A stretch of 64,000 nt of DNA from positions 2,848,501-2,912,500 of the forward strand of contig NZ_AP024620.1 of NCBI RefSeq assembly GCF_023734095.1. Direction: 5' to 3'. Under the pieces are notes generated by a model. It saw only the letters and a program-made list of their open reading frames with translations, was not told where the DNA came from and searched no databases. Positions within the stretch are counted from its first letter, which is position 1; each line of letters begins with the position of its first letter. Shown one piece after another: positions 1 through 64,000 of this stretch. The DNA is from Moorella sp. Hama-1. Lineage in GTDB: Bacteria > Bacillota > DSM-521 > Neomoorellales > Neomoorellaceae. The position numbers and the translations under genes were made by a program.

Positions 1-613
1 AGATAGCCCCGGTAATGAGGACCAGGGTCATAAAGGGAAAGGCAAAGGCTATGGCGCTGTAATTCAGTTCGTCCAGGGTCTTTAAATCCGGTAATAGCCG
101 ATAGAGGCCGCTGGCAAGATTCCCGGCCAGCTCCTGCCACTCCTTAATCAGGTACATAATGGCCACGCCAAAGGAGATTCCGAAACCGCCGTAGGCCAGG
201 ATGGCCGTAAAGACGTGCAGCTGCAGCCAGTAGCTCTGCAGGGCCGGCACCAGGGGCCGGATCTCCCGGGGGAGAACGGCGGCGTAACCGAGCAAAGCAA
301 AGATCAGGGGCAGCACGAAGGCCCCCAGGGCTCTAATGGCGTAACGCCGTGCGACCACCAGGAAGACCAGGGCGATCCCCCAGGCGAAGAGGGAGGTAAA
401 CTCATACATATTGCTGAAGGGCAACCTGCCGGCGGCCAGGGTCCGGGCCCCCAGGGCCAGGGTTTGAAGGATAAAGGCCGCGCCCGTCACGAAAAAGGCC
501 AGGCGGCCGGTTTTCTCCCGGCGCCGGGTCAGGGCGATAAAATAAAGGACCATGGCCAGCAGGTAGAGAACTACCGCCGGGCTGAAAAAGATATTTTCCC
601 AGGTGCTAATCAT
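1..613 (-). CDS. ccsA: cytochrome c biogenesis protein CcsA/ResC, 3' part missing at window edge
   Basis: Membrane partner of ResB in system II cytochrome c maturation; the complex carries haem across the membrane and attaches it to apocytochrome CXXCH motifs. The minus-strand reading frame is open from an ATG at 613 to the window edge (about 204 residues). It is strongly hydrophobic with several predicted membrane spans, and has the family-like stretches SNMYEFTSLFAW and LQSYWLQLHVFTAILAYGG, the latter with a His (LHV) in a span as expected for a haem ligand. The tryptophan-rich WWD segment would lie in the missing C-terminal part. A strong RBS (GGGGAGG) lies just upstream. It follows resB on the same strand after 213 bp, which suggests one operon. 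Family call is firm; only the length cannot be judged. Confidence 0.9.
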   Translation of the reverse strand, partial: MISTWENIFFSPAVVLYLLAMVLYFIALTRRREKTGRLAFFVTGAAFILQTLALGARTLAAGRLPFSNMYEFTSLFAWGIALVFLVVARRYAIRALGAFVLPLIFALLGYAAVLPREIRPLVPALQSYWLQLHVFTAILAYGGFGISFGVAIMYLIKEWQELAGNLASGLYRLLPDLKTLDELNYSAIAFAFPFMTLVLITGAI

Positions 614-656
614 TCTGGTCCTCCCCTGTTCTGCTTTTCCTGCTTCGTTGAAACAC

Positions 657-809
657 CCATGAGGGGCTCCTCCGAAATGAGATGTGTGAGGTTGGAGGTG
701 AGAGGTGGAAGGCTCGTCGAAACTGGCTGCGTCAGTTTCAGATTAAAGCTTGCTCGCCTCTCATTTCTTCCCTTCGTTGGTGGCGGCCCGTCGCCATGAG
801 GGGCTCCTC
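657..809. repeat. 16-bp direct repeat carrying a start site, between resB and ccsA
   Basis: CCATGAGGGGCTCCTC occurs at 657-672 and again at 794-809. Read on the minus strand each copy is GAGGAG-CCCCTC-ATG, a good ribosome-binding site followed by a start codon. Each opens a very short frame: 19 codons from the copy nearer resB, 16 codons from the copy nearer ccsA. The second one ends in a TGA that overlaps the ccsA ATG (ATGA), an arrangement typical of translational coupling. No other gene is seen in 614-826. Confidence 0.5.
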
Positions 810-826
810 AAAAATAAGTGGCTCGG

Positions 827-2149
827 TTAGCGTTCAGCAATCTCCCCCAGTAGTTCTTCCAGTTCCCCGGCCAGGCCGGCCGGCTGGCGCGGGGCAACCC
901 CGGCCAGCAGAACGCGGCAGCCGCCTTCTGCTGGAATAATCATGCCCCATATCTGCCGCCGCCGGACATAGAAACTCAGGCAAAGGCCGAGGAATAACAG
1001 GGCGGCCCCGGTATAAACCACAGGGATACCCGGATCGTGGGCGACCTTCAAACCCGTATACCGGCGGTACCCGGTAAAGGTAAGGCCCAGGCCGTTCCCA
1101 GCCCCCAGAGGTTCGTTCAGTCCAGCTATACTGTAACTAATCACCCTATCACCCTGCATCAGGAAATAACCCACCCGGGGGTTATCGGGCCGAGAACTCC
1201 GGCTGCCGGGATGCCCGGCGGGATCAGTAACGTAATCGGGGTAAAATACGGCCTTCAGGCGCAGGTCGTCTGTCAGGGGAATAGTCTCCCGATCCGGGGC
1301 GGTAAACTGGAGCTCCCGGCCCCGGATTTTAAGCACCCCATCAACGGCCCAGCCGTAGCTAGCCTGGTAGAGGGTAACCCCTTTATAAGTCAGGGGAGAA
1401 TTAACGGCAATAACCCGCTGTTCGACCTCCCGACCGGCATCAACGACGGTCAGGGTGCTATAATATTGCTTGGGGGTTCCATCGCTGTAGTAATCGATGC
1501 GAAAAGCATCCAGGCGGGCGGCAAAACCGGCCCGGGGGATAGCCACGGTAGCGCCGGCGGGGATGTTGACATAACCCCTGAACCCTGCCAGGCCACTGTA
1601 GAGGGCGCCGGCAACGATCAAAACTACGCTTAAGTGGGTCAGGAGGGAGCCCAGGATACCATAACGACCCCGGTCGGCGTACAGGTAAAGCCGGCCCTCC
1701 CTGGTGATGGTAAAAGCCCGGTAATGCCGCCGCCGGCAGGCCCCTGCCAGGGCGGCGAGGATCTCCCGGGGGTTTGCCGCGGCCAGGCTTTTGCTGGCGG
1801 TAGTATCGGTATAATCCTCTTCCTGATAGCGGTAATGAACGGTAGTAACCTGGCGCCAGGCCGGCCGCCAGCGGTTCACGACGCAGGCCAGCAGGCTGAT
1901 AGTCAAAAGAAAAGTCGGGATTAAAAACACCCAGGAGCGAAAGATACTATTTAACTGGAAGAAACGGATCATACCGGCCCGCCAGGGACCGTAGGCATAC
2001 TGGTAAAAGGCCGGGGGGTTCCCTTGGGGGATCAGGGTCCCCAGGACGGCTACTCCGGCGATAAAAAGCAGGAGAAAAAGGGCCAAGCGCATGGACACCA
2101 GGCCCCGCCAGATGCTGCGGACCGGGCCTGGCTGGTCGTTTGACGGCAT
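827..2149 (-). CDS. resB: cytochrome c biogenesis protein ResB (Ccs1)
   Basis: ResB binds and delivers haem in system II cytochrome c maturation, working with CcsA encoded just downstream. The protein has 440 residues, typical for the family. Hydrophobic spans lie near residues 19-41, 71-93 and 165-190, with a last one near 375-400. The large region between the third and last spans would be the extracytoplasmic domain, with family-like phrases such as NSPLTYKGVTLYQASYG. The segment LGTLIPQGNPPAFY after the first span is characteristic. The start is weakly marked (no clear RBS), and Met20 could be used instead. Linked to ahbA/ahbB about 700 bp upstream on the other strand, which fits a haem and cytochrome neighbourhood. 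Confidence 0.92.
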   Translation of the reverse strand: MPSNDQPGPVRSIWRGLVSMRLALFLLLFIAGVAVLGTLIPQGNPPAFYQYAYGPWRAGMIRFFQLNSIFRSWVFLIPTFLLTISLLACVVNRWRPAWRQVTTVHYRYQEEDYTDTTASKSLAAANPREILAALAGACRRRHYRAFTITREGRLYLYADRGRYGILGSLLTHLSVVLIVAGALYSGLAGFRGYVNIPAGATVAIPRAGFAARLDAFRIDYYSDGTPKQYYSTLTVVDAGREVEQRVIAVNSPLTYKGVTLYQASYGWAVDGVLKIRGRELQFTAPDRETIPLTDDLRLKAVFYPDYVTDPAGHPGSRSSRPDNPRVGYFLMQGDRVISYSIAGLNEPLGAGNGLGLTFTGYRRYTGLKVAHDPGIPVVYTGAALLFLGLCLSFYVRRRQIWGMIIPAEGGCRVLLAGVAPRQPAGLAGELEELLGEIAER

Positions 2150-2886
2150 TTTGCAGGCCTAAAATCCGGCTGCTCCGAGCTGCTATGGTTGCTGGCACGA
2201 TCCCATCAGGCCAACCTCCAGCCAGCGACCTTTCCGGTTTCGCCGGCAGTAACAATAACAACCCGGTAGCGGCTGGCAGGCCCACCCTCCCCTCGAAATG
2301 TGATGTGCGCAGGACTCCACTCAAAATTCAGGCTCCGTAGCGGAATACAGCTTAAATTCCACAGTAACTGCTAGAATCCTGCAAACTGAAATCACTACGT
2401 CTAATGACTCGCCGCGGCTTTGGTAAAAGAACCATCTTTAGTTATCTCACCTGGCCAAGGGGCTATGCGCCGCTACCATGCTGCTAAACAAGACAAAACC
2501 TGCGGCGGCTATCTCCAGGCAGGGCAACGTCTACGCCGCTATGATGCGCAACAATGACCTGGCTATCCGCCGGCACCACCGACTCGCTTTCAAATCGCCT
2601 GCGGCTTGGGGTGTTATGCCAGCCTTATAACCACCCTGGCGTGTAGCCCGGTATGCTCCTGCTAGCGATGCGGGAGTTAGAAAACCGAATAAAATTGATT
2701 CCCCGCCTGTTTCCTAAAGGATTTTTCCCGGTTCTTAGCGAAGATCGGGTAGTAGTGTTTACTATTATCGGTATCTTTAACATTATAATGGTTTAATGGC
2801 TAGTGGTCACCCTTACGGATATTAATTATGGATACTTATGGGTGTTGTATAGACATTATTATATGGATGTTAATGGAGGTATCCCT
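2150..2886. other. long intergenic region between resB and ahbA
   Basis: About 740 bp with no gene I can support. It must hold the divergent promoters of resB and ahbA. The segment around 2560-2660 has a base composition like old coding DNA but has no match I recognise. A 42-codon frame (ATG 2668 to TAA 2796) lacks an RBS. A longer in-frame extension of ahbA back to 2803 exists but looks non-coding (AT-rich, no RBS). Confidence 0.4.
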
Positions 2887-3351
2887 TTGGAGCAACTCGA
2901 GCGCCGCCTTCTCAACCTTCTCCAGGAAGAGTTCCCCCTGGTGCCGCAGCCCTATCAGGAAATCGGGCGCCGTTTGGGTCTGGATGAGGATGAGGTCATT
3001 AGGATGATCGCCAAACTAAAGGAGGAAGGGGTTATCCGCCGCCTGGGAGGCGTCTTTGAGTTGCGGCGGCTGGGCTACGTCAGCACCCTCTGCGCCCTGA
3101 AGGTACCGCCGGAACGCCTGGATGAGGTCGCGGCCGTGGTCAACTCCTTTCCCGGCGTCACCCATAACTACCTGCGGGAGCACGAATACAACATGTGGTT
3201 TACCCTCATCGGCCCTGACCGCTGGCACCTGGAGGAAGTAATGACAGCCATTGAAAACCGAACCGGGTTAAGCCTCCTGGAGCTCCCGGCGGAACGCCCC
3301 TTTAAAATCCGCGTAAACTTCGACCTGGAGGGTAATAATGGGAGTAAGTAG
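2887..3351 (+). CDS. ahbA: siroheme decarboxylase subunit AhbA (Lrp/AsnC-like)
   Basis: Together with AhbB it removes two acetate carboxyls from siroheme to give 12,18-didecarboxysiroheme, the first step of the siroheme-dependent haem route found in anaerobes. The protein has an Lrp/AsnC-type winged helix (VPQPYQEIGRRLGLDEDEV then IRRLGGVFELRRLGY) and a RAM-like C-terminal domain with the family phrase GVTHNYLREHEYNMWFTL, whose His residues are the expected active-site type. I chose TTG 2887 because GGAGGT lies six bases upstream. An upstream in-frame ATG at 2803 has no RBS and adds 28 unlike residues. The last 14 bp overlap ahbB. Sited next to ResB/CcsA, which use haem. Confidence 0.88.
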   Translation: MEQLERRLLNLLQEEFPLVPQPYQEIGRRLGLDEDEVIRMIAKLKEEGVIRRLGGVFELRRLGYVSTLCALKVPPERLDEVAAVVNSFPGVTHNYLREHEYNMWFTLIGPDRWHLEEVMTAIENRTGLSLLELPAERPFKIRVNFDLEGNNGSK

Positions 3352-3847
3352 GAAAATGCCGCGCCAGCTATCTGAGTTAGAAAAGGCCATCGTTCGCATC
3401 TTCCAGGGAGACCTGCCCCTGGAACCCCGACCCTTTCGCCGGGCGGCCGCGGAACTCGGCCTGAGTGAGGAGGAAGTTCTGGCTCACCTCAAGTCTTTGC
3501 AGGAGGAGGGCATTATGCGCCGTTTCGGCGCCGCCCTGCGCCACCGGAAAGCCGGTATCGTTGCCAACGCCATGGTGGTATGGCGAGTACCCGAAGGGCA
3601 GGCTGCGGCCGCCGGTCAAAAGCTGGCCGCTTTTAAAGAAGTCACCCACTGCTACCAGCGGCACAGCCGGCCCGAATGGCCCTATAACCTCTACGCCATG
3701 ATCCATGGCCGCAACCGCCGGCAGTGCCACCTGCTGGCGCAGCGCCTGGCCGCAGCCATCAATAACCACGACTACCAGCTTATTTTCAGCACGGCCGAAT
3801 TAAAGAAAGAGAGCATGCGCTACTTTGAGGAACCCACCCCTTCTTGA
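3338..3847 (+). CDS. ahbB: siroheme decarboxylase subunit AhbB (Lrp/AsnC-like)
   Basis: Second subunit of the siroheme decarboxylase, forming a heterodimer with AhbA. It carries the same fold: helix-turn-helix at about residues 30-70 (RRAAAELGLSEEEVLAHL, then MRRFGAALRHRKAGI) and a C-terminal domain with the AhbB signature VTHCYQR...WPYNLYAMIHGR. The start at 3338 has GGAGGG six bases upstream; an alternative ATG at 3356 also has a weak RBS. It overlaps ahbA, so the two are co-translated. The stop codon lies inside the -35 box of the copA promoter, so copA is separately controlled although close. Confidence 0.88.
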   Translation: MGVSRKMPRQLSELEKAIVRIFQGDLPLEPRPFRRAAAELGLSEEEVLAHLKSLQEEGIMRRFGAALRHRKAGIVANAMVVWRVPEGQAAAAGQKLAAFKEVTHCYQRHSRPEWPYNLYAMIHGRNRRQCHLLAQRLAAAINNHDYQLIFSTAELKKESMRYFEEPTPS

Positions 3848-3898
3848 CAGTTAAGGCCCTATGTGCTAATGTGGGAATATACCCCCTAGGGGTGTACC
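3844..3898 (+). promoter_or_regulatory. copA promoter with CsoR-type copper operator
   Basis: A -35 box TTGACA (3844-3849), a 17-bp spacer and a -10 box TAATGT (3867-3872) are followed by ATATACCCCCTAGGGGTGTA (3877-3896). This GC-rich dyad of TACCCC and GGGGTG arms around CTA fits operators of the copper repressor CsoR, and its place just after the -10 box would block transcription until Cu(I) releases the repressor. No csoR gene is present in this window, so the regulator must be elsewhere. Pattern seen; CsoR binding is inferred. Confidence 0.7.
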
Positions 3899-3916
3899 CG
3901 AAAGGAAGTGCCTACC

Positions 3917-6718
3917 ATGGCCGCAAAGAAAATAACCATTGGCGTCGAGGGCATGACCTGCCAGCACTGCGTCCGCCGGGTAACCGGCGCCCTGGAGGCT
4001 TTGCCGGGTGTAACCGGAGTCCAGGTCTCCCTGGCGGACAATACGGCCAGCTTTGTTTATAACCCGGAGGAGGTATCTCCGGATAAGATTAAAGAAGCCA
4101 TTCAGGAGGCTGGCTATACCGCCCGTTTCCCCGATGAGGATACACCCGGGACGGCCGAGCCTGACGCCCCAGCGGCGGCACCAGGACCCGAAGGGGGAGA
4201 GCCTCAGATCACGGTGGAACCCCGAGCAGCCAGGCCCCAAACTGCAACAGAAGAGCCCGGCCCCGCCGCGAACACAGCAGCTCCGTCCCGGGGAGCCCAC
4301 CTGGCTACCCCGCCAGGGAAGACTACCAAAAAGCAATTTAAAGTAGTCGGGATGACCTGCGCCAACTGCGCCCTGACGGTGGAAAAAGGAGTGGCCAGGT
4401 TGCCCGGCGTCACGTCGGCGGCGGTGAACTTCGCCAGCGAAAAATTAACGGTGGAAATGGACCCCACCCAGGTCGACGAGGCTACCCTGGCCGCCAGGGT
4501 GAAGGATCTGGGCTATGCCCTGCGGGAAGAGGGAGAATCCGGGAAGTTGCAGTTCAAAGTCGGTGGCATGTCCTGCGCCAACTGTGCCCTGACCATCGAA
4601 AAAAGGCTGCAGCAGACACCGGGAGTAACCAGCGCCGCCGTCAATTTCGCCGCTGAAACCGTCACCGTCATCTATAACCCCCGCCAGGTGGACCGGGAGA
4701 CCATCTTTGCCGTGGTGCAGGATGCCGGCTATACCCCCCTGGATACCGTCACTGCGGACCAGGAACCCGACCGGGCCCGGGAGGAGCGCAACTGGTTAAT
4801 CTTCAGCAGCCTCATGAGCATCCCGGTAGTCCTGCTGATGTACCTGGCCCCCATGACTCCGGTCAACAAGTATATCATGTTTGGCCTGGCCACCATCGTC
4901 CAGTTTACCGCCGGCTGGACCTTTTATCGCGGGGCGTACCATGCCCTGAAAAACGGTTCAGCCAACATGGATGTCCTGGTGGCCCTGGGCATTACGGCTT
5001 CCTATGGTTACAGCGTCCTGACCACCTTTCCCCAGGTCTTCTTTGCCGGTGACACCTTTTTTGATACCTCCGTCCTGCTGATTACCTTCGTCCGCATCGG
5101 TAAGTTCCTGGAAGCCCGGGCCAAGGGTCAGGCCAGCCAGGCCTTAAAGAAACTCCTGGAGCTCCAGGCAGACAAGGCCCGCCTGGTGGTAGACGGTGAA
5201 ACCCGGGAGGTGGCCGCCTCGGCCGTCCAGGTCGGGGATGTAGTGTTGGTGAAGCCCGGGGAAAAGATACCCATTGACGGTGAGATCCTCACGGGTGAGA
5301 CTACCGTCAACGAAGCCATGCTGACGGGTGAGTCCCTGCCGGTAGAGAAGGGCCCCGGCGCTCAGGTCACCGGCGCCACCATCAATATCTCCGGCAGCAT
5401 TACCGTGCGGACCACCAGGATCGGTAAAGATACCGTCCTGGCCCAGATCGTCGCCATGGTGGAAGAGGCCCAGGGAGTGAAACCCCCTATCCAGCGTTTC
5501 GCCGATACGGTAGCCAATTACTTCGTCCCAGCGGTAGTTTCCATAGCAGTTTTGACTTTCCTCATCTGGTTTTTCGGCCTGCACAGCACCTTCGTCTTCG
5601 CCTTTACAGCTATGATTGCCGTTCTGGTAATCGCCTGCCCCTGCGCCCTGGGCCTGGCCACACCGACGGCCATCATGGTAGGCAGCGGCATCGGCCTCAG
5701 CCGGGGCATCCTCTTCAAATCGGCCGCCGTCCTGGAGGGCATGGCCAAAATCACGGCTATCGGCTTTGACAAAACCGGTACCATCACCAAGGGCACCCCG
5801 GAGGTTACCGACGTCATACCCCTCGGAGAGTGGCCGGAAGAGGAGGTTCTGAAGCTCGCCGCTACCGGGGAGGCCCTATCTACCCACCCCCTGGCCGCCG
5901 CCGTCGTCGCCCGGGCCCAGGCCCTGTCTCTCCCCCTGGAGGAAGTTACGGACTACCGGGAGGAAGGCGGCCACGGCATCGTCTGCCGTTTGCACGGCCA
6001 GGAACTGCTGGTGGGTAATAAAAAGCTTATGGCCCGGTATCAGGTGGACACCGGGCCGGCGGAGGCAGCCTTTAACCGCCTGGCCGATCAGGGTAAAACG
6101 ACCATGTTTGTCGCCTATGGGCACCAGATAATCGGGGTCCTGGGCCTGGCCGATGTGATCAAGGAGAACTCCCCGGAAGCCATCAAGCGCCTCCACGCCC
6201 TGGGTTTAAAGACCTTCATGATCACCGGCGACAACCGCCGGGCGGCTGCGGCAGTAGCCGCCGCGGTGGGCATCGAGGCAGTCGAGGCGGAGGTACTGCC
6301 CGAGGATAAAATCAAGATCGTCAAGAAGTACCAGGAAACTGGCTATAAGGTAGCCATGGTCGGTGACGGCATCAACGACGCCCCGGCCCTGGCCCAGGCC
6401 GACATTGGCCTGGCCATCGGCTCCGGCACCGACGTGGCTAAAGAAACCGGGGATGTCATCCTGGTCAAGAACGACCTCCTGGACGTGGAACGGGCCATTC
6501 GCCTGGGCCGTCGCACCCTTTACAAAGTAAAGCAGAACCTCTTTTGGGCCTTGATTTATAATGCCATCGGCCTGCCGGTGGCTGCCGGCGTCCTCTACCC
6601 CTTAACGGGCCGGTTGCTGCCCCCGGAGTGGGCCGGCCTGGCCATGGCCTTCTCCTCCGTCTCCGTGGTCACCAGTTCCCTGCTGCTAAAGGGCTACGCC
6701 CGGCAGCTGGAAGGGTAA
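3917..6718 (+). CDS. copA: Cu(I)-translocating P1B-type ATPase CopA with three metal-binding domains
   Basis: Exports cytoplasmic Cu(I) using ATP. From the ATG at 3917 (AAAGGA upstream) it has 933 residues. Three HMA domains carry GMTCQHC (about 12-18), GMTCANC (145-151) and GMSCANC (217-223). HMA1 and HMA2 are separated by a Pro/Ala/Glu-rich linker of roughly 65 residues, probably disordered. The core has all catalytic motifs: TGES of the actuator domain, the CPC membrane site (about 574-576, within CPCALG), the phosphorylation site DKTGT (Asp618), the HP motif (STHPLA), and [10 protein letters not shown] of the hinge. Most relatives have one or two HMA domains, so three is on the high side. 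A GTG at 3908 is in frame but overlaps the RBS. The operator upstream suggests copper induction. Confidence 0.95.
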
Positions 6719-6840
6719 TAGCGCGCTTAGACAACTCTTAAGCACCCTATCCGGAGTTTGTACCTCCAGCCTAAAGCTGAGATAACACCTGCCATGCTGG
6801 CGTTAAATTGCCGTAAATGCTGTCTTTAACAGAATCATTT

Positions 6841-6874
6841 GCGGGCTGCCCCGCCGGGTAGCCCGCCTCTTTTC
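6841..6874 (+). terminator. rho-independent terminator after copA
   Basis: GCGGGCT (6841-6847) pairs with AGCCCGC (6860-6866), followed by CTCTTTTCT. It lies 122 bp after the copA stop on the plus strand. The stretch 6719-6840 shows nothing else. Confidence 0.75.
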
Positions 6875-6890
6875 TGTAGCCAGGAAATTT

Positions 6891-7007
6891 TTAAGCCAGG
6901 ATAATGTTAAACAGATACCCCACCAGCATGATGGCCACGGCGATAATCCCCACAAAGATGGCAATCAACCGCGGTTTTAACGTCGTCCTGGCCTTGCTGG
7001 AGCTCAG
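6891..7007 (-). CDS. possible small membrane peptide overlapping the arsR 3' end in another frame
   Basis: The last part of the arsR gene, read one base over, encodes about 38 residues that look like a single membrane span: a basic start (KARTTLKPRL) followed by IAIFVGIIAVAIMLVGYLFN and a short hydrophobic tail, ending with TAA at 6891. In contrast the ArsR frame over the same bases ends in an odd Gly/His/Arg-rich tail. There is no ATG; a CTG at 7007 is the earliest option. Either this is a frameshift at the end of arsR or an overlapping small gene. The hydrophobic frame is seen; its use is inference. Confidence 0.35.
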   Translation of the reverse strand: MSSSKARTTLKPRLIAIFVGIIAVAIMLVGYLFNIILA

Positions 7008-7305
7008 CCATGGTGGAGGCTATTTCCTGGGTCAAGATATTGCCCACCAGGTCCAGCAACGCAAAAATTTCCGGGTGCTTTACCTTGTAAAGAACCTTTA
7101 ACCCCTCTTTGTGGAAAACGACGATGTCCTGTTTACGCAGGACGGCCAGGTGCTGGGAGATATTCGGCTGCTCCAGATCCAGGTCCTCGATAAACTCACA
7201 GACGCACTTCTCCCCCTGGCGCAGCTGTTCCAGGATCTTCACCCTGGTCGGATGGGCCAGGGCCTTGAAAAATTCCGCCTTCATACTATATATCCTTTCA
7301 GCCAT
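6907..7305 (-). CDS. ArsR/SmtB-family metal-sensing repressor
   Basis: A 132-residue winged-helix regulator. The N-terminal helices (FFKALAHPTRVKILEQL) lead to KCVCEFIEDL, a Cys-x-Cys site in helix alpha3 like the As(III)/Cd site of ArsR/CadC proteins, and to the recognition helix LEQPNISQHLAVLRKQ. It stands alone on the minus strand, divergent from the thioesterase gene, with a perfect dyad upstream (7322-7333), so it is likely autoregulated. The C-terminal tail after about residue 108 looks unlike the family (Cys/His/Arg/Gly-rich) and a membrane-span frame overlaps it, so a late frameshift is possible. The metal sensed is not known; Cys-x-Cys favours a soft metal or metalloid. Confidence 0.85.
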   Translation of the reverse strand: MAERIYSMKAEFFKALAHPTRVKILEQLRQGEKCVCEFIEDLDLEQPNISQHLAVLRKQDIVVFHKEGLKVLYKVKHPEIFALLDLVGNILTQEIASTMAELQQGQDDVKTAVDCHLCGDYRRGHHAGGVSV

Positions 7306-7321
7306 TCAGGTTCCTCCCAAT

Positions 7322-7333
7322 ATATTCGAATAT
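7322..7333. promoter_or_regulatory. dyad operator of the ArsR-family regulator
   Basis: ATATTCGAATAT is a perfect 12-bp palindrome 17 bp upstream of the regulator start. AT-rich dyads with this spacing are typical of ArsR/SmtB operators. Binding is inferred. Confidence 0.6.
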
Positions 7334-7440
7334 CGGCATGTATAGTTTAATCCTTTGCTCTGCGCCTGTCAAGAACGATTTATCCAGCAAACGACAATTA
7401 CTGGTAGCCCGGCGGCTTTCCCTGTGCTAAAATAAACAGG

Positions 7441-8217
7441 GTGATGGCTATGGTAACCACTAACTTCCAAAGAAACTACGAAGTCCACTACTATGAAACC
7501 AACTTCTTGCTGGAGGCCTCCCCGGTAACCATCCTTGGCTACCTGGAAGAGACGGCCACCTGGCACTCGGAGACGGCCGGTATAAGCATTCCCCGCTTAA
7601 ACGCCGCCAGCCGGGGCTGGGTCGTCTACCGTTACCACCTGCAGATGGAGCGCTATCCCCGCTGGAAGGAACAAATAACTGTGACCACCTGGGTGGAAAA
7701 CTTCCAGCGCTGCTTCGCCTACCGTAACTTTTATCTCCACGACGCCGGGGGCAAGTCCCTTGGGCGGGCTGCCTCGGTGTGGATCTTCATGGACATGGAG
7801 AAAAAGAAACCCCTGCGCATACCGCCCTGGGTGACCGGCGCCTACGCCCTGCGCCCGGAAGCAGCCGTCCCTGGCGGTTGCAGGGATCTGCCACCCCTGG
7901 AAAAACCATCAGCAGCCACGGAATTCACCGTCAGGGTATCCGACCTGGATATAAACCGCCATGCCAATAACAAACATTATGTCGACTGGATCCTGGAAGG
8001 GGTACCCCTGGCGGTCCACAGGGAATCCTTCCCTGCTACAATTGAAATCCTATACAAAAAGGCCGCCCATTACGGCGACCATATCCTCAGCCAGTGCCAG
8101 GAGCTCCGGGCAGCCGGCTCCAGGTGCTACCTGCACCGCCTCTTCTGCCCGGAGAAAAACCTGGAGTTAACCCTAGCCCGGACCACCTGGCTGGAACGGC
8201 GGCAGGAAAACGCCTGA
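7441..8217 (+). CDS. acyl-ACP thioesterase (FatA/FatB-like, bacterial)
   Basis: Hydrolyses acyl-ACP to free fatty acid. About 256-258 residues form two hot-dog domains. The first (residues about 10-140) starts NYEVHYYETNF and contains the helix segment LGYLEETATWHSE. The second (about 160-255) holds DINRHANNKHYVDWILE, which matches the plant/bacterial thioesterase signature with Asn and His catalytic residues. Three near starts compete (GTG 7441, ATG 7444, ATG 7450) and none has a strong RBS. Monocistronic, divergent from the ArsR-family gene; followed by a convergent small gene after about 94 bp. Confidence 0.9.
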   Translation: MMAMVTTNFQRNYEVHYYETNFLLEASPVTILGYLEETATWHSETAGISIPRLNAASRGWVVYRYHLQMERYPRWKEQITVTTWVENFQRCFAYRNFYLHDAGGKSLGRAASVWIFMDMEKKKPLRIPPWVTGAYALRPEAAVPGGCRDLPPLEKPSAATEFTVRVSDLDINRHANNKHYVDWILEGVPLAVHRESFPATIEILYKKAAHYGDHILSQCQELRAAGSRCYLHRLFCPEKNLELTLARTTWLERRQENA

Positions 8218-8311
8218 TAGGTTTTTCACCCTGAAGAGTAAAAGGACAGGGATCACCCGGCCAAAAAGCACCCGGGAAATGACCGGCATGGCAGGGTGAG
8301 ATACATAGAAC

Positions 8312-8515
8312 TTAACCATTCGTAGCCTGGCAGGCGATGAAGCGTTGAATACTCCGGTCGTAAGTTTTCTCTATTTCTGGGGGGAAGAGGCATCCCGGCA
8401 ACTCGTCGTAACGGCGATGAAAGGCGATACACTCGCAGCATTTTCCCTTGCGGCTGCAGGGTTCATAAGTACAAGTGCACCTTTCCATATTGGTTTTTAT
8501 ATTGCACTGGGCCAT
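8312..8515 (-). CDS. small Cys-rich protein, DUF6485-like
   Basis: A 67-residue protein starting at ATG 8515, where GGGGAGGTGG lies upstream. The pattern is [23 protein letters not shown] followed by [23 protein letters not shown], which I recognise as the DUF6485 type. Ten cysteines in a short chain suggest metal or Fe-S binding; function is unknown. Such proteins are common in anaerobic Firmicutes and archaea. The frame can be extended upstream to 8611 but without support. Confidence 0.8.
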
Positions 8516-8632
8516 TTCAGCCACCTCCCCGGCAATTATAGCACAGGGGATTATTATACCGCTACTATTTCCCGGCGCCTGGAAAATTGGCCATCTAGCG
8601 ACGTAGCTCATCTTAGCGGAGGTGAAGGCAAC

Positions 8633-8893
8633 ATGGCAGCCGATCTGGAGTTAAGGCTCATCCACGATGGCAGGCAGTGGATCGCCGGCAATGATAACTT
8701 GCAAGCCGCCGGCCGCACCCTGGCTGAGCTGGACCAGGACCTCAAGAACACCCTACTTAAAAGTGGTAATTTACTACAGGGCGCAAAGGTCACCGTACTG
8801 ATGAAGTTTGACGCCGAGACCATGCCCAATTACGCCAACGTCAGGCAGTACCGGCCGGAATATTTCCACCGTCTGGTAGTTATTGATCTTTAA
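8633..8893 (+). CDS. small conserved protein, DUF5395-like
   Basis: An 86-residue acidic protein, starting at ATG 8633 behind GGAGGTG. It begins [18 protein letters not shown] and has [13 protein letters not shown] and [10 protein letters not shown], resembling the DUF5395 group of anaerobes. Divergent from the Cys-rich protein, with 117 bp between the starts. No enzymatic motif is visible. The family assignment is from memory of sequence style and is moderate. Confidence 0.7.
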
Positions 8894-9007
8894 CACCCTT
8901 ATTTACCAGGGTTATTACGAAAATAACGCTGTTTACTATTTCCATACCACTGCCGGTACATCCTGGCGGTATAAAAATATCAATGCCCCTTACGATCAGA
9001 TCCGGAA

Positions 9008-9808
9008 TTATTCCCTTAGGTCCGGGCTAGCCCGCAACCAGACCCGCGCCGGCTTATAGGCGGGAGGGGGTTGGGGTTGGGGCCTGGGGATAACCAGAGA
9101 GGTAACGTTGCTGCCCAAACAGCTGACCCTGACGTCTACCTCCAGGTTGCCGGACCTGGGGTAGACGACGGCCTGCTGGCGGCGGAGGCCGGATTCCAGG
9201 GTCAGCGTAGCTCTCCGGCCGGCTGGGTCAGCGTAGACTATCTCCACTTCATAGGTGTAATAAGCCAGGGCTAGGGCCTGGCCGCCGGACGGCAGAGGGA
9301 GCAACCGGCTCCATGACACCAGGTTTTTGACGCTGCAGGCGCAGACCTTTACCGGCACGCCGGGGGTGGGGCCGGGAGGGATAAAGGGCCAAACAAGCAA
9401 GTTCTCATCAGCCCGCCAGGTGGAATCCAGGACCCGGGTAGCGGCAATTAACTCGATAAAATACCGATCGTTGCTGGAAAACGAAGCCGACTGGTAGGAT
9501 AATCCTGCCGGAAGGTCGGGACAGGGCTGCCTGGGTGGCAACAGAATCTGTCCCCTTCCGCCGGAGCCTTCCGCCTGAATGTTAACCGGTTGTACTGCAA
9601 TCAATCGCCCGCCGGGGCCCAGAGCCAGGTCCCTGGTAGAATCTGGATAGGGTTTTACCGGCTGCAGGCCCAGGGTAGGGATAAGCATCAGGGTATCCTG
9701 GAGAATATTAAAAACTACCAGTTCCCGCACCGCCACCAGAATATCCGTGCGGGGGCCAATACGGAACTGGTTGCCCTTATTAGCAACACTGGGAGCCGTA
9801 AAAGGCAT
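9008..9808 (-). CDS. hypothetical protein of the glycosyltransferase cluster
   Basis: A 266-residue protein that I do not recognise. It has no signal peptide or membrane span. It begins MPFTAPSVANKGNQF and ends with a Pro/Gln-rich linker (PRPQPQPPPAY) and a short basic tail. The middle has few cysteines (CPDL, CACSVK, CLGS) and beta-rich composition (alternating hydrophobics such as YYTYEVEIVYAD). The start has GGTGAAGGAC upstream. It lies downstream of a GT4 gene on the same strand, so it may be a surface or spore-coat-type structural protein modified by the neighbouring transferases; that role is guesswork. Confidence 0.65.
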   Translation of the reverse strand: MPFTAPSVANKGNQFRIGPRTDILVAVRELVVFNILQDTLMLIPTLGLQPVKPYPDSTRDLALGPGGRLIAVQPVNIQAEGSGGRGQILLPPRQPCPDLPAGLSYQSASFSSNDRYFIELIAATRVLDSTWRADENLLVWPFIPPGPTPGVPVKVCACSVKNLVSWSRLLPLPSGGQALALAYYTYEVEIVYADPAGRRATLTLESGLRRQQAVVYPRSGNLEVDVRVSCLGSNVTSLVIPRPQPQPPPAYKPARVWLRASPDLRE

Positions 9809-9877
9809 AGTCCTTCACCTGGACTCCTCACCTGCTTACCTCTACCCTGGGTCAGGGGAGAACTTAAACCAGACTTT

Positions 9878-9946
9878 TCATCTGGATCCTCCACGTATAA
9901 ACAACCGCTGTATTATCGCCGGCGTGCTCGGCAGCGTAAAAGGCAC
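9878..9946 (-). pseudogene. 22-codon remnant resembling the start of the neighbouring small proteins
   Basis: A short frame beginning GTG at 9946 reads VPFTLPSTPAIIQRLF and stops at 9878. Its first residues mirror MPFTAPSVA (the gene at 9808) and MPLTASATV (the gene at 11747). It may be the 5' end of a lost paralogue. The RBS is weak (GGGTGAAAGC). The rest of 9809-10011 shows no gene. Confidence 0.3.
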
Positions 9947-10011
9947 GCTTTCACCCGCCACGCAGGGGTGATCTTCACCCTTCACCTGCTAGTCCGGTAA
10001 AAGGCAAAAAC

Positions 10012-11130
10012 TTAACGGAATACCTCCCCCAGGACCCGGGCCCAGCGTTCGGCCCATATTTTCCGGTTAAAGGTAAGGGCCACTTCCCGGGCGCGCCGGC
10101 CCATGAGCTTTCTTTTATCTTTATCCCGGGCCAACTCCTCAATGGCTGCCACCAGGTTCTCCACCGTCGGCTTGATTAAATAGCCATTATAGCCGTGGAT
10201 GATAATATCGCTCAAGCCCCCGGCCTGGCCGGCGATTACCGGCCGGCCGCAGGCCATGGCTTCCAGGGCGGCCAGGCTAGTACCCTCAGTGGAACGGGAG
10301 GGGATCAGAACAATATCCGCTTGGCGGTAGATCTCCGGCATCATCTCCAGGGGTTTCCAGTAATAGAAACAGCGCTCCCGGTTACCGGCCCACTGGGTCA
10401 TAAGCCTTTCGGCGTTATCATCATGGCCGCGGCCGCAAAAATGGAACTCGATCCAGGAGTAGCGGGAGGTCAGTTTTTCCGCCGCCCGCATGGTTTCATT
10501 TATTCCCCGCACCGGGACCAGGCGGCGAGGAAAAAGGACGCGGATGGTATCGTTGCCGGCTGGCTCCTCTGACGGCGGGCTAAAGAGGTCAGTATCAACA
10601 TAGTTGGGGATGTACTCCCATTTATGGTAAAAGCCGGCCAGGGTGGCGTTGAAATAATTAATGGTATTGGTATCGACGGAGACGAGTTTCTGCGGCCCGG
10701 CCAGGGCGATACTCAAGCGTCGCAACCATTCCTGGCGCTCCTCCGGTCTCCCGGCCATGAGATCGAACCCCGGCCAATCCCAGAAAACCCCATGGCTGAT
10801 GGCGATGCTTTTCTCCCGGGCTATGGGGTAGGCCAATGTGAGGATGAAGTAGATGGCGTAGTCGAAGGCCATGGAGTTTTCATAAAAGGCGGTAGCCAGG
10901 TCGGGAAAGGTGTGGTACTCGCTTTTGTTTACCGGGATGCTGCGGATCCGCACCCCATCGAATTCCCGGGTCCAGCCGCCGCCGATCTGCCAGGCCTCGA
11001 CGTGAAAACCTAGTTCCTTTAACAGGCGACAGAGGTCGACCTGGTAACGCTCGGCACCGCCCATGATAATTCTTTCGCTGGAGGGATGAAAAAAATTGGT
11101 CGTCAACAGGGCCACCTTTTTAGCGCTCAT
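10012..11130 (-). CDS. glycosyltransferase family 4 (GT-B fold)
   Basis: A 372-residue cytoplasmic retaining transferase. The N-terminal domain has GGAERYQVDLCRLLKELG, the usual acceptor-side start of GT4 enzymes. The C-terminal nucleotide-sugar domain has RVLFPRRLVPVRGINE, ADIVLIPSRSTEGTS and LAALEAMACGRPVIAG, which contains the EX7E motif. It is close kin in layout to the transferase at 12901-14046 (both have PRRL and YILNYVD-like blocks), so the pair likely arose by duplication. It probably adds sugars to a surface polymer or protein in this cluster; donor and acceptor are unknown. Confidence 0.88.
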   Translation of the reverse strand: MSAKKVALLTTNFFHPSSERIIMGGAERYQVDLCRLLKELGFHVEAWQIGGGWTREFDGVRIRSIPVNKSEYHTFPDLATAFYENSMAFDYAIYFILTLAYPIAREKSIAISHGVFWDWPGFDLMAGRPEERQEWLRRLSIALAGPQKLVSVDTNTINYFNATLAGFYHKWEYIPNYVDTDLFSPPSEEPAGNDTIRVLFPRRLVPVRGINETMRAAEKLTSRYSWIEFHFCGRGHDDNAERLMTQWAGNRERCFYYWKPLEMMPEIYRQADIVLIPSRSTEGTSLAALEAMACGRPVIAGQAGGLSDIIIHGYNGYLIKPTVENLVAAIEELARDKDKRKLMGRRAREVALTFNRKIWAERWARVLGEVFR

Positions 11131-11254
11131 TTATCGTGGTCACCTTCCCGGTCTAATTCTATTTATTATCCGACCTTCCGCACCTCGGCTTGAAAACCTA
11201 CCTTTTATCCTGCGATGCCGTTCTGACCTCAATCGACACGCTAGAAAAATTGTG

Positions 11255-11283
11255 GTAAAGCCCGGCCGGTGACCGGGCTTTAC
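11255..11283 (-). terminator. terminator after the TasA-like gene
   Basis: GTAAAGCCCGG (11255-11265) and CCGGGCTTTAC (11273-11283) form a perfect 11-bp stem with a 7-base loop, just after the stop of the gene at 11286. On the minus strand it is followed by CACAATTTTTC. This ends the upstream transcript before the next transferase. Confidence 0.75.
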
Positions 11284-11285
11284 TT

Positions 11286-11747
11286 CTAAGCCAGGGGCGA
11301 AGACTGGGCGGTAAAGACCAGGTCGACGCTCAAATCCAGATTCTGGGCGATGCTGCCGGTGGTGCTCGGCAGGCTGACGACAAAGGTTAATAGATCAGCC
11401 TGGGGCGAGATTAAAAGGCGACCGCTGGCCGGTTGATTGTAAAGGCCGGAAATGTTGCCGTTATAGAGGACCGTGGCCGGGCTGGCCTCAATATAGATAT
11501 TCAGGCGGTCGGCCAGAACCTGAGCCTCCGTGGCCGTGGTGGGGCTTACTCCCTGCCAATCGGCAAAAATGAAGTAATATTCATCTACTGTACCGGTATT
11601 AGCTACTTGCAGCTGGGGCGAGCCTACGGCCTGGCCCGGGACCAGATTGGCCGGGGAAAAAAGGGCTGTCGTCGGGCTGAGGGTCAACGCAACGTCGGCA
11701 GTTCCCGCCGTACTACCGGAAACAGTGGCGCTGGCGGTGAGGGGCAT
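11286..11747 (-). CDS. TasA/camelysin-like beta-sandwich protein without a signal peptide
   Basis: A 153-residue Thr/Ser/Ala-rich protein with no Cys and almost no charged residues, beginning MPLTASATVSGSTAG behind AAAGGAG. The middle (SPANLVPGQAVGSPQLQVAN, then TGTVDEYYFIFADW) recalls the CalY/TasA fibre family, in which a 'PG' turn precedes V-x-N-x-G-x-V-D. Those proteins carry signal peptides and are exported by SipW; here none is visible, so it may instead sit inside the cell or on the spore. Flanked by glycosyltransferase genes, it is a plausible acceptor of their sugars. The family link is suggestive, not firm. Confidence 0.6.
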   Translation of the reverse strand: MPLTASATVSGSTAGTADVALTLSPTTALFSPANLVPGQAVGSPQLQVANTGTVDEYYFIFADWQGVSPTTATEAQVLADRLNIYIEASPATVLYNGNISGLYNQPASGRLLISPQADLLTFVVSLPSTTGSIAQNLDLSVDLVFTAQSSPLA

Positions 11748-11816
11748 AGAAGCATCACTCCTTTTATTACCTGGGATGGTACTAAGTTATGCTGTGTGGC
11801 AGGTAATGGTAACCTG

Positions 11817-12515
11817 CTACCGCCATTTTTCGAGCTGGATTTTCTCGGGTGGCCAGAGGATGCTCTCGTAATGTTCCCGGGGTTGATATTTAAAGGTCGG
11901 ATCCTGGCCTACGGCACGCTGGTATTTTGGCCGGATCTCCGCCGGGTTGGCCCACCCCAGGTGTTTGATCCGCAGGTCGCTCTCCAGATAGGGCAGGTGG
12001 CGGTAGGCCAGGGGCAGGCGGCCGCAGTGAAAGGTCTGGGCCGGCCAGGCCGCCGGCAGATGGGGTTGGTACTTGACCAGGTAGATGGAGAAATTCCTGA
12101 ACCAGGGATTCCACAGGCCGTCCACGCGGTAATATTCCTCGCCACCCCAGCAGTCAAAGAGGCGGAAGGCGACGGCTGGAAAAAGCTCCTGCCGCAAAAG
12201 GTAAGGTAGCTCCCGGGTCGCCCGGTCTTCCAGCAACTCGTCGGCATCAAGGGCTAGAATCCATTCGGGCCTGGTAGCAACGGTATAATACCAGAGCTCC
12301 TGCCGCAACCGGGATTCATCGATCAGAAAAAGGGATGTTTCCCGGCGGTGGAGTTTAACCGCCGGGAAGCTCAAACATATATCGGGGGTGGCGTCGCTAG
12401 ACGCATCGTCTAAAATGATAATTTCGTCCACGTAACCGCTCATAGCCCGCAGGCAGCGCTCCAGGTAGCGGTTGGCTTCGTTGCGGACGATCATCATGGC
12501 GGTAAGTTTGGGCAT
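11817..12515 (-). CDS. glycosyltransferase family 2 (GT-A fold)
   Basis: A 232-residue transferase. It starts KLTAMMIVRNEANRYLERCL and has DEIIILDDASSDAT for nucleotide binding and the metal-binding DXD within ILALDADELLED (about residues 88-99), typical of family 2 enzymes such as those in lipopolysaccharide and glycoprotein pathways. Short for the family, with no membrane segment. It lies 70 bp upstream of the TasA-like gene and on the same strand, so they may share a transcript ended by the hairpin at 11255. Confidence 0.88.
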   Translation of the reverse strand: MPKLTAMMIVRNEANRYLERCLRAMSGYVDEIIILDDASSDATPDICLSFPAVKLHRRETSLFLIDESRLRQELWYYTVATRPEWILALDADELLEDRATRELPYLLRQELFPAVAFRLFDCWGGEEYYRVDGLWNPWFRNFSIYLVKYQPHLPAAWPAQTFHCGRLPLAYRHLPYLESDLRIKHLGWANPAEIRPKYQRAVGQDPTFKYQPREHYESILWPPEKIQLEKWR

Positions 12516-12900
12516 AACCCGAGTGTCTCCCCTTGCTCTTCCGTAGATAGGTTTTTGGCAGAAATAGTTACAAGCAGCCGCTGGGGTGAGGCAGGTTCCT
12601 TCAAGCGCTGGTTGCGCCTTATACTTGTGTCGAACTCGGCCGGCTTCGGGCGCGGCCGCAACTCGGCCTCCGGCCTCAAACAGGGTGGCCGCCCTTCTCC
12701 TCAGCCAACCTTGTTCTTCTGTACTAAGCGCAAAGGCGCCCTCCGGGAACCTGCCTCACTCCCTACATTGCCCTCACATTACGATACGATCCCTCTCCCG
12801 TTCACCGCCGTGAAGCTTTCGGCTTCGCACTAAGTTTGCTAACGCCTCGACCCAGTCGCCCCCACCTTGTACCCTCCAGCCCCTTGTTTAAGCCTACACT
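12516..12900. other. intergenic region with a long inverted repeat
   Basis: 385 bp without a supported gene. GTGAGGCAGGTTCC (12586-12599) and GGAACCTGCCTCAC (12746-12759) are exact inverted copies 146 bp apart, with GC-rich material rich in CGGCC between them. The right end merges into a dispersed repeat (12832-12910). It may be the shell of a small non-autonomous element. Confidence 0.5.
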
Positions 12901-12910
12901 TCATAGTTCA
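12832..12910 (+). repeat. dispersed repeat, copy 1
   Basis: About 78 bp containing GTTTGCTAACGCCTCGA, CAGTCGCCC, CCTCCAGCCCCTTG and ending TTCATAGTTC. It matches, with some substitutions and in opposite orientation, the stretch 14298-14372. The two copies bracket the GT4 gene at 12901-14046; this copy runs into its last codons. Confidence 0.65.
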
Positions 12911-14046
12911 CTGGGTCGGGCGTTAGCCCCCGTGAGGGTCTTCTCCAGGGGATAAACCTTGCTGATAAACTGGCGCCAGCGGGCTTCCCAGAGTTTCCGG
13001 TCAAAAACCCGGGCAGTAGCCGCGGCGTTGTTACCCAGGCGGGTACGTTCCCCCGGGTGTTCGATTAAAAAGCGCAGGGCCTGGGTCAGGTATTCCCCGG
13101 TGGGATGGATGAGCAGGCCATTATAATTGTCGATTATGAGGTTAGTCAGGCCGCCGACATTGGTGGCGATGATGGCTTTGCCCATGGCCATGGCTTCCAG
13201 GCAGGAGAAACTGGTGCCCTCGGAAAAAATAGTCGGAATAACGACTATGTCCGCATCAGCGTAAACGCCGGGCATAACGTCAAAATCGGGGTGGCAGTAA
13301 AGAAGGCGCTCGTTGTGGGCCTCCCCTTGCCGCCAGGCGTGAAAGGACTCCAGGTAGCGCGGGGTATTGGTGTCGATGGCGAACTGGAATTCCAATTCGG
13401 GGTAGGCAGCCAGTAAAGACGGGATAACTGCCTGCAAAAGGGTAAAACCCCTCTCCCGGGACAGGCGGCGCGGGTACAGGACACGTATGCGCTTTCCGCC
13501 CCTCCCCTCCCGGGGGTAAAAACGCTCCCGGTCGACAAAGTTAGGGACCACCTGGATTTTACGGTCGGCCAGGTTGGGGTAGATGGCCCGGGCGACATTC
13601 AGGAAATTATAGTCGCAGGATATTATCACGCGGGCCTGGGCCAGGGCGGCGGCGACGAATCCTTCATAGTAAGCCCTGGCCTGGGCGGGACTAAACCCGG
13701 GGTGTTCCCACCAGACACCGTGGGAGATGCAGATAGAGCCGGGGCGATAATAGACCTGCTGCAGGATGGAAGAGTATAACACCCGCCCAGTGACGGACTT
13801 CTCCATACGCTCAACGGTAGCGTTTAAGCGGCGCGGATCGGCCTGATAGCCATATACCGGCCACCCCAGGTAGGTGGTCTGGAAATCCTGGTGCGCGTTC
13901 TGGTGAAAGGATACCTTGTAGCCCATATCGGTCAGCAGTTCGGCCAGGGCGCGGATATACCTTTCCAGGCCACCAATTACCGGTTTTCGGCCTTCCCAGT
14001 CTAACAGGTTGGGAGTGAAAATTGCTATCTCCCTAGACAAAAGCAA
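12901..14046 (-). CDS. glycosyltransferase family 4 (GT-B fold)
   Basis: A 381-residue retaining transferase. It shows GGLERYIRALAELLTDMGY near the N-terminus, RVLYPRRLSRERGFTLL at the start of the sugar-nucleotide domain, and IFSEGTSFSCLEAMAMGKAI with the EX7E motif. It is similar in plan to the transferase at 10012-11130. It is transcribed on the minus strand towards the GT2 gene. Its 3' end coincides with a dispersed repeat, so the C-terminal tail (after about residue 365) may have been replaced. Confidence 0.88.
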   Translation of the reverse strand: MLLSREIAIFTPNLLDWEGRKPVIGGLERYIRALAELLTDMGYKVSFHQNAHQDFQTTYLGWPVYGYQADPRRLNATVERMEKSVTGRVLYSSILQQVYYRPGSICISHGVWWEHPGFSPAQARAYYEGFVAAALAQARVIISCDYNFLNVARAIYPNLADRKIQVVPNFVDRERFYPREGRGGKRIRVLYPRRLSRERGFTLLQAVIPSLLAAYPELEFQFAIDTNTPRYLESFHAWRQGEAHNERLLYCHPDFDVMPGVYADADIVVIPTIFSEGTSFSCLEAMAMGKAIIATNVGGLTNLIIDNYNGLLIHPTGEYLTQALRFLIEHPGERTRLGNNAAATARVFDRKLWEARWRQFISKVYPLEKTLTGANARPSEL

Positions 14047-14177
14047 CCAGTCCCCCTGGTTTTATTTAGTAGCTCTACTATTTTATGCTTTACCGCCCGT
14101 ACAGGTGATTAAATAACCGTACTGCCCCCGCCCAGTCCTCTCCGCCGGCGGCAACTTCTCCGCCTCGACAGATGATC

Positions 14178-14211
14178 AAAAAAACCCGGCCCTACTGTAT
14201 TGGCCAGGGTT
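14178..14211 (-). terminator. terminator downstream of the DUF401 gene
   Basis: On the minus strand AACCCTGGCC and GGCCGGGTT form a stem with one bulge, followed by a run of seven Ts (AAAAAAA at 14178-14184 on the plus strand). It lies about 170 bp after the DUF401 stop; the dispersed repeat lies between. Confidence 0.6.
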
Positions 14212-14297
14212 AGATATTTTCTTCGTCCGGGGGATCGTGTAGGCGTACCTCTGTTTTTTTGTAGAGCCACCCATGGGTACTAACGCCTCCGCCGCCG

Positions 14298-14372
14298 AAC
14301 TATGAAAATATTGGTTGAGGCAAGGGGATGGAGGTTCAGCGGAGGGCGACTTAGTTCGAGGCGTAAGCAAAC
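14298..14372 (-). repeat. dispersed repeat, copy 2
   Basis: Inverted relative to copy 1 at 12832-12910. Read on the minus strand it gives GTTTGCTTACGCCTCGA, AAGTCGCCC, ACCTCCATCCCCTTG and ends TTCATAGTTC. The conserved outer edges and looser centre suggest a mobile or structured unit. The remaining 14047-14382 holds only this and the terminator. Confidence 0.65.
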
Positions 14373-14382
14373 TCAGCGACGA

Positions 14383-15651
14383 CTAAAATACGAGATACGC
14401 GACGACAGCTACTGCCAGGAGGGCCGCCTCCGGGCCGGCCATCAACCTGAGGACCCGGCGCAGGTCGGCCTTAAAATAGTCCACCGTAAGGGCCAGACAG
14501 AGGTGCATGGGCGTAAGCATATTACCGGCAAAACCGGTAACAAAAACGAAGACCGTCAGGGGGATGCTCATCTGCCCGCCAACAGCAGCCATCACAATAG
14601 GAAAGGCAATCCCGATGTAGGCTACCGTCAGACCGGTGAGCATCCCTACCAGGAAACTAATCAGGCCAAAAATTACAAAGTCGGGCACCGGCAGCAGGGC
14701 CAGCAACTGGGGCAGGCCGTCTACCGACCGGGTATCCACCAGCACCTGTTTAAAAAGCATGACCACCCATACCAGCAGGAGGGTTTTTACGGCCAGGGCC
14801 TCCCGGCAGAGGCGCCAGAGCCTGGCCGGGGTATAGCGGTGCCGCAGCAGCAGGATCAGGAGTACCGATCCCACCGCCAAGCCGACCTTTACTTGAAAAA
14901 ACAACACCAGGGACACCACGACCAGGACTGGCAGGATGCTCCCCAGGAGCTCCGCTACCAGGGCACGGCGAGGGGCCGGTTGGTTTTCTTCCCTGTTGCT
15001 GGCCCTGGCGCCGTTGTCTTCCCCAGGGTCATTGCCTTCCCTTGTGCCCTTGTTCTCTTCAACCGTCTCGATCTTTACCCGCCGCAGGGCCGGTATCCCC
15101 AGCAAAACGACTATCAAACCATAGGGCGCCAGGGCGGCGATAAGACGCGGCAGGGGCAGACCGCTCAAATGAGAAGCCAGGAGTACCCCCGGGTAAAGGG
15201 GCAGGAAATATTCCCAGATATGACGGTAATAGAAGTTGATAAAGCTCTTCTCCTCAGCGGCCATGGTCGAGCTAGCCGCCCGCCCCACCAGGGGGGCAGA
15301 AAAGAGGGCCCCTCCGGCCGAAGGCATCAGGCCGATAAAGGCCGGCAACAGGGCCATCACCACCCGCGGGCTGTGAATAAGCCCCCGCAGGCTCTTTAAC
15401 ATCCTCTCCAGGTAACCCTGCTGACCCAGGAGGTGTTCAAAAAGCATGATCAGGGCCAGGATGAGTTCCAGTTCCAGGGTAGCCGGGTCCCTGGTAGCCC
15501 GCCAGGCCATGCCCAGAAAATCCTTGGGACCGGCATGGTAAAGGGCGGCCAGGAGGAGGGAACCGCCCAGCATAACCGGGCCTAGTGGAGCCCGCCGCCC
15601 CAGGAAAATCATGATTAGCCCAAAAACAGCTAATAACTTTAGCCCGTCCAA
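14383..15651 (-). CDS. DUF401 family integral membrane protein
   Basis: A 422-residue protein with about ten to twelve hydrophobic spans. Recognisable stretches are FIGLMPSAGGALFSAPLVG, INFYYRHIWEYFLPLYPG and the C-terminal AVGGQMSIPLTVFVFVTGFA, resembling DUF401, a group related in plan to ion/carboxylate transporters (IT superfamily). A hydrophilic acidic loop at about 185-215 is cytoplasmic by composition. The substrate is unknown. A fragment of a related gene (about residues 264-302) lies at 23405-23520, which shows that a second copy once existed. Confidence 0.82.
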   Translation of the reverse strand: MDGLKLLAVFGLIMIFLGRRAPLGPVMLGGSLLLAALYHAGPKDFLGMAWRATRDPATLELELILALIMLFEHLLGQQGYLERMLKSLRGLIHSPRVVMALLPAFIGLMPSAGGALFSAPLVGRAASSTMAAEEKSFINFYYRHIWEYFLPLYPGVLLASHLSGLPLPRLIAALAPYGLIVVLLGIPALRRVKIETVEENKGTREGNDPGEDNGARASNREENQPAPRRALVAELLGSILPVLVVVSLVLFFQVKVGLAVGSVLLILLLRHRYTPARLWRLCREALAVKTLLLVWVVMLFKQVLVDTRSVDGLPQLLALLPVPDFVIFGLISFLVGMLTGLTVAYIGIAFPIVMAAVGGQMSIPLTVFVFVTGFAGNMLTPMHLCLALTVDYFKADLRRVLRLMAGPEAALLAVAVVAYLVF

Positions 15652-15710
15652 CAGTTTCCCCTTCTCTACCGTTATCCGTTATCATTTATAAAAACATGCC
15701 CAGGCAGGAG

Positions 15711-15950
15711 TCAATGGGTAAAACAGCGTAGCAACATTTTGCCGGGGTTGAGGATATTGCCGGGGTCCAGGATTCTTTTGATGCTCTCCATAACCGCCAG
15801 GCCGTCGTCACCCAGCTCCGCCTTGAAAAAAGGGGCTTTTAACAGGCCGATGCCGTGCTCGCCCGAAAGGGTTCCCCCCAACTCCAGGGCGGCCTGGAAG
15901 ATGGCGGCGATGGCCGCACCAGTCGTCTCTAAATCCCGCAAAATAGCCAG
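15711..15950 (-). pseudogene. 3' fragment of an FAD-linked oxidase (GlcD-like), copy 1
   Basis: The frame reads ALELGGTLSGEHGIGLLKAP, then LDPGNILNPGK: the C-terminal end of glycolate/D-lactate dehydrogenase GlcD-type proteins (VAO fold), which should have about 460 residues. Only about 80 remain; the FAD-binding half is missing and unrelated sequence (the helicase gene) begins 50 bp upstream. A second fragment of the same region lies at 51208-51425. Confidence 0.85.
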
Positions 15951-16003
15951 CATAGTACCCACCGCCCGCGGCCGTACGTGTCAATCGCCGGGGTAGGAAA
16001 CTT

Positions 16004-19000
16004 TCAGATAGAACGTATTTCTTTCCCCCTGGCTTCAAGCGCCCGTTGCAGGCGCACCAGCACCGTAGCGGCGCGCAGGTCGCTGCGGCGCGTTTTCATA
16101 CTGTCCACCAGCCGGTTGACGGCGTCCATGGCTGCCCGCGCCAGGGGCCGCGATACGGTGAGGGCGAATTTGTCCCCGACGGCCGGCACCTGGCAGTCAA
16201 AAAGCAACTCCCCGGCTACCGGCCGCAAGATAGCAGCCGGCACATCGGCTACGGTAATTTGTTCCCGATCCTCGAACAGGGACTCGATCTCGCGTAAAAC
16301 CGGCCTGAAAAGCGCTCCCTCTCCGAAAAAAGGCGCCCTGGCAGCCAGCAGGCTGTGGATCGCTAAAAGGTCAAGCATCTCCTGGGCCCGGGCGGCGTGG
16401 ATATTGTCTTTCTCGATAAAAGCGACAGCGCGAGAGGGCTGAAACTCCGCCACTGCCAGGCGGGCGAGTTCCTCCCGCAACGGTGCGACCTCCTCTGGAA
16501 CCAGGATTTCCTCCTCGGCCAGTTCCAGTCCCGCCAGGTCCTGCCAGCTCCGGATCAGGCGGACTTCACGCCCGCCGCCGGCAGCGCAGCAGGCCACAGC
16601 GTAGCCCACCACCTCCACACCATTCAGGCCGGGAACCGGAACGGCAAGGCGCTGCACACACCCGGGTAGTTCAAACTGGCCCAGGTGCGCCAGCAGGGCG
16701 TCAAAGAACGGGTCGCCGTAGGAGGCAAAATGGACACGGGTGCCGCCGTCAGCGAGGCCCTCTTCGTAGAGATCCCGGGAAACGGTCAGGACGGCTCCCT
16801 CCGGTATTCCTGCAATACCGGACAGGGTGAAGAGCGGTTTCCCAGCGGCTGTTGCCGTAGCACATCCCAGGTCGCGTAGATAGCGGGATCCCTGCAGGGC
16901 TTCCCAGATAGCCGCCAGGGTTACCGGCGCCTGCTGATCCGTGCCCGCCTGGTCCCAGCGGTTATAGATCTCGTAGAGCTCTTCGGGCTTGATCTCCATA
17001 CTCTCCCTTTGCCGGCGCTGTAGTTCCAGGCGTTCCCGGAGGCGGGCCTCCAGTTCATCCGGCGTCATAATCCCCTCGGCTAATTGCTGGAACTCCTCCG
17101 GCTCCACCGGGAGCAAGGATACCTGCTGGGGCCCGACGATGATGTTGGCCTGGTCCAGGCGGTTCAGGAGCTGGTTATACACAATCTCCTCGGCACTATC
17201 AACATAACATAGATTCAGCACATAAATATCCTGATGTTTCTGCCCGATGCGGTCGATACGGCCGATGCGTTGTTCGATTTTCATGGGGTTCCAGCCCAGA
17301 TCAAAGTTCACCAGCCAGTCGGCCGTCTGGAGGTTCAAACCCTCCGCCGCAGCGTCCGTGCAAACCAGGACGTCAATCTCACCCCGTAAGAACCTTTCTT
17401 TGACCTCTTCCCGGTCGACGGCGAGCATTTGCCTTTTAACCGGGTTAAAATACGCGGCCCCCTGCCCCGAGTAGGTACCGAGGCGCATCTCCGGGTTAAC
17501 CTGACGCAGGCGGCCCACTATATCCGTGAGGGTATCGTAGAAACGGGTAAAGATAACCGTCTGCCGCAGGCGCCCAGTTTGGCGATCCCGGCGCTGGTCC
17601 AGGTATTGCAGGAGGACCTGCATTTTCGATGAAGGCCCGCTGAGGTCCGCCATATCGTTGAGCAAAGCCTGCAGTTGTAGGCGCTCCCACTCCAGGTCAG
17701 CCTTACTACGGTTCTTTAAGAGGGATACCGCGGCGATCTGATCGCCTTCTTCTTCCCCGGCAAAGACTGTATCCGCTAACAGGGAATCTTCCCCGGCCGC
17801 CGCCTCAGCCTCCGGTACCAGCTGGTCCCGGAGGGTGGTTTCCACCCGGGTCAGACGCCGCCGCAGGGTCTCGCGCAGGGCATAAGTACTGGAGGCAAAG
17901 CGCAGGCGCAGGAAGCTCAGCAGGAAGCTCATCATCTGCCGGGTTTGGTGATCGCTTGGGCCCTGGATTTGCTTGTTTAGCCCATTACAGTACTTCTCCA
18001 GCTGTTCATAGATACGCCGTTCCAGAGGGTTGAATTTAATCGTTGGCATCGCTAGGATATGGCGCCGGGCCAGATTCTGCTGTAGCTGTCCTTTAGCGTG
18101 ATAAACCTCCAGCAACCGCCGGGTATGGCGCAGCATTACCCGCGACAGGGGCGCGGCACTGAAGAAGAGGCGGCCCATCAATTCCCGGTCGCGGCCCCGG
18201 GGAACCCGGTCGTACTCCAGCCACTGGCGCACCGCTACGCGAATGCGGCCGTCGATGACACAATCCTCGATATAGCGCCAGAGCAAAGGGTCCTGCTTAG
18301 GTACGGCCTGGACGGCGCGGCGGAGGAAAGCCCATTCCTGCAGTCCCGGTTCCTCCCCCCGGACGAGCTTACCCAGGATTTCATAGTACTGCCATGTCAG
18401 GCTCGGGTCGAATTGGAAGGCGCCGGCGCGATTGGTCAGGGCCAGCAGGTCACATGCCTCCACCGGATTGATCTGCATGGGCGTGGCCGTAGCCAGCCAC
18501 AGGCTGCGCGCCTGCGGCCGCAGGTAATCGCGGATGGCAATGTAGAGGTGGCCGTAGTCCGGGTGGGCGGTGAGACCGGCGGCGGGATTACGCCGCCGGG
18601 CGGCGTGGGCCTCGTCTACCAGGGCGATGGCCAGGGGTACTGCCCGCTTCAGGCCCTCAGCCCGCTCGCGACGGGCTAGGAGGCCGGTGGAGATGATAAC
18701 CAGATCCGGATCGTAAATGGAGGTCGCTGCGCGGATTTCTTCCCTGGGGAAGATATATTCATGGGCGATTTCCGGGGTAGTCCGCGCCAGGCCGAAGGAT
18801 AGCAATAACTTGGTCGCCATCTGGCGCTGCCACTGGCGGGTTAAACTGGCCGGAGCGGCGATGAGGATGCGTTTTGCCAGGCCGGCAAGGTACAGGGAAC
18901 GAAAGGCCAGGCCGGCTTCAATGGTCTTGCCCAATCCCACTTCATCACATAAAAGGTAGGAATAGGGCCAGGTCGCCACCAGGCGGCGGACGACCATGGC

Positions 19001-19111
19001 CTGATGCGGCCAGGGTGCCACCGGCGCTGTTTCCATACCTACGAAACGGCCCCCGGGCATGTGGGGAGCGTAGTAAATGTATGTCCTATAACTCCTCTTG
19101 AGGCATGCCAC
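16004..19111 (-). CDS. SNF2-like helicase, N-terminally truncated member of a decayed defence cluster
   Basis: A superfamily 2 ATPase of about 1035 residues from a GTG at 19111. Walker A is DEVGLGKT (about 56-63), followed by a Walker B VDEAHAARR (about 165), LATATPMQ (motif III) and a C-terminal half with VIFTRFYDTL, VLVCTDAAAEGLNLQ and RIGRIDRIGQKH (motif VI). It closely resembles the helicases that accompany DUF1156 methylases and BREX/DISARM-type systems. The first 17 or so residues look foreign: they read out of the tail of the methylase remnant, and real homology begins near APHMPGG. So a deletion seems to have removed the normal N-terminal domain and joined it to the truncated methylase. 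The frame is intact for 3 kb, so decay is recent or the protein is still made. Confidence 0.8.
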   Translation of the reverse strand: MACLKRSYRTYIYYAPHMPGGRFVGMETAPVAPWPHQAMVVRRLVATWPYSYLLCDEVGLGKTIEAGLAFRSLYLAGLAKRILIAAPASLTRQWQRQMATKLLLSFGLARTTPEIAHEYIFPREEIRAATSIYDPDLVIISTGLLARRERAEGLKRAVPLAIALVDEAHAARRRNPAAGLTAHPDYGHLYIAIRDYLRPQARSLWLATATPMQINPVEACDLLALTNRAGAFQFDPSLTWQYYEILGKLVRGEEPGLQEWAFLRRAVQAVPKQDPLLWRYIEDCVIDGRIRVAVRQWLEYDRVPRGRDRELMGRLFFSAAPLSRVMLRHTRRLLEVYHAKGQLQQNLARRHILAMPTIKFNPLERRIYEQLEKYCNGLNKQIQGPSDHQTRQMMSFLLSFLRLRFASSTYALRETLRRRLTRVETTLRDQLVPEAEAAAGEDSLLADTVFAGEEEGDQIAAVSLLKNRSKADLEWERLQLQALLNDMADLSGPSSKMQVLLQYLDQRRDRQTGRLRQTVIFTRFYDTLTDIVGRLRQVNPEMRLGTYSGQGAAYFNPVKRQMLAVDREEVKERFLRGEIDVLVCTDAAAEGLNLQTADWLVNFDLGWNPMKIEQRIGRIDRIGQKHQDIYVLNLCYVDSAEEIVYNQLLNRLDQANIIVGPQQVSLLPVEPEEFQQLAEGIMTPDELEARLRERLELQRRQRESMEIKPEELYEIYNRWDQAGTDQQAPVTLAAIWEALQGSRYLRDLGCATATAAGKPLFTLSGIAGIPEGAVLTVSRDLYEEGLADGGTRVHFASYGDPFFDALLAHLGQFELPGCVQRLAVPVPGLNGVEVVGYAVACCAAGGGREVRLIRSWQDLAGLELAEEEILVPEEVAPLREELARLAVAEFQPSRAVAFIEKDNIHAARAQEMLDLLAIHSLLAARAPFFGEGALFRPVLREIESLFEDREQITVADVPAAILRPVAGELLFDCQVPAVGDKFALTVSRPLARAAMDAVNRLVDSMKTRRSDLRAATVLVRLQRALEARGKEIRSI

Positions 19112-20094
19112 ATAGTCTGCTTGCTATTATAATCGACACATTTATCAATCATAAGCTGCAGGTAGGTAACCACGGCGCGGCCGCGTTCTTCACCCAGCTC
19201 CTGCAATATTTCAGGCTTGAGGCGGTTTAACTCCGCCACCAGGGTGAGGTGCCCCAGGAGCTGGCGCGGGGTGAACAGGTCGCACCAGCGGGTCATACCT
19301 ACACGAAACAGTTCTATAGTCTTATGGCCCTTTGGGATTACTTCCGTGGGAATTAACCCCTGCCGCTCCCATGCCGGCCAGCGTTCCCGCAGGCGTTTCT
19401 CGGCCGCAGCCAGAGCCTGGAGATCGCAGTCGTTGGGCGGCCGGAAGAAGCGGATCTTTTCTGTCATAATCTCGCCGGCGCGGGCGCCGTTTTGATAATG
19501 CCGCGGCCGGCCGTTCTTATCCAGTTTGGGCTGGTAGCGTACGGCCACCACGCAGTAGAGGCGGTCCTGCCATTTACCGTGGGGCGATTCCCCCCGCGCC
19601 TGGGCCTTGATCTCTTCAGCCGGGATGGCCTGGCGGCAGTGGACACAAATACCGACGCCATTACTCACGGTGGCGAAATTGGGGTCCTCGCCGTTAGGCC
19701 CCCGGTTACCTTTAATGCGGTAAGTTTCAAACCGTACTTTAGCACCCTTGGGCCGGCCGTCGGGTATTACCCGCACACCCCATTTATCCCCTTCTTTGGC
19801 CAGCCAGCAAGTATTCAGCAACGGCGCCTCGCCGCCGCAGTGGGGGCAGGTGACCTGGCGGCAATATATTAACCCTATTTGATCCCATTCAGGACCAGCA
19901 AACAAGGGGATTATCTCTTCACACCTTTTGCAATGTTGCTTGAGGGCTTCCATTTCTGACCGGGGAATGGTGGAAAATGGGGTGACATCAGCCATCTGCT
20001 GTTCAACATATGAGATCAACCGGCCACCCCAATATTTCAGATCTTCAATAAGCCCAAGGATATCAAGCCGGGGTTGGGAGAACATCAAGCTCAT
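19085..20094 (-). pseudogene. internal fragment of a DUF1156-type adenine DNA methylase
   Basis: About 335 residues survive of a protein that normally has 900 or more. Present are the EDLKYWG region near the start, a zinc-ribbon-like CRQVTCPHCGGEAPLLNTCW, a CVHCRQAI pair, and the late stretch QLMIDKCVDYNSKQTMWHAS. Missing are the N-terminal part with the SAM-binding and first DPPY motifs and the C-terminal half. The frame closes at 19039 only after switching into helicase-derived sequence. It is sandwiched between a SocA-like remnant (overlapping by 32 bp) and the helicase, all on the minus strand. Assignment to DUF1156 is from memory of the family and moderate. Confidence 0.7.
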
Positions 20095-20578
20095 TTAGCA
20101 ATCGATCGACTCTAAAAACAGCTTCTTTAGCCTCATCCAGAGGGATATGAGGCTTAAGTTCATGTAAACGCTCAGAACGTCTCTCCACAGGTTGCCCCTT
20201 TAATTCCCTGGTAACATAATAAGCAGTTGCTAGCCTTTCTAGCTCAGCCACACCTTTATTTGCCAGCCTTTGGGCTATAATAGCAATACGTTCCTTATAA
20301 CGCTCTATTATGTATGAAAAGTTATTAAGGGTATAACTTGAGTTTTCGCCCGGAATAAGGGTGGTCCATACGGAAACGGTTTGGGAAGAAGCTTTAATAA
20401 CCCATCGGCTCGCATTCCCGTTAATTCGTCACGAAGATCAAAGGAGAATGGCCCGTGTTTATAAAGAATAAATTGGTAAGATGTTGGTACAGAAGGCTGA
20501 TAACTGTTCCGGCCAGTTAGACGATCGTGTCGCCTGGCGGCACCAGCAGCAGGATAAAAATAGTAAACGACGCTATTC
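20063..20578 (-). pseudogene. frameshifted SocA/Panacea-like gene
   Basis: Two reading frames join into one protein. The upstream frame gives SYQFILYKHGPFSFDLRDEL and KLLPKPFPYGPPL; one base later the other frame continues IPGENSSYTLNNFSYIIERY, then AELERLATAYYVTRELKG and the end RLLNELDVLPTPA. The YKHGPFSF phrase is typical of SocA/Panacea-like proteins, some of which are antitoxins or defence accessories. The 5' end is cut off at the stop of the NlpC/P60 gene (20579). A second remnant of its last codons lies at 50246-50297. Confidence 0.7.
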
Positions 20579-21517
20579 TCACGGTAGGTAACGGCGGGCG
20601 CCCAGGTAGCCGGCATTAAAAAGGGGCTCATCCAGGCGGCTGACAACCACTCCCTGGTGGGAGCGGGAATTTAAGAACTGCCCGTTGCCGGTGTAGATAC
20701 CAACATGGGTAGGCTGCGTTCCCGTGCCGCTGGTATTAAAAAAGACCAGATCGCCGGGCTGCAGGTCTTGCCTGGCAACCGTCCGGCCAACCTTGAATTG
20801 CATGTCGGCATCCCGGGGTAGTTTAACGCCGTTTAAGAAATAGGCGATATAGGTCAGACCGGAGCAGTCGATACCATAGAGGCTGACCCCACCCCACAGG
20901 TAGGCCACACCCCGCAGGCGCTCGGCCACCTTAATCACGTCCGGGCCAGAGCGTTTTTCTTTTAATTGACCCCCGGGCCAGAATTCAATATCCCGCCGAG
21001 CAACCCAGGCCGACTGGTGGCCCGGCAGCCAGACCTCCACCCAATCCCCTTCTTGCGCCAGCAGGGGCAAGTCGGTACCCAGTAAGGCCTCTCCGGCTTT
21101 AGTACCGCTCCCCGGTTCCTGGTACAATAAGGCCCGGGGTACGTTAACGGCCACCAGGTCCCGGACCGGCGGAGGCGCGGCTTTAACCAGGTCCTTTTTT
21201 GGCAGCCAGCCGATGTAACCATCGGGCACCTGACCCTGGAGCCATTCGCCTTCTTCCCGCAGGAACTTTACCTCATCGCCCAGGAGGGCCTGGGTAACCA
21301 GCTCGGCGCCCTGATCCGGGTTAGCCCGCACATCAGCCACGGCTGCCCCGACATACCAGCCTTCCGCCCGGGCGGGAGCCGCCTCCGGGGGAAGTTCCGC
21401 CGGGGGCGGCAACCTTTTAGCCTGCCTGTTCAAAAGGACCCCCCCTGCTATAACTATCGCCAGGACGAGGATTAGAAGAAAGGCATAAAACCCTGTACGG
21501 TGCCTGCCCTTAAACAT
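20579..21517 (-). CDS. membrane-anchored NlpC/P60 cell-wall hydrolase with two SH3-type domains
   Basis: Cleaves peptide bonds in peptidoglycan stems. Starting at ATG 21517 (AAGGG upstream; an in-frame ATG at 21589 has no RBS) it has 312 residues. An N-terminal membrane anchor or signal (FYAFLLILVLAIVIAGGVLL) is followed by a Pro/Ala linker, two SH3-type domains (the first about GWYVGAAVADVRANP to IGWLPKKD, the second VNVPRALLYQEPGSG to AWVARRD) and a C-terminal NlpC/P60 domain with catalytic Cys in YGIDCSGLTY and His in PTHVGIY. Stands alone on the minus strand. Its stop abuts the degraded SocA-like gene. Confidence 0.92.
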   Translation of the reverse strand: MFKGRHRTGFYAFLLILVLAIVIAGGVLLNRQAKRLPPPAELPPEAAPARAEGWYVGAAVADVRANPDQGAELVTQALLGDEVKFLREEGEWLQGQVPDGYIGWLPKKDLVKAAPPPVRDLVAVNVPRALLYQEPGSGTKAGEALLGTDLPLLAQEGDWVEVWLPGHQSAWVARRDIEFWPGGQLKEKRSGPDVIKVAERLRGVAYLWGGVSLYGIDCSGLTYIAYFLNGVKLPRDADMQFKVGRTVARQDLQPGDLVFFNTSGTGTQPTHVGIYTGNGQFLNSRSHQGVVVSRLDEPLFNAGYLGARRYLP

Positions 21518-21692
21518 TTTTAACCCTTTGCAGCCCGAGGTTTCCTTAAAAAACGCACCCTCACCGGCAAAATCCGACCGGGTAATCAATGAGCCATGTT
21601 AACTGCTTCCTTTGCTACCGGCGCCCCGGAGCTTCTGCGACCTGCCACCCCTGGAAAAACCGGTGGCCGCTAGTTAGCTGCGTCTTGTATAG

Positions 21693-22670
21693 CTATGCCT
21701 CAATGATGGCCCGGGCGTCTTCCAGCGAACTGGCAGTGTAGATCTTATTCATGATTTTAGTTAGTACCTCCAGGTTGTTGTATTGAGTAACTTTTTTCTG
21801 CAAACCCCGGGAAGCCTTCCCAAACCGGGCCTCTAAATACTGGCAGATGGCCTCCTGGGCCATTTCCACCTTACCTTCCGCCTTACCTTCCGCCCTGGCC
21901 CCCGCCATCATAGAGATTTCATCGCGCAGGGCCTTCTCCCGTAATTCGTACAGCCGGCGCTCCTGCTCGTTGCGCTTAAAAGCTTCTTCAATAGTCAGGG
22001 CCTTGCGGATGGCCGGGTTTTCCATAGCGATCGCCTCCATTTCTTCCCCTTCCAGGTTGTTTAAGTACATCAGCCACGCCTCCAGGGCGTCCTGCGGCCG
22101 CCGTTTCAGCTTCTTTACCTTCTCCAGTTCCAGGAAGTGAATCTCTAAATCATTACAGAGCAACTGCCCGCTTTCGTCCTCGCGGATGTGAAAGGTATGC
22201 TGGTAGCGCTCGTCATCTGTAAACCAGTTGAAGCCCAGGATATTAATGGTTATGGTCGGGCGCAGTTCGATAAATCTCTGGCCGGTGCCCAGCTGGCCTT
22301 GGTAAAGCCGCGCCCAGTAAAACAGGGTGCGCCGGTCGATGTCATATTTGTTGGTAATCTGGACTTCGATGTTGACCAGGGTGCCGTGGACCGTCCTGGC
22401 CAGAACGTCCAGCCGGGCGCCGCGGTCGAGCAAACTGGCGGGGTCCAGCTCCCGGTCCAGCAGTTCGACGTAAGTGAACTCCCGGCCGGACGGGGGTTTG
22501 AGCACCGCGTTGAGAAAACCCAGCAGGGCTTCCTTGCCTTCCTCAGAACCCAGGATGCGTTTAAAGGCATAGTCGTTGGTCCGGTTGATCCCCTTGACCG
22601 TTGTTAATCCCGACTTGCTGGTTTCCCTGGTAGTACCTTGTCGTTGCTCCTTTGCGGTCACGCCGGCCAC
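21693..22670 (-). CDS. Rpn-family PD-(D/E)xK nuclease (transposase_31 type)
   Basis: A 325-residue member of the Rpn/YhgA-like family, recombination-promoting nucleases often found in many copies. It begins (about residue 30) NRTNDYAFKRILGSEEGKEA, and the nuclease core shows RLDVLARTVHGTLVNIEVQI, in which Asp and the E-x-Q (in place of E-x-K) are the catalytic residues of this family. The C-terminal third is charged and helical (REKALRDEISMMAGARAEGK). A start nearer the core is possible, as the first 25 residues are weakly supported. Sits in the region of gene debris. Confidence 0.88.
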   Translation of the reverse strand: MAGVTAKEQRQGTTRETSKSGLTTVKGINRTNDYAFKRILGSEEGKEALLGFLNAVLKPPSGREFTYVELLDRELDPASLLDRGARLDVLARTVHGTLVNIEVQITNKYDIDRRTLFYWARLYQGQLGTGQRFIELRPTITINILGFNWFTDDERYQHTFHIREDESGQLLCNDLEIHFLELEKVKKLKRRPQDALEAWLMYLNNLEGEEMEAIAMENPAIRKALTIEEAFKRNEQERRLYELREKALRDEISMMAGARAEGKAEGKVEMAQEAICQYLEARFGKASRGLQKKVTQYNNLEVLTKIMNKIYTASSLEDARAIIEA

Positions 22671-22736
22671 TCCTCTATCGTTTTTATTATACCATGGTTT
22701 TCCCTGTTACCGAAACAATCGCGGGGTATGGACCGG

Positions 22737-22916
22737 CAGGGCGCCAGCCAGCATCCAGGGGAGGGAAGAGAGGGTGCGGGGCACCATTTCTACCGGGTAG
22801 AAAGCCATTCCGTCAAGGGATCGGGGTTATAAGCAGGAAAAAGCACCTCCGCCAGACAGTACTCCATCCCTGCGACCAGATTCAGGGCTTTGTGGGCATC
22901 CGGGCACAGGGAAGGT
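22737..22916 (-). pseudogene. internal fragment of an MNT-type nucleotidyltransferase
   Basis: About 180 bp that line up with 51932-52123 inside the intact nucleotidyltransferase gene (51490-52269): shared runs include AGCATCCAGGGGAGGGAAGA, AGCCATTCCGTC and CAGGAAAAAGC. A deletion and frame changes break the reading frame and both ends are missing. Confidence 0.8.
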
Positions 22917-22986
22917 AGTCCAGGCAATTTGCCAAAAAAAGAGGCCTTATGGCCCACTGACCCTATAAACGGCGTTATGTCTTCTC

Positions 22987-23244
22987 TTAGCCTCTGGCTA
23001 CCTGGCAGCCACAGCGGTTGGACATAGTCATCACCAGGACCGCCTCGCCCCGGTCCGCCGCCAGCCGGAAGAGTTGCCGGGCCGCCCGCCAGACGGTCTC
23101 CTCCTCGCCGCGGATAATGGTGCTCATGGCATTGACCTCTACTTCCACCCCGCTCTGTTCCAGGGCTGTGACGGCTTCTTTGATTACCGGCGTATAAGCC
23201 GCCGTTCCCAGGGGGTAGAGGGATAGCTGGCAGGCCAGGAACAT
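22987..23244 (-). CDS. YkoF-like thiamine/HMP-binding protein (MTH1187 type)
   Basis: An 85-residue protein from ATG 23244 with GGGAGGTGG upstream. It reads MFLACQLSLYPLGTAAYTPV, then VEVNAMSTIIRGEEE and ends MTMSNRCGCQV. It fits the small ferredoxin-like MTH1187/YkoF family, in which a beta-alpha-beta-beta fold binds a pyrimidine or thiamine moiety; the exact ligand is unknown. The C-terminal CGC is unusual and could bind metal. It is intact although flanked by gene fragments. Confidence 0.8.
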   Translation of the reverse strand: MFLACQLSLYPLGTAAYTPVIKEAVTALEQSGVEVEVNAMSTIIRGEEETVWRAARQLFRLAADRGEAVLVMTMSNRCGCQVARG

Positions 23245-23404
23245 CAGCCTCCACCTCCCTTCATTTGTGGCTCCCATACCCCTCAGTCAACACCAACATC
23301 CAAGTACCAGGCTTCCTTTGCCCTCAGTTAAATGTAACTAAAACAGGTAACCTGGACTATCTCCCTACCCTCACCGCTTACGCTCCGATTTATGAACATT
23401 TTAT

Positions 23405-23520
23405 CATTACCTGCTTGAAGAGCATTACCCCCCACACCAGCAGGAGGGTCTTTACGGCTATCGCCTCCCGGCACAGGTGCCAGAATTTTACCGGCGTATA
23501 GCGATGCCGCACCAGCAGGC
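23405..23520 (-). pseudogene. internal fragment of a DUF401 gene
   Basis: About 115 bp that match 14742-14857 inside the intact DUF401 gene, for example CACACCAGCAGGAGGGT, TTTACGGC, GCCTCCCGGCA and GTATAGCG. No flanking parts of the gene remain. The rest of 23245-23530 holds nothing recognisable. Confidence 0.75.
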
Positions 23521-23639
23521 GTTTATTATATCCTCGTTCCCTGGTTCAAATAACTTAACAATTCCTGATACACTGTACCATTTCTTGTTAAGCGGCCTCC
23601 CCATGACCAGGCTTTACACCTCCATGGAAATATTTCCTG

Positions 23640-23840
23640 GGGTGACAGGGGGGCCTCGGCCCCGGGAGTCCCACCCGGACGGGAAAACGGCGCTTGACGG
23701 GCGCAGGACGCGGACTTTCGGGAAACTACGAGGGTTTCCGTCCTGCGTTGACCGTCAAGGGAAAGGGCTTTTAGGCCCTGCCTCCCGCGATCTGTTGGAT
23801 GCGGCCTACCGGTTTGTCCGATACCGGCTAACGGGGTCAC
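23640..23840 (-). ncRNA. candidate omega RNA (reRNA) of the IS607 TnpB
   Basis: The 200 bp directly after the tnpB stop are rich in nested stems: CTTGACGG (23693-23700) with CCGTCAAG (23752-23759), inside it CGCAGGACG (23702-23710) with CGTCCTGCG (23739-23747), and inside that GAAAC (23722-23726) with GTTTC (23734-23738). Further GC arms lie on both sides (GGGAGTCCC, GGGCTTTTAGGCCC). TnpB nucleases use a guide RNA transcribed from this place, overlapping the gene end and the element end. Structure is seen; RNA function is inferred. Confidence 0.55.
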
Positions 23841-25547
23841 CTATTCGCTAAAGCGAGCTGCTTCAAGTCGTGCCACGCAGAGTAAAAGGATTCCTGTTTG
23901 AAACGGGTCAGCCCGTTGTGAACGGGTATCAACGGGTATCTTTGCGTCTAGCTGCTTGAAGCGCCGCTTTACCTTTCGGGTCATCCCTTTTCCTTCCCCA
24001 GGCAAGGAATTCGCCTTTGGGATCAGCTTTTCTCTTACGGCTTGGACCCTTTGTTTCAACTCTTTGGTGATGCGCTCTTTAAAACCAATCGCCCGGCGGG
24101 CGATGACTAAGGCTGCGGCATGGTGGATAGTTATCCCGTACCGCTGCCTGTACTTCCAGTAACCGATGGTGGAGGTGTGCGCCGGCCAAACCGGTCTTAC
24201 TTCCACGCCTTCTTTGAATGCTTTGCGCATGACGGCTGCGATTATCTTTTGGAAGGGAAAGTTGGCCGCCATGCGGTTGAATCTTTTGTTCGTGTCCAGC
24301 CGGTCTTTACCGAAATCCAGTTTTTCCACCGCCAGGGGTTTGCCCAGGGCTCTGGTTATGCTTACCACTACCTGGGCCAGCACGCCGATCAGGTAGGTGC
24401 GCCGGTATCCCCGGCTGTAAGCCAGCTCGGGTACCTTGATGTAGAGAAAACCGTTCGGGTGTATGGTTACCTGGAATTCCCCGGCGAATTTATGCAGTGT
24501 TTTCGGATAGGGTACACTGAAGCCTTCCGGCCAGGGTTCCGGCTGGCCAGTGTAACCTACGTTGGCTAACGCTACGCCGTCCGGGTTGGTGTCCATTCCC
24601 AGGTAGCCCCGGTTGGGATTGGTCACTGTTGCGGGTGCGGCAATGGTAAAGGTAATGTGGGCCCGGTAACGACCGTCATTGTCTCTGATTAGCTCCACGG
24701 TGTAGGGTGCACCGGAAAGTAACAGTTCCCACATTTTTAGCCGGTGCTTTTCCGGCAGCCACAATTTACCTTCTACCCGGGGCGCTTTGGTCATAATTGG
24801 TCGCCCTTTGCTATCGGTACCTATCTGTTCCGACAAGTGGGAGATGGTTACCGCCAGGGTGAAGCCGCCATTCTGGTAACTTAGCTTCATATTCGGGTTG
24901 CCGCCTTTGGTTTCGTCTCCCCGGGCGTAGAGCCGGTTTTGTCTAGCGTTCCGCCACTCTTCCCGGGTGGCTCTGCCTTGGCAGACCCGCTTCCACAGGG
25001 AACAGCCGCCGAAGACTACTTTGGGTATGGTGCCGTTGTTCTGGTGGTCTTGCAATCCCACCAGTTTTTCGGCCAGTTTTTTGACCCGCATTTTACGACC
25101 ATGGACGGTACGTTTGGCTTTTTCACTTTTAACGGTGTCGCCGGCTTTAATCGCCTTAGCCAGGTCTTTTTCGGCCCAACCGAGCTTCTTTTTGGCACGA
25201 GCCAGTTTAGTTTCTGTTTCCTTGATTTCCATGACCAGCAGTTCTCTTTGGGAACCGATGATTTCTCTTGCCTTTAGTATGGCGTCGTCGCAAAAACGGG
25301 AGTTTAAGCCGAACACTTCCTGTCCCTGTTTTTTAAGTTCTTCCCGCGAATCGCCTTCCAGCAGCCGGTTGAAAGCCCAGCGGGTACAGGCGCAGAAAAG
25401 ACGCATCTCTGTGGTCAGGGGATCTTCCACACCCTTCGCCCACTTCTCGTTGCGCCGGGCCGGATAGATTGCCGGGAAAAATTCGCCGCAGACGGTGTAT
25501 TTGATGCCTTCAACCGGGTTAATCGGTCTCTTTTTCTGCTTCCCCAT
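23841..25547 (-). CDS. tnpB: TnpB-like RuvC nuclease of the IS607 element
   Basis: A 568-residue protein, longer than common TnpB (about 400). The RuvC-like core lies in the C-terminal half: YLGMDTNPDGVAL (first Asp), LAVEKLDFGKDR (Glu), and the last motif region IHHAAALVIARRAIGF. TnpB cuts DNA guided by an RNA from the element end and keeps the element in place after excision. Odd points: there is no CxxC zinc ribbon between the second and third motifs, and the usual Asp of the third motif is replaced by His. This is a distinct TnpB branch or a protein with altered catalysis. A long Lys/Glu coiled coil lies near residues 100-150. It starts inside the 3' end of tnpA. Confidence 0.85.
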   Translation of the reverse strand: MGKQKKRPINPVEGIKYTVCGEFFPAIYPARRNEKWAKGVEDPLTTEMRLFCACTRWAFNRLLEGDSREELKKQGQEVFGLNSRFCDDAILKAREIIGSQRELLVMEIKETETKLARAKKKLGWAEKDLAKAIKAGDTVKSEKAKRTVHGRKMRVKKLAEKLVGLQDHQNNGTIPKVVFGGCSLWKRVCQGRATREEWRNARQNRLYARGDETKGGNPNMKLSYQNGGFTLAVTISHLSEQIGTDSKGRPIMTKAPRVEGKLWLPEKHRLKMWELLLSGAPYTVELIRDNDGRYRAHITFTIAAPATVTNPNRGYLGMDTNPDGVALANVGYTGQPEPWPEGFSVPYPKTLHKFAGEFQVTIHPNGFLYIKVPELAYSRGYRRTYLIGVLAQVVVSITRALGKPLAVEKLDFGKDRLDTNKRFNRMAANFPFQKIIAAVMRKAFKEGVEVRPVWPAHTSTIGYWKYRQRYGITIHHAAALVIARRAIGFKERITKELKQRVQAVREKLIPKANSLPGEGKGMTRKVKRRFKQLDAKIPVDTRSQRADPFQTGILLLCVARLEAARFSE

Positions 25548-25892
25548 CCCGCTCCACCCCCGCCATCAGTTCCCGAAAACCCTGCCTGACTTTCTTGCCG
25601 CCCCTGGCTCCATACAGCCGGGCTGAAAAGGAGGTGACGATGGACAGCAGGTCCCGCACCAGTTCCGATTGGGCGTCCTCCGGTTCCTTTTCCGCGATGG
25701 CGATTATTTCTACGCCGCAGTATTTTAGGTGCCGCTCAATGTATGCATAACCAAAACGGGCCAGCCGATCAGGGTATTCGATGAGCAGTTTTTTGTACTC
25801 CCCTTGTTCGGCCAATTTGAGGACATTCGCTAAACCCCGGCGTTTCTGGTTCAAGCCGCTGGCTACATCTGCTAATTCCGCTTTGATGGTAA

Positions 25893-27920
25893 CCCACATT
25901 CCGCAACCATAAAATGGATAGTTGCCAATAAATAACTATAACCTCTAGTGATGACAATGATGCCAAAAAGTGATGGTTAAAAGAAGATGATTTTTCCACT
26001 CCGTGTCGAACCTTAATATTGGTAAGTTACAAAGGAAAGGCGGCACGGGGATGAATTTGCAGTCCTTTCTGGAATCCTTTGCCCAATTGCCCCCGAAACT
26101 ACAGCAACGGTTAGCGGCGGAATTAAAAATTGATGTTGCTAAAGCGACTCCTGCTGGAGCAGTACTCATTGGCTTTTCTCTGACCCAAACATTCGGTGTA
26201 GGTGAAACCATTGATTATCTGCTCAGAGAAGAACATCTCTCGGTGCAGCAGATGCAAGATGAGCTAGCTCAGGGAGTAACTCCTCGAATTAGTACCGGGA
26301 CCGCTTGCGAAGTGCTCATTGCCGATATGCTGGGTTGTTACAAAAACCTAACCCGGCTTTATCACCTTGAAGAGGCCTGTGAAGCTTGGCGCGTCAGGGA
26401 TATCCTGGGCCTGCCGCCGGAGAAATTGAATGACGACCGGCTGGGGAGGGCCCTGGATACTATCGGTGATAACCCCACATTAATGGGAGACATTCTCCAA
26501 GCCCTGGTCTTAAAGGCAGCAGAACGTTTTGGCATCCCCCTCAATCGTTTTTACAACGATACTACCGCCATTCCGGTATGGGGGGAGAGGCAAGGTAATG
26601 ATAAGGTCCAATTTGGCCACGGCGGCTTGCCCGGTTTGCAACAGCTCATTCTGAACCTCACTATTCTGGCGGGACCATCGCTACCAGTGACGGCCGACAC
26701 CGATCCGGGCAACGTCCAGGGAGGTCCGGTATTTGGCCGCACCCTGACAGCGGTCTCCAAGCTAACCCGGGGTGAATTTGAAATCATCGTCGACCGCGGT
26801 ATTTTAAGCCACTACAACATGCACCTGATGCTTACAGAAAAACGCGCCTTCTTTATCGGGCCGCTGAAAGAGGAACTCTGCCGTTCCTGGCTTTTAGACA
26901 CCCTTCGGAGTGCAGGCGCAAACGCCTTTACTCCTATTGCCTACCGGTCCAAGGAAGAAGCCAGGAAGGGACAACCGTCCCATTATGAAGCCCTTGAGGC
27001 CACCTACTCCTTTCGCGTCGAATTAAATCGCCGCAAGCCCAGGGAGCCGAGGAAAAAGAAAGGCGAAAGGCGTTTTGCCGAATATACCATCCGGGCGGTG
27101 ATTTACCGGGACAACAAGAAAAAACAACGTGATGCCGAGCACAGGGCGAAAAATATAACCAAAGTGGAAGCCAGGCTCCAGGAACTACAGGGTAAACTCA
27201 ACAAACGCAACCTTTGCACTGTTACCGCCTGCCAAAGCCAGGTTCGGGAGATCTTCCGGGGATTGCCCGAACTGCGGCAAGCTTACAAGGTAACCGTAGA
27301 AACTAACGTCCACGGCGCCGTCACCCTTACCTGGGAAAAGGATGAAGAGGTGCTCCAAGAAGCCGCCCTGACAGATGGCCTCTTCGTTCTCCTGACCAAT
27401 CACCCTATTGAAGCAGTGGATGCCAACGAATTGCTAACCCGTTACCGGGGTCGCAACGACATTGAAATGAGCTACCGTTTCTTGAAAGGGGCCCTCGATC
27501 TGAACCAGATCTTTTTACGCAAGCCCAGCCGTGTTGACGCTTATTGTTACCTGAAAGTACTGGCCATGTTCGTCCTTAACCTGGCGCACTGGTTTTTAAC
27601 TAAGGAAGGCCAAAAGAAAATGACACCTCAGAAGTTACAGGAGGTATTGGGCAACACCACTATCGTCGAACAGCGCCTGGAACCCTTCGGCATCCGCCAC
27701 TGGGTCGGAACTAATGTAACGGAGCCTATCCGTATTCTTATTGAACTGTTTCATTTACCCGATCCGGTGGCCATTGTAGAAGCTATCAATGCTGCTATCG
27801 ATTACTACCAGATCCTTAATCAATGGAGCCAAAAAGTGGGACGTAGCTGTTGAAAGTACTTGCTAAGTTTAGACCTGGAATAAATTCCTAATTTGGTGAT
27901 CTTGCCCTGCGAAATATGGG
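25893..27920 (+). mobile_element. IS1634-type (IS4 superfamily) insertion sequence inside tnpA
   Basis: A 2028-bp element. Ends are imperfect 13-bp inverted repeats: CCCACATTCCGCA on the left and CCCATATTTCGCA read inward from the right. It is flanked by the direct repeat ATGGTAA (25886-25892 and 27921-27927), or GATGGTAA if the outermost base is shared. One transposase gene fills it. Confidence 0.92.
26051..27853 (+). CDS. DDE transposase, IS1634/DUF4277 type
   Basis: A transposase of 600 residues from ATG 26051 (an in-frame ATG at 26003 adds 16). The N-terminal domain has FGVGETIDYLLREE, typical of DUF4277. The catalytic triad is visible as NRFYNDTTAIPVWGE (Asp), EIIVDRGILSHYN (Asp) and RNDIEMSYRFLKGALDLN (Glu, the Y-x-x-FK-like IS4 signature). 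The long beta-rich insert before the Glu is usual for the family. The frame is intact, so the element may still be active. It is in opposite orientation to the tnpA it interrupts. Confidence 0.93.
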   Translation: MNLQSFLESFAQLPPKLQQRLAAELKIDVAKATPAGAVLIGFSLTQTFGVGETIDYLLREEHLSVQQMQDELAQGVTPRISTGTACEVLIADMLGCYKNLTRLYHLEEACEAWRVRDILGLPPEKLNDDRLGRALDTIGDNPTLMGDILQALVLKAAERFGIPLNRFYNDTTAIPVWGERQGNDKVQFGHGGLPGLQQLILNLTILAGPSLPVTADTDPGNVQGGPVFGRTLTAVSKLTRGEFEIIVDRGILSHYNMHLMLTEKRAFFIGPLKEELCRSWLLDTLRSAGANAFTPIAYRSKEEARKGQPSHYEALEATYSFRVELNRRKPREPRKKKGERRFAEYTIRAVIYRDNKKKQRDAEHRAKNITKVEARLQELQGKLNKRNLCTVTACQSQVREIFRGLPELRQAYKVTVETNVHGAVTLTWEKDEEVLQEAALTDGLFVLLTNHPIEAVDANELLTRYRGRNDIEMSYRFLKGALDLNQIFLRKPSRVDAYCYLKVLAMFVLNLAHWFLTKEGQKKMTPQKLQEVLGNTTIVEQRLEPFGIRHWVGTNVTEPIRILIELFHLPDPVAIVEAINAAIDYYQILNQWSQKVGRSC

Positions 27921-28261
27921 ATGGTAAAGTTGTGTTCCTGGGCATATTGGCGCAGCCGGTCCATCTGCCGGTCCAGGTTGCCGGCGTCGGCCTGCTTTTT
28001 TGTGGATACCCGGGCGTAAAGCACAACCGCTTCCGGTTCACGGAATAACTGACCGGAAGACAACAGCCGGTTCAATTCGTCCATGGAGTACCGGCGTTGT
28101 CCGCCAGGCAAACGAACGGGTTTGATCAAACCCTGCTTCTCCCAATTACGCAGGCTGTTCGGGTGAACGCCCAATTTTTTTGCTGCTTTGCTGATGGTTA
28201 ACAGTTCCATGATTCTATGGTAGCATTTTTGTTATGTTTTGTCAATATTTATTGACCTGTC

Positions 28262-29703
28262 TTGTCACCGGACAGTGATATTGTCACCCTATAAGCGGAC
28301 AGCGATAATGTCACTATGAGAGGAGAAATCTTTTTGAGTGCCAAAGAGTCGCGTAGGGTGTTTGTCATCGAGCAAGCCGTTAACGGCAAAATCACTAACC
28401 GGCAGGCTGCCGAGGTCCTGGACTTAAGTGAACGCCAGGTCATCCGCTTGAAGGAGAGGATGGAAGCTGAAGGTGTTGCGGGCCTGGCTCATAAAAACAG
28501 AGGTCGGATTCCTAAGCAGGCTGCGCCTAAAGAAACTAGAGAAAAGGTGGTCATGTTGGCCCGGGGCCCTCTTCGTGATGCTAGCTGCCAGCAGGTGGCT
28601 GAGCTCCTGGAGGAGTTCTATGAGACCATTCTTTCGGCTAAGACCGTGGGCCGGATCTTGAAGGAGGCTGGTATTCCTCTGGCTCATACCCACAGGGCGC
28701 CCAAGCGCCAGAAGTCGCGTGACCGCATGCCCCAGGAGGGCCTCCTTTCCCAGATCGACGCCAGTCCCTTCGCCTGGCTGGAGGATCGCGGCCCGGAGCT
28801 TGCTTTGCACGGTTCCATCGACGATGCCACTGGCAAGGTTCAGGGGCTACATTTTGAACTCCACGAGTGCCTCCACGGTTACTTGCAGCTGCTGTCCCAG
28901 GTGGTGCAGAATTGCGGCGTGCCCAGGAGCCTATACTCTGACCGCCACACTATCTTCTTTTCCCCTAAGGGGGACAGGCTCTCGATCGAGGAGGAACTGG
29001 CCGGCCAGACTGCCCCTTTAACCCAGTTCGGCCGGGCCATCTCTGAGCTGGGGATTAATCATATTAAGGCCCGTTCACCACAGGCCAAGGGGCGCATAGA
29101 GCGCCTCTGGGGCACCCTCCAGGGCCGCCTGATGATTGAACTCCGCCTGGCTGGTATCTCTACCCTGGAGGCGGCTAATGCCTTCCTGCCGGGCTTTAGG
29201 GAGAGGTTTAACCGGCGTTTCACCGTTGCCCCTGCTGACCCGGCACCGGCTTACGCCCCTTGTCCGCCACCGGCTAGGTTGAAGCAAATCCTTTCGACGC
29301 GTGAGGATCGCAAGGCGTCCCGCGGTTCTTCTATCTCCTATCTGGGCCGCACTTACCAACTGGTGGATACTAAGGGCGCTGTCGTTCCTTTGCAGCCACG
29401 GTCGACTGTTGAGGTGCTGACGCATCTGGATGGTTCTTTTAGCGCCCTCTACGGTGGTAATTACTTCGCACTGCAGGAGTTTACCCCGGCTCTCCCGGTG
29501 AGGGCTGAAGAACCTAAAAAGGCTCCTGCCAGTAAGGCTCATACTCCGGCCCCAGACCATCCCTGGCGCCGGATACCTATTAACCAGACCAAAAAAGCGA
29601 TGCCTTTACCTATGGATAATTCCTTGCCCCTTACTCAAGAGGGGTGACATTTTCTCTGTCCCATTAAGGTGTTTTTATAGTGACATTTTCATTGTCCCTT
29701 GAC
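28262..29703 (+). mobile_element. ISNCY/IS1202-type insertion sequence
   Basis: A 1442-bp element between 17-bp direct repeats ATATTTATTGACCTGTC (28245-28261 and 29704-29720). Long target duplications are a mark of the IS1202 group. Each end bears two related sites: GGACAGTGATATTGTCAC and GGACAGCGATAATGTCAC on the left, and GTGACATTTTC-TCTGTCCC and GTGACATTTTC-ATTGTCCC on the right, likely transposase binding sites. It landed at the 3' end of the AbiEii-type gene. Confidence 0.88.
28316..29647 (+). CDS. ISNCY-family transposase (rve-type DDE integrase)
   Basis: A 443-residue transposase. N-terminal helix-turn-helix (KITNRQAAEVLDLSERQVIR), a second one (AKTVGRILKEAGIP), then the DDE core: LLSQIDASPFAWLED (Asp), SLYSDRHTIFF (Asp) and ARSPQAKGRIERLWGTLQG (Glu). 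The C-terminal part is Pro/Ala-rich. ATG 28316 is in frame, but TTG 28334 (18 bases on) has a better placed GGAG. The frame is complete and the element probably functional. Confidence 0.93.
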   Translation: MRGEIFLSAKESRRVFVIEQAVNGKITNRQAAEVLDLSERQVIRLKERMEAEGVAGLAHKNRGRIPKQAAPKETREKVVMLARGPLRDASCQQVAELLEEFYETILSAKTVGRILKEAGIPLAHTHRAPKRQKSRDRMPQEGLLSQIDASPFAWLEDRGPELALHGSIDDATGKVQGLHFELHECLHGYLQLLSQVVQNCGVPRSLYSDRHTIFFSPKGDRLSIEEELAGQTAPLTQFGRAISELGINHIKARSPQAKGRIERLWGTLQGRLMIELRLAGISTLEAANAFLPGFRERFNRRFTVAPADPAPAYAPCPPPARLKQILSTREDRKASRGSSISYLGRTYQLVDTKGAVVPLQPRSTVEVLTHLDGSFSALYGGNYFALQEFTPALPVRAEEPKKAPASKAHTPAPDHPWRRIPINQTKKAMPLPMDNSLPLTQEG

Positions 29704-30363
29704 ATATTTATTGACCTGTCGGTAGCTGCTACAAACCTCCCACATTGCCCGTAAAAAAGCCGCAAAAAGCGCCGGTGCCTTTTCCGCCAGGCCTCCCGTT
29801 CTCACCTGCAACTGTTCCACTTCAGTGCTGAAAGCCGGCTGCAGCCTTTCCCACCGCCGCTGGAGGGCAGTGAGGCGCGGTGCCAGCACCGTGGCGGCCG
29901 CCAGGAGGTCTTCCCTCCTGGCCTGAAACACTGCTGCCGTATCTACTACGTCCCTGGCCCTCACCGTCTCGGCGCGGTAAAATAGTTTCTTAACAACTAT
30001 TTCCTCCGGCGTTTCCACGCGCACTTTTTCCCCTTCCAGGTCTTTTAGCGTCCAGGGGTGAGGAGTAAGGAAAGGGGCGAGAATAAAGTCTATCTCACCC
30101 TCCGGGTACTTGAGTTTCAGGAAACTGGAGCCTTCGCTATAGTCAGACACCTCTGCCGCCACTTCTTTATTCAGACGCGGCGTGAGGAGGGTCAGGAGCT
30201 GGGCGTCGCTTAAGAATATATCAATATCACGGCTCTCCCGGTGGTGCAGGAAAAGGGCCAGGGCCGTACCGCCGCCGAAAGTCCATTCATCAGGAGTAAT
30301 ATTCCGGCCCGCCAGCATCTTTAAGGCTATACGAAAGAGCTCACGCCACGGTTCAACGGGCAT
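29689..30363 (-). CDS. AbiEii-type nucleotidyltransferase, putative type IV toxin
   Basis: About 224 residues from ATG 30363 (an in-frame ATG at 30381 exists). The core motif FGGGTALALFLHHRESRDID combines the GG-x-T and D-x-D metal-binding residues of AbiEii/MNT toxins, which transfer nucleotides to tRNA or other targets. LAPFLTPH and TPEEIVVKKLFYR are also typical. Its start overlaps the small upstream gene, likely the antidote or partner. The ISNCY element inserted over its stop codon: the original end was at a TGA after VNKY, and the present end adds VKGQ from the element. So it remains whole. Part of the defence island. Confidence 0.85.
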   Translation of the reverse strand: MPVEPWRELFRIALKMLAGRNITPDEWTFGGGTALALFLHHRESRDIDIFLSDAQLLTLLTPRLNKEVAAEVSDYSEGSSFLKLKYPEGEIDFILAPFLTPHPWTLKDLEGEKVRVETPEEIVVKKLFYRAETVRARDVVDTAAVFQARREDLLAAATVLAPRLTALQRRWERLQPAFSTEVEQLQVRTGGLAEKAPALFAAFLRAMWEVCSSYRQVNKYVKGQ

Positions 30364-30619
30364 AGGCCAGCATCTCCTCAAGCTCAGGGTTGGGGTAAAA
30401 GTCTTTTATATAGGTCAGGTAATAACGTTTCAGTACATGATCGGCAATGTCATGGCGGGCGGCAAAGCGATCTATGTCCTGGAGGGGTACATCAACAAAA
30501 AAACTATAAACCTGGGCCGTATACTCCGGCGGGAATTCCATGGCTTTAATCATCCCGGCCAGCGCTTCTTCCGGCAACCGCTTCCTGGTGCTGGCATTGA
30601 TTGTCGTTTCGATGGTCAT
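30353..30619 (-). CDS. small partner of the AbiEii-type toxin, putative antitoxin
   Basis: An 88-residue, mostly helical acidic protein (MTIETTINASTRKRLPEEAL, DIADHVLKRYYLTYIKDFYP). The 3' end overlaps the toxin-like gene by 11-29 bp, so they are co-translated, with GGGTGAGG upstream as RBS. I do not recognise the family and see no DNA-binding motif; an antitoxin role is inferred from gene order alone. Confidence 0.65.
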   Translation of the reverse strand: MTIETTINASTRKRLPEEALAGMIKAMEFPPEYTAQVYSFFVDVPLQDIDRFAARHDIADHVLKRYYLTYIKDFYPNPELEEMLAYAR

Positions 30620-30832
30620 AAAATCCTCACCCTGTTATTAAACCCTGCCTTCAGGCTGTCAGATTGCTAACTGCTTTCAGGATATCTGCTTAACCCCTTA
30701 AGGTGATTTTAATAAAAGGTAGTTCATAAATTAAATCAAACCCTATCATACGCCTAACCGTACTCCTGTACCTCTTCGCTCTTCTATATCCAATTCTCGA
30801 CGTGAGGTATGGGCTATCAGTATTTCCCTATC

Positions 30833-31207
30833 TCAGCCGTCACCGGCCAGTTGCCTTTCACTGGCCTTTAGATAATCATGGTTTGGCTGTTCCCGGACCT
30901 CTTGCCCCGGATGAATCCCTTCCCGGAGTACTTTAGCTTCACTCCCGGCCAACTCCCGGTTGTTTTCCCATTCTTGTTTGTTCCTTGGTGACTCGTCTTC
31001 CTCTTCCACCCATTCCTTACGTAGTTCAGCCGCCAGGCGAATTACTTTTTCCACCAACGGCGTCAGTTGCGGTGCAGTACCGGAAGGGACTGAAGGGGCT
31101 AAGCCCTCGCTAATCATCCTGGCTTCCAGCTCCGAATCTTCCTTCAACATATCCTCGCCTTCAGGGGGGATATCCATCTGCTTCAAGCGATCAAATACCA
31201 CTTGCAT
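30833..31207 (-). CDS. hypothetical acidic protein at the edge of the BREX locus
   Basis: A 124-residue, highly charged protein with AAAGGAGGGG upstream of ATG 31207. It starts MQVVFDRLKQMDIPPEG; residues 45-75 (LTPLVEKVIRLAAELRKEW) form a likely helix; the C-terminal part is Glu/Arg/Asn-rich and probably disordered. No known family recognised. It lies 117 bp after the last BREX gene on the same strand and could be an accessory. The stretch 30620-30832 shows no gene. Confidence 0.6.
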   Translation of the reverse strand: MQVVFDRLKQMDIPPEGEDMLKEDSELEARMISEGLAPSVPSGTAPQLTPLVEKVIRLAAELRKEWVEEEDESPRNKQEWENNRELAGSEAKVLREGIHPGQEVREQPNHDYLKASERQLAGDG

Positions 31208-31324
31208 AGCCCCTCCTTTAACAATATCTCTTTCTTATGGATGAAATTTACAACGCACATCTATCCATGAGTATACAATCATGTTTATAGGTATTCAAGG
31301 TTATGCGTACTCATTTTATACCAG

Positions 31325-32065
31325 TTATACCAGCATCACCATATCCTCATCCAGCCCCTGTTTATAAAGAGCAAGCCTGCCGCTGCTTTCCAGGGAACGC
31401 GGGGAGGGGTTGCCCAGGGAAAAGGGGAACAGGGCCGGGGAAGCCAAAACCTGGCGCAAGGGCAGCATACCGGAGCCGCCGGCCCGCAGGGTTGCTTCCA
31501 CCAGCCACGCCGCCAGCCCCTCGTCCCGGACCGGCCTTACCGGCGCGGCTTCATAAAGCCCCTTTTCCAGTGTCTCGCCAAGGACCTGCCAGTCGATAAA
31601 GCAGCGCAGTACCCGCCGGGCGGCCCGCGCTACCGTTTCTCGCTCACCCAGCTGCTCCCGCACCCGTCGCTGGACCTGGGCCGCCGCCACCCTCCCCTGC
31701 AACTTTTGCAGCCTGCCGGCGGCTTCGGCGACAATGGCTACAAAGGGATAGACAGCCATGGTCATACCCCAGTGGAGAGCCAGGTGGTCCTCCGGCGGTA
31801 GCTCCCTGAGGAACCTCAAGCCGTCGTCGCGCAAACCCTGGAGCTGAGCCGGTACGGTAACCCAAACTTTCATGAGAATACTGATGGCCTTTTCCCGGTT
31901 GCCACGCTCAGCCGTCCCACCTATCGACAGGCGCTCCCGCAGGAGTTCCTGCAGTCCATTGACGATTTCCTGCCGCCCGTACCCGGCCAGGTATAAAAGC
32001 GCCGTCCGCTCCAGCCATTCCAGCTGGATGCGCTGGCTGAAACCAACAGTTACATTACGATTCAT
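31325..32065 (-). CDS. brxA: last gene of the type 3 BREX operon, BrxA-like
   Basis: A 246-residue, mainly helical protein (ERTALLYLAGYGRQEIVNGL, LALHWGMTMAVYPFVAIVAE). Length, helical content and the place at the end of a brxF-brxC-pglX-brxHII-pglZ operon fit BrxA (DUF1819 type, a DNA-binding helical protein). Sequence similarity to BrxA is not obvious by eye, so the name rests mostly on position. It overlaps pglZ by four bases (ATGA), which ties its translation to pglZ. Confidence 0.7.
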   Translation of the reverse strand: MNRNVTVGFSQRIQLEWLERTALLYLAGYGRQEIVNGLQELLRERLSIGGTAERGNREKAISILMKVWVTVPAQLQGLRDDGLRFLRELPPEDHLALHWGMTMAVYPFVAIVAEAAGRLQKLQGRVAAAQVQRRVREQLGERETVARAARRVLRCFIDWQVLGETLEKGLYEAAPVRPVRDEGLAAWLVEATLRAGGSGMLPLRQVLASPALFPFSLGNPSPRSLESSGRLALYKQGLDEDMVMLV

Positions 32066-34068
32066 ACTTGCCTCCGTTCCAGGTGGATAAAGGGTACGAT
32101 GACTTCTTCAATAGAAATCCCGCCGTGGGCGACGATTCTCTCGTCCTGGCGGACAAAGGCCTTCCGGGGTGGCGCCAGGAGGGGCAGGTAGTCTTCCGGC
32201 AGGCCCAGGGGCGGCCAGGCGATGCTCCCGGGAAATTGATCTTCCACCTGTTTTCGTAGTATCTCGCTCGGATAAACCCTGGCGCGTTCTCCCCGCAGTT
32301 CCGCTGTCACGCCCTCGCCGGGCACCCCGCAACCGCCGGCCTCGATGTTCCCATGATCCGAAGTCAGGTAGACATCAAAACCCCGGGCCCAAAGGAGCTC
32401 CAGCAACCCGGACAGGTAACCCTCCTCCGCCCACTGGCGGACCTGGTTATGCATCCCGGCGGTCCCCAGTTGCATGCCGTGCATAATCTTATCAACCTTA
32501 TTTATTACCAGTCCCAGGACCCGCAGCCGCGGCTCCCCGGCCAGGATGTCCACTTCACCGGGATCACCATCCCCCAATACTTTCATATAACCGATCTCAG
32601 CTCTGGCCAGCCCCTGATTAATCCAGAACTGATTCCACAGGGCCGGTTCCCGCGCGGTGGTATAAATGCCCTCGCCCAGATAAAAGGGGGGCCGGCCAGC
32701 ATAGGCCGCCTGGCGGGAAACGGCCGTCAGGGTTGGCAGCCAGGCAAAGACACCCTCCTCCTGCCACCACCACCCGGAGGTCCTGGCAGCCAGCACCTGC
32801 CTTATTATCACCCACTGGTCAAAGGCCAACCCATCAATAAGTACCAGGGCCGCCCTTGCTGTTCTAGTTCCCGTCATGTTTCTGGCAAGGGCGCGAGGGA
32901 TATGGTGTACCATCACCGGCGGTATGGCCGGCTGATTATAAAGGCCGGCGTAGCGCTGTAGGACCCAGGCCAGAAAGGCGGCGTCCACCCTGGCCAGCAG
33001 GGCCTGAAAGCGTTCCCCTATATCCGGATAGTCCGCCATATGACCTGCAAACCGCAATACCACCAGTTCGGCCCAGGTACGGGCAAAGCCCACCCACTCC
33101 TGGTGCCGGGCCGTTATGCCTGGTAAGGCCTCCTTAGCTTTCTCCAGGAGGCCGTTAATGCGGCGTAGCCAATCGGCACCAGGATCAATGCGGAGCCCGG
33201 CGGCTATCCACTTCTCTTGCACCAGGAAAGCCTGGGGATGGGCCACAGGTTGCAGGTAACCCTCCAGGAAGAGGTTATCCAGATAAACCCGCACGTCGTC
33301 ATGGTCAAAGGGAAGGTCGATGGGTCCCGGGATAGAGGGGTGGTAGACCGCCCGGTTTTCCGCGGCGCGGCTGTCCGCCGCCATTACCCGGTGGTCCAGA
33401 AAGGCCGGCCACCGCTCCTGTAAAAAGGCGAAAAAGGCGCCCCGGTCGGGGATAATCATCTCCAGGGGCCAATCCCGGAAGCGCCCGCTCAGGCGCAAAA
33501 TCTGAATAATCCTTTCATCGAGTAGGGGCGGCAACCGCCGGCCCCGGTAGTGATGTCTGAGGAGTACCCGCAACAGGTCCTGGGGCTCCTTAATCAGCTC
33601 CGGGGCAATCTCGAAAACATACCGGAGAATAAAATCCTTGGTGGCATTGTCCCCCAGGGGCTGCGGGTTATATAAAACCTGCGCCCGGTAAAGGGCGTCC
33701 AGGTCACCCCGGTCCAGGTTGCTGACCACCGGGTAGCTCAGGTTGGGAAAGAGATCACCCAGGGTGAAGGATAATTTGCGGCTGTTTTGCCAGAGGTCGT
33801 AAGGCAGGGTGCAGGGGTCCAGGTTAAGTACCTGCAGGGCTACCACCGTATCCCCAGCCTCCCCCCTGTCCCACCGGGAACGATAATGGGATTCATAGGC
33901 CAGGCGGAAAGCAACATTATCCTCAAAGGTAAGCAAATCAAAGCCCCGCTCCCTGAGGGCGGCGAGTATCTCTTCCTCCACCAGAAGGCCGTCGGGATCC
34001 GCCACCAGGGTAAGGCGGTCGGCCCGGGAGGTGAATTCCTGCAAAATCTGGTCCCGCCAGCTTGCCAT
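32062..34068 (-). CDS. pglZ: BREX type 3 alkaline-phosphatase-like protein PglZ
   Basis: 668 residues. The C-terminal PglZ domain is an alkaline-phosphatase-superfamily fold: RAALVLIDGLAFDQWVIIRQ carries the first metal-binding Asp, VYLTSDHGNIEAGGCG the later Asp-His pair, and ERIVAHGGISIEEVIVPFI the last His. The N-terminal half is the helical region of PglZ proteins. PglZ is needed for BREX defence and for host methylation. The start codon abuts the brxHII stop with no gap, and the end overlaps the brxA-like gene. All metal ligands appear present, so it should be functional. Confidence 0.93.
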   Translation of the reverse strand: MASWRDQILQEFTSRADRLTLVADPDGLLVEEEILAALRERGFDLLTFEDNVAFRLAYESHYRSRWDRGEAGDTVVALQVLNLDPCTLPYDLWQNSRKLSFTLGDLFPNLSYPVVSNLDRGDLDALYRAQVLYNPQPLGDNATKDFILRYVFEIAPELIKEPQDLLRVLLRHHYRGRRLPPLLDERIIQILRLSGRFRDWPLEMIIPDRGAFFAFLQERWPAFLDHRVMAADSRAAENRAVYHPSIPGPIDLPFDHDDVRVYLDNLFLEGYLQPVAHPQAFLVQEKWIAAGLRIDPGADWLRRINGLLEKAKEALPGITARHQEWVGFARTWAELVVLRFAGHMADYPDIGERFQALLARVDAAFLAWVLQRYAGLYNQPAIPPVMVHHIPRALARNMTGTRTARAALVLIDGLAFDQWVIIRQVLAARTSGWWWQEEGVFAWLPTLTAVSRQAAYAGRPPFYLGEGIYTTAREPALWNQFWINQGLARAEIGYMKVLGDGDPGEVDILAGEPRLRVLGLVINKVDKIMHGMQLGTAGMHNQVRQWAEEGYLSGLLELLWARGFDVYLTSDHGNIEAGGCGVPGEGVTAELRGERARVYPSEILRKQVEDQFPGSIAWPPLGLPEDYLPLLAPPRKAFVRQDERIVAHGGISIEEVIVPFIHLERRQV

Positions 34069-36864
34069 CTACCCCGCACCTGCCTCCTCGACTCGAAGTA
34101 ATAACAGAGGAACCATCTCCGGCAGGAACAGGGCCTGCTGTTCCATCCGGCCGGACCACTCCTGCTGCTCCCGATCCAGTTGCGCCAGGCGGTGGGCCCG
34201 TACCGCCGGCAGCCCGATGCGTTCCAGCGCCCGCCGCCGGGCGGCGAAGGAGAACTCTCCCTTCTCCCGCTCCCGGTCCAGGCGCAACCGGTGGGCCTGG
34301 ACCAGTTCATCATAAAGGGGCTTGCCCCGGGCCTCTGCCGCTTCTTTTACCTTCGCGAACATCCGGCCCGATTCCTCCCCACTGCAGTAAAAAGTCACCC
34401 GAAGTTCGCCCTCCAGAAGCCGCTCCCAGATAAACCGGGATGTAGGCAGAAGTTCCCGGCCGTCATCATGGAGGAAATGGGGCATAATCCGCTGTTCCTG
34501 CCCCTCCAGGCCGTGCAGCTCAATACGCCATAGCGACCAGAAACCCTGCACGCCGGCAGCTAGCCCAGGCAGGGAAACGACAGGGATAGGCTGTCCCGGG
34601 GCAAAGGGCGATAATCCTATGACCAGGCCGCGTATCCGGGGGTCTTCCAGGGTTAACTGCCGGCCCTTTACTCCGAAGGTGGCTTCGGACCCGGTAAAGG
34701 TTACCCGTGCCATCTGTTCACCATCCGGCCAGGTCAGTTTCCATGCTTTATCCTGTTGCTCCACTTGCCCGCCGTAAGCCCTTAGATAGCTGACCGTCAT
34801 ACGTTCCACCCAGCAGGGCAATGGGTGGGCCAGCAACCGCTGTGCCTCCCCGGGGTCCAGGCCTTCGCCTGTGGCGGTAAAAAAGTATTGCTGGCGTGCC
34901 TCTTTCACCTGGTCAAGGAGCTGGTTCATAGTTGTTTCGACCCTGGCCTGCCAGTCCTCCGGGTGAAGAAGGGCCTGCAGGTACAGGTCATCAAATACTT
35001 CCCCGGCCTGTTCGGAATCCAGGACATCGCCGGTCTTATCCACGCCAAATTCATTGAAAATCACTACCAGCTTTTCCGCCAGCACCTCCTGTACCCGGTG
35101 CTCCACCGTATCCTCCAGCACGAAGTTTACCGCCCGCACCGGGTGCTTTTGCCCGATGCGGTCCACCCGGCCAATGCGCTGCTCAAGGCGCATGGGGTTC
35201 CAGGGAATGTCGTAGTTAATGACCACGTGGCAGAACTGCAGGTTCAAACCCTCGCCACCGGCATCGGTGGATATGAGGATGCGCGTTTCTCCGGCAAAAC
35301 TCTCTTGAACGATGGCCCGCTCCTCTAAGCCCATGGAACCGTTCAGACAGGCCACAGTAAACCCCCGCGCCGCCAGGAAATCCCGCAGCATCTCCTGGGT
35401 GGCCACAAACTCTGTGAAAACCAGCACCTTCAGGTCCGGGTCGGCCTCCTCCTGCTGCAGGCGATAGATCCACTCCAGGAGCGCCTCGGCCTTCGGGTCC
35501 GGCCCGGCGCTTTCTGCAGCCCTGGCGGTTTGTAAAAGCAGGTCCACCTCGGCCTGCTCGTTATGCAGTTCCTGCAGCTTCACTCGCAGGAGCGTATCCA
35601 GCTGTTCCTGGCCGTCCAGGTCGGCCCATTCGCCCTCCGGCAGCGTTGGGAAAAGGGCCAGTTCGTCTACCGGCGCCTGTAGCATCTCCAGCCGTCGTTC
35701 CAGGGCTGTGCGGATGGCCCGCGTCGAGGAAGTGACCAGGCGCTGCATGAGGACCAGCAGGAAGCCGATATAGTTTCTTTTCTCGCGTAAGGCCTGATTA
35801 TAGCCCTCCCTTACGTAATCCGTCACCGCTTCGTAAAGCCGGCGCTGGTAGCGGTGGCGCTCCTCCCAGGCCACCGGGATGAGCCGCGTCTGCCGGGGCT
35901 GAAAAAGGGGCCGGCCAGCCCCGTCAATGGCCTGCCGCTTCTCGGTCCGGATAATATAAAGCCGGACCCTTTCCCGGGTAACGGCCTCCGGGCCGGGAAA
36001 GGCCTGGCTGTCCAGCAGGGCCATCAGGCGGTAAAAAGCATCAGACTTGCCCTGGTGGGGGGTGGCCGAAAGGAGCAAAAGATACGGCGCCGCCTCGGCC
36101 AGGCCGCGCCCCAGTTTGTAGCGGGCCACCTGGTCGGTGCTGCCGGCCAGGCGGTGGGCCTCATCCACGATGACCAGGTCCCAGCCGGCGGTGATCAGGT
36201 CGGCAAAGCGCTCCCGGTTGTAATCATCCACCTGTTCCCGCGACCAGCCCCGGCGACCGGTGATGGGTTTGACTGCATCCAGGGGACAAACCACCTGGTC
36301 CCGGGTCCGCCACAGGTTCTCTGCCCGGGTGAACCGGCGGTAGGCGCTGCAATCGCCCGGGATAAGCAACTGGAAATCCTCATTGAAGTGGTTGCGCATC
36401 TCGGCTACCCACTGGGTCACAAGTCCTTTGGGCGCGATGACCAGGGTGCGCCGCACCAGGCCCCGGAGCTTTAATTCCCGCATAATGAGCCCGGCCTCGA
36501 TGGTCTTGCCCAGCCCCACCTCGTCGGCCAGGAGATACCGTACCCGGTCGCCGGCCACCGCCCGTGCCAGGGCCTGGATCTGGTGCGGCAGGGGAATGAT
36601 ATCTGCGGCCACGGGGGCGAGGAGAAGGTTGCGGGCCATGGCGTCGGCCACCCTAGCCGCAGCGGCGATATAGGCCACATGGTGCGGCCCGAACATGGCC
36701 CCGGACGAGTCCAGGGGTTTCAGTTGATCGGCCCTGACCCGGACCACCGCATCCCGGGATGGCAGCCAGACGCGGCATATAGAATCGCCCCATACGGTCT
36801 GGACCTCAATTATCTTACCGGCTTCACTTTTATCCTGTAACCATACCCATTCGCCGGGGTTCAA
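34069..36864 (-). CDS. brxHII: BREX type 3 SNF2-like helicase BrxHII
   Basis: 931 residues. After a short SH3-like N-terminal part (WVWLQDKSEAGKIIEVQ) comes the helicase core: DEVGLGKT (114-121), LVIVDEAHRLAG, LLLSATPHQG, LKVLVFTEFVATQEML, ISTDAGGEGLNLQ and QRIGRVDRIGQKHPVR. All motifs of SF2/SNF2 ATPases are intact. A Glu/Arg-rich C-terminal domain follows. Acts with PglX and PglZ in phage restriction. It is similar in plan to the truncated helicase at 16004-19111, which seems to belong to another system. It lies 103 bp after the large ATPase gene, so the inserted cassette stands between pglX and brxHII. Confidence 0.92.
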   Translation of the reverse strand: MNPGEWVWLQDKSEAGKIIEVQTVWGDSICRVWLPSRDAVVRVRADQLKPLDSSGAMFGPHHVAYIAAAARVADAMARNLLLAPVAADIIPLPHQIQALARAVAGDRVRYLLADEVGLGKTIEAGLIMRELKLRGLVRRTLVIAPKGLVTQWVAEMRNHFNEDFQLLIPGDCSAYRRFTRAENLWRTRDQVVCPLDAVKPITGRRGWSREQVDDYNRERFADLITAGWDLVIVDEAHRLAGSTDQVARYKLGRGLAEAAPYLLLLSATPHQGKSDAFYRLMALLDSQAFPGPEAVTRERVRLYIIRTEKRQAIDGAGRPLFQPRQTRLIPVAWEERHRYQRRLYEAVTDYVREGYNQALREKRNYIGFLLVLMQRLVTSSTRAIRTALERRLEMLQAPVDELALFPTLPEGEWADLDGQEQLDTLLRVKLQELHNEQAEVDLLLQTARAAESAGPDPKAEALLEWIYRLQQEEADPDLKVLVFTEFVATQEMLRDFLAARGFTVACLNGSMGLEERAIVQESFAGETRILISTDAGGEGLNLQFCHVVINYDIPWNPMRLEQRIGRVDRIGQKHPVRAVNFVLEDTVEHRVQEVLAEKLVVIFNEFGVDKTGDVLDSEQAGEVFDDLYLQALLHPEDWQARVETTMNQLLDQVKEARQQYFFTATGEGLDPGEAQRLLAHPLPCWVERMTVSYLRAYGGQVEQQDKAWKLTWPDGEQMARVTFTGSEATFGVKGRQLTLEDPRIRGLVIGLSPFAPGQPIPVVSLPGLAAGVQGFWSLWRIELHGLEGQEQRIMPHFLHDDGRELLPTSRFIWERLLEGELRVTFYCSGEESGRMFAKVKEAAEARGKPLYDELVQAHRLRLDREREKGEFSFAARRRALERIGLPAVRAHRLAQLDREQQEWSGRMEQQALFLPEMVPLLLLRVEEAGAG

Positions 36865-36967
36865 AAAAGGTTCCTCCAGCCCTATAAAATATGCTTAACG
36901 TGATTACTAGCTTATAACAGTAAATATTAGGTACTCTACTACTCCGTTTTTATATATACAATCTCAT

Positions 36968-39900
36968 CTACCGAAGTGCTGTATCTAGGACAAAAGCTTT
37001 TATCCGTACGCCCTGTTGTGACAATTCCCTGGCCTGGGCCTCAAATTGTCTTCTTGCCTCGCCAATATTTATCTTTGGAGAATGGCGTTTTCTATAATCT
37101 GCGTCATCCCACTGGGCACAGTTGAACCATCCGACAAGATATAGTCCATGACGGCAACGTTTATCTTTTAGATAACGGTCCACCAGTTGCGTTTTCATGG
37201 CATTATTCAGGTGGGGGTTCCAGCAACCTTTAACTTCTATAATGACTGTCACTGAATCGAATACCTCTCCGTGTGGACCGCGCACAAAGGCATCGACGTG
37301 AATATCTGTACGTTCACCAAACCCCGACCCCAACCCGCGACGTATTTCTACCTCACGATTGAAGATAATGCCCCTTTGTCTGAGGTCTTGATCCAGATAT
37401 ATTTTGATACTATCAGACAAGCTATTCTCGTCTTTAGGACGATACTTATTACCCGGGATCTCATTCCAAAGAAAAATTACGGCGGGTGTTTCACTGTGGA
37501 GCATGTTTTCTAATCGATTAAGAGATTCTATCAGCACGTCAAGAAGCTGATCGCCGTTTTGGACTAATCGAAGTTCATGATTAGACGTTAATTTAAGGAC
37601 TTCCCTGGATCTTAGCGGTATCCATGTACGGCGACGTGTAGCTGCCTCCGCTTCCAATACCGTCCATTTAAGCCACTCCAGTTCGGGTAACTGGTGAGCG
37701 ATTCGCCGGATGGCCACGCAGGCTTCATGGGTACCACGATTTTTGAGATAAGCCAGGATGGAATCTCTCCATTCAGCAATACTTCCTCTCGGGCCAATCC
37801 AATGGGCTTCTTCATGTATTGGATCTTCACTGTATGGAAACTGGCCGGCCAGCCAGATATATAGATCCGCGAGTTGCTCCTCCGCAAGCTTTTGTACGAT
37901 GGGAACCCCATGTAGGTCCGAGTCGTACGCTATATTTGAAACTACTTGCCGACCGAATTCAGTATTCTGCAGGATGGCAGGCCATACAACCGGCCAGCCG
38001 GCGTCGTCGGTGTGTTCCATGAGCACGCAGGCGGCGATTACTGCCCGCTCTCGTTCCTTTTCATCCATCGGGATCGGGAGCGTTATTAGTGTTTCTGCAA
38101 ATTCTCTGGCTTCGCCGACCTTATGGTCTAATAAGTCACCAAATAAGCACCCCATACATTTAGGCTTTAATTCCCTACTTTTCACCTTCACCAGTAAAGC
38201 GTTTGCAATGCGATCGTCCCAGCAACCATGCACCTTGTGAATAATAAATATGTGGTCGTGTTCTCTGTTTTCCTGTTCAATCAAAGTTATAAGGGTTTCG
38301 ATTATCTCTTCGGCAGCATATTGGTATGCCATATTTATTAATGCTGTATGGGGACTCTCTTTTTTAAGGTTGCTTGGTAAAGGGTAGGCGATAATGATCG
38401 GAGCCCATTTCCTCCAATTATCAGGAGAAAGGTTAACTAGAAAAGAAGGATCCTCCTGCATGAGTAGGAGTAATGCCCGATAGCCGGCAAACGCCGGACG
38501 ATGTAATATATTCTTGCCTAACCATTCGGAAGTTGCCGGATCCTGTTCCAATATATATCTTTTTGCCGCCTCTATGAATCTTTGTCTCGTCATGGTATCA
38601 GCCGTCACCCAACCGGGGAGAGTTGTAAGGTCGGCCTCGAGTTCATTCCCGTAATGGGTGCTATCGGGCTGCAGGGTCATCTCCATGTTAAGTCGCCACC
38701 AGGCTGTGGAGTTCCCTGCCTCGCACTCATCTAGAAGTGCCGCGATGCGTTCTCCTGGGGGTGGTTTTAGAAGGGGCCGACACTGCCGGTGATTCAGCCA
38801 CTTCTCTCTTTCCAGGTAACTTTCTTTCATCCTCTGAGCCTGGGGTGAATTAAGTTGAACGGGTTCTAAGAACCATGAAAACATCTCGACCAGGATGTGG
38901 TTAACCTGGCTGGCGTAATAAACGGCCTCTGCATGAATAGACTCACGAGAATCAAAAACCCTCTCTATCAAATGAGCCCAGGCCTTCTGGTTTTCGGGTT
39001 CTGATTCCTGCAGGTGGTCAATCATCCATGGCAGGTCCTTACTTAAAGCCACTGGTGTCTCAGTACCTACCAACCATATGAAATCCTCTTGAGGATTTTT
39101 AAGCATCGGAACTATTACTTCCAAAATTCTCCGGCGTTTACCATCATTATTGCTTAGTTCATTTTTAAACCTTTCTAGCGCAGGATGGCTTCTTACCACT
39201 CCGTAATAGTTTTTCATTCGAGAAAGAATTGCTTTAGCAAAGGCCTTCAATACATCCGGCCTAGTAATAAAATCCCAAGCCCGGAGCATTATTTTATCTT
39301 CCAGATCCTCAAACCTGGATAATAACAAATCTGTAGGCTGCTGCTCCGCTACCCAATTAAGAGCTACTGGTAGATCCCCAGGTTGGAGATGTTGAATAAG
39401 TTCCTGGGATAGGAATAAAGCGTAAGCCCCCAAAAAATTCTCTCTCTTGGGTGGAGTTAAAATGGCAAATAATTCATCCGCCGTCAAGAAAGCCGGCCAT
39501 ACCGCCAGGAGTCCACAACCTTTCAGTTCGTCTTCAGGATCTTCCCCTACCTCCCCAACGGCTAAAGGCTTTAACTTTTCTTTTGATTTATCATCACCTA
39601 TGCGATATATGGCATATGCAGCGTTTACACGTATCGGCAATGGTTGAGAGGGATCCAGCACAATATGTACGAACTCCTCCTGAAGTTCTTTTAACTCACA
39701 GGCTTCAGCAATATCTATGGCTACGCGTCGTACAACAATACCCTTATTAACATCAGAAATATAAGGATAAAGTTGCCCGGCCAGGCTTGGATGAGCGAGC
39801 TTTTTATACCCTCTACGAATATCTAGATTACGATCCAACAATTTTTCCTCGTCATAAAGTCGTAATAATTCATCTACCAATGCTGCCCGGTCCTTTAAAT

Positions 39901-41185
39901 CCGTAGTTGCTACATCGCTTCGGAGCAGAACTTCAGGATCAGCCTTCATAATCTCCCGAAACACTTCAGGTTTCATACCTGCCAGCCAGGCTGCCAGTTC
40001 ATGCAATTGTGGAACAATCCTCCCTCCAGGATCTCCCGGGTGAACAATGAGACTCATTATCTGGCTTGGTGTCACTCCGCGCTGAACCAGATACCATGCG
40101 GCGAGAAACTCTGCATAAGTTTGGTGAGACCAGCCTATACGATTTGACCCACGTGACGAAAAAAGAGCCGTAGCCAATGTCTCCAGAATCGCGGCTTCGC
40201 TAACTTCAAAATGCCTGCCATCTATGTTCTCGATCTCCCCACAAAGTTCTCTGATTGTCACGTCTTCCTCAGGAACATCGCCCTGGTCGATGCCGGTCCA
40301 GATAGCATACTTATTGGCAAAAATCGTAACGGCCGCTATACGGGCCGCCACCGCCATGCGTTGATCAGCGGTATAATCGCCTCTAAGCTTTGCGTCCCGG
40401 CGGCTTTGGTTCGTTTCTTCGCAGAGCAAGCGACAGCCCTGAAGGTACAATTCGGCCTGGGTGGAAGGGAATTGCCCGGTTTTGCTGGTTTTTATAAGCA
40501 TTTCAAGGGTGACAGGCTTAATGGCTAGCGGTACGGCCTCCATATGGTTAATTTTAAGCAAAAAAGTTTCAGGGTCCAAGCCATTAGCTTTGGCTGCTTC
40601 AGCAACGTCAATGCGTCGTAGCGGGACTAATTCGTATACTTTTACAGAATCGCTGCCCCAAAGTTGACTTAATCCATCTTCCAGGCTTGCCGGCCAGTCC
40701 AGTGTACGGCAGGCTATACGCAGATAAAGCCGCTCCAGAGGGTATTTCCTCAGTTCCTCGATCAGTAAGGCCGCTACTGTATCGATCCGCAATAGGCATT
40801 CATCCAGACTATCAAGGAATAGATGTAAAACATGCGTTCCATCCAGCCAGGCTCGAAAGGTCTGATTCTCAAAGACCGCTTGACATAGCCTGATGTCTGT
40901 TTGGTAGGCCCGAAGGTCAATCCATAAGCATTCTCTTTCCATTGTGCCAGGTCGGTTGCAAATTGATTTCCAATGTGACTTCATCGTCTCAGATTTACCG
41001 ATCCCTGGTTCACCTAATAACACCAGGCATGGAAACTCTGCTATAGACTCGAACGAAACAACATCCGGATTATAATATGAACCAAATTCTGAATCCGGGT
41101 CATAAAGGTACCCTCCATCTGACAGATTGATATTGCCTGCCCTCGGGCACCAAAACCGTTTCCAGTTATATATCTGCTTTAGCAT
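36968..41185 (-). CDS. giant STAND/NACHT-like NTPase with C-terminal PD-(D/E)xK-like nuclease domain
   Basis: 1405 residues from ATG 41185, where AGGAG lies 10 bases upstream; a frame extension to 41233 has no RBS. The start is MLKQIYNWKRFWCPRAG. The P-loop LGEPGIGKSE (about 56-65) and Walker B LHLFLDSLDEC (about 120-130) with LYLRIACRTLDWP (a sensor-1-like Arg region) mark a NACHT-type STAND ATPase. Residues about 400-1250 are helical, HEAT/ARM-like, and should sense a ligand. The last 135 residues have EVEIRRGLG, ERTDIHVDAF (Asp about 1294), TVIIEVKGCWNP (E-x-K about 1317-1319) and TQLVDRY, the layout of a PD-(D/E)xK endonuclease. Known Avs proteins put their effector at the N-terminus, so this order is reversed. 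AT-richer than the BREX genes around it, thus probably acquired. Confidence 0.75.
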   Translation of the reverse strand: MLKQIYNWKRFWCPRAGNINLSDGGYLYDPDSEFGSYYNPDVVSFESIAEFPCLVLLGEPGIGKSETMKSHWKSICNRPGTMERECLWIDLRAYQTDIRLCQAVFENQTFRAWLDGTHVLHLFLDSLDECLLRIDTVAALLIEELRKYPLERLYLRIACRTLDWPASLEDGLSQLWGSDSVKVYELVPLRRIDVAEAAKANGLDPETFLLKINHMEAVPLAIKPVTLEMLIKTSKTGQFPSTQAELYLQGCRLLCEETNQSRRDAKLRGDYTADQRMAVAARIAAVTIFANKYAIWTGIDQGDVPEEDVTIRELCGEIENIDGRHFEVSEAAILETLATALFSSRGSNRIGWSHQTYAEFLAAWYLVQRGVTPSQIMSLIVHPGDPGGRIVPQLHELAAWLAGMKPEVFREIMKADPEVLLRSDVATTDLKDRAALVDELLRLYDEEKLLDRNLDIRRGYKKLAHPSLAGQLYPYISDVNKGIVVRRVAIDIAEACELKELQEEFVHIVLDPSQPLPIRVNAAYAIYRIGDDKSKEKLKPLAVGEVGEDPEDELKGCGLLAVWPAFLTADELFAILTPPKRENFLGAYALFLSQELIQHLQPGDLPVALNWVAEQQPTDLLLSRFEDLEDKIMLRAWDFITRPDVLKAFAKAILSRMKNYYGVVRSHPALERFKNELSNNDGKRRRILEVIVPMLKNPQEDFIWLVGTETPVALSKDLPWMIDHLQESEPENQKAWAHLIERVFDSRESIHAEAVYYASQVNHILVEMFSWFLEPVQLNSPQAQRMKESYLEREKWLNHRQCRPLLKPPPGERIAALLDECEAGNSTAWWRLNMEMTLQPDSTHYGNELEADLTTLPGWVTADTMTRQRFIEAAKRYILEQDPATSEWLGKNILHRPAFAGYRALLLLMQEDPSFLVNLSPDNWRKWAPIIIAYPLPSNLKKESPHTALINMAYQYAAEEIIETLITLIEQENREHDHIFIIHKVHGCWDDRIANALLVKVKSRELKPKCMGCLFGDLLDHKVGEAREFAETLITLPIPMDEKERERAVIAACVLMEHTDDAGWPVVWPAILQNTEFGRQVVSNIAYDSDLHGVPIVQKLAEEQLADLYIWLAGQFPYSEDPIHEEAHWIGPRGSIAEWRDSILAYLKNRGTHEACVAIRRIAHQLPELEWLKWTVLEAEAATRRRTWIPLRSREVLKLTSNHELRLVQNGDQLLDVLIESLNRLENMLHSETPAVIFLWNEIPGNKYRPKDENSLSDSIKIYLDQDLRQRGIIFNREVEIRRGLGSGFGERTDIHVDAFVRGPHGEVFDSVTVIIEVKGCWNPHLNNAMKTQLVDRYLKDKRCRHGLYLVGWFNCAQWDDADYRKRHSPKINIGEARRQFEAQARELSQQGVRIKAFVLDTALR

Positions 41186-41401
41186 GAGGTTTTCACTCCT
41201 AAGGTTTGACACCGAATATCCAATGATGGACATACTATCGCCGGATTAAAACTCATAATTTTGTCTTTATTAATCAACCCTAATCAGTCCCCTTGTATCC
41301 TGCTACAGTAACTACACATGGGAAAACGCTTTCCCTAAAGTGTACGTTCCTTGATGACCCAAATACATTTTCCCCTGGATCTACGCCATTTGCCCAGGCA
41401 C
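41186..41401. other. gap between the two cassette genes
   Basis: 216 bp, AT-rich. It holds GGGAAA-ACGC-TTTCCC (about 41321-41336), a short hairpin, and could carry a private promoter of the STAND ATPase gene on the minus strand. No gene is seen. Confidence 0.4.
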
Positions 41402-42481
41402 TCATTTCTGCATTCCCATGACAGCTCGGCCATACTTATTCCAGACATCTTCGATAGAAAGCCGTTTTACTATATCTCTGAGAGCATCGAGCGCTTTCTT
41501 AGTATAACGTTTGTAGCGTTGAGACTTGATTTTCTTCTCGCCATACATTTCTGGATCATCCCAAATGTTAAGTTCAAACATATAGGCTCTTGTTTTGGGT
41601 ACCGTCAGCCCCAGCTTCTGAGCAATATCTGAAACGCTTAAACTATATTTATCGAACCAGTCAATCTCCTGCTTAACCAAGGTTCCGACAACTGGTTCAC
41701 CGTCCTTGGCTATTCGAACCGCAAGGTCAGCGTCCTTTTTTATTCTATAGTAGATCGGAATACCTTCACCCTGGGTATCCAATTTTAGCTGAGCAATTTC
41801 AGGAAGGAGAACACTCCATTCCTCGCCTCTTCGTCTACGACTAATCGCTTTCCTCAGTTCAGCTTCAGTCACGCGTTCGGCATTATGACGACTTGCCGTG
41901 GCCAAAGCCAGGATAGGCCGAAGTCTGGCTGCGGCCTGAATTCCTTTACGACTACCAGCCTGCAAAAGGACATCAACTTGAGTAAGTTCGCTATCGATTA
42001 GAAGTTGCAAATCTTTAGGGGGGCGGGTTGAAATCGGTAACACCCGTTCTGGGATACAGTCTGCGAGCCTCTCCGCGAATATCCGGTTTAAAAGGTCATC
42101 AAAGAGCGTTACAGCCGCCTGCGCCTGCACATAGAGTAGATTTTCGGAAATTTCCTGGTAATAATGCATTGCAATATCCCTATGAGCGTCCAATATAGAT
42201 AACGTCGATCTTTCATCTGTCGATATCACTTCGATCTCATTCTGCGCTATCTCAAGGCATTTATCAAATGTATATGTATATTTCTCTCCTTTTTCGTGAA
42301 TAGTGCCTTTCCTTTGCTTAATAATCGCCTTTAATAGCATTTCAAAGGCATGATGCAGAAGTATAAGCACGCCTTCCGCACGCCCTTGATCATGAGGGCG
42401 GTTAAACAATTCAATAGCAAGTACCAGAGAGTTGATAGCGCGTTTCTTAAGTTCTACCACATCTCTTTTTATCCTTGGCAT
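41402..42481 (-). CDS. DUF3644-type protein with HEPN-like Rx4H motif
   Basis: A 359-residue protein that starts 3 bp after the pglX stop, with GAGGAATG as RBS. The N-terminal half is helical, with VLILLHHAFEMLLKAIIKQR, typical of DUF3644, and AHRDIAMHYYQE, where Arg101 and His106 form the Rx4H signature of HEPN ribonucleases. The C-terminal half has a helix-turn-helix (SVSDIAQKLGLTVPKTRAYM) that could bind DNA. Similar proteins occur among phage-defence genes. AT-richer than pglX. It most likely forms a cassette with the STAND ATPase downstream (216 bp between them). RNase activity is inferred from the motif only. Confidence 0.75.
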   Translation of the reverse strand: MPRIKRDVVELKKRAINSLVLAIELFNRPHDQGRAEGVLILLHHAFEMLLKAIIKQRKGTIHEKGEKYTYTFDKCLEIAQNEIEVISTDERSTLSILDAHRDIAMHYYQEISENLLYVQAQAAVTLFDDLLNRIFAERLADCIPERVLPISTRPPKDLQLLIDSELTQVDVLLQAGSRKGIQAAARLRPILALATASRHNAERVTEAELRKAISRRRRGEEWSVLLPEIAQLKLDTQGEGIPIYYRIKKDADLAVRIAKDGEPVVGTLVKQEIDWFDKYSLSVSDIAQKLGLTVPKTRAYMFELNIWDDPEMYGEKKIKSQRYKRYTKKALDALRDIVKRLSIEDVWNKYGRAVMGMQK

Positions 42482-42484
42482 AAA

Positions 42485-45400
42485 TCATTCCTCTTCTGTA
42501 CGAGTAACCGCCTGGTCGTACCACATCAACAGCTTGGGGTCCTCCTGGAGGACGCTTTCCGGGATTTTGCGGGCGACGGTGATGATGGTCCGGTAGTCGC
42601 GTTCCTGCCAGGCTTTTTTGAAGCCGGCGCGGATGGCTTCCAGGCGGAAGACCTTGAGCCGGCGCTGGGTGGACTGGCGGTAATCGTCAAATTCCTTCAG
42701 CAGGGCGCGCTCGCGCAGCTTTTCCAGGTCGGCGGCGCGGTTGGGGTCGGGGATATACCAGCGGTCTTTAGCGGCATTCAGGAGTTGTGGGTCGGTAGTC
42801 TCCAGGCCCCTGATGGTGACGTTCTCCTGCCGTTCCTCCAGTTCCTGGATAAGGGGCCGGTATTTCTCCGAGCACTTCAGCCAGGCCACGATGGGGGCCG
42901 GGATGGGGCCCTTGCCGTCGTAACGTAAAAAATTTTGCTCCAGCAGTTCCGTTAATTCCAGAGGCTTCTCGTGCTTCTGCCAGCCGGAGATTTCCCGCAT
43001 AAACCGGGGATGAATCTCCTGGAAGGTCTGGGGTTTTTTCGCCAGCTCCGCTTTCAGCCACTGGACGGCAGAGGCCTCATCGGTGACGAAGAACTGGAGC
43101 TGGAGCACTTCCTGCACCGTCATGCGCTTGCGGTCATATTCCACCACCTGATCGGGCAGGAAGTACATGCCGTCGCGCGCGGGAAAGCGCTGTGCCAGCC
43201 CGGCGTAGAATTCCGCCGCCGACAGGGGAACCATGACGTTGCGCCGCACGTGGAAGGCCACCATGCGGTCGTAAAGCAGGTAATTGGTGCGCTCGGCGAT
43301 AACCTGGGCCTGGCCGTTTTGGGCGGTAAAAACGGGCAACTGGCGCAGGTGGGTGCGGACAAAGTCCCATACCCCTTCCTCCGTACCCGCTTCCAGCTTG
43401 AAGCGCTCCTCCAGGCCGCCGTTGGGTTTATAGGCGGATATGACCAGGTCCTGCTTGACGGCGCCGCCGCTAGTAACCTGTTTGAAAGTCCCCTGTTTCT
43501 TATCCAGGATGCGCACGTCGGCGACCACAAAGCCGGCGTCCTGGAGGGCTTCCTGGATGGCGTTCCAGACGCTGTTTTTAGAGTTGTGGAAGACCACCGT
43601 CATCCAGCGTCCGGGCTTGAGGACCCGGTAGTACTCCCGGAAACAGCGGGTCATAAGTTCTTTATATTCAGCCAGCCCTTTGCTCTGGACCTTGTTCTCA
43701 ACGGCCTCCGGTTTATTGTTGGTAAAAACCCTGAGCCATGCCTCCCAGGGAAAGTTGAGTTCGGAGTACATCAGGTTGCCGCCAAAGGGCGGATCTACAA
43801 AAATGTACTCAACAGTGTATTTCCTGCTATTCAATTTCGCTGTAGAGCATAGGAATATGAGACTCCTTATAGCAGATATATACCGGAACGCCTTAATATG
43901 CTTTGTTAGTTTATGAGGATAAAAATGTAAAGGATTATTCTCTCTGCTCAATGCAGGAATATATAAGGTTCCCGAAAGAACACTCATTGGAAATGACCAA
44001 TTGCCATGTTTTACACGTTTACTTAGTCCATGATCAAGTGAATTAAGCCAATAGTTCATAGTCCTGTTGTATCCAACTCTTTTCCTTAATGCGCTCAGCA
44101 CCCACAAATTCCGCTTCGTATAAAAATGGTGCACGTGGGTTATGCCGTGGGAAACCTTCGGCTGTTCGGTATTGTACCCCTCCGGCATCCGGTCAGTAGG
44201 GAACCAGTAGGGAATGTCGCTCTCCTCAATCTTCTCAATGAGGGCTAGGTCGAAGGCGTCGGGCTTTTTCTCAAAGCGCTTCCGGCCGTAGGTATAGTTA
44301 ATGAGCACCGGTACCTGTTTGGTCTGGCGGACGGTCTGGTTGATGGCTTTATCATACCGCGTCACCCAGGCCCGCTCCATGGTGCGCTTGGTGAGGCGGG
44401 CGTTGCAATGGGGGCAGGGGAAGGCGTCACGCACCCGGCCCGCCTCTTTGTCCACGGCGGCATCCCAGAAGATCACCTCGCCGCTGCACTCCGGGCAGAC
44501 AAAGACGTCGGACCAGACGGTATAGTTGATACGGCCCCAGGACAGGCCGGATACTTTCGTCCACCCGGCCGGGGGCGTGGAGGAAAGGAGGTCGAGGGCC
44601 CTGGCCACCCGGTCGCCGGCAGGGTTGTGCAGGGTAAGGTACATCCAGCCGCACTCGTCTTCTACTTCCTGCAGGATGCGCCGGGCCTCGCCCTCGAATT
44701 CGGCCACATCCACCGGCGTGTTATAGTTATAGGCGATAAAGGTGGCCGCCGGGGAGAGGTCGTTCAGGATGGCCCGCCGGGCCCCCAGCCGGGAGAAGGG
44801 CCGCCAGACCGTGCGGCCGTTCTCCTCTTCTGGTTTGAGGATAGTGCCGTCGTCCTGTACCCGGTAGCCCAGGGATTCCACTGCCTGGCGGTCGCCGCAG
44901 AGCTGGGCGGCCACGCCGGTCATGCCGGTGCCGGCAAAGCCGTCGAAGACCAGGTCCCCGGGTTCCGTATAGTGCAGGATGTAGCGCATGATGGCTTTAT
45001 GGGGCACTTTGGTGTGGTAGGAATGGGCGTTGTAGATGGGGTCATTCTTCCCCTCGCTCACGTCCGCCGCGAAGGGCTCCTTGTTATAAGGCACAGCCGG
45101 GTCGTAATGCTTGCCGTAGAGCTTGATGAAATCATCCAGGAAAGGGTTGGGGCAGGCGGTGTAGTAGGGCGGGTCGGAGAGACGCAGAATGTCCTCGATC
45201 TCCCCGTGGGGGAAGCCGACCTCATCCTGCCAGCGCTGCAGCAGGTCCTTGCCCGCATCCCCCCGGCGCATACGCTGGGCCAGTTCCCACAGCCGCGCCT
45301 CATCGCCCACAGGCCACCTTTCCACCGACCGCAGGCGGGCCACGGCGTCCTCCACAGAAGTAAAGGGCACCCCGCCCAGTTTGGCCTGCAGTTCCTCCAG

Positions 45401-45538
45401 CCCCTGGCGCAACTTGTCGGTAAAATAGGCCCGCCTGGCTTCTTCATTAACGAAGGTCAAACCTAAACACTCTACCGGCTGCTCTTCAGCCCCGCCGGGC
45501 TGCCCTGTAAATAATTCTGTCTCTGCCATTCCTTGCAT
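42485..45538 (-). CDS. pglX: BREX type 3 adenine-specific DNA methyltransferase PglX
   Basis: 1017 residues. It marks host DNA by N6-adenine methylation and takes part in phage exclusion. SDPPYYTACPNP (121-132) is the catalytic DPPY motif, VFDGFAGTGMTGVA (197-210) the SAM-binding FxGxG motif, and YIFVDPPFGGNLMYSE (about 575-590) a second DPPF copy. A zinc ribbon is suggested by FVCPECSGEV and FPCPHCNARLT (about 350-385). The segment of about residues 476-579 is clearly AT-richer than both sides, which suggests exchange of that part by recombination. It follows brxC by 11 bp. The order of DPPY before FxGxG marks the type 3 form rather than the PglX of types 1 and 2. Confidence 0.9.
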   Translation of the reverse strand: MQGMAETELFTGQPGGAEEQPVECLGLTFVNEEARRAYFTDKLRQGLEELQAKLGGVPFTSVEDAVARLRSVERWPVGDEARLWELAQRMRRGDAGKDLLQRWQDEVGFPHGEIEDILRLSDPPYYTACPNPFLDDFIKLYGKHYDPAVPYNKEPFAADVSEGKNDPIYNAHSYHTKVPHKAIMRYILHYTEPGDLVFDGFAGTGMTGVAAQLCGDRQAVESLGYRVQDDGTILKPEEENGRTVWRPFSRLGARRAILNDLSPAATFIAYNYNTPVDVAEFEGEARRILQEVEDECGWMYLTLHNPAGDRVARALDLLSSTPPAGWTKVSGLSWGRINYTVWSDVFVCPECSGEVIFWDAAVDKEAGRVRDAFPCPHCNARLTKRTMERAWVTRYDKAINQTVRQTKQVPVLINYTYGRKRFEKKPDAFDLALIEKIEESDIPYWFPTDRMPEGYNTEQPKVSHGITHVHHFYTKRNLWVLSALRKRVGYNRTMNYWLNSLDHGLSKRVKHGNWSFPMSVLSGTLYIPALSRENNPLHFYPHKLTKHIKAFRYISAIRSLIFLCSTAKLNSRKYTVEYIFVDPPFGGNLMYSELNFPWEAWLRVFTNNKPEAVENKVQSKGLAEYKELMTRCFREYYRVLKPGRWMTVVFHNSKNSVWNAIQEALQDAGFVVADVRILDKKQGTFKQVTSGGAVKQDLVISAYKPNGGLEERFKLEAGTEEGVWDFVRTHLRQLPVFTAQNGQAQVIAERTNYLLYDRMVAFHVRRNVMVPLSAAEFYAGLAQRFPARDGMYFLPDQVVEYDRKRMTVQEVLQLQFFVTDEASAVQWLKAELAKKPQTFQEIHPRFMREISGWQKHEKPLELTELLEQNFLRYDGKGPIPAPIVAWLKCSEKYRPLIQELEERQENVTIRGLETTDPQLLNAAKDRWYIPDPNRAADLEKLRERALLKEFDDYRQSTQRRLKVFRLEAIRAGFKKAWQERDYRTIITVARKIPESVLQEDPKLLMWYDQAVTRTEEE

Positions 45539-45549
45539 CCCTCTATCTC

Positions 45550-48500
45550 TTATTCCAGAATAACCCGCACCCTGGCCGGGTCTTTGCCGGCCGTGAGCCC
45601 GGCCAGGTAGTTTTCAAAGCGCTGGCGCAGTTCGGGAATGGTGGCCGGGGAGCCGCCTGCCAGCAGGGCGGCACGCAGGTCCTCGCTTTTGATGAGCACT
45701 TTAGTCAGGCCGGAAAGGACCTCCCGTACGGCCTGGATGAACCCCCGGTCCAGGTGTTCCGGCAGGGCCCGCGCCTGGAGAAAGGCTTCGATGCGCTGCC
45801 GCGCCCCGGGCTGGAGCAGGGCCAGGTTTTCCCGGGTGGTCGGGTCTTCCAGGTTGGTGATAAGGGTTCGCGTCCAGGTGTCCAGAAGCAGGTCCAGCTC
45901 CTCGTCCAAGGCGTCAAGGATAGCCCCGGCCGGCCCTTCGCCGCGTTCGCTGGCGGGTTTAAAGCCGCAGTGGGGGCAAACGGGCGCCGTCGCCAGGTCC
46001 CCGGGGGTCAGGGCAAAACAGGTCCGGAAGGATCCCAAGCGGTTCTGGAATGCGGTTAGCTGGCCGGCCGGCATCAAGTCAATGGTGGCCAGCTGTTGCA
46101 ACTTCTCCAGACGGCCGTCGGCAGCCAGGGCGGCCTTGCGCCGGTCTTCATTGGCCCCCAGGCGCGCCCGGGTATGGAGGGCCATGTAAATATCGCTATA
46201 CTGTTTCTTCAGTTCAACCAGCCGGCGGATTTCCTGGCGCCGGTCCACGGCCTGAAGGTTCCCTGCTTCCCCAATCTCCTGCAGCTGTTTAAGAATCTCC
46301 TCCCGCAGGGCCTGCGCCCGGTCGATCCAGGGATGATCCGGGGGCAGTACAGCCTCGGCGGTGGCCAGATAGGCCGCCAGGGGGCCCATTTCCACCACCA
46401 GCTGGCGGAGGCTTGCCACCTCCTGCAACGCCTGCAGGCCGTCCCGGTGGGCCGCGACTTCCGCCGCCCCGTACCGGAAATTCTTCAGCTTACCCGGTGA
46501 GTTAAATACCTGCAGGGATTCCAGGAAGGCGCGGGCCTGTTCCAGACGGGCATGATAACGCTGCACCTCGTCTTCTGTCAGCAGGCTCTGCCCCCAGAAG
46601 GGGAAGCCGCCCTGCAGGTGCTCCCGGGCCATTACCAGTTGCTCCACTGTCTCCCTGACGGCCTGCTGCAGTTGCTGCACCGGCCCCTCCTTCCCCTGGG
46701 TGACCTCCACCGCCAGCCCCGGCGCCAGGCCCAGCAACTCGAAGAGGGCCTTGATCCCCGCTACGTTCCATTCCCGGGGCAGCTTGATATGTTTGAAGGC
46801 ACTTAACTCGGCCACCGGCGTCGCCGCCAGGGCGGGTAAGGCGGTGGCGTCAAACTCCTGCCCGGTAATGGATAAGATGAGGTCCCCCGAGTAAACCAGG
46901 GCTGCCAGGAGGACCACCACCCATTCGGGCTCCAGGCGGAAGGTTTCCGGGGCCATATACTCCACGTCTTTTACCGGCCGGATGATCTCCGGCCGGTTCA
47001 CCACCTGCCCCGGCCCCTTCTGGCGCAACAGCTCCAGGATATGGCGGGCGTAAGGGGAACGGGAGGGGTCCAGCCGTTCACCGTCCAGGAGTTCCAGGGC
47101 GTCCAGCACGGCGGTTCCCTGTTTGGTCCTGTTGCTCCCGGCTATCCAGCGCAGGGCGTCCTGGGCTGCCTGGGGCCGGTTGGCGCTGGTGATGAGGACG
47201 GAAAAAACCGGATAGTTGGGGGCTTGATTCTGGAAGTTAGTCGCCAGGCAGGCCGCGGCCACCGCGTTAACCAGGTCGCGGACATTGCCGCGGCTGCTGA
47301 TGATTGCCGCCTGGGTACCCTTCAACCAGGCCAGTAAGGGCTTGTGCCGTCCCTGGTGGGTAACTGTATAAGCTGCGGCCAGGTGCTCCTGCAGCCACTG
47401 GACCATGGCACGAAGGAAATCGCCGGCTTTAGCTTGATAGGTAGCCTTAGCCTGGCCCGATGAAGTCGCGGCCAGGTCGGTGGCGGCCGCATAGTTCCGT
47501 AACGCCGTACGAAAATCGTCGTCGGCGCCGGTAAGGCGGAAGAGAACCTCATCGGCCTTTTTCTCATCCTTGAAGGGCGGCGGGTCATAGGGCTGGATGA
47601 AATAGATATAAAAGTCCCGGGGTGGGTAGGCGGTGCTGCGCTCGTTGGGCGTACCGAAGAATAGCCACCCCTGCCGCGCCGCTTTGTGCTCCCGCCACTC
47701 CACCTCGTAGACCCAGAGGTTCCGGTACTGCGTAGCGGGCAGGTCTTCACACTCCAAGATCTGTTTCAAAGCCTGGTGGTAGGCCCGGTTCAAGTTGTCA
47801 TCAGCCAGGCTCTCCGCCCGCTTCTCAATAAGGGCGTCGAAGTCGTCGGTCTTTTTCAGGTCCAGGTAGTACTGGCGGTTGTCCGGGTTGGTGGAAATAA
47901 ACTGGCCGCTGACGGTACGGTGGATCTCCCGGAGGACCGTCTCCACCTGGGACAGGAGGTCGTCGGCCGGGTTGCCGCCCAGCTCTTCAATGCCGGTCTG
48001 GTAGAGGCAGAGGGTGTCGCGCAGTTCCTCCGGTGTGGCCCCGATAGGAGCATAGATGTCGCCGGTGGTCAGGCGGTGGATGGAAAGGGCGTGGATGATC
48101 CGCAGGGCCATGGGCCTGTAGGCCGGCCGGGTAAAGGCCTGCTGGATGCGGGCTTCCAGGACCTGGCTGCACTCGATAACGGCCTTGATCTCCGGGACAG
48201 CCCGGTAAGAGGAGTTCCCCCGCAAGGTATCCCAGTAACTGTCGTAGGCGATGAGGCCCGGGTGGTCCGGCGGTACCTCCTGTTCCAGGAGCCCTTTCAT
48301 GGCCAGGGACAGGGTCTTTAACGCCTCGCGCTTCTCCACCACCGTGATGCGCTCAAAGATGTCGAAGTAATCCGGGTGGACGGGAAAGAGACGCACAAAC
48401 TCGTCCAGGCGTTCGTTCAGGTTGCCGTAGCAGCGGGCAAAGGGCAGGAGGTATTCCCGGACCAGAGCGCGCTGTTTGGCGGTCTTCTTTAACAAACGCT

Positions 48501-49269
48501 CGCCGACCACGAACTTGATATCCCGGCGGGCGATTAGTACCTGCTCAAAGCGATCCTTTACCCGCCGGACGCTGTCGGCAACAAAGGCAAAGCGGGGGCT
48601 GTCGAAGATCGCCTCCTGGACACCGGCCAGAAAACGGAAGCGCAGGTCTTTGCATACCTCGCCCATCTCCCGCAGGAAGTTCAGGTCGAAGACTATTTCC
48701 TGGTCATCGCGGTAGCGCAGGTAGTCCAGCAATTCATCCACCACCACCAGCAGACCGTGGTCCGGATACTGCTGGTGGAAGGCCGCCATCATGGTTTCCA
48801 GGGCATCCTTGTTGTTGGTGATGGTGCTGGCCGCCGGAAAGGTGTAATCAACGCCCATGGCAGCCAGGTGTTCTTCCAGCTCGGCAGCAATAATGTCCCG
48901 CAGGGCCATGGTGGTGGCGCCGATTTCCAGGCGGACGACCTTAAAGCGGCCCGCTATAGTGCGGGCGGCGGCTGCCACCCCGGGATGCTTGAGTTCGGCT
49001 ACCAATTCGGCGTGTTCGGCGATGGTGGAGATGACGGCCATGAGGTGGGATTTACCGGTACCGTAATTGCCTACCACCAGGATGCCTTTGTTATCGGCCG
49101 GCCGGTCGAACTGCAGGTTCGGAAAAACTACGCCGGTGAGCCTTTCGGCCATGTCTTCCGAGACGACGTAGGTAGCCACCAGCTGCCTGGCGGCCGTCAT
49201 TTTATCGGCATCCCGCAGCTGGACCACGGTTTCAATGGGATCGAACTGGATCAAATCGCCGTAACGCAT
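45550..49269 (-). CDS. brxC: BREX type 3 P-loop protein BrxC (DUF6079)
   Basis: 1239 residues with an AAGGAG RBS. Walker A is [11 protein letters not shown] (66-75) and a Walker B-like [16 protein letters not shown] follows (about 175-190), as in AAA+ ATPases of the BrxC/PglY group. The middle and C-terminal thirds are helical; CPHCGFKP near residue 1100 pairs with no obvious second CxxC, so metal binding is doubtful. BrxC is a core BREX component, essential for both restriction and methylation in studied systems. It lies between brxF (86 bp upstream) and pglX. Confidence 0.92.
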
Positions 49270-49355
49270 GACGTCATTTCTCCTTTGTCAGGCGCCGGCC
49301 GGTGGCGACCTGGATAACCTGGTACCGCTAGCGCATTATGTTGCTTTTCCTTCGG

Positions 49356-49853
49356 CTATATCCCTGGCTCCGGCCCGATCTGGTTCCCGGTGGTGACAAT
49401 GGTCAGGTTGTCAACCGGGTAGCGGCGGTACTCCGGGTGGCCCGGTTCGGCGTAGATCAGGCGCCCTTTTTCCAGAAAACCGTTCCAGGCCGCCACAATG
49501 GTGCGGTCGCGGGCCAGGCCCTGCAATAAACGCAGGGGATCCTGCTGCAGGGCCGGGTCAAATAAGATCTCCAGGTTATCTAGCAGGTAAACCCTGGCCC
49601 CTTTATCCTGTAGGATTGCGGCCAGCAACCTGGGTGTATGCAGGGCGCGCTGTCTCCGGCTCAGGTCAAGGAGGCGGCGGCTGAGTTCCAGGTTGACGTT
49701 TATGTAATGGTAACCCTCCTGCCCGGCCAGCTCCTGCAGGATACGCGTTTTCCCCGACCCGGAGGGGGCGACCAGCAGAACCAGTTGATAATAAAGGCCG
49801 CGGACCTGGGCGATCCTGGCGCTAATCTCTTCCTTAATTAAAATTGCCGACAT
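49356..49853 (-). CDS. brxF: BREX type 3 ATPase BrxF
   Basis: 165 residues from ATG 49853 behind CGGAGGGAAGG; the frame can extend to 49913 but with no RBS. Walker A is LVAPSGSGKT (27-36) and Walker B VYLLDNLEILF; the end has NLTIVTTGN (sensor-1 like). Small ATPases of this size open type 3 BREX operons only, and here it is first in the operon, which settles the type. The promoter should lie in 49854-50000; no clear -35/-10 pair was found. Confidence 0.88.
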   Translation of the reverse strand: MSAILIKEEISARIAQVRGLYYQLVLLVAPSGSGKTRILQELAGQEGYHYINVNLELSRRLLDLSRRQRALHTPRLLAAILQDKGARVYLLDNLEILFDPALQQDPLRLLQGLARDRTIVAAWNGFLEKGRLIYAEPGHPEYRRYPVDNLTIVTTGNQIGPEPGI

Positions 49854-50112
49854 ACTGCCTTCCCTCCGGGCGAATTGTACGCTGCTGGTGACGCCAGGTG
49901 CAACATGGTCCATCTTTTCCCGCCGAAGATGCCTTTATTTATGTCGAATAACAATAAAACCATTCTACAATTTTTTGGCATATCCTGCCGTTATCACCAA
50001 TTTTCTTGCTTGCTTTCTTGCTAGCGCCTTGTAGTTGGGGCCAATACAAATCAATCTTACCCCGTCCACCCGTCAAATACTGTCGGGTACATATGTTCTT
50101 AAGCAAAATAAT

Positions 50113-50158
50113 AAAAAAGCCATGGGAGCAAAAGATTGTACCTTTCCCCATGACTTTT
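50113..50158. terminator. hairpin, possible bidirectional terminator
   Basis: AAAAAAGCCATGGG on the left pairs, with two mismatches, with CCCCATGACTTTT on the right; A-run before and T-run after make it usable in both directions. It separates the defence island from the next gene. Confidence 0.5.
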
Positions 50159-50245
50159 GTATTAATTTCCTTTTAGATTTTTATGTCCTGATCTGGGACC
50201 TGCACTGATCAGCTTTAGGCCCTCCTAAATTTAGTATAAAACAAG

Positions 50246-50297
50246 GATATCAAGCCGATGTTGGGAAAACATCAATCTCTTTTAGCAATCTACCCTC
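50246..50297 (-). pseudogene. remnant of the 3' end of a second SocA-like gene
   Basis: The minus strand reads GRLLKEIDVFPTSA and a stop, nearly the same as the end DRLLNELDVLPTPA of the SocA-like gene at 20063. DNA identity is high for about 50 bp (AAGGATATCAAGCC, GTTGGGA-AACATCAA, TTTAGCAATC) and ends abruptly on both sides. Confidence 0.75.
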
Positions 50298-50571
50298 TCA
50301 AGCCCTTTGCATTATCTATCAACCCCTTCGATAATTTTTTGGCGGTTAACATTCAACCATTTTTCTGCTCTCTTCTGCAGTCCGGGTCGTAAAAGACTGG
50401 TGTTCCCGGCGACAAAGGCGGTTTTTAATCAGGTAGCCGGCGTTCCCGCCGTAGCTACTGCAGCCATTATACTTTTTCCGCCGGGAAAGGCTCGTAAGCC
50501 GGATGATAACCGGTTTCCTCATCTACGGCGTCTATCCTTTCTTCGGAAAAAGATAAAACCTAGGCAACTAT

Positions 50572-51060
50572 CTACTGTCCCCAGTGGGCAATGTTATGTT
50601 CGTAGTAAAGTAGAGGCTTTTTATCGCTGTTGACCCTGGCCGCCACCACCTGGCCGATAATAATAATATGATCGCTACTCTGGAAGCGATTGCTCACCTT
50701 GCACTCCAGGTTGGCCAGGGCGTCTTGCACCAGGGGGGTGGCGATTACTGCCGCCGGTTCGGTAGCCAGCCCTTGTTCCTTTATTTTATCAACCTTCCGG
50801 CCTGAATGGCTGCCGCAGAAGGCGGCGATTTCCTCCTGATCGTCGGCCAGAATGGAGAGGACAAACTCACCGGCGGCGTCCAGGAGCTCCAACACATAGC
50901 GCTGGGGGTGCAGGGCCACCATTACTTGGGGCGGGTTGGAGGATTCCTGGGTAAACCAGGCCACCGTAGTCACGTCGTGTTTGTTCCCGTGTTTCACTCC
51001 CACCAGGCCGCAGGGGCAGGCGATCTTGCCCAGGGCGCGGGTAATCTCAGCAGTGCTCAT
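50572..51060 (-). CDS. flavin reductase-like / flavoredoxin family protein
   Basis: A 162-residue FMN-binding split-barrel protein, starting at ATG 51060 behind AAGGAGAG. The pattern (GVKHGNKHDVTTVAWFTQES, then PPQVMVALHPQRYVLELL, FVLSILADDQEEIAAFCGSH) matches the flavin reductase / flavoredoxin group of strict anaerobes, which bind FMN and pass electrons in redox or sulfur metabolism. The Cys at CPCG near the start is not general. Alone on the minus strand, likely a housekeeping gene beside the island. Confidence 0.88.
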   Translation of the reverse strand: MSTAEITRALGKIACPCGLVGVKHGNKHDVTTVAWFTQESSNPPQVMVALHPQRYVLELLDAAGEFVLSILADDQEEIAAFCGSHSGRKVDKIKEQGLATEPAAVIATPLVQDALANLECKVSNRFQSSDHIIIIGQVVAARVNSDKKPLLYYEHNIAHWGQ

Positions 51061-51207
51061 AACTATTGCTCTCCTTCCTTGATGGTCTTAAAATTTTTAT
51101 ACTACCATATTATACCCACCTTGCAGCATAAGAAACGGCCAATAAAAACGCGCTGTTACGTCCTTTAAGGATGAGCCGGAAGAGCCTCCCTGCGCCAGTT
51201 TATAAAC

Positions 51208-51425
51208 TATACCGGACCGGGAAACACCTTGCCGGGGTTGAGGATGTTGCCGGGATCCAGGGTTCTTTTGATACCTCCCATAACCGCCAGGCCGTCGTCG
51301 CCCAGTTCGGCCTTCAAAAATGGGGCTTTTAACAGGCCGATACCGTGCTCCCCCGAAAGGGTCCCCCCAGTTCCAGGGCGGCCTGGAAGATGGCAGTGAT
51401 GGCTGTTCCACTTATCCTTTAATCC
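51208..51425 (-). pseudogene. 3' fragment of an FAD-linked oxidase (GlcD-like), copy 2
   Basis: It reads GGTLSGEHGIGLLKAPFLKA and LDPGNILNPGK, and parallels copy 1 (15711-15950) over about 200 bp with good DNA identity. One base is lost compared with copy 1 in the run CCCCCC near 51362, which breaks the frame just before GGTLSGEHG. The rest of the gene is absent. Confidence 0.85.
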
Positions 51426-51489
51426 AGCAATCATAATACCTTTCGCTTCCAGTAAAAAAGGTTAACGGAATACTCCCTGCGGTCGGGAC

Positions 51490-52269
51490 CTAATCGTCAC
51501 TTAACTTTGCGGTCTGTTCCAGGGCATCCTCCACCTGGAGGGCATAATCCCCCAGCAAATGAAGATGGCGATGCAGGTATTCCCAAGTCCCGAAGTCTAC
51601 CCGGTCGTTGCATAAATAATCGATAGCTTCCCCGATAAAAGACGCCACCCGCCGGGTAATGATGCCGGCGTTGGCCAGCACCCGGGGCAGCTGCCGTCGT
51701 TCCTCCGGTACGGGTAGCTCCAGCCTGACTACCGCCCGGTGGGCCAGATTCAGGCAGGTACGTAAAAGCCCTTCATAAGGGGCAAAAACCTGGCCCCGGG
51801 CGGCACGAATAATCCATCGCGCTTTTAAACGCCAGGCGGCAATGCTGGCCTCTTCCGGCGTGGGACGGCCTTGCCGGAAGGCCAGCTTTTCCAATTCAGC
51901 TTTAAAATTAGCATCCGGGGTATGAACCGGCAGGGCAGCGGCCAGCATCCAGGGGAGGGAAGAGATGGTGTGGGGCGCATTGAGCACTACCACCTCTACC
52001 GGGTTAAATAGCCATTCCGTCCAGGGGTCAGGGGTATAGGCAGGAAAAAGCGCCTCTCCCAGATGGTACTCCAGCTCTGCGATCAGGTCCAGGGCTGCGT
52101 GGGCATCTGCACACAGGGAAGGGTAAACACCAATGCCTACATCTACATCGCTTAAAGGGGTGGCCGTGCCTGCAGCATAAGAACCCATCAGGTAGGCCAC
52201 GGCCACCCGCGGCTGGTTTTCGACATGGCGCTGAATAGCGCTGATAATCTCCTTCTGATCAAGCAGCAT
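51490..52269 (-). CDS. MNT-type nucleotidyltransferase with helical C-terminal domain
   Basis: A 259-residue protein. The N-terminal Pol beta-like nucleotidyltransferase has YLMGSYAAGTATPLSDVDVG (GS-x10-D-x-D), the signature of MNT/kanamycin-type enzymes. The C-terminal domain is helical and holds LRTCLNLAHR, where R-x6-H loosely resembles HEPN proteins, the usual partners of MNT, so this may be an MNT-HEPN fusion of antitoxin or defence type; that link is weak. A fragment of a relative lies at 22737-22916. The start codon has no strong RBS. The 193 bp between it and the IS show nothing. Confidence 0.75.
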   Translation of the reverse strand: MLLDQKEIISAIQRHVENQPRVAVAYLMGSYAAGTATPLSDVDVGIGVYPSLCADAHAALDLIAELEYHLGEALFPAYTPDPWTEWLFNPVEVVVLNAPHTISSLPWMLAAALPVHTPDANFKAELEKLAFRQGRPTPEEASIAAWRLKARWIIRAARGQVFAPYEGLLRTCLNLAHRAVVRLELPVPEERRQLPRVLANAGIITRRVASFIGEAIDYLCNDRVDFGTWEYLHRHLHLLGDYALQVEDALEQTAKLSDD

Positions 52270-52462
52270 TTCGACTCCTTCTAGTTACAAGCATGTAAGC
52301 AAATAGATTCTGAGTGTTGATAGTAGTTTCCAGCGGCATAAAGCCACTCCCCTTTCTGGAAAATAAGCCCTGTAGCAAAATACGGCTGCAGGGCATAGAG
52401 AAGAGCCAGTTATAGTATCCCCGTTTTATGATGTGCCCTGCCATTTACACAAAATGATCTAC

Positions 52463-54401
52463 CGGAGTTCGACAGTTTTGAGGCACATGCCAGGACCCCG
52501 ATCTAGCAATATCAAGGCTTTCCGGGCTTAAAAGTAGAGAAAATGCAAAAATCCGTAGGCACACGATTTTGGATGTTATAGCAGGAATTAACTAATATAC
52601 GTCGAATAACGTAAGCATGTACATCCGAATCGTGCAACGCAAGAACAAGGACGGGTCTGTCGTCCGCTATGTGCAGTTGGCCCACAACTTCCGCGACCCC
52701 GAAACCCGTAAGCCCCAGGCGCAGGTCCTCTGGTCCTTCGGCCGGGAAGAGGAGATAGACAAGGATTCCTTGCGCCGGCTGGTGGACAGCATCAACCGCT
52801 TCCTGGGGCCGGAGGACGTGCTGCAGCAGCAGGCCAAGGTGGGTGATGCTCCACTCCTTTTCAAGGAGAGTCGTCCCCTGGGCGGCGCCTGGGTTTTGGA
52901 TGCTCTCTGGTGCGAACTTGGGATTGACCGGGCCATCGGGAAGGTGATCAAGGACCGCGCCTTCCGTACCCCCGTAGAGCGGGCCATCTTCGCCATGGCG
53001 GCCAACCGGGCGCTGGACCCGCAGAGCAAGCTGGCGGTGGAGACATGGGTGGAACGAGACGTCGCCATCCCTGGTCTGGAAAGCATCGCAGTGCAGCAGC
53101 TCTACCGGGCCATGGACGTCCTCATGGAAGCCGGCGACGCCTTGCAAGAAGAGGTCTTCTTCTCCGTGGCCCATCTCTTGAACCTGGAGGTTGACCTGTT
53201 GTTCTTTGACACCACCAGTACCTATTTCGAAGTCGAGGGGGAGGACCCGGAGGAAGGAGACGCCGCGTACTTCCTCCGCCGGCGGGGGCACTCCAAGGAC
53301 CACCGGCCGGATCTTGCCCAGATAGTGATTGGCCTGGCCGTCACCCGGGAAGGCATCCCCATCCGCTGCTGGGTCTGGCCCGGCAACACGGCGGACGTCA
53401 CCCGCATCGACCAGGTGAAAAAGGACCTGGTGGGCTGGAAACTGGGACGGGTAATCACTGTCCTGGACCGGGGCTTCGTCTCCGAGGACAACCTGCGCAC
53501 CCTGCAGCGGGCAGGTGGCCATTACATCGCCGGGGAACGCATGCAATCTGGCAAACCGTCTGTGGAAGAAGCTCTTTCCCGTCCCGGCCGCTACCAGAAG
53601 GTCAAGGATAACGTGGAAGTTAAAGAGATCATCGTCGGCGACGGGGAAGCCAGAAAGCGTTATATCCTGGTCCGCAACCCTTACGAAGAAGCCAGGGACC
53701 GGGAACAGCGGGAACGGATGCTCAAAGAACTGGAACAGGAACTGCAAGGGCTCGCCCGCCTGGATAAAAAAGAACACGGCAAGGCCGTCTGCCGCCTGGT
53801 CTCCCACCCCACCTACGGCCGCTACTTAAAGCTCGACAAGAGAGGCTGGCCACAGATCGACCGGGCCAAGGTCAAGGCGGATGAGCGCCTGGATGGCAAG
53901 TACCTGCTGCGCACTTCCGATGACACCTTGAGTCCCGCGGACGTCGCCCTGGGCTACAAGCAACTCCTGGAAGTGGAAGCCGCCTTCCGTACCCTCAAGC
54001 AAGCCTTGGAATTGCGGCCTATCTACCACCGCCTCTCGCGGCGCATCGAGGCGCACGTCCTCTTATGCTGGCTGGCCCTCCTGCTCATCCGCGTAGCCGA
54101 GACGCGGGTGGAAGGAAGGCTGGGCCAGCGTTACACCTGGCCCCGGCTGAGGGATGAGCTGAATAGAATGCACCTTGGCATCTTCGCTGGCCCTGCCGGC
54201 ACCGTCTGGCAGCGTACCGAAACCACCACCTTCCAGCGGCAGATCCTTTCCGCCCTGGGCGTGGAAGAGCCCCCGCGCTTCTTCAAGCTGGACCCACGCC
54301 AGGCGATGTAGTTACACGGTATGTTTCACAGAACGAACCGAAAAGCCTTCTGGCGCCTACATTTGAGGCACTTTTATGTGCCCTCGGACTGTCGAACTCG
54401 G
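52463..54401 (+). mobile_element. IS1634-family insertion sequence
   Basis: A 1939-bp element with inverted ends GAGTTCGACAGT-(6)-GCACAT on both sides (with small differences at the outermost bases, CG and CC). It is flanked by the direct repeat GATCTAC (52456-52462 and 54402-54408). It is not closely related to the element at 25893. The repeats are intact, so the insertion is probably recent. Confidence 0.9.
52617..54311 (+). CDS. DDE transposase, IS1634 family
   Basis: A 564-residue transposase. DDE residues are visible in LLFFDTTSTYFEVEG (Asp), ITVLDRGFVSEDN (Asp) and LLEVEAAFRTLKQALELRP (Glu). The N-terminal part starts MYIRIVQRKNKDGSVVRY, common for this family. A long open frame on the opposite strand is only its shadow. 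Complete and likely active. Confidence 0.94.
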   Translation: MYIRIVQRKNKDGSVVRYVQLAHNFRDPETRKPQAQVLWSFGREEEIDKDSLRRLVDSINRFLGPEDVLQQQAKVGDAPLLFKESRPLGGAWVLDALWCELGIDRAIGKVIKDRAFRTPVERAIFAMAANRALDPQSKLAVETWVERDVAIPGLESIAVQQLYRAMDVLMEAGDALQEEVFFSVAHLLNLEVDLLFFDTTSTYFEVEGEDPEEGDAAYFLRRRGHSKDHRPDLAQIVIGLAVTREGIPIRCWVWPGNTADVTRIDQVKKDLVGWKLGRVITVLDRGFVSEDNLRTLQRAGGHYIAGERMQSGKPSVEEALSRPGRYQKVKDNVEVKEIIVGDGEARKRYILVRNPYEEARDREQRERMLKELEQELQGLARLDKKEHGKAVCRLVSHPTYGRYLKLDKRGWPQIDRAKVKADERLDGKYLLRTSDDTLSPADVALGYKQLLEVEAAFRTLKQALELRPIYHRLSRRIEAHVLLCWLALLLIRVAETRVEGRLGQRYTWPRLRDELNRMHLGIFAGPAGTVWQRTETTTFQRQILSALGVEEPPRFFKLDPRQAM

Positions 54402-54414
54402 GATCTACACTCCC

Positions 54415-55389
54415 TTAGAAACCATACTTTCCTGCTAATAAGACGGTTATTATGATGGCTAGGGCACTGATAATCACGCCTGCCAGGGTGTTCCTATGGG
54501 CCCTGCTGTTCTCATGTAATTCTTGATGTAGTAAATTCAGCTTTTCCTCAAACCCGCTATACGTCTCTCGCATTTCCCGGTGTAATTGGTTTGACTTTCC
54601 TTCCAAACTGTTGAGTTCTTCTTTCATTTCCTGGCGGGACTGGTTCAGCCTGCCCTCTAGGCTGCCCAGGCCTTCCTTCATTTCCTGGCGGGACTGGTTC
54701 AGCCTGCCCTCTAGGCTGCCCAGGCCTTCCTTCATTTCCTGGCGGGACTGGTTCAGCCTGCCCTCAATGCCGTCCAGGCCTTCCTTCATTTCCTGGCGTG
54801 ACTGGTTCAGCCTGCCCTCTAGGCTGCCCAGGCCTTCCTTCATTTCCTGGTGTGACTGATTCAGCCTGCCTTCAAGGCTGCCCAAGCCTTCCTTCATTTC
54901 CTGGCGGGACTGGTTCAGCTTGCCCTCTAGGCTGCCCAGGCCTTCCTTCATTTCCTGGCGGGACTGGTTCAGCTTGCCCTCTAGGCTGCCCAGGCCTTCC
55001 TTCATTTCCTGGCGGGACTGGTTCAGCCTGCCCTCTAGGCTGCCCAGGCCTTCCTTCATTTCCTGGCGGGACTGGTTCAGCCTGCCCTCTAGGCTGCCCA
55101 GGCCTTCCTTCATTTCCTGGCGCAAATTATCAAGCTTCACATCAATTTTCTTATCTAATTCGCCTATTTTTGTATCTATTTTCTGGTCCAGAACAGCTAT
55201 TTTGGCCTCGATACTATCTTTAATTCCGTCGACACGCTGAGATAGATTGTCTATCCTCAAGGAGAGGTTGTCCGTCCGCTGGGCCAGGTGGTAATAACCG
55301 AATTCCGCTATCTTGGGTTCTATATCTTCTGAAGCCGCAGCAATTTCTTTCTTTACGCCTTCTATTACTTCTTTTTCAGACATAGCCAT
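54415..55389 (-). CDS. tail-anchored coiled-coil protein with 18-residue repeats
   Basis: 324 residues from ATG 55389 ([13 protein letters not shown]; an ATG two codons on is equal). The N-terminal part is helical (KEVIEGVKKEIAAASEDIEP, then DNLSLRIDNLSQRVDGI). From about residue 90 there are eleven 18-residue units with consensus RQEMKEGLGSLEGRLNQS, nine almost identical and the last two diverged. 18 residues equal a heptad plus a hendecad, so the chain should be one long coiled coil. The C-terminus (GVIISALAIIITVLLAGKYG) is a single membrane span, giving a tail-anchored rod about 25-30 nm in length if fully helical. Function unknown; resembles phage tail-fibre-like or DUF1640-type coiled-coil proteins. 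Confidence 0.8.
   Translation of the reverse strand: MAMSEKEVIEGVKKEIAAASEDIEPKIAEFGYYHLAQRTDNLSLRIDNLSQRVDGIKDSIEAKIAVLDQKIDTKIGELDKKIDVKLDNLRQEMKEGLGSLEGRLNQSRQEMKEGLGSLEGRLNQSRQEMKEGLGSLEGKLNQSRQEMKEGLGSLEGKLNQSRQEMKEGLGSLEGRLNQSHQEMKEGLGSLEGRLNQSRQEMKEGLDGIEGRLNQSRQEMKEGLGSLEGRLNQSRQEMKEGLGSLEGRLNQSRQEMKEELNSLEGKSNQLHREMRETYSGFEEKLNLLHQELHENSRAHRNTLAGVIISALAIIITVLLAGKYGF
54529..55122 (-). repeat. 54-bp tandem repeat array inside the coiled-coil gene
   Basis: Eleven units of 54 bp. Units 1-9 (54637-55122) are near identical, with the run CTTCCTTCATTTCCTGGCG on the plus strand in each; the last two are degenerate. High DNA identity, not only protein identity, points to recent expansion or gene conversion, so unit number is likely to vary between strains. 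Confidence 0.93.
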
Positions 55390-55540
55390 TTCATCCCCTC
55401 TCCTTTCTGCTACTATTTTAACATTTCCAGGAGGGACCAACAAGCAAAATTTACTTCCCAGGTCCCTCACCAGGTAATACAAAAAGGAAGGCAAACGCTT
55501 GCCGCCTCCCTTTCTCCGTTAATTTCCCTTTTTTCCCTGC

Positions 55541-56614
55541 TTATTCCCTGCCCGGTACCGCCCCGTAATAACGCCGCTGGAAGCCCAGGGCCACGTTGAC
55601 CAGGCCGATCATTACCGGCACTTCAATTAAAGGCCCGATGACTGCTGCGAAGGCCTGGCCGGAGTTGATGCCGAAAACGGCCACGGCCACGGCGATGGCC
55701 AGCTCAAAGTTATTGCTGGCAGCCGTAAAGGATAGGGTCGTGGTCTGCTCGTAGTTGACCCCCAGGCGCATGCTGAGGAAAAATGAGAGGAGAAACATGA
55801 TCACAAAGTAACAAATCAGCGGCACGGCGATCCTGACTACATCCATAGGCAAAGAGACGATATACTGCCCTTTTAGGGAAAACATAACCACAATGGTAAA
55901 TAACAGGGCGATTAGCGCCAGGGGGCTAATCTTCGGGACAAAGGTTTTCTCGTACCATTCCTTGCCCCGGGCGGGCATCAGGGTAAAACGGGTGATAATG
56001 CCAGCCAGGAAGGGGATGCCCAGGTAAATGGCCACGCTGGTGGCTACCTCGCCGATGGAGACATGGACCCGCATAGTACCGAGGCCCAGCCATCCCGGCA
56101 GCAGGGTGATGAAGATATAGGCGTAGACTGAATAAAAGATGACCTGGAAGATGGAGTTTAACGCCACCAGGGCGGCGGCGTACTCGCTATCGCCCCGGGC
56201 CAAGCTGTTCCAGACGATGACCATGGCGATGCAGCGCGCCAGGCCGATAAGGATAAGGCCGGCCATGTATTCCGGGTAATTGTGTAAAAAGATAATGGCC
56301 AGGATAAACATCAGGATGGGGCCAATAATCCAGTTTTGCACCAGGGACAGGGCCATGACTTTACCATTGCGAAACACTTTGCCCAGTTCTTCGTACTTGA
56401 CCTTGGCCAGGGGCGGGTACATCATGACGATCAGCCCAATGGCGATGGGGATGGAGGTGGTGCCGACGGACATTTTGTCCAGGGCGGTGGCTACCCCGGG
56501 CACCAGGTAACCCAGGCCCACGCCGCAGGCCATGGCCAGGAAGATCCACACGGTGAGAAAGCGGTCCAGCAGGGATAACCTGGCTACGGGTTGATAGTTA
56601 TTTGCCGGTGTCAT
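55541..56614 (-). CDS. acr3: arsenite efflux transporter ACR3
   Basis: A 357-residue membrane protein with about ten spans, exporting As(III) and perhaps Sb(III). Typical stretches are [18 protein letters not shown] near the start, [16 protein letters not shown] with the conserved Cys needed for transport, and [21 protein letters not shown]. It lies 101 bp downstream of arsR on the same strand, so arsenite should induce both. RBS GAGGAGGACC upstream. No arsC or arsA is seen. Confidence 0.95.
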
Positions 56615-56715
56615 AATTTCGGTCCTCCTCTATATGAGAAATTCCTATTCTTCATCCACGGTCCACGAGCAGTGGTTGCTGTTAATTACCGGGCCTCCAG
56701 GCCGGCCCCCTTTCC

Positions 56716-57108
56716 TTAACAAGCGCCCTCTTTGCTTCCTCTTTTTTGGGGCGGCCGGCAGGCAACCTTAGGGTTCTCCAGGAGTTGTTGTAGCTTATCA
56801 TAATCGGCGGCAAACTCCTTCTTCGCCGCCAGGGGTACGTCCAGGTAGGCCAGCCATCCTTGCAAAACATCGGCAAGTCTTTCTTTATTTAGATGATAAA
56901 AGACCCACTGGCTTACCTTTTCCTCCCCGACCAGGTCGGCTTCCTTCAGGACCCGCAGGTGCTGGGAAATGGCCGGCTGGGTGATGCCTAGAAGCTCTTC
57001 TAACTCGCAGACGCACAGCTCCTGTTCGGCCAGGAGGACAATAATCCGCAGCCGCAGGTGCTGGCCCAGGGCTTTAAAGACCTTTTCCCACTCTTTTATG
57101 GTCACCAT
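56716..57108 (-). CDS. arsR: arsenite-responsive repressor ArsR
   Basis: 130 residues with winged-helix fold. ELCVCELEELLG holds the As(III)-binding Cys pair in helix alpha3, followed by the recognition helix TQPAISQHLRVLKEADLV. Represses the arsR-acr3 operon until arsenite binds. The C-terminal part adds one or more Cys (KVACRPP and a last GAC), which may form a further site. AAGGAGGTGC is a perfect RBS. Promoter at 57138-57166. Confidence 0.93.
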   Translation of the reverse strand: MVTIKEWEKVFKALGQHLRLRIIVLLAEQELCVCELEELLGITQPAISQHLRVLKEADLVGEEKVSQWVFYHLNKERLADVLQGWLAYLDVPLAAKKEFAADYDKLQQLLENPKVACRPPQKRGSKEGAC

Positions 57109-57137
57109 TGCACCTCCTTATATAAGTCATTTATTAT

Positions 57138-57166
57138 ATAATACTAGGGTTTGATAATAATGTCAA
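57138..57166 (-). promoter_or_regulatory. arsR-acr3 promoter
   Basis: On the minus strand: TTGACA (57161-57166), 17-bp spacer, TATTAT (57138-57143). The AT-rich stretch TATATAAGTCATTTATTATA that spans the -10 and the leader is the probable ArsR operator. Confidence 0.7.
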
Positions 57167-57278
57167 GAACAGTTTAGTTTCTGCAAGCTTACTTTTTCTA
57201 TTTGCTTTTTAATCGCTTTATCTTTCAGGCCCCACAATTTATTTTCTTCGCTCCTATTAATTTTAAGCGAACTTTTCC

Positions 57279-57307
57279 TTGACAAATTCCTCTTGGCTTG
57301 CTATGTT
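57279..57307 (+). promoter_or_regulatory. promoter of the MFS transporter gene
   Basis: TTGACA (57279-57284), 17-bp spacer, TATGTT (57302-57307), 46 bp before the chosen start. No operator recognised. Confidence 0.6.
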
Positions 57308-57352
57308 ATATATGCGTTTATTCCTATATTATATTTCAGGGGGAATACTGTA

Positions 57353-58546
57353 ATGAAGCGCAACATCTTGATCCTTATCCTCGGCCTGGCCGGATTTACC
57401 GTCATGGCCGACAACTGGGTGGTTTCACCCATCCTGCCGGCTATCGCCCGTTCTTTAAATATTGAACCCGTCCGGGCCGGCCTGTTGATTACCGCCTACA
57501 TGATCCCCTTTGGCCTGTTCCAGCTAATCTTCGGCCCCCTGGCCGATCATTATGGCAAGCGCCAGGTGGTCAACCTGGCCATGGCCCTGTTTACCTTAGG
57601 CACGGGTCTCAGCGCCCTGGGCTTCAGCCTCACCAGCCTGGCCGTGTACCGCGCCCTGACCGGCATCTTCGCCGCCTCGGTGATGCCCATCTCCCTGGCC
57701 CTCATCGGCGACGTGGTCCCCCTCCAGGAACGGCAAGGGGCCATTGGTACCTTTATGGGCATTTCCTTCCTTGGCCAGGGCTTGAGCATGGCCATCGGCG
57801 GGACCATCGCCTATTTCCTGAGCTGGCGGGGAGTCTTTGCTGTCTATTCTCTGCTAGCCCTGGTATCCACTTTGTTGCTTTTTACTGCCGGCCGCCAGAT
57901 ACCCTCGACCCGCAACCAACAGAGCCAATTCTTCGCCCCTTACCTGCGCCTTTTGAGCAGCGCCACCAGCGCACCTGTCTACCTGGTAGTGCTGCTGGAG
58001 GGCATCTTAATCATCGGTTCTTTTTCTTACCTGGGAGCCTATATAGCCCAGACCTATCATTATAATAACTTTGTCATCGGCCTCATCATGACGGCCTTTG
58101 GTATTGCCGCCGTCCTGGCCGGACGGGCCAGCGGCCCGCTGGCGGCCCGGTGGGGCCGGCGCCCGGTACTGCTGGCGGGCCTGCTGGCGGCCGCTGTAGC
58201 AGACGTCCTCTTCTGGACCTATGGCTCGCAACTTTTTATGTTAATCCTGGGGGTGGCCCTGCTGGGGCTGGGCTTTATGCTGGCCCACTCCACCCTGCTG
58301 ACCATTGCTACGGAATTTGCCGCCCGGGCCCGGGGTACGGCCATGTCCCTGGTAGCCTTCGCCTTTATGGGCGGCGGCGGTGTCGGTACGGCCATCGGCG
58401 GCCGCCTCATCCATGCTTTTAATTTCAACCGTTTCTTTGCCCTTTATGCCTTGTGCCTCGTACTCTTAATTATCCTGGCGGCCCTGGTGGTAAGGGGCGA
58501 CACGGCCGCCCCGGCCCGGCTGGAACCGGCCGGTGATACGCGATAA
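57353..58546 (+). CDS. major facilitator superfamily transporter (DHA1-like)
   Basis: A 397-residue, 12-span proton-coupled efflux pump. The start at ATG 57353 has AGGGGG upstream; an upstream in-frame start at 57293 lies inside the promoter. After the first span (LILILGLAGFTVMADNWVVS) the loop GPLADHYGKRQ is the MFS motif A, and VYRALTGIFAASVMPISLAL matches motif C-like span 5. The sequence fits small-drug exporters. It stands divergent from arsR; a role in metalloid or drug resistance is possible, but the substrate is unknown. Confidence 0.9.
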   Translation: MKRNILILILGLAGFTVMADNWVVSPILPAIARSLNIEPVRAGLLITAYMIPFGLFQLIFGPLADHYGKRQVVNLAMALFTLGTGLSALGFSLTSLAVYRALTGIFAASVMPISLALIGDVVPLQERQGAIGTFMGISFLGQGLSMAIGGTIAYFLSWRGVFAVYSLLALVSTLLLFTAGRQIPSTRNQQSQFFAPYLRLLSSATSAPVYLVVLLEGILIIGSFSYLGAYIAQTYHYNNFVIGLIMTAFGIAAVLAGRASGPLAARWGRRPVLLAGLLAAAVADVLFWTYGSQLFMLILGVALLGLGFMLAHSTLLTIATEFAARARGTAMSLVAFAFMGGGGVGTAIGGRLIHAFNFNRFFALYALCLVLLIILAALVVRGDTAAPARLEPAGDTR

Positions 58547-58562
58547 AAGGCGGGAGTACCCC

Positions 58563-58624
58563 TTGACACGGGCATTGACCGGTAGTATCATGTAATTAAC
58601 TTATATATGTTAATGACATATATA
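58563..58624 (+). promoter_or_regulatory. promoter and PadR-type operator of the DUF5320-like gene
   Basis: TTGACA (58563-58568), 17-bp spacer, TATCAT (58586-58591), then the perfect dyad TATATATGT-TAATG-ACATATATA (58602-58624). ATGT/ACAT half sites are typical of PadR-family operators, and a padR gene follows. Placed right after the -10, the dyad should act as repressor site. A related ACATATGT lies upstream of padR itself (about 59292-59299). Confidence 0.7.
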
Positions 58625-58650
58625 GGGTAATTAAAAAAGGAGGGGAAAAA

Positions 58651-58863
58651 ATGTGTAGCTCTGCCACTCACGGTCATAACCGGGGCCATGATTGGGGCCC
58701 GCGGCGGGGGTGCTGCTGTCACGGCCATCACCCCGGGAGCTTCCATCGCCACTTTTTAACTGCTGCGGAGAAAAAAGCCCGCCTGGAGGAGTATCTCAAG
58801 GAGCTGCAGGCCGAAGTAAAAGCCGTGGAGGAAAGGCTGAAGGAACTGGGAGAAGGGGCTTAA
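58651..58863 (+). CDS. small His/Cys-rich coiled-coil protein, DUF5320-like
   Basis: 70 residues behind AAAGGAGGGG. The N-terminal half is rich in His, Cys, Gly and Arg (THGHNRGHDW, GCCCHGHHPGSFHRHF) and must bind metal; the second half is a coiled coil (AAEKKARLEEYLKELQAEVK and on). This layout fits DUF5320-type proteins often found by dinitrogenase/Fe-S or PadR genes. Its 3' end overlaps padR by four bases, convergently. Confidence 0.75.
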   Translation: MCSSATHGHNRGHDWGPRRGCCCHGHHPGSFHRHFLTAAEKKARLEEYLKELQAEVKAVEERLKELGEGA

Positions 58864-59267
58864 TTCCCCTTCTCCATCTCTTTATCCTGCCCAAAAATAG
58901 CTTCGTAACGGCGCAGGAAGGTTTCCAGGGCGGCTTTATTGCGCCGGATGGTCACCGCCCAGTCGTGGAGGTAATCTACACCTTCCGGGGTTATCTCATA
59001 ACGGCGGCGGGCCGGTCCCGGGCCGCCGGTCGACCAGTGGGACCGCACCAGGCCTTCTTCCTCCAGGCGCCGCAGGTGGCGGTAAACGGCCCCGGCATCA
59101 GGAACGCCTTCCCATAACCCCAGGCGGTTCATGCTTTCCATCAGCTCGTAACCGTGGGTGGGTTTCTCATAAAGCAGCAACAATAAGCAAGGCTGCAAAA
59201 AGCCTTCCATACGGGCGCCACGACAGTCACAGCGACTGTGATGCTTGCCGGGTTCATAACCGCACAT
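58860..59267 (-). CDS. PadR-family repressor with Cys/His-rich N-terminus
   Basis: 135 residues, AGGGAGTGAATCC before ATG. Residues 20-105 form the PadR winged helix (LLLLLYEKPTHGYELMESMN, GAVYRHLRRLEEEGLVRS, RRYEITPEGVDYL). The extra N-terminal CGYEPGKHHSRCDCRG has three Cys and two His and suggests that this PadR senses a metal or redox state directly, unlike common phenolic-acid PadR proteins. Divergent from the split permease and convergent with the DUF5320-like gene; dyads upstream of both suggest that it controls both. Confidence 0.85.
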   Translation of the reverse strand: MCGYEPGKHHSRCDCRGARMEGFLQPCLLLLLYEKPTHGYELMESMNRLGLWEGVPDAGAVYRHLRRLEEEGLVRSHWSTGGPGPARRRYEITPEGVDYLHDWAVTIRRNKAALETFLRRYEAIFGQDKEMEKGN

Positions 59268-59378
59268 GGATTCACTCCCTATCTGCTATTTACATATGTG
59301 TGTTAATAAACAATACTAGGATAAACCAATAATTCCATCCCGTCAACATGACGCAATAACACCTTAAGGAGAGAGGCC

Positions 59379-59861
59379 ATGTTTACCCTGCTTCTTTACC
59401 TGCTGGCCTTGGGCGGGCTGTTAATCTCTTTTGGGAAAGACCGCCATAAAACCCGGCTGGCTTTAATGAAAGGCTGGAAGGCCTTTACCAATATCTTACC
59501 CGACTTTACTGTCGTCCTGGCTCTGATAGGGATCATGTTGACTTACCTTTCACCCCATACCATTGCCGCCCTGGTGGGCAAAAATAGCGGCTTCCCGGGT
59601 ATGCTGGCCAGCTCCATAGTCGGTTCCATCACCCTCATACCCGGGTTTGTCGCCTTTCCCCTGGCCAAATCTTTGCTGGACCGGGGCGCCGGTATCATGC
59701 AGATGGCCGTCTTTGTTTCGACCCTGATGATGGTGGGCATCGTCACCGCTCCCCTGGAAAGCAGGTATTTCGGTAAAAAAGAAACTATCCTCCGTAATTC
59801 TTTGAGCTATGTCTTTTCCTTTATCGTGGCTATTATCATCGGGATGGTGGTGGGAGCATGA
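59379..59861 (+). CDS. permease, first half (COG0701/DUF318 type)
   Basis: 160 residues with four or five hydrophobic spans and AAGGAGAG upstream. It shows SFGKDRHKTRLALMKGWKAF and GSITLIPGFVAFPLAKSLL, matching one half of the YraQ/ArsP-like permeases, which are normally about 300 residues in one chain. It ends four bases into the next gene (ATGA), so the halves are made together and likely pair in the membrane. Known relatives export organoarsenicals or other thiol-reactive compounds; substrate here unknown. Confidence 0.85.
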   Translation: MFTLLLYLLALGGLLISFGKDRHKTRLALMKGWKAFTNILPDFTVVLALIGIMLTYLSPHTIAALVGKNSGFPGMLASSIVGSITLIPGFVAFPLAKSLLDRGAGIMQMAVFVSTLMMVGIVTAPLESRYFGKKETILRNSLSYVFSFIVAIIIGMVVGA

Positions 59862-60400
59862 ACTTACTTAACTTAGTTAAAACTTACCGCTATTTTTTAT
59901 TAATCATCCTCTTTGATGTGGTAATAACCGTCTTCCATCCCAGCACCGGCTATACGATTTTCCAATACACCGCTGGTAACTTTGCCGAGATGCTCTCCGT
60001 TATCCCGCCGATTTTTCTCCTCCTGGGCCTCTTAGATGTCTGGGTACCGCGGGAAACGATTATCCGCTACCTGGGCGAAGGCTCCGGGGTGAAGGGCATT
60101 GTTTTAAGCATAGTCCTGGGGGCGGCCGCTGCCGGACCCCTTTACGGCGCCTTCCCCGTAGCCGCCGTCATGGCGAAGAAAGGCACCAAATACAGCAACA
60201 TTATTATTTTCCTCTGTTCCTGGTCCACCTTAAAAATCCCCATGTTCCTGTTTGAAATGTCAGCCCTGGGCATAAAGTTTGCCCTGACCCGCTGGCTGGT
60301 CAATATCCCCGGTATCCTGGTCATGGCTTATATTATCGACCACGTCATAGGGGAGGAAAACAAAGCGGAATTCTACCGGCGGCAGATGGCTAACCCTTAA
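59858..60400 (+). CDS. permease, second half (COG0701/DUF318 type)
   Basis: 180 residues with five to six spans; starts inside the stop of the first half. Typical are WVPRETIIRYLGEGSGVKGI and GPLYGAFPVAAVMAKKG, in line with the second half of YraQ-type permeases, and FLCSWSTLKIPMFLFE with a Cys in a span. Split two-gene forms are known in anaerobic Firmicutes, so this need not be a broken gene. Divergent from padR. Confidence 0.85.
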   Translation: MNLLNLVKTYRYFLLIILFDVVITVFHPSTGYTIFQYTAGNFAEMLSVIPPIFLLLGLLDVWVPRETIIRYLGEGSGVKGIVLSIVLGAAAAGPLYGAFPVAAVMAKKGTKYSNIIIFLCSWSTLKIPMFLFEMSALGIKFALTRWLVNIPGILVMAYIIDHVIGEENKAEFYRRQMANP

Positions 60401-60404
60401 CGGC

Positions 60405-60800
60405 TTACCCCAGCATCCCCTGCAGGGCGTTGAACCGTTCGCTATTTTCCGCTTCTGCAAGGGGCGGGCAATCCGCCAGGGCGTTTTCACCGCTCAGCAA
60501 CCTGGCGGCAAAGGCCAGGCAGGTCAACTGGCCGCACCGGCGGCAGTTGGTCCCGGGCAGCCATTTATATATTTTGAGCGCTGTGGGCCTCTCCTTTTTG
60601 GTGAATGAAGGCGGGATTTCCTTTTGCCGCCGGTGGGTATCGTTGATTAAATCCTTGAGCCAATCCAGCACCTGGAGGGCGTCCGTCATATTGACGGCCT
60701 TGGCCATGGTAAGCTTGCGGGGGTAAAGGGTAATTAAGCGGAATTCTTTCATAAAGGTCAGGTTTTTGCCGTAATGGTTATATACGGCATTTTTAATCAC
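60405..60800 (-). CDS. 4Fe-4S domain protein (CdhE N-terminal-like)
   Basis: 131 residues from a GTG at 60800 (ATG at 60752 is an alternative; neither has a good RBS). The C-terminal half holds TNCRRCGQLTCLAFAARLLS, then ADCPPL: the C-x2-C-x4-C-x(n)-C cluster pattern of the Fe-S domain found at the N-terminus of the corrinoid Fe-S protein CdhE and in RnfB-like proteins. The N-terminal half (ITLYPRKL, ALQVLDWLKDLIND) is unknown. Soluble. Convergent with the permease gene (5 bp). Confidence 0.78.
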   Translation of the reverse strand: MIKNAVYNHYGKNLTFMKEFRLITLYPRKLTMAKAVNMTDALQVLDWLKDLINDTHRRQKEIPPSFTKKERPTALKIYKWLPGTNCRRCGQLTCLAFAARLLSGENALADCPPLAEAENSERFNALQGMLG

Positions 60801-60876
60801 GGTAAAATGGCCACTAGTTACACCCCCTGTTAGGGCCTTTATTATTCGGCCTTCACTTTCCCGGAATCGGAAAAAA

Positions 60877-60903
60877 GGAGGATAACCTGTTATGTTATCC
60901 TCC
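60877..60903 (-). terminator. terminator of the DGC/lipoyl operon
   Basis: GGAGGATAAC (60877-60886) and GTTATCCTCC (60894-60903) form a perfect 10-bp stem with 7-base loop; on the minus strand it is followed by TTTTTT. It lies 17 bp after the stop of the thioredoxin-like gene. Confidence 0.88.
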
Positions 60904-60919
60904 CTCTACCCCTTGCAAC

Positions 60920-61252
60920 CTACGCCAGGAGCTTTTCTACCTCTTTTAAGATGTCCTCAAAGGGGATATCACCGGCATAGCGGGGCGTGCCGTCGACCAC
61001 CACCAGGGGCGCCGGGTAGGTGCCGTTAAAAAGAACCCGGAGGTCCGCTGGCACCTGGTCTTGAGGTACTCCCCGGAGGTTGACATAAACAGCTTCCGCC
61101 CGGTCACTAAACTTTTGCTCCAATTGCTCTTGCAACTCTCTGGTATGCTGCTGGATGGCCGCCGGGGTCATGGCCGCACCGCCGCCGCAACCGCAACTGC
61201 ACCCCCCGCCGCTGCTCGGGTAGTCGTAAACCTCTACTTTCACTTTAGTCAT
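60920..61252 (-). CDS. thioredoxin-fold protein with Cys-rich N-terminus, ArsD-like
   Basis: 110 residues, GGAGGGG upstream. The start KVKVEVYDYPSSGGGCSCGC carries a C-x-C-x-C cluster at residues 18-22 followed by Gly, unlike the CxxC of true thioredoxins. The rest (AVYVNLRGVPQDQVP, then YPAPLVVVDGTPRYAGDIPF) follows a thioredoxin fold with the cis-Pro region. ArsD and some arsenic-operon thioredoxins look similar, so it may carry a metal or metalloid or a redox function. Last gene of the operon. Confidence 0.7.
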   Translation of the reverse strand: MTKVKVEVYDYPSSGGGCSCGCGGGAAMTPAAIQQHTRELQEQLEQKFSDRAEAVYVNLRGVPQDQVPADLRVLFNGTYPAPLVVVDGTPRYAGDIPFEDILKEVEKLLA

Positions 61253-61255
61253 TGT

Positions 61256-61675
61256 TTACCCCTCCCGGTTAATTTTATCGACCTGCTCCAGGATAGCTGC
61301 CGCTACCTGGTCGACCATGGCCTTTTGCTCTGTGGTAAGTTCCCGCGTAGCTAACGTCCCCTCACCGAGCCTTTCCCCGGCAACAAGGTCGGTCACCACT
61401 ACTTTACCGCTGACCGGCCCGCTCAGGGCCTCAGTGGCTTTTAAAGCGCAACATTTTTCGCACCCGTCGATGGTTATCGTGGGATAATCGCGGGCGAAGT
61501 TCCGCTCTTCTTCGCCGCCGGCCATAAACAGGGGCAGGCAAATAGTTACGAAATGATAGCCCGGCCTGATGGACCGCAGCACCTTCTGGGTGGCCAGGCG
61601 GGAAATGGTCCCCCCGGGGCAGGCCTCGCCGCTGCAGGAAATCAGGCCGATGGATAATTTTCCTTCTTCGTTCAT
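61256..61675 (-). CDS. DGC-domain putative metal-binding protein
   Basis: 139 residues, GGAGAAAGC before ATG. The motif ITIDGCEKCCALK gives the name-giving DGC; GLISCSGEACPGGT near the start supplies two more Cys. DGC proteins (putative zinc-binding) have unknown function and often lie by redox or metal genes. 3 bp from the downstream gene. Confidence 0.82.
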   Translation of the reverse strand: MNEEGKLSIGLISCSGEACPGGTISRLATQKVLRSIRPGYHFVTICLPLFMAGGEEERNFARDYPTITIDGCEKCCALKATEALSGPVSGKVVVTDLVAGERLGEGTLATRELTTEQKAMVDQVAAAILEQVDKINREG

Positions 61676-61698
61676 GCTTTCTCCTCCCCAACAGGCGT

Positions 61699-62121
61699 TT
61701 ATTGCTCCTCGCCGGCGTCATACCAGCGGTCGACTTTAGCGGCCAGGTCGGCGGCCAGTTCCTCGGCGATCTGCCACCCGGCCGCCGTCAGGTGGGCGGC
61801 GGTGCCGGCGTCGACGCCCCGGTGGTTGCGAAAGGCATCCACGGCGCGGACCCTTTCTACCACCCGGCCGCCGGCGTGCTCGACATTCTTGGCCGCGCAG
61901 AGCTTCGGGCAGCCGTCCACGGTAATGCACCTGGCGCCGGCGATCTCCTTCCTGGCCTCATTGTCGCCGTAAACCAGAAGGGCCAGGCACATGGTCGCCG
62001 CTTTATCGGGCCGCAGCTCTTTTACGGTCTTCAGTGCTGCTTCCCGGCCCAGGAGGCCGTACATCTTGCCGATACCGCTGCAGGGGATGACGTAAACTTT
62101 GCGGGAGCTATTTCCCGGCAT
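61699..62121 (-). CDS. DGC-domain putative metal-binding protein
   Basis: 140 residues. VYVIPCSGIGKMYGLLGREA at the start and ITVDGCPKLCAAKN in the middle give the DGC fold with Cys at CSG and DGC-x3-C. Its start lies within the 3' end of the upstream fusion gene (14-bp overlap), so they are translated together. It resembles the N-terminal part of that fusion, which points to duplication. Confidence 0.85.
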   Translation of the reverse strand: MPGNSSRKVYVIPCSGIGKMYGLLGREAALKTVKELRPDKAATMCLALLVYGDNEARKEIAGARCITVDGCPKLCAAKNVEHAGGRVVERVRAVDAFRNHRGVDAGTAAHLTAAGWQIAEELAADLAAKVDRWYDAGEEQ

Positions 62122-62980
62122 TGAAATCAGCCACCTTTTCCTTTAATACTTCCATATAGCGCTGCCCGTCCAGTAAAAATTCGCGGTCAGCCTCAAAGTT
62201 GGTCAGTTCCAGTTCGGCAATCCAGCCCTTTTCATAGGGGTTTTCATTGATGAGTTCCGGCGCCTCCAGGATAGCTTCATTAACGGCCACCACCCGGCCG
62301 GTAACCGGGGAAACCAGTTCATAAACCGCTTTTGCCGACTCGATGGTACCCATTTCGCCGAATTGCTCCACTTCTGTACCCGGATCGGGGGGCGTGACAA
62401 AGGTAATATCGGAAAGGTTTTGCTGCAAGTAGTCGCTGATGCCTACGCGGCCCCTATTCCCCTCTACCTGCACCCAGCAGTCGTTCTCGTTGAAGTAAAA
62501 GCCTGCCAGGGGTACCCGGAAGATAAACTTATCGTGGCGATGGATGGCGTATTCCAGCGGGCCGGCAAAAAGGCCGGCGTTTTCTCCAGGAACCCGACCG
62601 GCCTCCGCTTCCATGAAAACTGGCTGCCAGGACCGCCAGACATCCTCCACGAAGGCCGCCGCCCCTGCCCCCACCCGCCAGTCAGGGCCGGGGTTATAGT
62701 CCCTCTTTTTAGCTTCTTCGGCCATGGTTATTTTACGGTAAATCTTCAGGTTGTTGTTAGCGGCGATGCGGCTGGCGCAGCGGGTGGCGCAGCCGTCGAT
62801 AACCACCAGGCTGCCTTCTTGAAGAAGGGAAGCGTAACGGGACGGCGCCGTCTGGTAAAGCACCGGGCAGATGATCTCGCTGCCCGTAGCTGCCGCCATT
62901 TTCAGGGCCAGTTCCCTGGCCAGGCAGCCTGCTTCTTTGTCCAGGCCGTTGCAGGGCAGGATAACATACTTTGCAGCCAC
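62108..62980 (-). CDS. fusion of a DGC domain with a GcvH-type lipoyl domain
   Basis: 290 residues from GTG 62980. Residues 1-75 are DGC-like (YVILPCNGLDKEAGCLAREL; VVIDGCATRCASRI). Residues about 145-275 are a GcvH/lipoyl domain: CWVQVEGNRGRVGISDYLQQ, the lipoylation site GTIESAKAVYEL (Lys217) and SPVTGRVVAVNEAI, LINENPYEKGWIAELEL. A lipoyl arm tied to a Cys metal domain is not part of glycine cleavage as known, and no gcvT/gcvP is nearby. Lipoate-binding proteins of the sulfur-oxidising Hdr-like system are a parallel. Likely a swinging redox arm; substrate unknown. Confidence 0.88.
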   Translation of the reverse strand: MAAKYVILPCNGLDKEAGCLARELALKMAAATGSEIICPVLYQTAPSRYASLLQEGSLVVIDGCATRCASRIAANNNLKIYRKITMAEEAKKRDYNPGPDWRVGAGAAAFVEDVWRSWQPVFMEAEAGRVPGENAGLFAGPLEYAIHRHDKFIFRVPLAGFYFNENDCWVQVEGNRGRVGISDYLQQNLSDITFVTPPDPGTEVEQFGEMGTIESAKAVYELVSPVTGRVVAVNEAILEAPELINENPYEKGWIAELELTNFEADREFLLDGQRYMEVLKEKVADFNAGK

Positions 62981-62982
62981 GG

Positions 62983-63270
62983 CTATTTACCCCCTTCTTC
63001 CTGGCGCAGGGCCTTGATTGCCTCCAGGACCCAGGATTTCTCGGGAAAGGAAATGGCGTCCGGCCCGCAGGTCTTGGCGCAGGCGCGGCAGAAGACGACG
63101 CAGTTGGTGGGATTGGCCACGATCAGGCGGGGCTCTTCCTCCCGGACCTCGTATACCTGGTGCGGGCAGAATTTAGCACACTCCAGGCAGTAATTGCACC
63201 GGCTATAATCAATCACCGGCGCCCAGGTGATCTTCTCCCGCGGCACGCCCATAAAGGTGTTTTCAGCCAT
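62983..63270 (-). CDS. 2[4Fe-4S] ferredoxin-like protein
   Basis: 95 residues. Two cluster motifs: CNYCLECAKFCPH and CVVFCRACAKTCGPDAI; the second has a C-x3-C opening and lacks the usual CP, which is seen in Hdr-linked ferredoxins. Overlaps the upstream gene by 8 bp and is 2 bp from the fusion gene. Should pass electrons between the HdrA-like protein and the lipoyl or DGC proteins. Confidence 0.9.
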   Translation of the reverse strand: MAENTFMGVPREKITWAPVIDYSRCNYCLECAKFCPHQVYEVREEEPRLIVANPTNCVVFCRACAKTCGPDAISFPEKSWVLEAIKALRQEEGGK

Positions 63271-63640
63271 CGGACCGCGCCTCCCAATCCGCCAGGGCGG
63301 CGGCCACTTTCTGAAATGCTTCCTCGGTGGTCAGGTCGCGGATATCCAGGGGATAAAAATCGGTCTTTAAGTCCATCCCCGCTGCCTTCAGGGCGTCCCG
63401 GAACATTTTATTCTGCATGTTGGGGGCGCAGGCGGCAATCATGACCTTTCGGTGGGCCTTGAGGAAGTCGGCCAGGAAGCGGTCACCGTCCTCCTCGCAT
63501 AACTGGGGGTGGATAAAACCGTACTCCACCGGCAACTCAACCCGTACGCGGTTGATAAAGTCCCAGATGTCCATCTTGGCAAACCCCGGGCACTTGCCGG
63601 TGCAGACGCACATGATTAAACCCGGCTTTTCATCAGGCAT
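63263..63640 (-). CDS. HdrA N-terminal-like Cys protein
   Basis: 125 residues from ATG 63640, where AAAGGAG lies 8 bases upstream; an ATG at 63658 overlaps that RBS. It begins PGLIMCVCTGKCPGFAKMDI, with FIHPQLCEEDGDRFLADFLK and KVMIAACAPNMQNKMFRDAL. This is the fold of the N-terminal domain of heterodisulfide reductase HdrA (Cys-rich start, 'CSPRMHE'-like later block), here alone with no flavin domain. First gene of the operon. It may bind one Fe-S cluster through C-x-C-x3-C plus the later Cys. Confidence 0.75.
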   Translation of the reverse strand: MPDEKPGLIMCVCTGKCPGFAKMDIWDFINRVRVELPVEYGFIHPQLCEEDGDRFLADFLKAHRKVMIAACAPNMQNKMFRDALKAAGMDLKTDFYPLDIRDLTTEEAFQKVAAALADWEARSDG

Positions 63641-63691
63641 ATGTGTTTCTCCTTTCATTATTGCTTCTCCGGCAGTTTGTTCCGCTTATCT

Positions 63692-63732
63692 CTTGACATA
63701 TTCATTATATAACTTTCTACTTATTTGTCAAG
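63692..63732 (-). promoter_or_regulatory. promoter of the HdrA-like/DGC/lipoyl operon with flanking dyad
   Basis: On the minus strand: TTGACA (63726-63731), 16-bp spacer, TATAAT (63704-63709), both at consensus. CTTGACA (63692-63698) and TGTCAAG (63726-63732) are inverted copies that bracket the -10 region, so a regulator binding both arms could control the promoter. The rest of 63733-63968 is AT-rich with no gene. Confidence 0.75.
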
Positions 63733-63968
63733 GTTATTATATTCCATTTTACTAATACATACTGCCAGGGCAATTTCGTAATAATTATAGCGTCGAATAT
63801 TATTAAATGCAGAGATAATAATATGGATATAGAGCCGGGTCCTTTAATAGCAAGCAAAACCCCTAACGATTGCTTTAATCCAGTAACCATGGCCGGATTT
63901 ACCTATTTACATTTTAATCATTTCATGCTAATCTCCTTATATAATAAATATCTAATGAGGTGAGCCAA

Positions 63969-64000
63969 ATGTCCATCGGAACTTTGGCCGGTGAAACCAG
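63969..64000 (+). CDS. start of an unidentified gene at the window edge
   Basis: ATG 63969 with GAGGTGA six bases upstream; the ten visible codons read MSIGTLAGET. Too short to name. The direction is divergent from the HdrA-like operon. Confidence 0.45.
   Translation, partial: MSIGTLAGET

Follow-up and report, generated by a model that had tools for sequence, protein, structure and literature searches.

The closest described counterpart of the locus analysed here is bxaP, a gene 'inserted between PglXI and BrxHII' in type 3 BREX, whose product protects E. coli lacking BREX by an independent, likely abortive route (PMC10799925). In its accessible portions, that paper does not present the junction as a general slot. 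The accessible text of a wider survey, Rakesh & Krishnan 2026, catalogues backup nucleases in BREX loci and proposes that REase, HEPN, OLD-TOPRIM and Schlafen effectors encoded inside BREX and BR/Hma core loci, or next to them, act as auxiliary and backup layers; its figure of 702 taxa as 77% would put type 3 BREX loci in public genomes at roughly 900. The words NACHT, Cas10 and intergenic are absent from the available main text, and no preferred junction was found named in it, figures and supplements aside (PMC12839542). BrxU (PMC8565348) differs in being a type IV enzyme of the GmrSD type and in belonging to type 1 BREX.

Two AT-rich genes within a type 3 BREX operon

We analysed a 64,000-nt stretch of the Moorella sp. 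Hama-1 genome (contig NZ_AP024620.1, positions 2,848,501–2,912,500; hereafter the window). Pfam and PADLOC assignments identify a complete type 3 BREX core, encoded in order on the minus strand: brxF (49356–49913; PADLOC BrxF, E 9.9e-57), brxC (45550–49269; Pfam DUF6079, 1724 bits; PADLOC BrxC), the methyltransferase gene pglXI (42485–45538; PADLOC PglXI, 1480.6 bits), brxHII (34069–36864; PADLOC BrxHI|BrxHII, 1446.7 bits; Pfam SNF2-rel_dom), pglZ (32062–34068; Pfam and PADLOC) and brxA (31325–32065; PADLOC BrxA, E 6.2e-85). The type II call for the helicase rests on gene order and its SNF2-type domain, because the PADLOC model BrxHI|BrxHII is described as BrxHI. Gaps among the core genes measure 86, 11, 0 and −4 nt, and pglX and brxH form the 5′ and 3′ borders of an occupied slot of 5,620 nt (36865–42484, minus strand). 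Within it lie, on the same strand, a DUF3644/HEPN-type gene of 359 aa (41402–42481), starting 3 nt past the pglX stop, and an NLR-like NACHT/STAND gene (36968–41233). G+C content is 0.442 and 0.469 in these genes, respectively, versus 0.58–0.63 in the BREX genes, and GC3 is 0.41 and 0.45 versus 0.70–0.79, the two lowest values among the 30 window ORFs of at least 200 aa that were kept. Coordinates, GC3 and the per-gene G+C measurement that the preliminary description had proposed therefore confirm its account of two AT-richer genes interrupting an otherwise contiguous operon, one of them beginning 3 bp after pglX. Its view that the insertion site was undescribed does not stand, as bxaP was already published at the pglXI–brxHII junction, according to the accessible part of PMC10799925; what extends beyond the literature found is the generality of the slots, their edges and the window's gene pair. 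Predicted promoters (4 versus 9.5 expected by chance) and terminators (9 versus 5.7 expected, sd 2.5) provide no evidence for either element in the slot.

An NLR-like protein with a predicted nuclease end

The STAND protein carries Walker A (GEPGIGKS, residues 74–81) and Walker B (LFLDSLDE, residues 138–145) motifs, and G77, G79, K80, D141 and D144 are kept in 67 of 67 long relatives. Its modelled NACHT/STAND switch region (residues ~17–493; 39755–41185, minus strand) matches NLRC4 (4kxf, E 4.1e-8) and Avs4 (8dgf, E 3.3e-6) in Foldseek and aligns with 6b5b in VIA-align (Z 19.1, rmsd 5.1, 399 aligned, residues 14–492). A HEAT/ARM-like solenoid follows as presumed sensor (residues ~494–1221; 37571–39754), nearly all-helical in AlphaFold2 models, with weak HEAT/ARM fold matches (E at least 4e-3) and weak alphaRep/HEAT profile matches near residues 511–556. 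In the C-terminal PD-(D/E)XK-like nuclease domain (residues 1222–1421; 36971–37570), modelled elements run alpha-beta-beta-beta-alpha-beta, the right order for this fold, and E1294, D1310, E1333, K1335 and Q1349 occur unchanged in all 49 relatives that have the domain, after setting aside 18 of the 67 long ones that are without it or cut short there. The domain has no Pfam match and no separate PDB match, the solenoid having dominated the C-terminal fold-search list. Sequence searches of the PDB returned nothing for query P0001 and one chance-level match for query P0002, and the STAND protein has no PADLOC match at E ≤ 0.1, whatever the family. A profile of residues 700–1421 also gave a weak, unexplained match to DNA ligase III (E 0.008).

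Fold matches, models and conserved residues thus support the proposed architecture of STAND module, helical region and PD-(D/E)XK-like end, and in the models the protein has an NLR-like fold. As in Avs4 and NLRC4, the STAND/NACHT fold precedes a long helical part. Avs effectors are usually N-terminal, unlike the C-terminal effector here. The NACHT antiphage proteins EruA (NCBIfam NF058535) and HyoA (NF058534) align partially over the NACHT and helical regions, at scores (281.1 bits, best stretch residues 138–787, and 171.9 bits) far under the curated cut-offs of 1000 and 1200 bits; a literature search on EruA and HyoA found nothing relevant. Translation more likely starts at M17 (41185) than at 41233, because an AGGAG lies 10 nt upstream and because of where relatives begin: most listed ones start within ~13 residues of a YNWKRFW-type motif. 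Residues 1–17 have pLDDT below 50 in the model, and spacing to the DUF3644 gene is ~216 nt from M17 or 168 nt with the longer ORF.

This family is wide, with 159 encoding stretches, the best 80 of which we used as STAND loci; three relatives occur in viral contigs. Fourteen cyanobacterial members have something else in place of the C-terminus past ~residue 1220, namely CHAT in L035 (Pfam E 5e-9) and different tails in others, which fits the expectation for an exchangeable effector. Among the best 80 of 159, the closest full-length relatives (G112 and L025; 62% and 61%) are encoded just downstream of HmaA-HmaB-HmaC-like genes of the Hma (BR type 1) operon; this system, of methylase/helicase/ATPase type, is a relative of type 3 BREX. 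Unlike in the window, these loci contain no DUF3644 gene, and the STAND gene stands after the operon, not inside it. The window's brxH itself matched L025 at 35%, the match being the Hma helicase of that locus. Among 94 neighbouring proteins from part of the STAND loci there is no fixed partner, only scattered defence matches, of which mad2 is commonest (7 of 94); the BrxHI|BrxHII model matched 2 of the 94.

A DUF3644/HEPN protein not found elsewhere with the STAND protein

The second slot protein matches DUF3644 in Pfam (69.9 bits, cut-off 27.6; E 2.7e-19) and PADLOC model PDLC04951 of candidate class PDC-S19 (385.3 bits, E 6.8e-116). Its Rx4H motif, noted in the preliminary description, is intact (R101-DIAM-H106), and R101 and H106 are computed to be invariant in all seven aligned sequences, the window's included. 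The protein is predicted to be an RNase. A C-terminal HTH is possible and weak (Pfam HTH_24, E 0.077). BxaP is likewise an accessory gene at the pglXI–brxHII junction, and its accessible description gives it a DUF4145-type N-terminus and a weak HEAT-like C-terminus (PMC10799925), DUF4145 being a HEPN family in the table seen of PMC3710099; it is, however, one single, different protein. The window's DUF3644 protein has no DUF4145 match at Pfam E ≤ 1, BxaP itself having been compared by description. Relatives of this clade are rare: the window's own gene, which served as positive control, was the sole match among 398 genomes, none was found in 244 genomes of another phylum (without a positive control there), and none was found in the viral contigs searched.

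The preliminary description grouped the two genes as a cassette and proposed looking for their recurrence inside or outside BREX. They are adjacent, on one strand, within one operon and similarly low in GC3, as would befit one two-component system of HEPN effector and STAND sensor-nuclease. But a search of 42 genomes that have a STAND relative (covering 42 of the 80 STAND loci, without a positive control) found the DUF3644/HEPN gene in none, and neither it nor a BREX operon appears in the examined flanks of the best 80 of 159 STAND loci, where 5 kb on both sides was covered in 41 of 80 only, so that near neighbours elsewhere could be missed. Nor was a STAND gene present at any of six plasmid DUF3644 loci examined, out of 12 records. 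Inspected relatives of each protein stand apart from the other, and 168–216 nt separates the genes in the window. The cassette reading is not supported, the two genes never having been seen together in another genome or locus examined, and we regard a two-component system as improbable.

Junctions beside pglX carry diverse cargo

We scored gene junctions across type 3 BREX loci in 41 of a set of 46 genomes that includes the window's own (G017, G032, G153, G267 and G394 were left out), and 4 of 6 plasmid records, the stretches having been picked before their own slot contents were known. Of 57 labelled loci, 52 have at least one scored junction; L157 drops out for having no labelled pglX, and L096, L159, L160 and L176 for having no scored junction, and gene order is unclear in L162. 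The pglX–brxH junction is occupied in 16 of 36 loci, a modest count from mostly Bacillota loci that share ancestry and in some cases a genome; after collapsing loci at ≥80% pglX identity, it is occupied in 14 of 29 clusters. Occupancy is 0/32 at brxH–pglZ (Fisher p 5e-6 against pglX–brxH), 0/37 at pglZ–brxA (p 1e-6, likewise) and 0/10 at brxF–brxC, and 1/13 at pglX–pglZ in loci without brxH. The brxC–pglX junction is occupied in 9/47 loci (5/45 by script, 7/45 on adding two unscored long gaps, and 9/47 with the upstream parts of L127 and L131, which also carry cargo there), a difference from pglX–brxH that reaches only p 0.017. Junctions beside pglX are together occupied in 25/83 cases versus 0/79 for brxF–brxC, brxH–pglZ and pglZ–brxA (p 8e-9). 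One further locus, L128, lies outside the 36 because its contig ends before brxH, and has an REase and a 966-aa gene downstream of pglX. Relatives of pglX occur in 4 of 22 genomes in the window's class, in 5 of 299 in the phylum of G429, in one viral contig (L178) and in 0 of 146 genomes in the phylum of G401, searched without a positive control. A search in the phylum of G404, a Paenibacillus genome, repeated earlier matches with identical E-values and so contributed no new loci, but it indicates that the window belongs to Bacillota.

Cargo is mostly unrelated between loci and includes SIR2-HerA, Mrr, GajA-like, HEC-01, HEC-03 and type III-C CRISPR effector genes, the last present at either junction beside pglX; no direct repeats of at least 24 nt, as expected of a CRISPR array, were found near them in L124:1-13000 or L138:1-13300. 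Fourteen of the 16 pglX–brxH occupants match defence-gene models or are homologous to cargo that does (exceptions, L158 and L174), some of these matches being to broad models such as type II methylase and UvrD helicase. GC3 is lower in cargo than in core genes in 16 of 16 loci (Wilcoxon p 3e-5). Related operons differ in content. Mrr fills the slot in L127, where L129 and L131 have nothing. The genes in L143 are not those in L147, and L174 (≥70%) has yet another content; L165 and L166 also carry unlike cargo, and there is none in L164. For the first two of these sets, homology extends to within 0–5 codons of the pglX stop and restarts at about the first 3–7 codons of brxH; the L164/L165/L166 alignment gives no clean edges. 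The borders of the window's slot are joined by a 9-nt match only, and no recombinase was found in the cargo scanned. Both pglX and brxH are split into two ORFs in L138, as is pglX in L172 and L156, so some cargo hosts may be damaged operons. The position of the slot, the diversity of its cargo and, in two sets of related loci, borders sharp to a few codons are computed results.

Probable second-line defences in a BREX slot

On balance, we consider it probable that the junctions flanking pglX, above all pglX–brxHII, are slots for swappable second-line defences, and that the window's slot holds two independently acquired ones. Ordinary defence-island clutter or assembly error is very improbable: defence genes do cluster generally and many loci come from fragmented assemblies, but two other junctions in these operons are never occupied (0/32, 0/37), and the window's genome was assembled into one contig with a completeness of 99.64%. 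The sites might instead be merely permissive, tolerating cargo where it harms BREX least and with no functional tie between the two, as the functional diversity of the cargo, the use of two junctions with type III-C genes in either, and the lack of any observed shared recombination signal would allow. We hold this to be possible but doubtful, given that 14 of 16 occupants are of defence type, not random genes, and that empty pglX–brxH junctions are tight (15/20 within −8 to +9 nt), like the never-occupied brxH–pglZ junctions (17/32 within these limits, and almost all others with a larger overlap).

A closer tie can also be imagined. Guard behaviour has described precedents in PrrC, which works with PrrI, and in PARIS. 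Here, BREX components would keep occupants silent until BREX is blocked by a phage protein, for instance a DNA mimic of the Ocr type; placement inside the operon fits such an arrangement, as do, in their accessible parts, what PMC3710099 proposes for HEPN proteins encoded in R-M and Pgl operons and what PMC12839542 proposes for BREX backup effectors. It seems unlikely, however, since both window proteins have relatives without BREX and BxaP, the one tested occupant found for this junction, works without it (PMC10799925, as far as accessible).

Under the favoured reading of slots for swappable defences, self-contained systems would be gained, lost and swapped at fixed operon positions, probably via recombination in the conserved flanking genes, and would serve as backup when BREX fails. 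The DUF3644/HEPN protein, as a predicted RNase, would stop growth or abort infection. For its neighbour, the solenoid may sense a phage protein or state, upon which the NACHT module would oligomerise with ATP and the clustered C-terminal PD-(D/E)XK domains would cut DNA and abort infection. The second layer nested in BREX that the preliminary description envisaged, possibly abortive, survives as the likely role, with BxaP as published precedent, but not as the work of one pair. More tentatively, BREX activity or inhibition may set the firing of slot modules, with dedicated slots on both sides of the methyltransferase gene, their borders sharp to a few codons, exchanging whole immune systems, up to a type III-C CRISPR effector set, as interchangeable last-resort modules, and the window's NLR-like nuclease and HEPN RNase forming one such set.

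If the slots are general, they would supply a rule for discovering defence systems: inspect the genes beside pglXI in type 3 BREX. The junctions sampled hold known systems such as SIR2-HerA, Mrr and type III-C CRISPR together with genes matching no model; the company of known systems makes these unmatched genes good defence candidates. Related BREX loci with different cargo would offer natural sets for testing whether BREX is coupled to its accessory defences or simply inherited along with them.

Two extra genes in the BREX operon

The minus strand of the window encodes a complete type 3 BREX operon, with two additional genes between pglXI and brxH: a NACHT/STAND gene (36968-41233; product P0001) and a DUF3644/HEPN gene (41402-42481; product P0002). 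This confirms the insertion described in the preliminary description, which also gave the correct range of gaps between BREX genes (-4 to 86 nt). GC3 of the two genes is 0.41 and 0.45 versus 0.70-0.79 in the BREX genes, making them the lowest pair among 30 ORFs of at least 200 aa. The Moorella genome is a single contig of 3.32 Mb. Genes for a PD-(D/E)XK-family transposase (21693-22670) and two DDE transposases (26003-27853 and 52617-54311) flank the operon, which may therefore be part of a mobile or rearranged stretch of the genome. An AbiEii-type nucleotidyltransferase toxin gene lies on the downstream side of brxA on the same strand (29689-30381; Pfam E 5e-17).

Cargo occupies the junctions beside pglX

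A pglX search of 398 genomes identified 46 with a match, and we surveyed loci from 41 of these (window included), one more genome of the window's class, five genomes of another phylum, four plasmids and one viral contig. Iterated BLAST labelled core genes in 57 loci, of which 52 gave a scored junction; same-strand ORFs of at least 100 aa counted as cargo. The pglX-brxH junction is occupied in 16 of 36 loci, compared with 0/32 for brxH-pglZ, 0/37 for pglZ-brxA, 0/10 for brxF-brxC and, in loci without brxH, 1/13 for pglX-pglZ (Fisher p 5e-6, 1e-6, 0.009 and 0.02, respectively). Cargo is present at brxC-pglX in 9 of 47 loci (p 0.017 against pglX-brxH), a count that rose from 5/45 by script alone, through 7/45 with two unscored long gaps, because the regions upstream of pglX in L127 and L131 contribute six cargo genes each. 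Both pglX-side junctions together are occupied in 25 of 83 cases versus 0 of 79 for brxF-brxC, brxH-pglZ and pglZ-brxA (p 8e-9). The census loci are partly non-independent, and counts repeated on pglX-identity clusters place cargo at pglX-brxH in 14 of 29 clusters at 80% identity or more and 12 of 24 at 70% or more.

The pglX-brxH slot holds DUF3644 and STAND genes in the window, a GajA/OLD-like ATPase-TOPRIM gene in L122, an Mrr-type restriction endonuclease in L127, PDC-M34A in L130, SIR2-HerA in L132, an NsnB-like ATPase in L139, an SMC-like gene with a partial Ppl match in L143, PDC-S06 in L147, Ppl with HEC-03A/B in L163, HEC-03 homologues in L165, HEC-01A/B in L166, a DNA methylase with a UvrD-type helicase in L172, and genes without a model match in L158 and L174. 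PADLOC identified a type III-C effector set, Cmr1-Cmr6-Cas10c-Cmr4-Cmr5-Cmr3, in this slot of L124 (5280-12941), and six homologous genes fill that of L138 (5657-13244); the scanned stretches of both loci contain no direct repeats of at least 24 nt beside these genes. The brxC-pglX junction carries SIR2-HerA in L138 (16135-18977), six one-for-one homologues of the type III-C set in L186 (3206-10576; the L127 operon's upstream portion), six genes in L187 (2920-12978), a 622 aa gene in L132 (1154-3022) and, in the plasmid loci L168 and L169, an 'RNA-binding domain-containing' protein. SIR2-HerA and type III-C-type genes occur in both junctions, and thus the same kind of cargo is found in either slot. 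Both pglX and brxH of L138 are split into two ORFs each, so that operon may be damaged. In L128, a 966 aa gene (91-2991) with no Pfam or PADLOC match follows a NucS_C-type restriction endonuclease gene behind pglX; the contig stops before any brxH.

Related loci define the edges of the slots. Among loci with pglX at least 80% identical, pglX-brxH holds the Mrr gene in L127 and is empty in L129 and L131, and L143 and L147 hold different genes; L174, with at least 70% pglX identity to the latter set, has a third cargo type. At brxC-pglX, cargo differs between L127 and L131 and is absent from L129. In both sets (L127/L129/L131 and L143/L147/L174), nucleotide homology reaches 0-5 codons from the pglX stop and restarts within roughly the initial 3-7 codons of brxH. 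Slot content also differs among L164, L165 and L166, where the alignment has no clean edges. Empty pglX-brxH junctions span -8 to +9 nt in 15 of 20 cases, and core GC3 exceeds cargo GC3 in 16/16 loci (Wilcoxon p 3e-5). We infer the exact edges of the window's own slot, since the nearest pglX found is only 73% identical (genome G322, locus L122) and that slot is itself occupied.

The HEPN and STAND genes are probably separate cargo

The two genes had been proposed to form a cassette, a claim that is not supported: they were not found together in any other genome or locus searched. The STAND family is broad (the GTDB contig collection has 159 stretches that encode a member), and the available flanks of the best 80 contain no DUF3644 gene and no BREX operon; the HEPN gene is present in 0 of 42 searched genomes with a STAND relative. 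Among 94 scanned STAND neighbour proteins, 2 matched a BrxHI|BrxHII model. One STAND locus, L025, includes an entire Hma-type operon, the helicase of which matches the window's brxH at 35%, and another, L082, has a weak helicase match nearby. The closest full-length STAND relative found (62%; genome G112) directly follows HmaA-B-C-like genes, and Hma is described as related to type 3 BREX (PMC12839542). In L009 (7793-19943) and L025, HmaA-HmaB-HmaC-like (BR type 1) genes are followed immediately by a STAND-nuclease gene.

P0002, a 359 aa protein, has matches to Pfam DUF3644 and, over nearly its full length, to PADLOC PDC-S19. Its gene is rare, found in 1 of 398 searched genomes, the window's own. 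The Rx4H residues R101 and H106 do not vary across the 7 aligned sequences, namely P0002 and six relatives on plasmids (30-39% identity). The 4-12 kb flanks of these six plasmid loci (6 of 12 records) contain no STAND, BREX or Hma genes; a Xanthomonas relative has an Eco29kI restriction-modification pair 438 nt upstream. One paper lists the EC042_2821-type HEPN as overlapping DUF3644 and places other families in restriction-modification operons and, rarely, Pgl operons (PMC3710099).

P0001 has only weak Pfam matches, no match in a PADLOC scan, and partial NCBIfam matches to EruA and HyoA, with scores of 281 and 172 bits against cut-offs of 1000 and 1200, respectively. We modelled it with AlphaFold2 as two overlapping parts (mean pLDDT 91.3 for residues 1-740 and 88.4 for residues 700-1421). 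The first resembles NLRC4, NLRP7, NLRP3 and Avs4 in fold (VIA-align Z 19.1 across 399 residues for NAIP5-NLRC4); the second consists of a helical solenoid, for which HEAT/ARM matches are weak, and then a domain ordered alpha-beta-beta-beta-alpha-beta. E1294, D1310, E1333, K1335 and Q1349 are identical in 49/49 domain-carrying relatives, a count excluding 18 of 67 long relatives in which the C-terminal domain is absent or the sequence ends early. Mid-solenoid residues ~841-889 have a weak family-profile match to DNA ligase III (chain 1uw0; E 0.008).

Fourteen cyanobacterial relatives diverge past about residue 1220 and have different ends of at least 82 residues (L029, L031, L035, L036, L041, L042, L044, L046, L047, L052, L053, which runs past its contig end, L064, L084 and L086). 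The L035 protein ends in a CHAT domain (Pfam E 5e-9), six tails have a hydrophobic stretch, judged membrane-spanning by eye only, and some are domains without known identity. Replacement of the predicted nuclease domain in these sequences points to effector swapping, and with a constant sensor-switch and exchangeable ends the family looks like NLR-type effector proteins.

A probable second line of defence within BREX

Slot occupants are defences of many mechanisms, and the simplest reading is therefore that the slots are fixed positions in the BREX operon where second-line defences are carried and swapped. Recombination in the core genes on either side would exchange the cargo, which would be expressed together with the operon. 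In the window, the HEPN protein would act abortively by cleaving RNA, and the STAND protein by NLR-type triggering of a DNA nuclease. BxaP, described in 2024, lies at the same pglXI-brxHII junction as the window's cargo and protects E. coli without BREX, with no growth at MOI 2 and without phage replication (PMC10799925). BxaP has a DUF4145-type N-terminus (PMC10799925), DUF4145 being a HEPN family in a table of PMC3710099, and is a direct precedent for likely abortive cargo at pglX-brxH. The layered phage defence suggested in the preliminary description is plausible and has a precedent in print at this site; the HEPN-STAND unit is not supported.

Restriction endonuclease, HNH, HEPN, OLD and Schlafen effectors have been described as auxiliary or backup functions within and next to BREX loci (PMC12839542), and in type 1 BREX, BrxU is located at the brxC-pglX junction (PMC8565348). 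Beyond these cases, a search of open-licence PMC papers found no account that treats the pglX-side junctions as general slots and none that places NACHT or type III-C genes within BREX loci, and the figures and supplements of PMC12839542 may show examples of either. The part that extends beyond the published work found is the generality of the slots beside pglX, with borders defined to a few codons.

Follow-up and report, generated by a model that had tools for sequence, protein, structure and literature searches.

The DUF3644 gene is embedded in a BREX type 3 operon

The window analyzed here, a stretch of 64,000 nucleotides from Moorella sp. Hama-1, carries on its minus strand a complete BREX type 3 (BREX-3) operon, wherein brxF, brxC, pglXI, a DUF3644 gene, a NACHT-like ATPase gene, brxHII, pglZ and brxA follow one another. 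The BREX genes brxF, brxC, pglXI, brxHII, pglZ and brxA are all present and in order, as in BREX-3; brxA gave no Pfam match and is assigned by its position and similarity (Table 1). The open reading frame of the DUF3644 gene spans exactly positions 41402 to 42481, as had been noted earlier. Neither the surrounding BREX-3 operon nor the coupling of the DUF3644 gene to pglXI had a place in that earlier note. The two genes are separated by only 3 base pairs, and the GAGGA-like ribosome site of the DUF3644 gene lies within the end of pglXI.

Table 1. Features of the BREX-3 locus. Positions refer to the window.
Feature	Position	Strand	Details
brxA	31325..32065	minus	assigned by position; 41-57% identical to the gene that closes other BREX-3 loci
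pglZ	32062..34068	minus	NF033449 BREX_PglZ_3, above cutoff
brxHII helicase	34069..36864	minus	PADLOC BrxHI|BrxHII, 1447 bits
NACHT-like ATPase, PD-(D/E)XK-like C-terminus (second cargo gene)	36968..41233	minus	partial EruA match; motifs read in the sequence
DUF3644 protein	41402..42481	minus	359 aa, ATG start; PF12358, PDC-S19, AlphaFold2, VIA-align
R101-H106 codons (RDIAMH), predicted RNase active site	42164..42181	minus	invariant in 32/32 homologues
Gap, pglXI stop to DUF3644 start	42482..42484	minus	3 bp; the same in L002, L003, L004 and L005
pglXI DNA methyltransferase	42485..45538	minus	PADLOC PglXI, 1480 bits
brxC (DUF6079 ATPase)	45550..49269	minus	PADLOC BrxC, Pfam DUF6079
brxF	49356..49913	minus	NF033453, E = 8.9e-57, above cutoff
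Nucleotidyltransferase (Polbeta/NTP_transf_2), upstream of the BREX operon	51490-52269	minus	nearest one found

The DUF3644 and NACHT genes have a GC content of 0.44 to 0.47, against 0.58 to 0.63 for the BREX core, which fits a later insertion. The DUF3644 gene is intact and under strong purifying selection, with dN/dS values of 0.02 to 0.11 where dS is measurable.

Several other features of the region were observed. DDE transposase genes flank the BREX island (26003-27853 and 52617-54311, both on the plus strand). The central block of PglXI is only 24 to 51% identical to its BREX-3 relatives and much of the rest is about 60 to 85% identical, the pattern that an exchanged target-recognition domain would be expected to leave. 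Elsewhere in the window, at 16004-20094 (minus strand), there is an SNF2 helicase together with a short piece of a DUF1156/HmaB-like methyltransferase; they possibly represent a truncated BREX-related system of the Hma type.

The protein is predicted to have a HEPN domain with an invariant catalytic pair

The Pfam DUF3644 profile (PF12358) matches residues 12 to 155 of the protein (E = 2.7e-19; 69.9 bits against a cutoff of 27.6), and the PADLOC profile PDC-S19, which describes the same family, matches over its full length (residues 5 to 352; E = 6.8e-116, 385 bits). In PADLOC, PDC-S19 has no more than the status of a phage defense candidate, and our literature search found neither an experimental report on it nor a reported activity for any DUF3644 family member. 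The PDC names reportedly come from a paper on genetically embedded defenses.

DUF3644 was placed in the HEPN superfamily already in 2013 (PMC3710099). The hallmarks of catalytic HEPN domains are an R-x4-6-H motif whose arginine is followed by N, D or H, all polar residues, and, in many families, an Ex3[K/R] motif upstream (PMC3710099). The DUF3644 protein includes the sequence AHRDIAMHYYQ, in which R101 and H106 have the x4 spacing. We aligned 32 DUF3644 homologues, taken from genomes of bacteria and archaea and from plasmids, prophages and viral contigs, and both residues are kept in every one, including homologues that share only 16 to 20% identity with the window protein. The only other invariant columns among the 359 are N27 and L148, and the chance that both named residues would fall among four random invariant columns is about 1e-4 (6/64261). 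The residue after R101 is D, N or H throughout the set, and Glu47 and Lys51 of an Ex3[K/R] motif are each present in 29 of the 32. Among the homologues associated with BREX (see below), a tyrosine follows two residues past the histidine (Rx4HxY, 8/8) and is not kept outside this clade. The Rx4HxY arrangement is also that of HepT toxins.

A sequence search gave no homologue of solved structure. AlphaFold2 applied to six sequences yielded a model with a pLDDT of only 65.5, which rose to 77.5 when five homologues from viral contigs were added to give an 11-sequence alignment. In this model, pLDDT is about 80 to 95 at residues 1 to 140 and mostly 80 to 92 from residue 281 on; no fold was assigned to the middle region (about 139 to 275) in the whole-protein model. 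Residues 4 to 138 superpose on 2hsb with a Z score of 14.4 (rmsd 2.3 over 123 residues; VIA-align). Other matches include MntA-HepT (Z about 12.5), the human sacsin HEPN domain (Z = 12.5), Csm6 (Z = 10.4) and further HEPN chains at Z of 8 to 12.6, values to be read with the guidance of the structure-alignment tool that a Z below about 13 may be unspecific for helical bundles. HEPN chains make up nearly all of the best-scoring matches, which makes a chance match unlikely. Foldseek E-values are weak (best 0.04) with probabilities of 0.99 to 1.0, and the best Z score exceeds those of unrelated helical bundles.

At the other end of the protein, residues 283 to 354 are modeled as a helix-turn-helix, a beta hairpin and two helices, and residues 276 to 349 give a moderate match to the DNA-binding domain of RacA (5i41; Z = 6.5 over 62 residues). 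This predicted C-terminal winged helix (about 276 to 354) weakly resembles the RacA domain and serves as a lead rather than a proof. The earlier note had read Arg101 and His106 as the residues of a HEPN RNase within a helical domain, a reading that the alignment and the predicted fold both bear out, and its proposal of a probable DNA-binding segment in the C-terminal half gains support from the modeled winged helix.

A BREX-3 clade occupies a cargo site behind pglXI

Every DUF3644 copy found with at least 68% identity to the window protein lies within BREX-3 (7/7, counting the window itself, L002-L005, L028 and L105), and these copies span archaea and several bacterial phyla. The 3-bp spacing behind pglXI recurs in five loci, namely the window and L002-L005 (Methanosaeta, Syntrophaceae, Bacteroidales and Deltaproteobacteria); in L028 and L105 other cargo intervenes. 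A further copy, 49% identical and adjoining a brxA-brxB-brxC locus, joins these seven in a group of eight with 100/100 support, to which we refer as the BREX clade. As far as the literature was searched, a BREX-3 clade of DUF3644 with a fixed position behind pglXI has not been described, whereas the family and its fold are known, as are arrangements of this type.

More distant relatives are found in other settings. Seven lie in type I restriction-modification (R-M) operons (L084, L029, L031, L106, L108, L101 and L102), several of them between hsdS and hsdR or between hsdM and hsdS. These copies do not form one clade in the tree, so the linkage to R-M probably arose more than once. Other distant relatives stand alone on plasmids and prophages, one adjoins a ThsB-type TIR gene and another is near an Eco29kI-type R-M pair. 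A search of the same phylum revealed no further copy among 398 genomes. A scan of viral contigs with the single DUF3644 protein as query returned nothing, and scans with DUF3644 alignments returned five loci.

The comparison set for the interval between pglXI and brxHII comprised 13 other BREX-3 loci (L064-L083) from the phylum of L005's genome in which both genes are visible. The interval is filled in 12 of these and empty in one, and its contents include complete Gabija and IetAS systems as well as HEC-02A- and PsyrT-like genes. This interval is a cargo site of BREX-3. We also considered DUF3644 as a core BREX-3 component and rejected this, since its absence from all 13 loci marks it as accessory. 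In L105, the cargo between pglXI and DUF3644 is a protein that matches PD-T7-3, to which the HEPN protein BxaP is structurally similar (PMC10799925).

Two further kinds of protein were seen in this interval. A protein of 449 to 465 amino acids with an RNSLVH motif occurs in three BREX-3 loci (L064:8458-9807, L083 from 8811 and L028:10624-11970); the copies scanned gave no Pfam or PADLOC match, and it is possibly an undescribed HEPN effector family. In addition, L072:8944-9489 encodes a 181-amino acid protein with the motif RNECAH and no family match.

Discussion

The predicted fold, the invariant catalytic pair and the defense-operon context make the role of RNase effector, which the earlier note had offered as one of two options, well supported as a prediction. 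We consider it probable that the DUF3644 protein is a HEPN RNase effector encoded by an embedded accessory, or backup, gene of the BREX-3 anti-phage operon. Our best reading, by analogy, is that it works like PrrC or BxaP, where we infer both the RNase activity and the control by BREX.

HEPN backup effectors have been described across BREX (PMC12839542). The closest in arrangement is BxaP, whose gene likewise is inserted between pglXI and brxHII of BREX-3 and has relatives within type I R-M operons. BxaP defends E. coli against T4, probably through abortive infection, and does so in cells without BREX as well (PMC10799925). However, BxaP has a DUF4145 HEPN domain and another C-terminus with a weak HEAT-like match, whereas the DUF3644 protein has a winged helix and Pfam finds in it only DUF3644 and no DUF4145; furthermore, the function of BxaP is experimental and that of DUF3644 predicted. 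The anticodon nucleases PrrC and RloC are also HEPN-superfamily RNases whose genes are linked to type I R-M operons, and PrrC is released when a phage inhibits the R-M enzyme (PMC2610378). They differ in being fused to an ABC ATPase, which the DUF3644 protein lacks, and in the spacing of the active site. The EC042_2821 HEPN family (PMC3710099, Table 1) overlaps DUF3644 and shares fusion to a winged helix-turn-helix and occurrence in R-M operons, but the restriction endonuclease and zinc-ribbon fusions described for it were not seen in DUF3644 here. HepT, from MntA-HepT, shares the HEPN fold (Z about 12.5) and the Rx4HxY of the BREX clade, but has about 130 amino acids and no winged helix.

The strongest competing explanation, to which we assign somewhat less than an even chance, holds that the protein is an autonomous RNase for abortive infection that senses phages by itself, carried by BREX-3 and R-M operons without any functional link to them. 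Such independence would suit the copies that stand alone on plasmids or prophages, the unrelated complete systems (Gabija, IetAS) that use the same interval, the activity of BxaP without BREX and the low GC content of the gene relative to the BREX core. It is at odds with the fixed coupling to pglXI in five loci, with the confinement of one clade to BREX and with the repeated location beside hsdS/hsdM in type I R-M operons. The standalone relatives suggest that the protein does not depend strictly on BREX, and they speak against a strict control through BREX or R-M.

HEPN domains may act purely as binding modules. In a second alternative, the protein would regulate the BREX operon by binding DNA, and its HEPN domain would only bind RNA or protein, as in MtlR. 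The RacA-like winged helix is what such a regulator might carry, and HEPN domains that lack the motif do act as regulators (PMC3710099). We nevertheless regard this role as improbable, because the arginine and histidine are invariant in all 32 homologues, unlike in motif-free regulators, and because the standalone and R-M copies share no target operon.

The neighboring gene provides a third alternative, wherein the DUF3644 protein would form a two-gene system with the NACHT-like ATPase as its effector or regulator; regulation of this ATPase was the other option in the earlier note. The ATPase (1421 amino acids) has the motifs GEPGIGKS and LDSLDE and a PD-(D/E)XK-like tail (TDI...EVKG), and it matches the antiphage protein EruA partially and far below the cutoff; no source paper could be traced for the NCBIfam names EruA and HyoA. 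The two genes are adjacent, on one strand and similarly low in GC content, but 168 bp separate them and no NACHT relative was found in the other DUF3644 loci searched. Relatives of the ATPase with 25 to 45% identity reside on plasmids, and among the plasmid records listed, the 12 for NACHT and the 12 for DUF3644 share none. With no co-occurrence in the loci searched and with a nuclease-like C-terminus of its own, the ATPase was rejected as a partner, and we judge the pairing very improbable; the regulatory option of the earlier note is not supported either.

Least credible of all is a HEPN toxin of the MntA-HepT type silenced through AMPylation by an MNT nucleotidyltransferase, since the resemblance to HepT in motif and fold comes with a tyrosine that is lost outside the BREX clade, and since no MNT antitoxin gene adjoins DUF3644 (its neighbors are pglXI and the NACHT gene), the nucleotidyltransferase gene of Table 1 being rejected as a partner because it lies 9 kb off, past brxF and with another gene intervening, and has no relative in other BREX-3 loci.

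Returning to the embedded HEPN RNase, the DUF3644 protein would dimerize, its Arg/His pair would cut RNA without a metal ion, and it would remain silent in healthy cells. The RNase would be released upon infection, or when an anti-restriction protein of the phage takes out the BREX complex. It would then cut tRNA or mRNA and stop translation, thereby aborting the phage in the infected cell. The role of the winged helix is probably to anchor the protein on DNA or on the modification complex, or else to sense that state, and cell shutdown would probably come when phages pass the main BREX defense.

How such an RNase might be held in check can be viewed in two ways that share one effector step. 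The standalone copies suggest autonomous sensing, and the coupling to pglXI together with the family's habit of R-M association suggests a guard like PrrC. The specific form of the latter, which we consider possible but less likely than not, is that the BREX clade is a dedicated guard, inactive while its winged helix binds PglXI or BrxC or methylated host DNA, and that phage proteins inhibiting BREX would release the DUF3644 RNase. If this were true, BREX-3 would have two layers, as EcoprrI-PrrC does, but its HEPN RNase would lack an ATPase.

The locus thus offers a concrete, cloneable case for asking whether a suicide RNase acts as a second layer of BREX-3, policed by the coupled methyltransferase. 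More broadly, whole defense systems have repeatedly been loaded between pglXI and brxHII, and reading many genomes at this place would be a cheap route to new ones.
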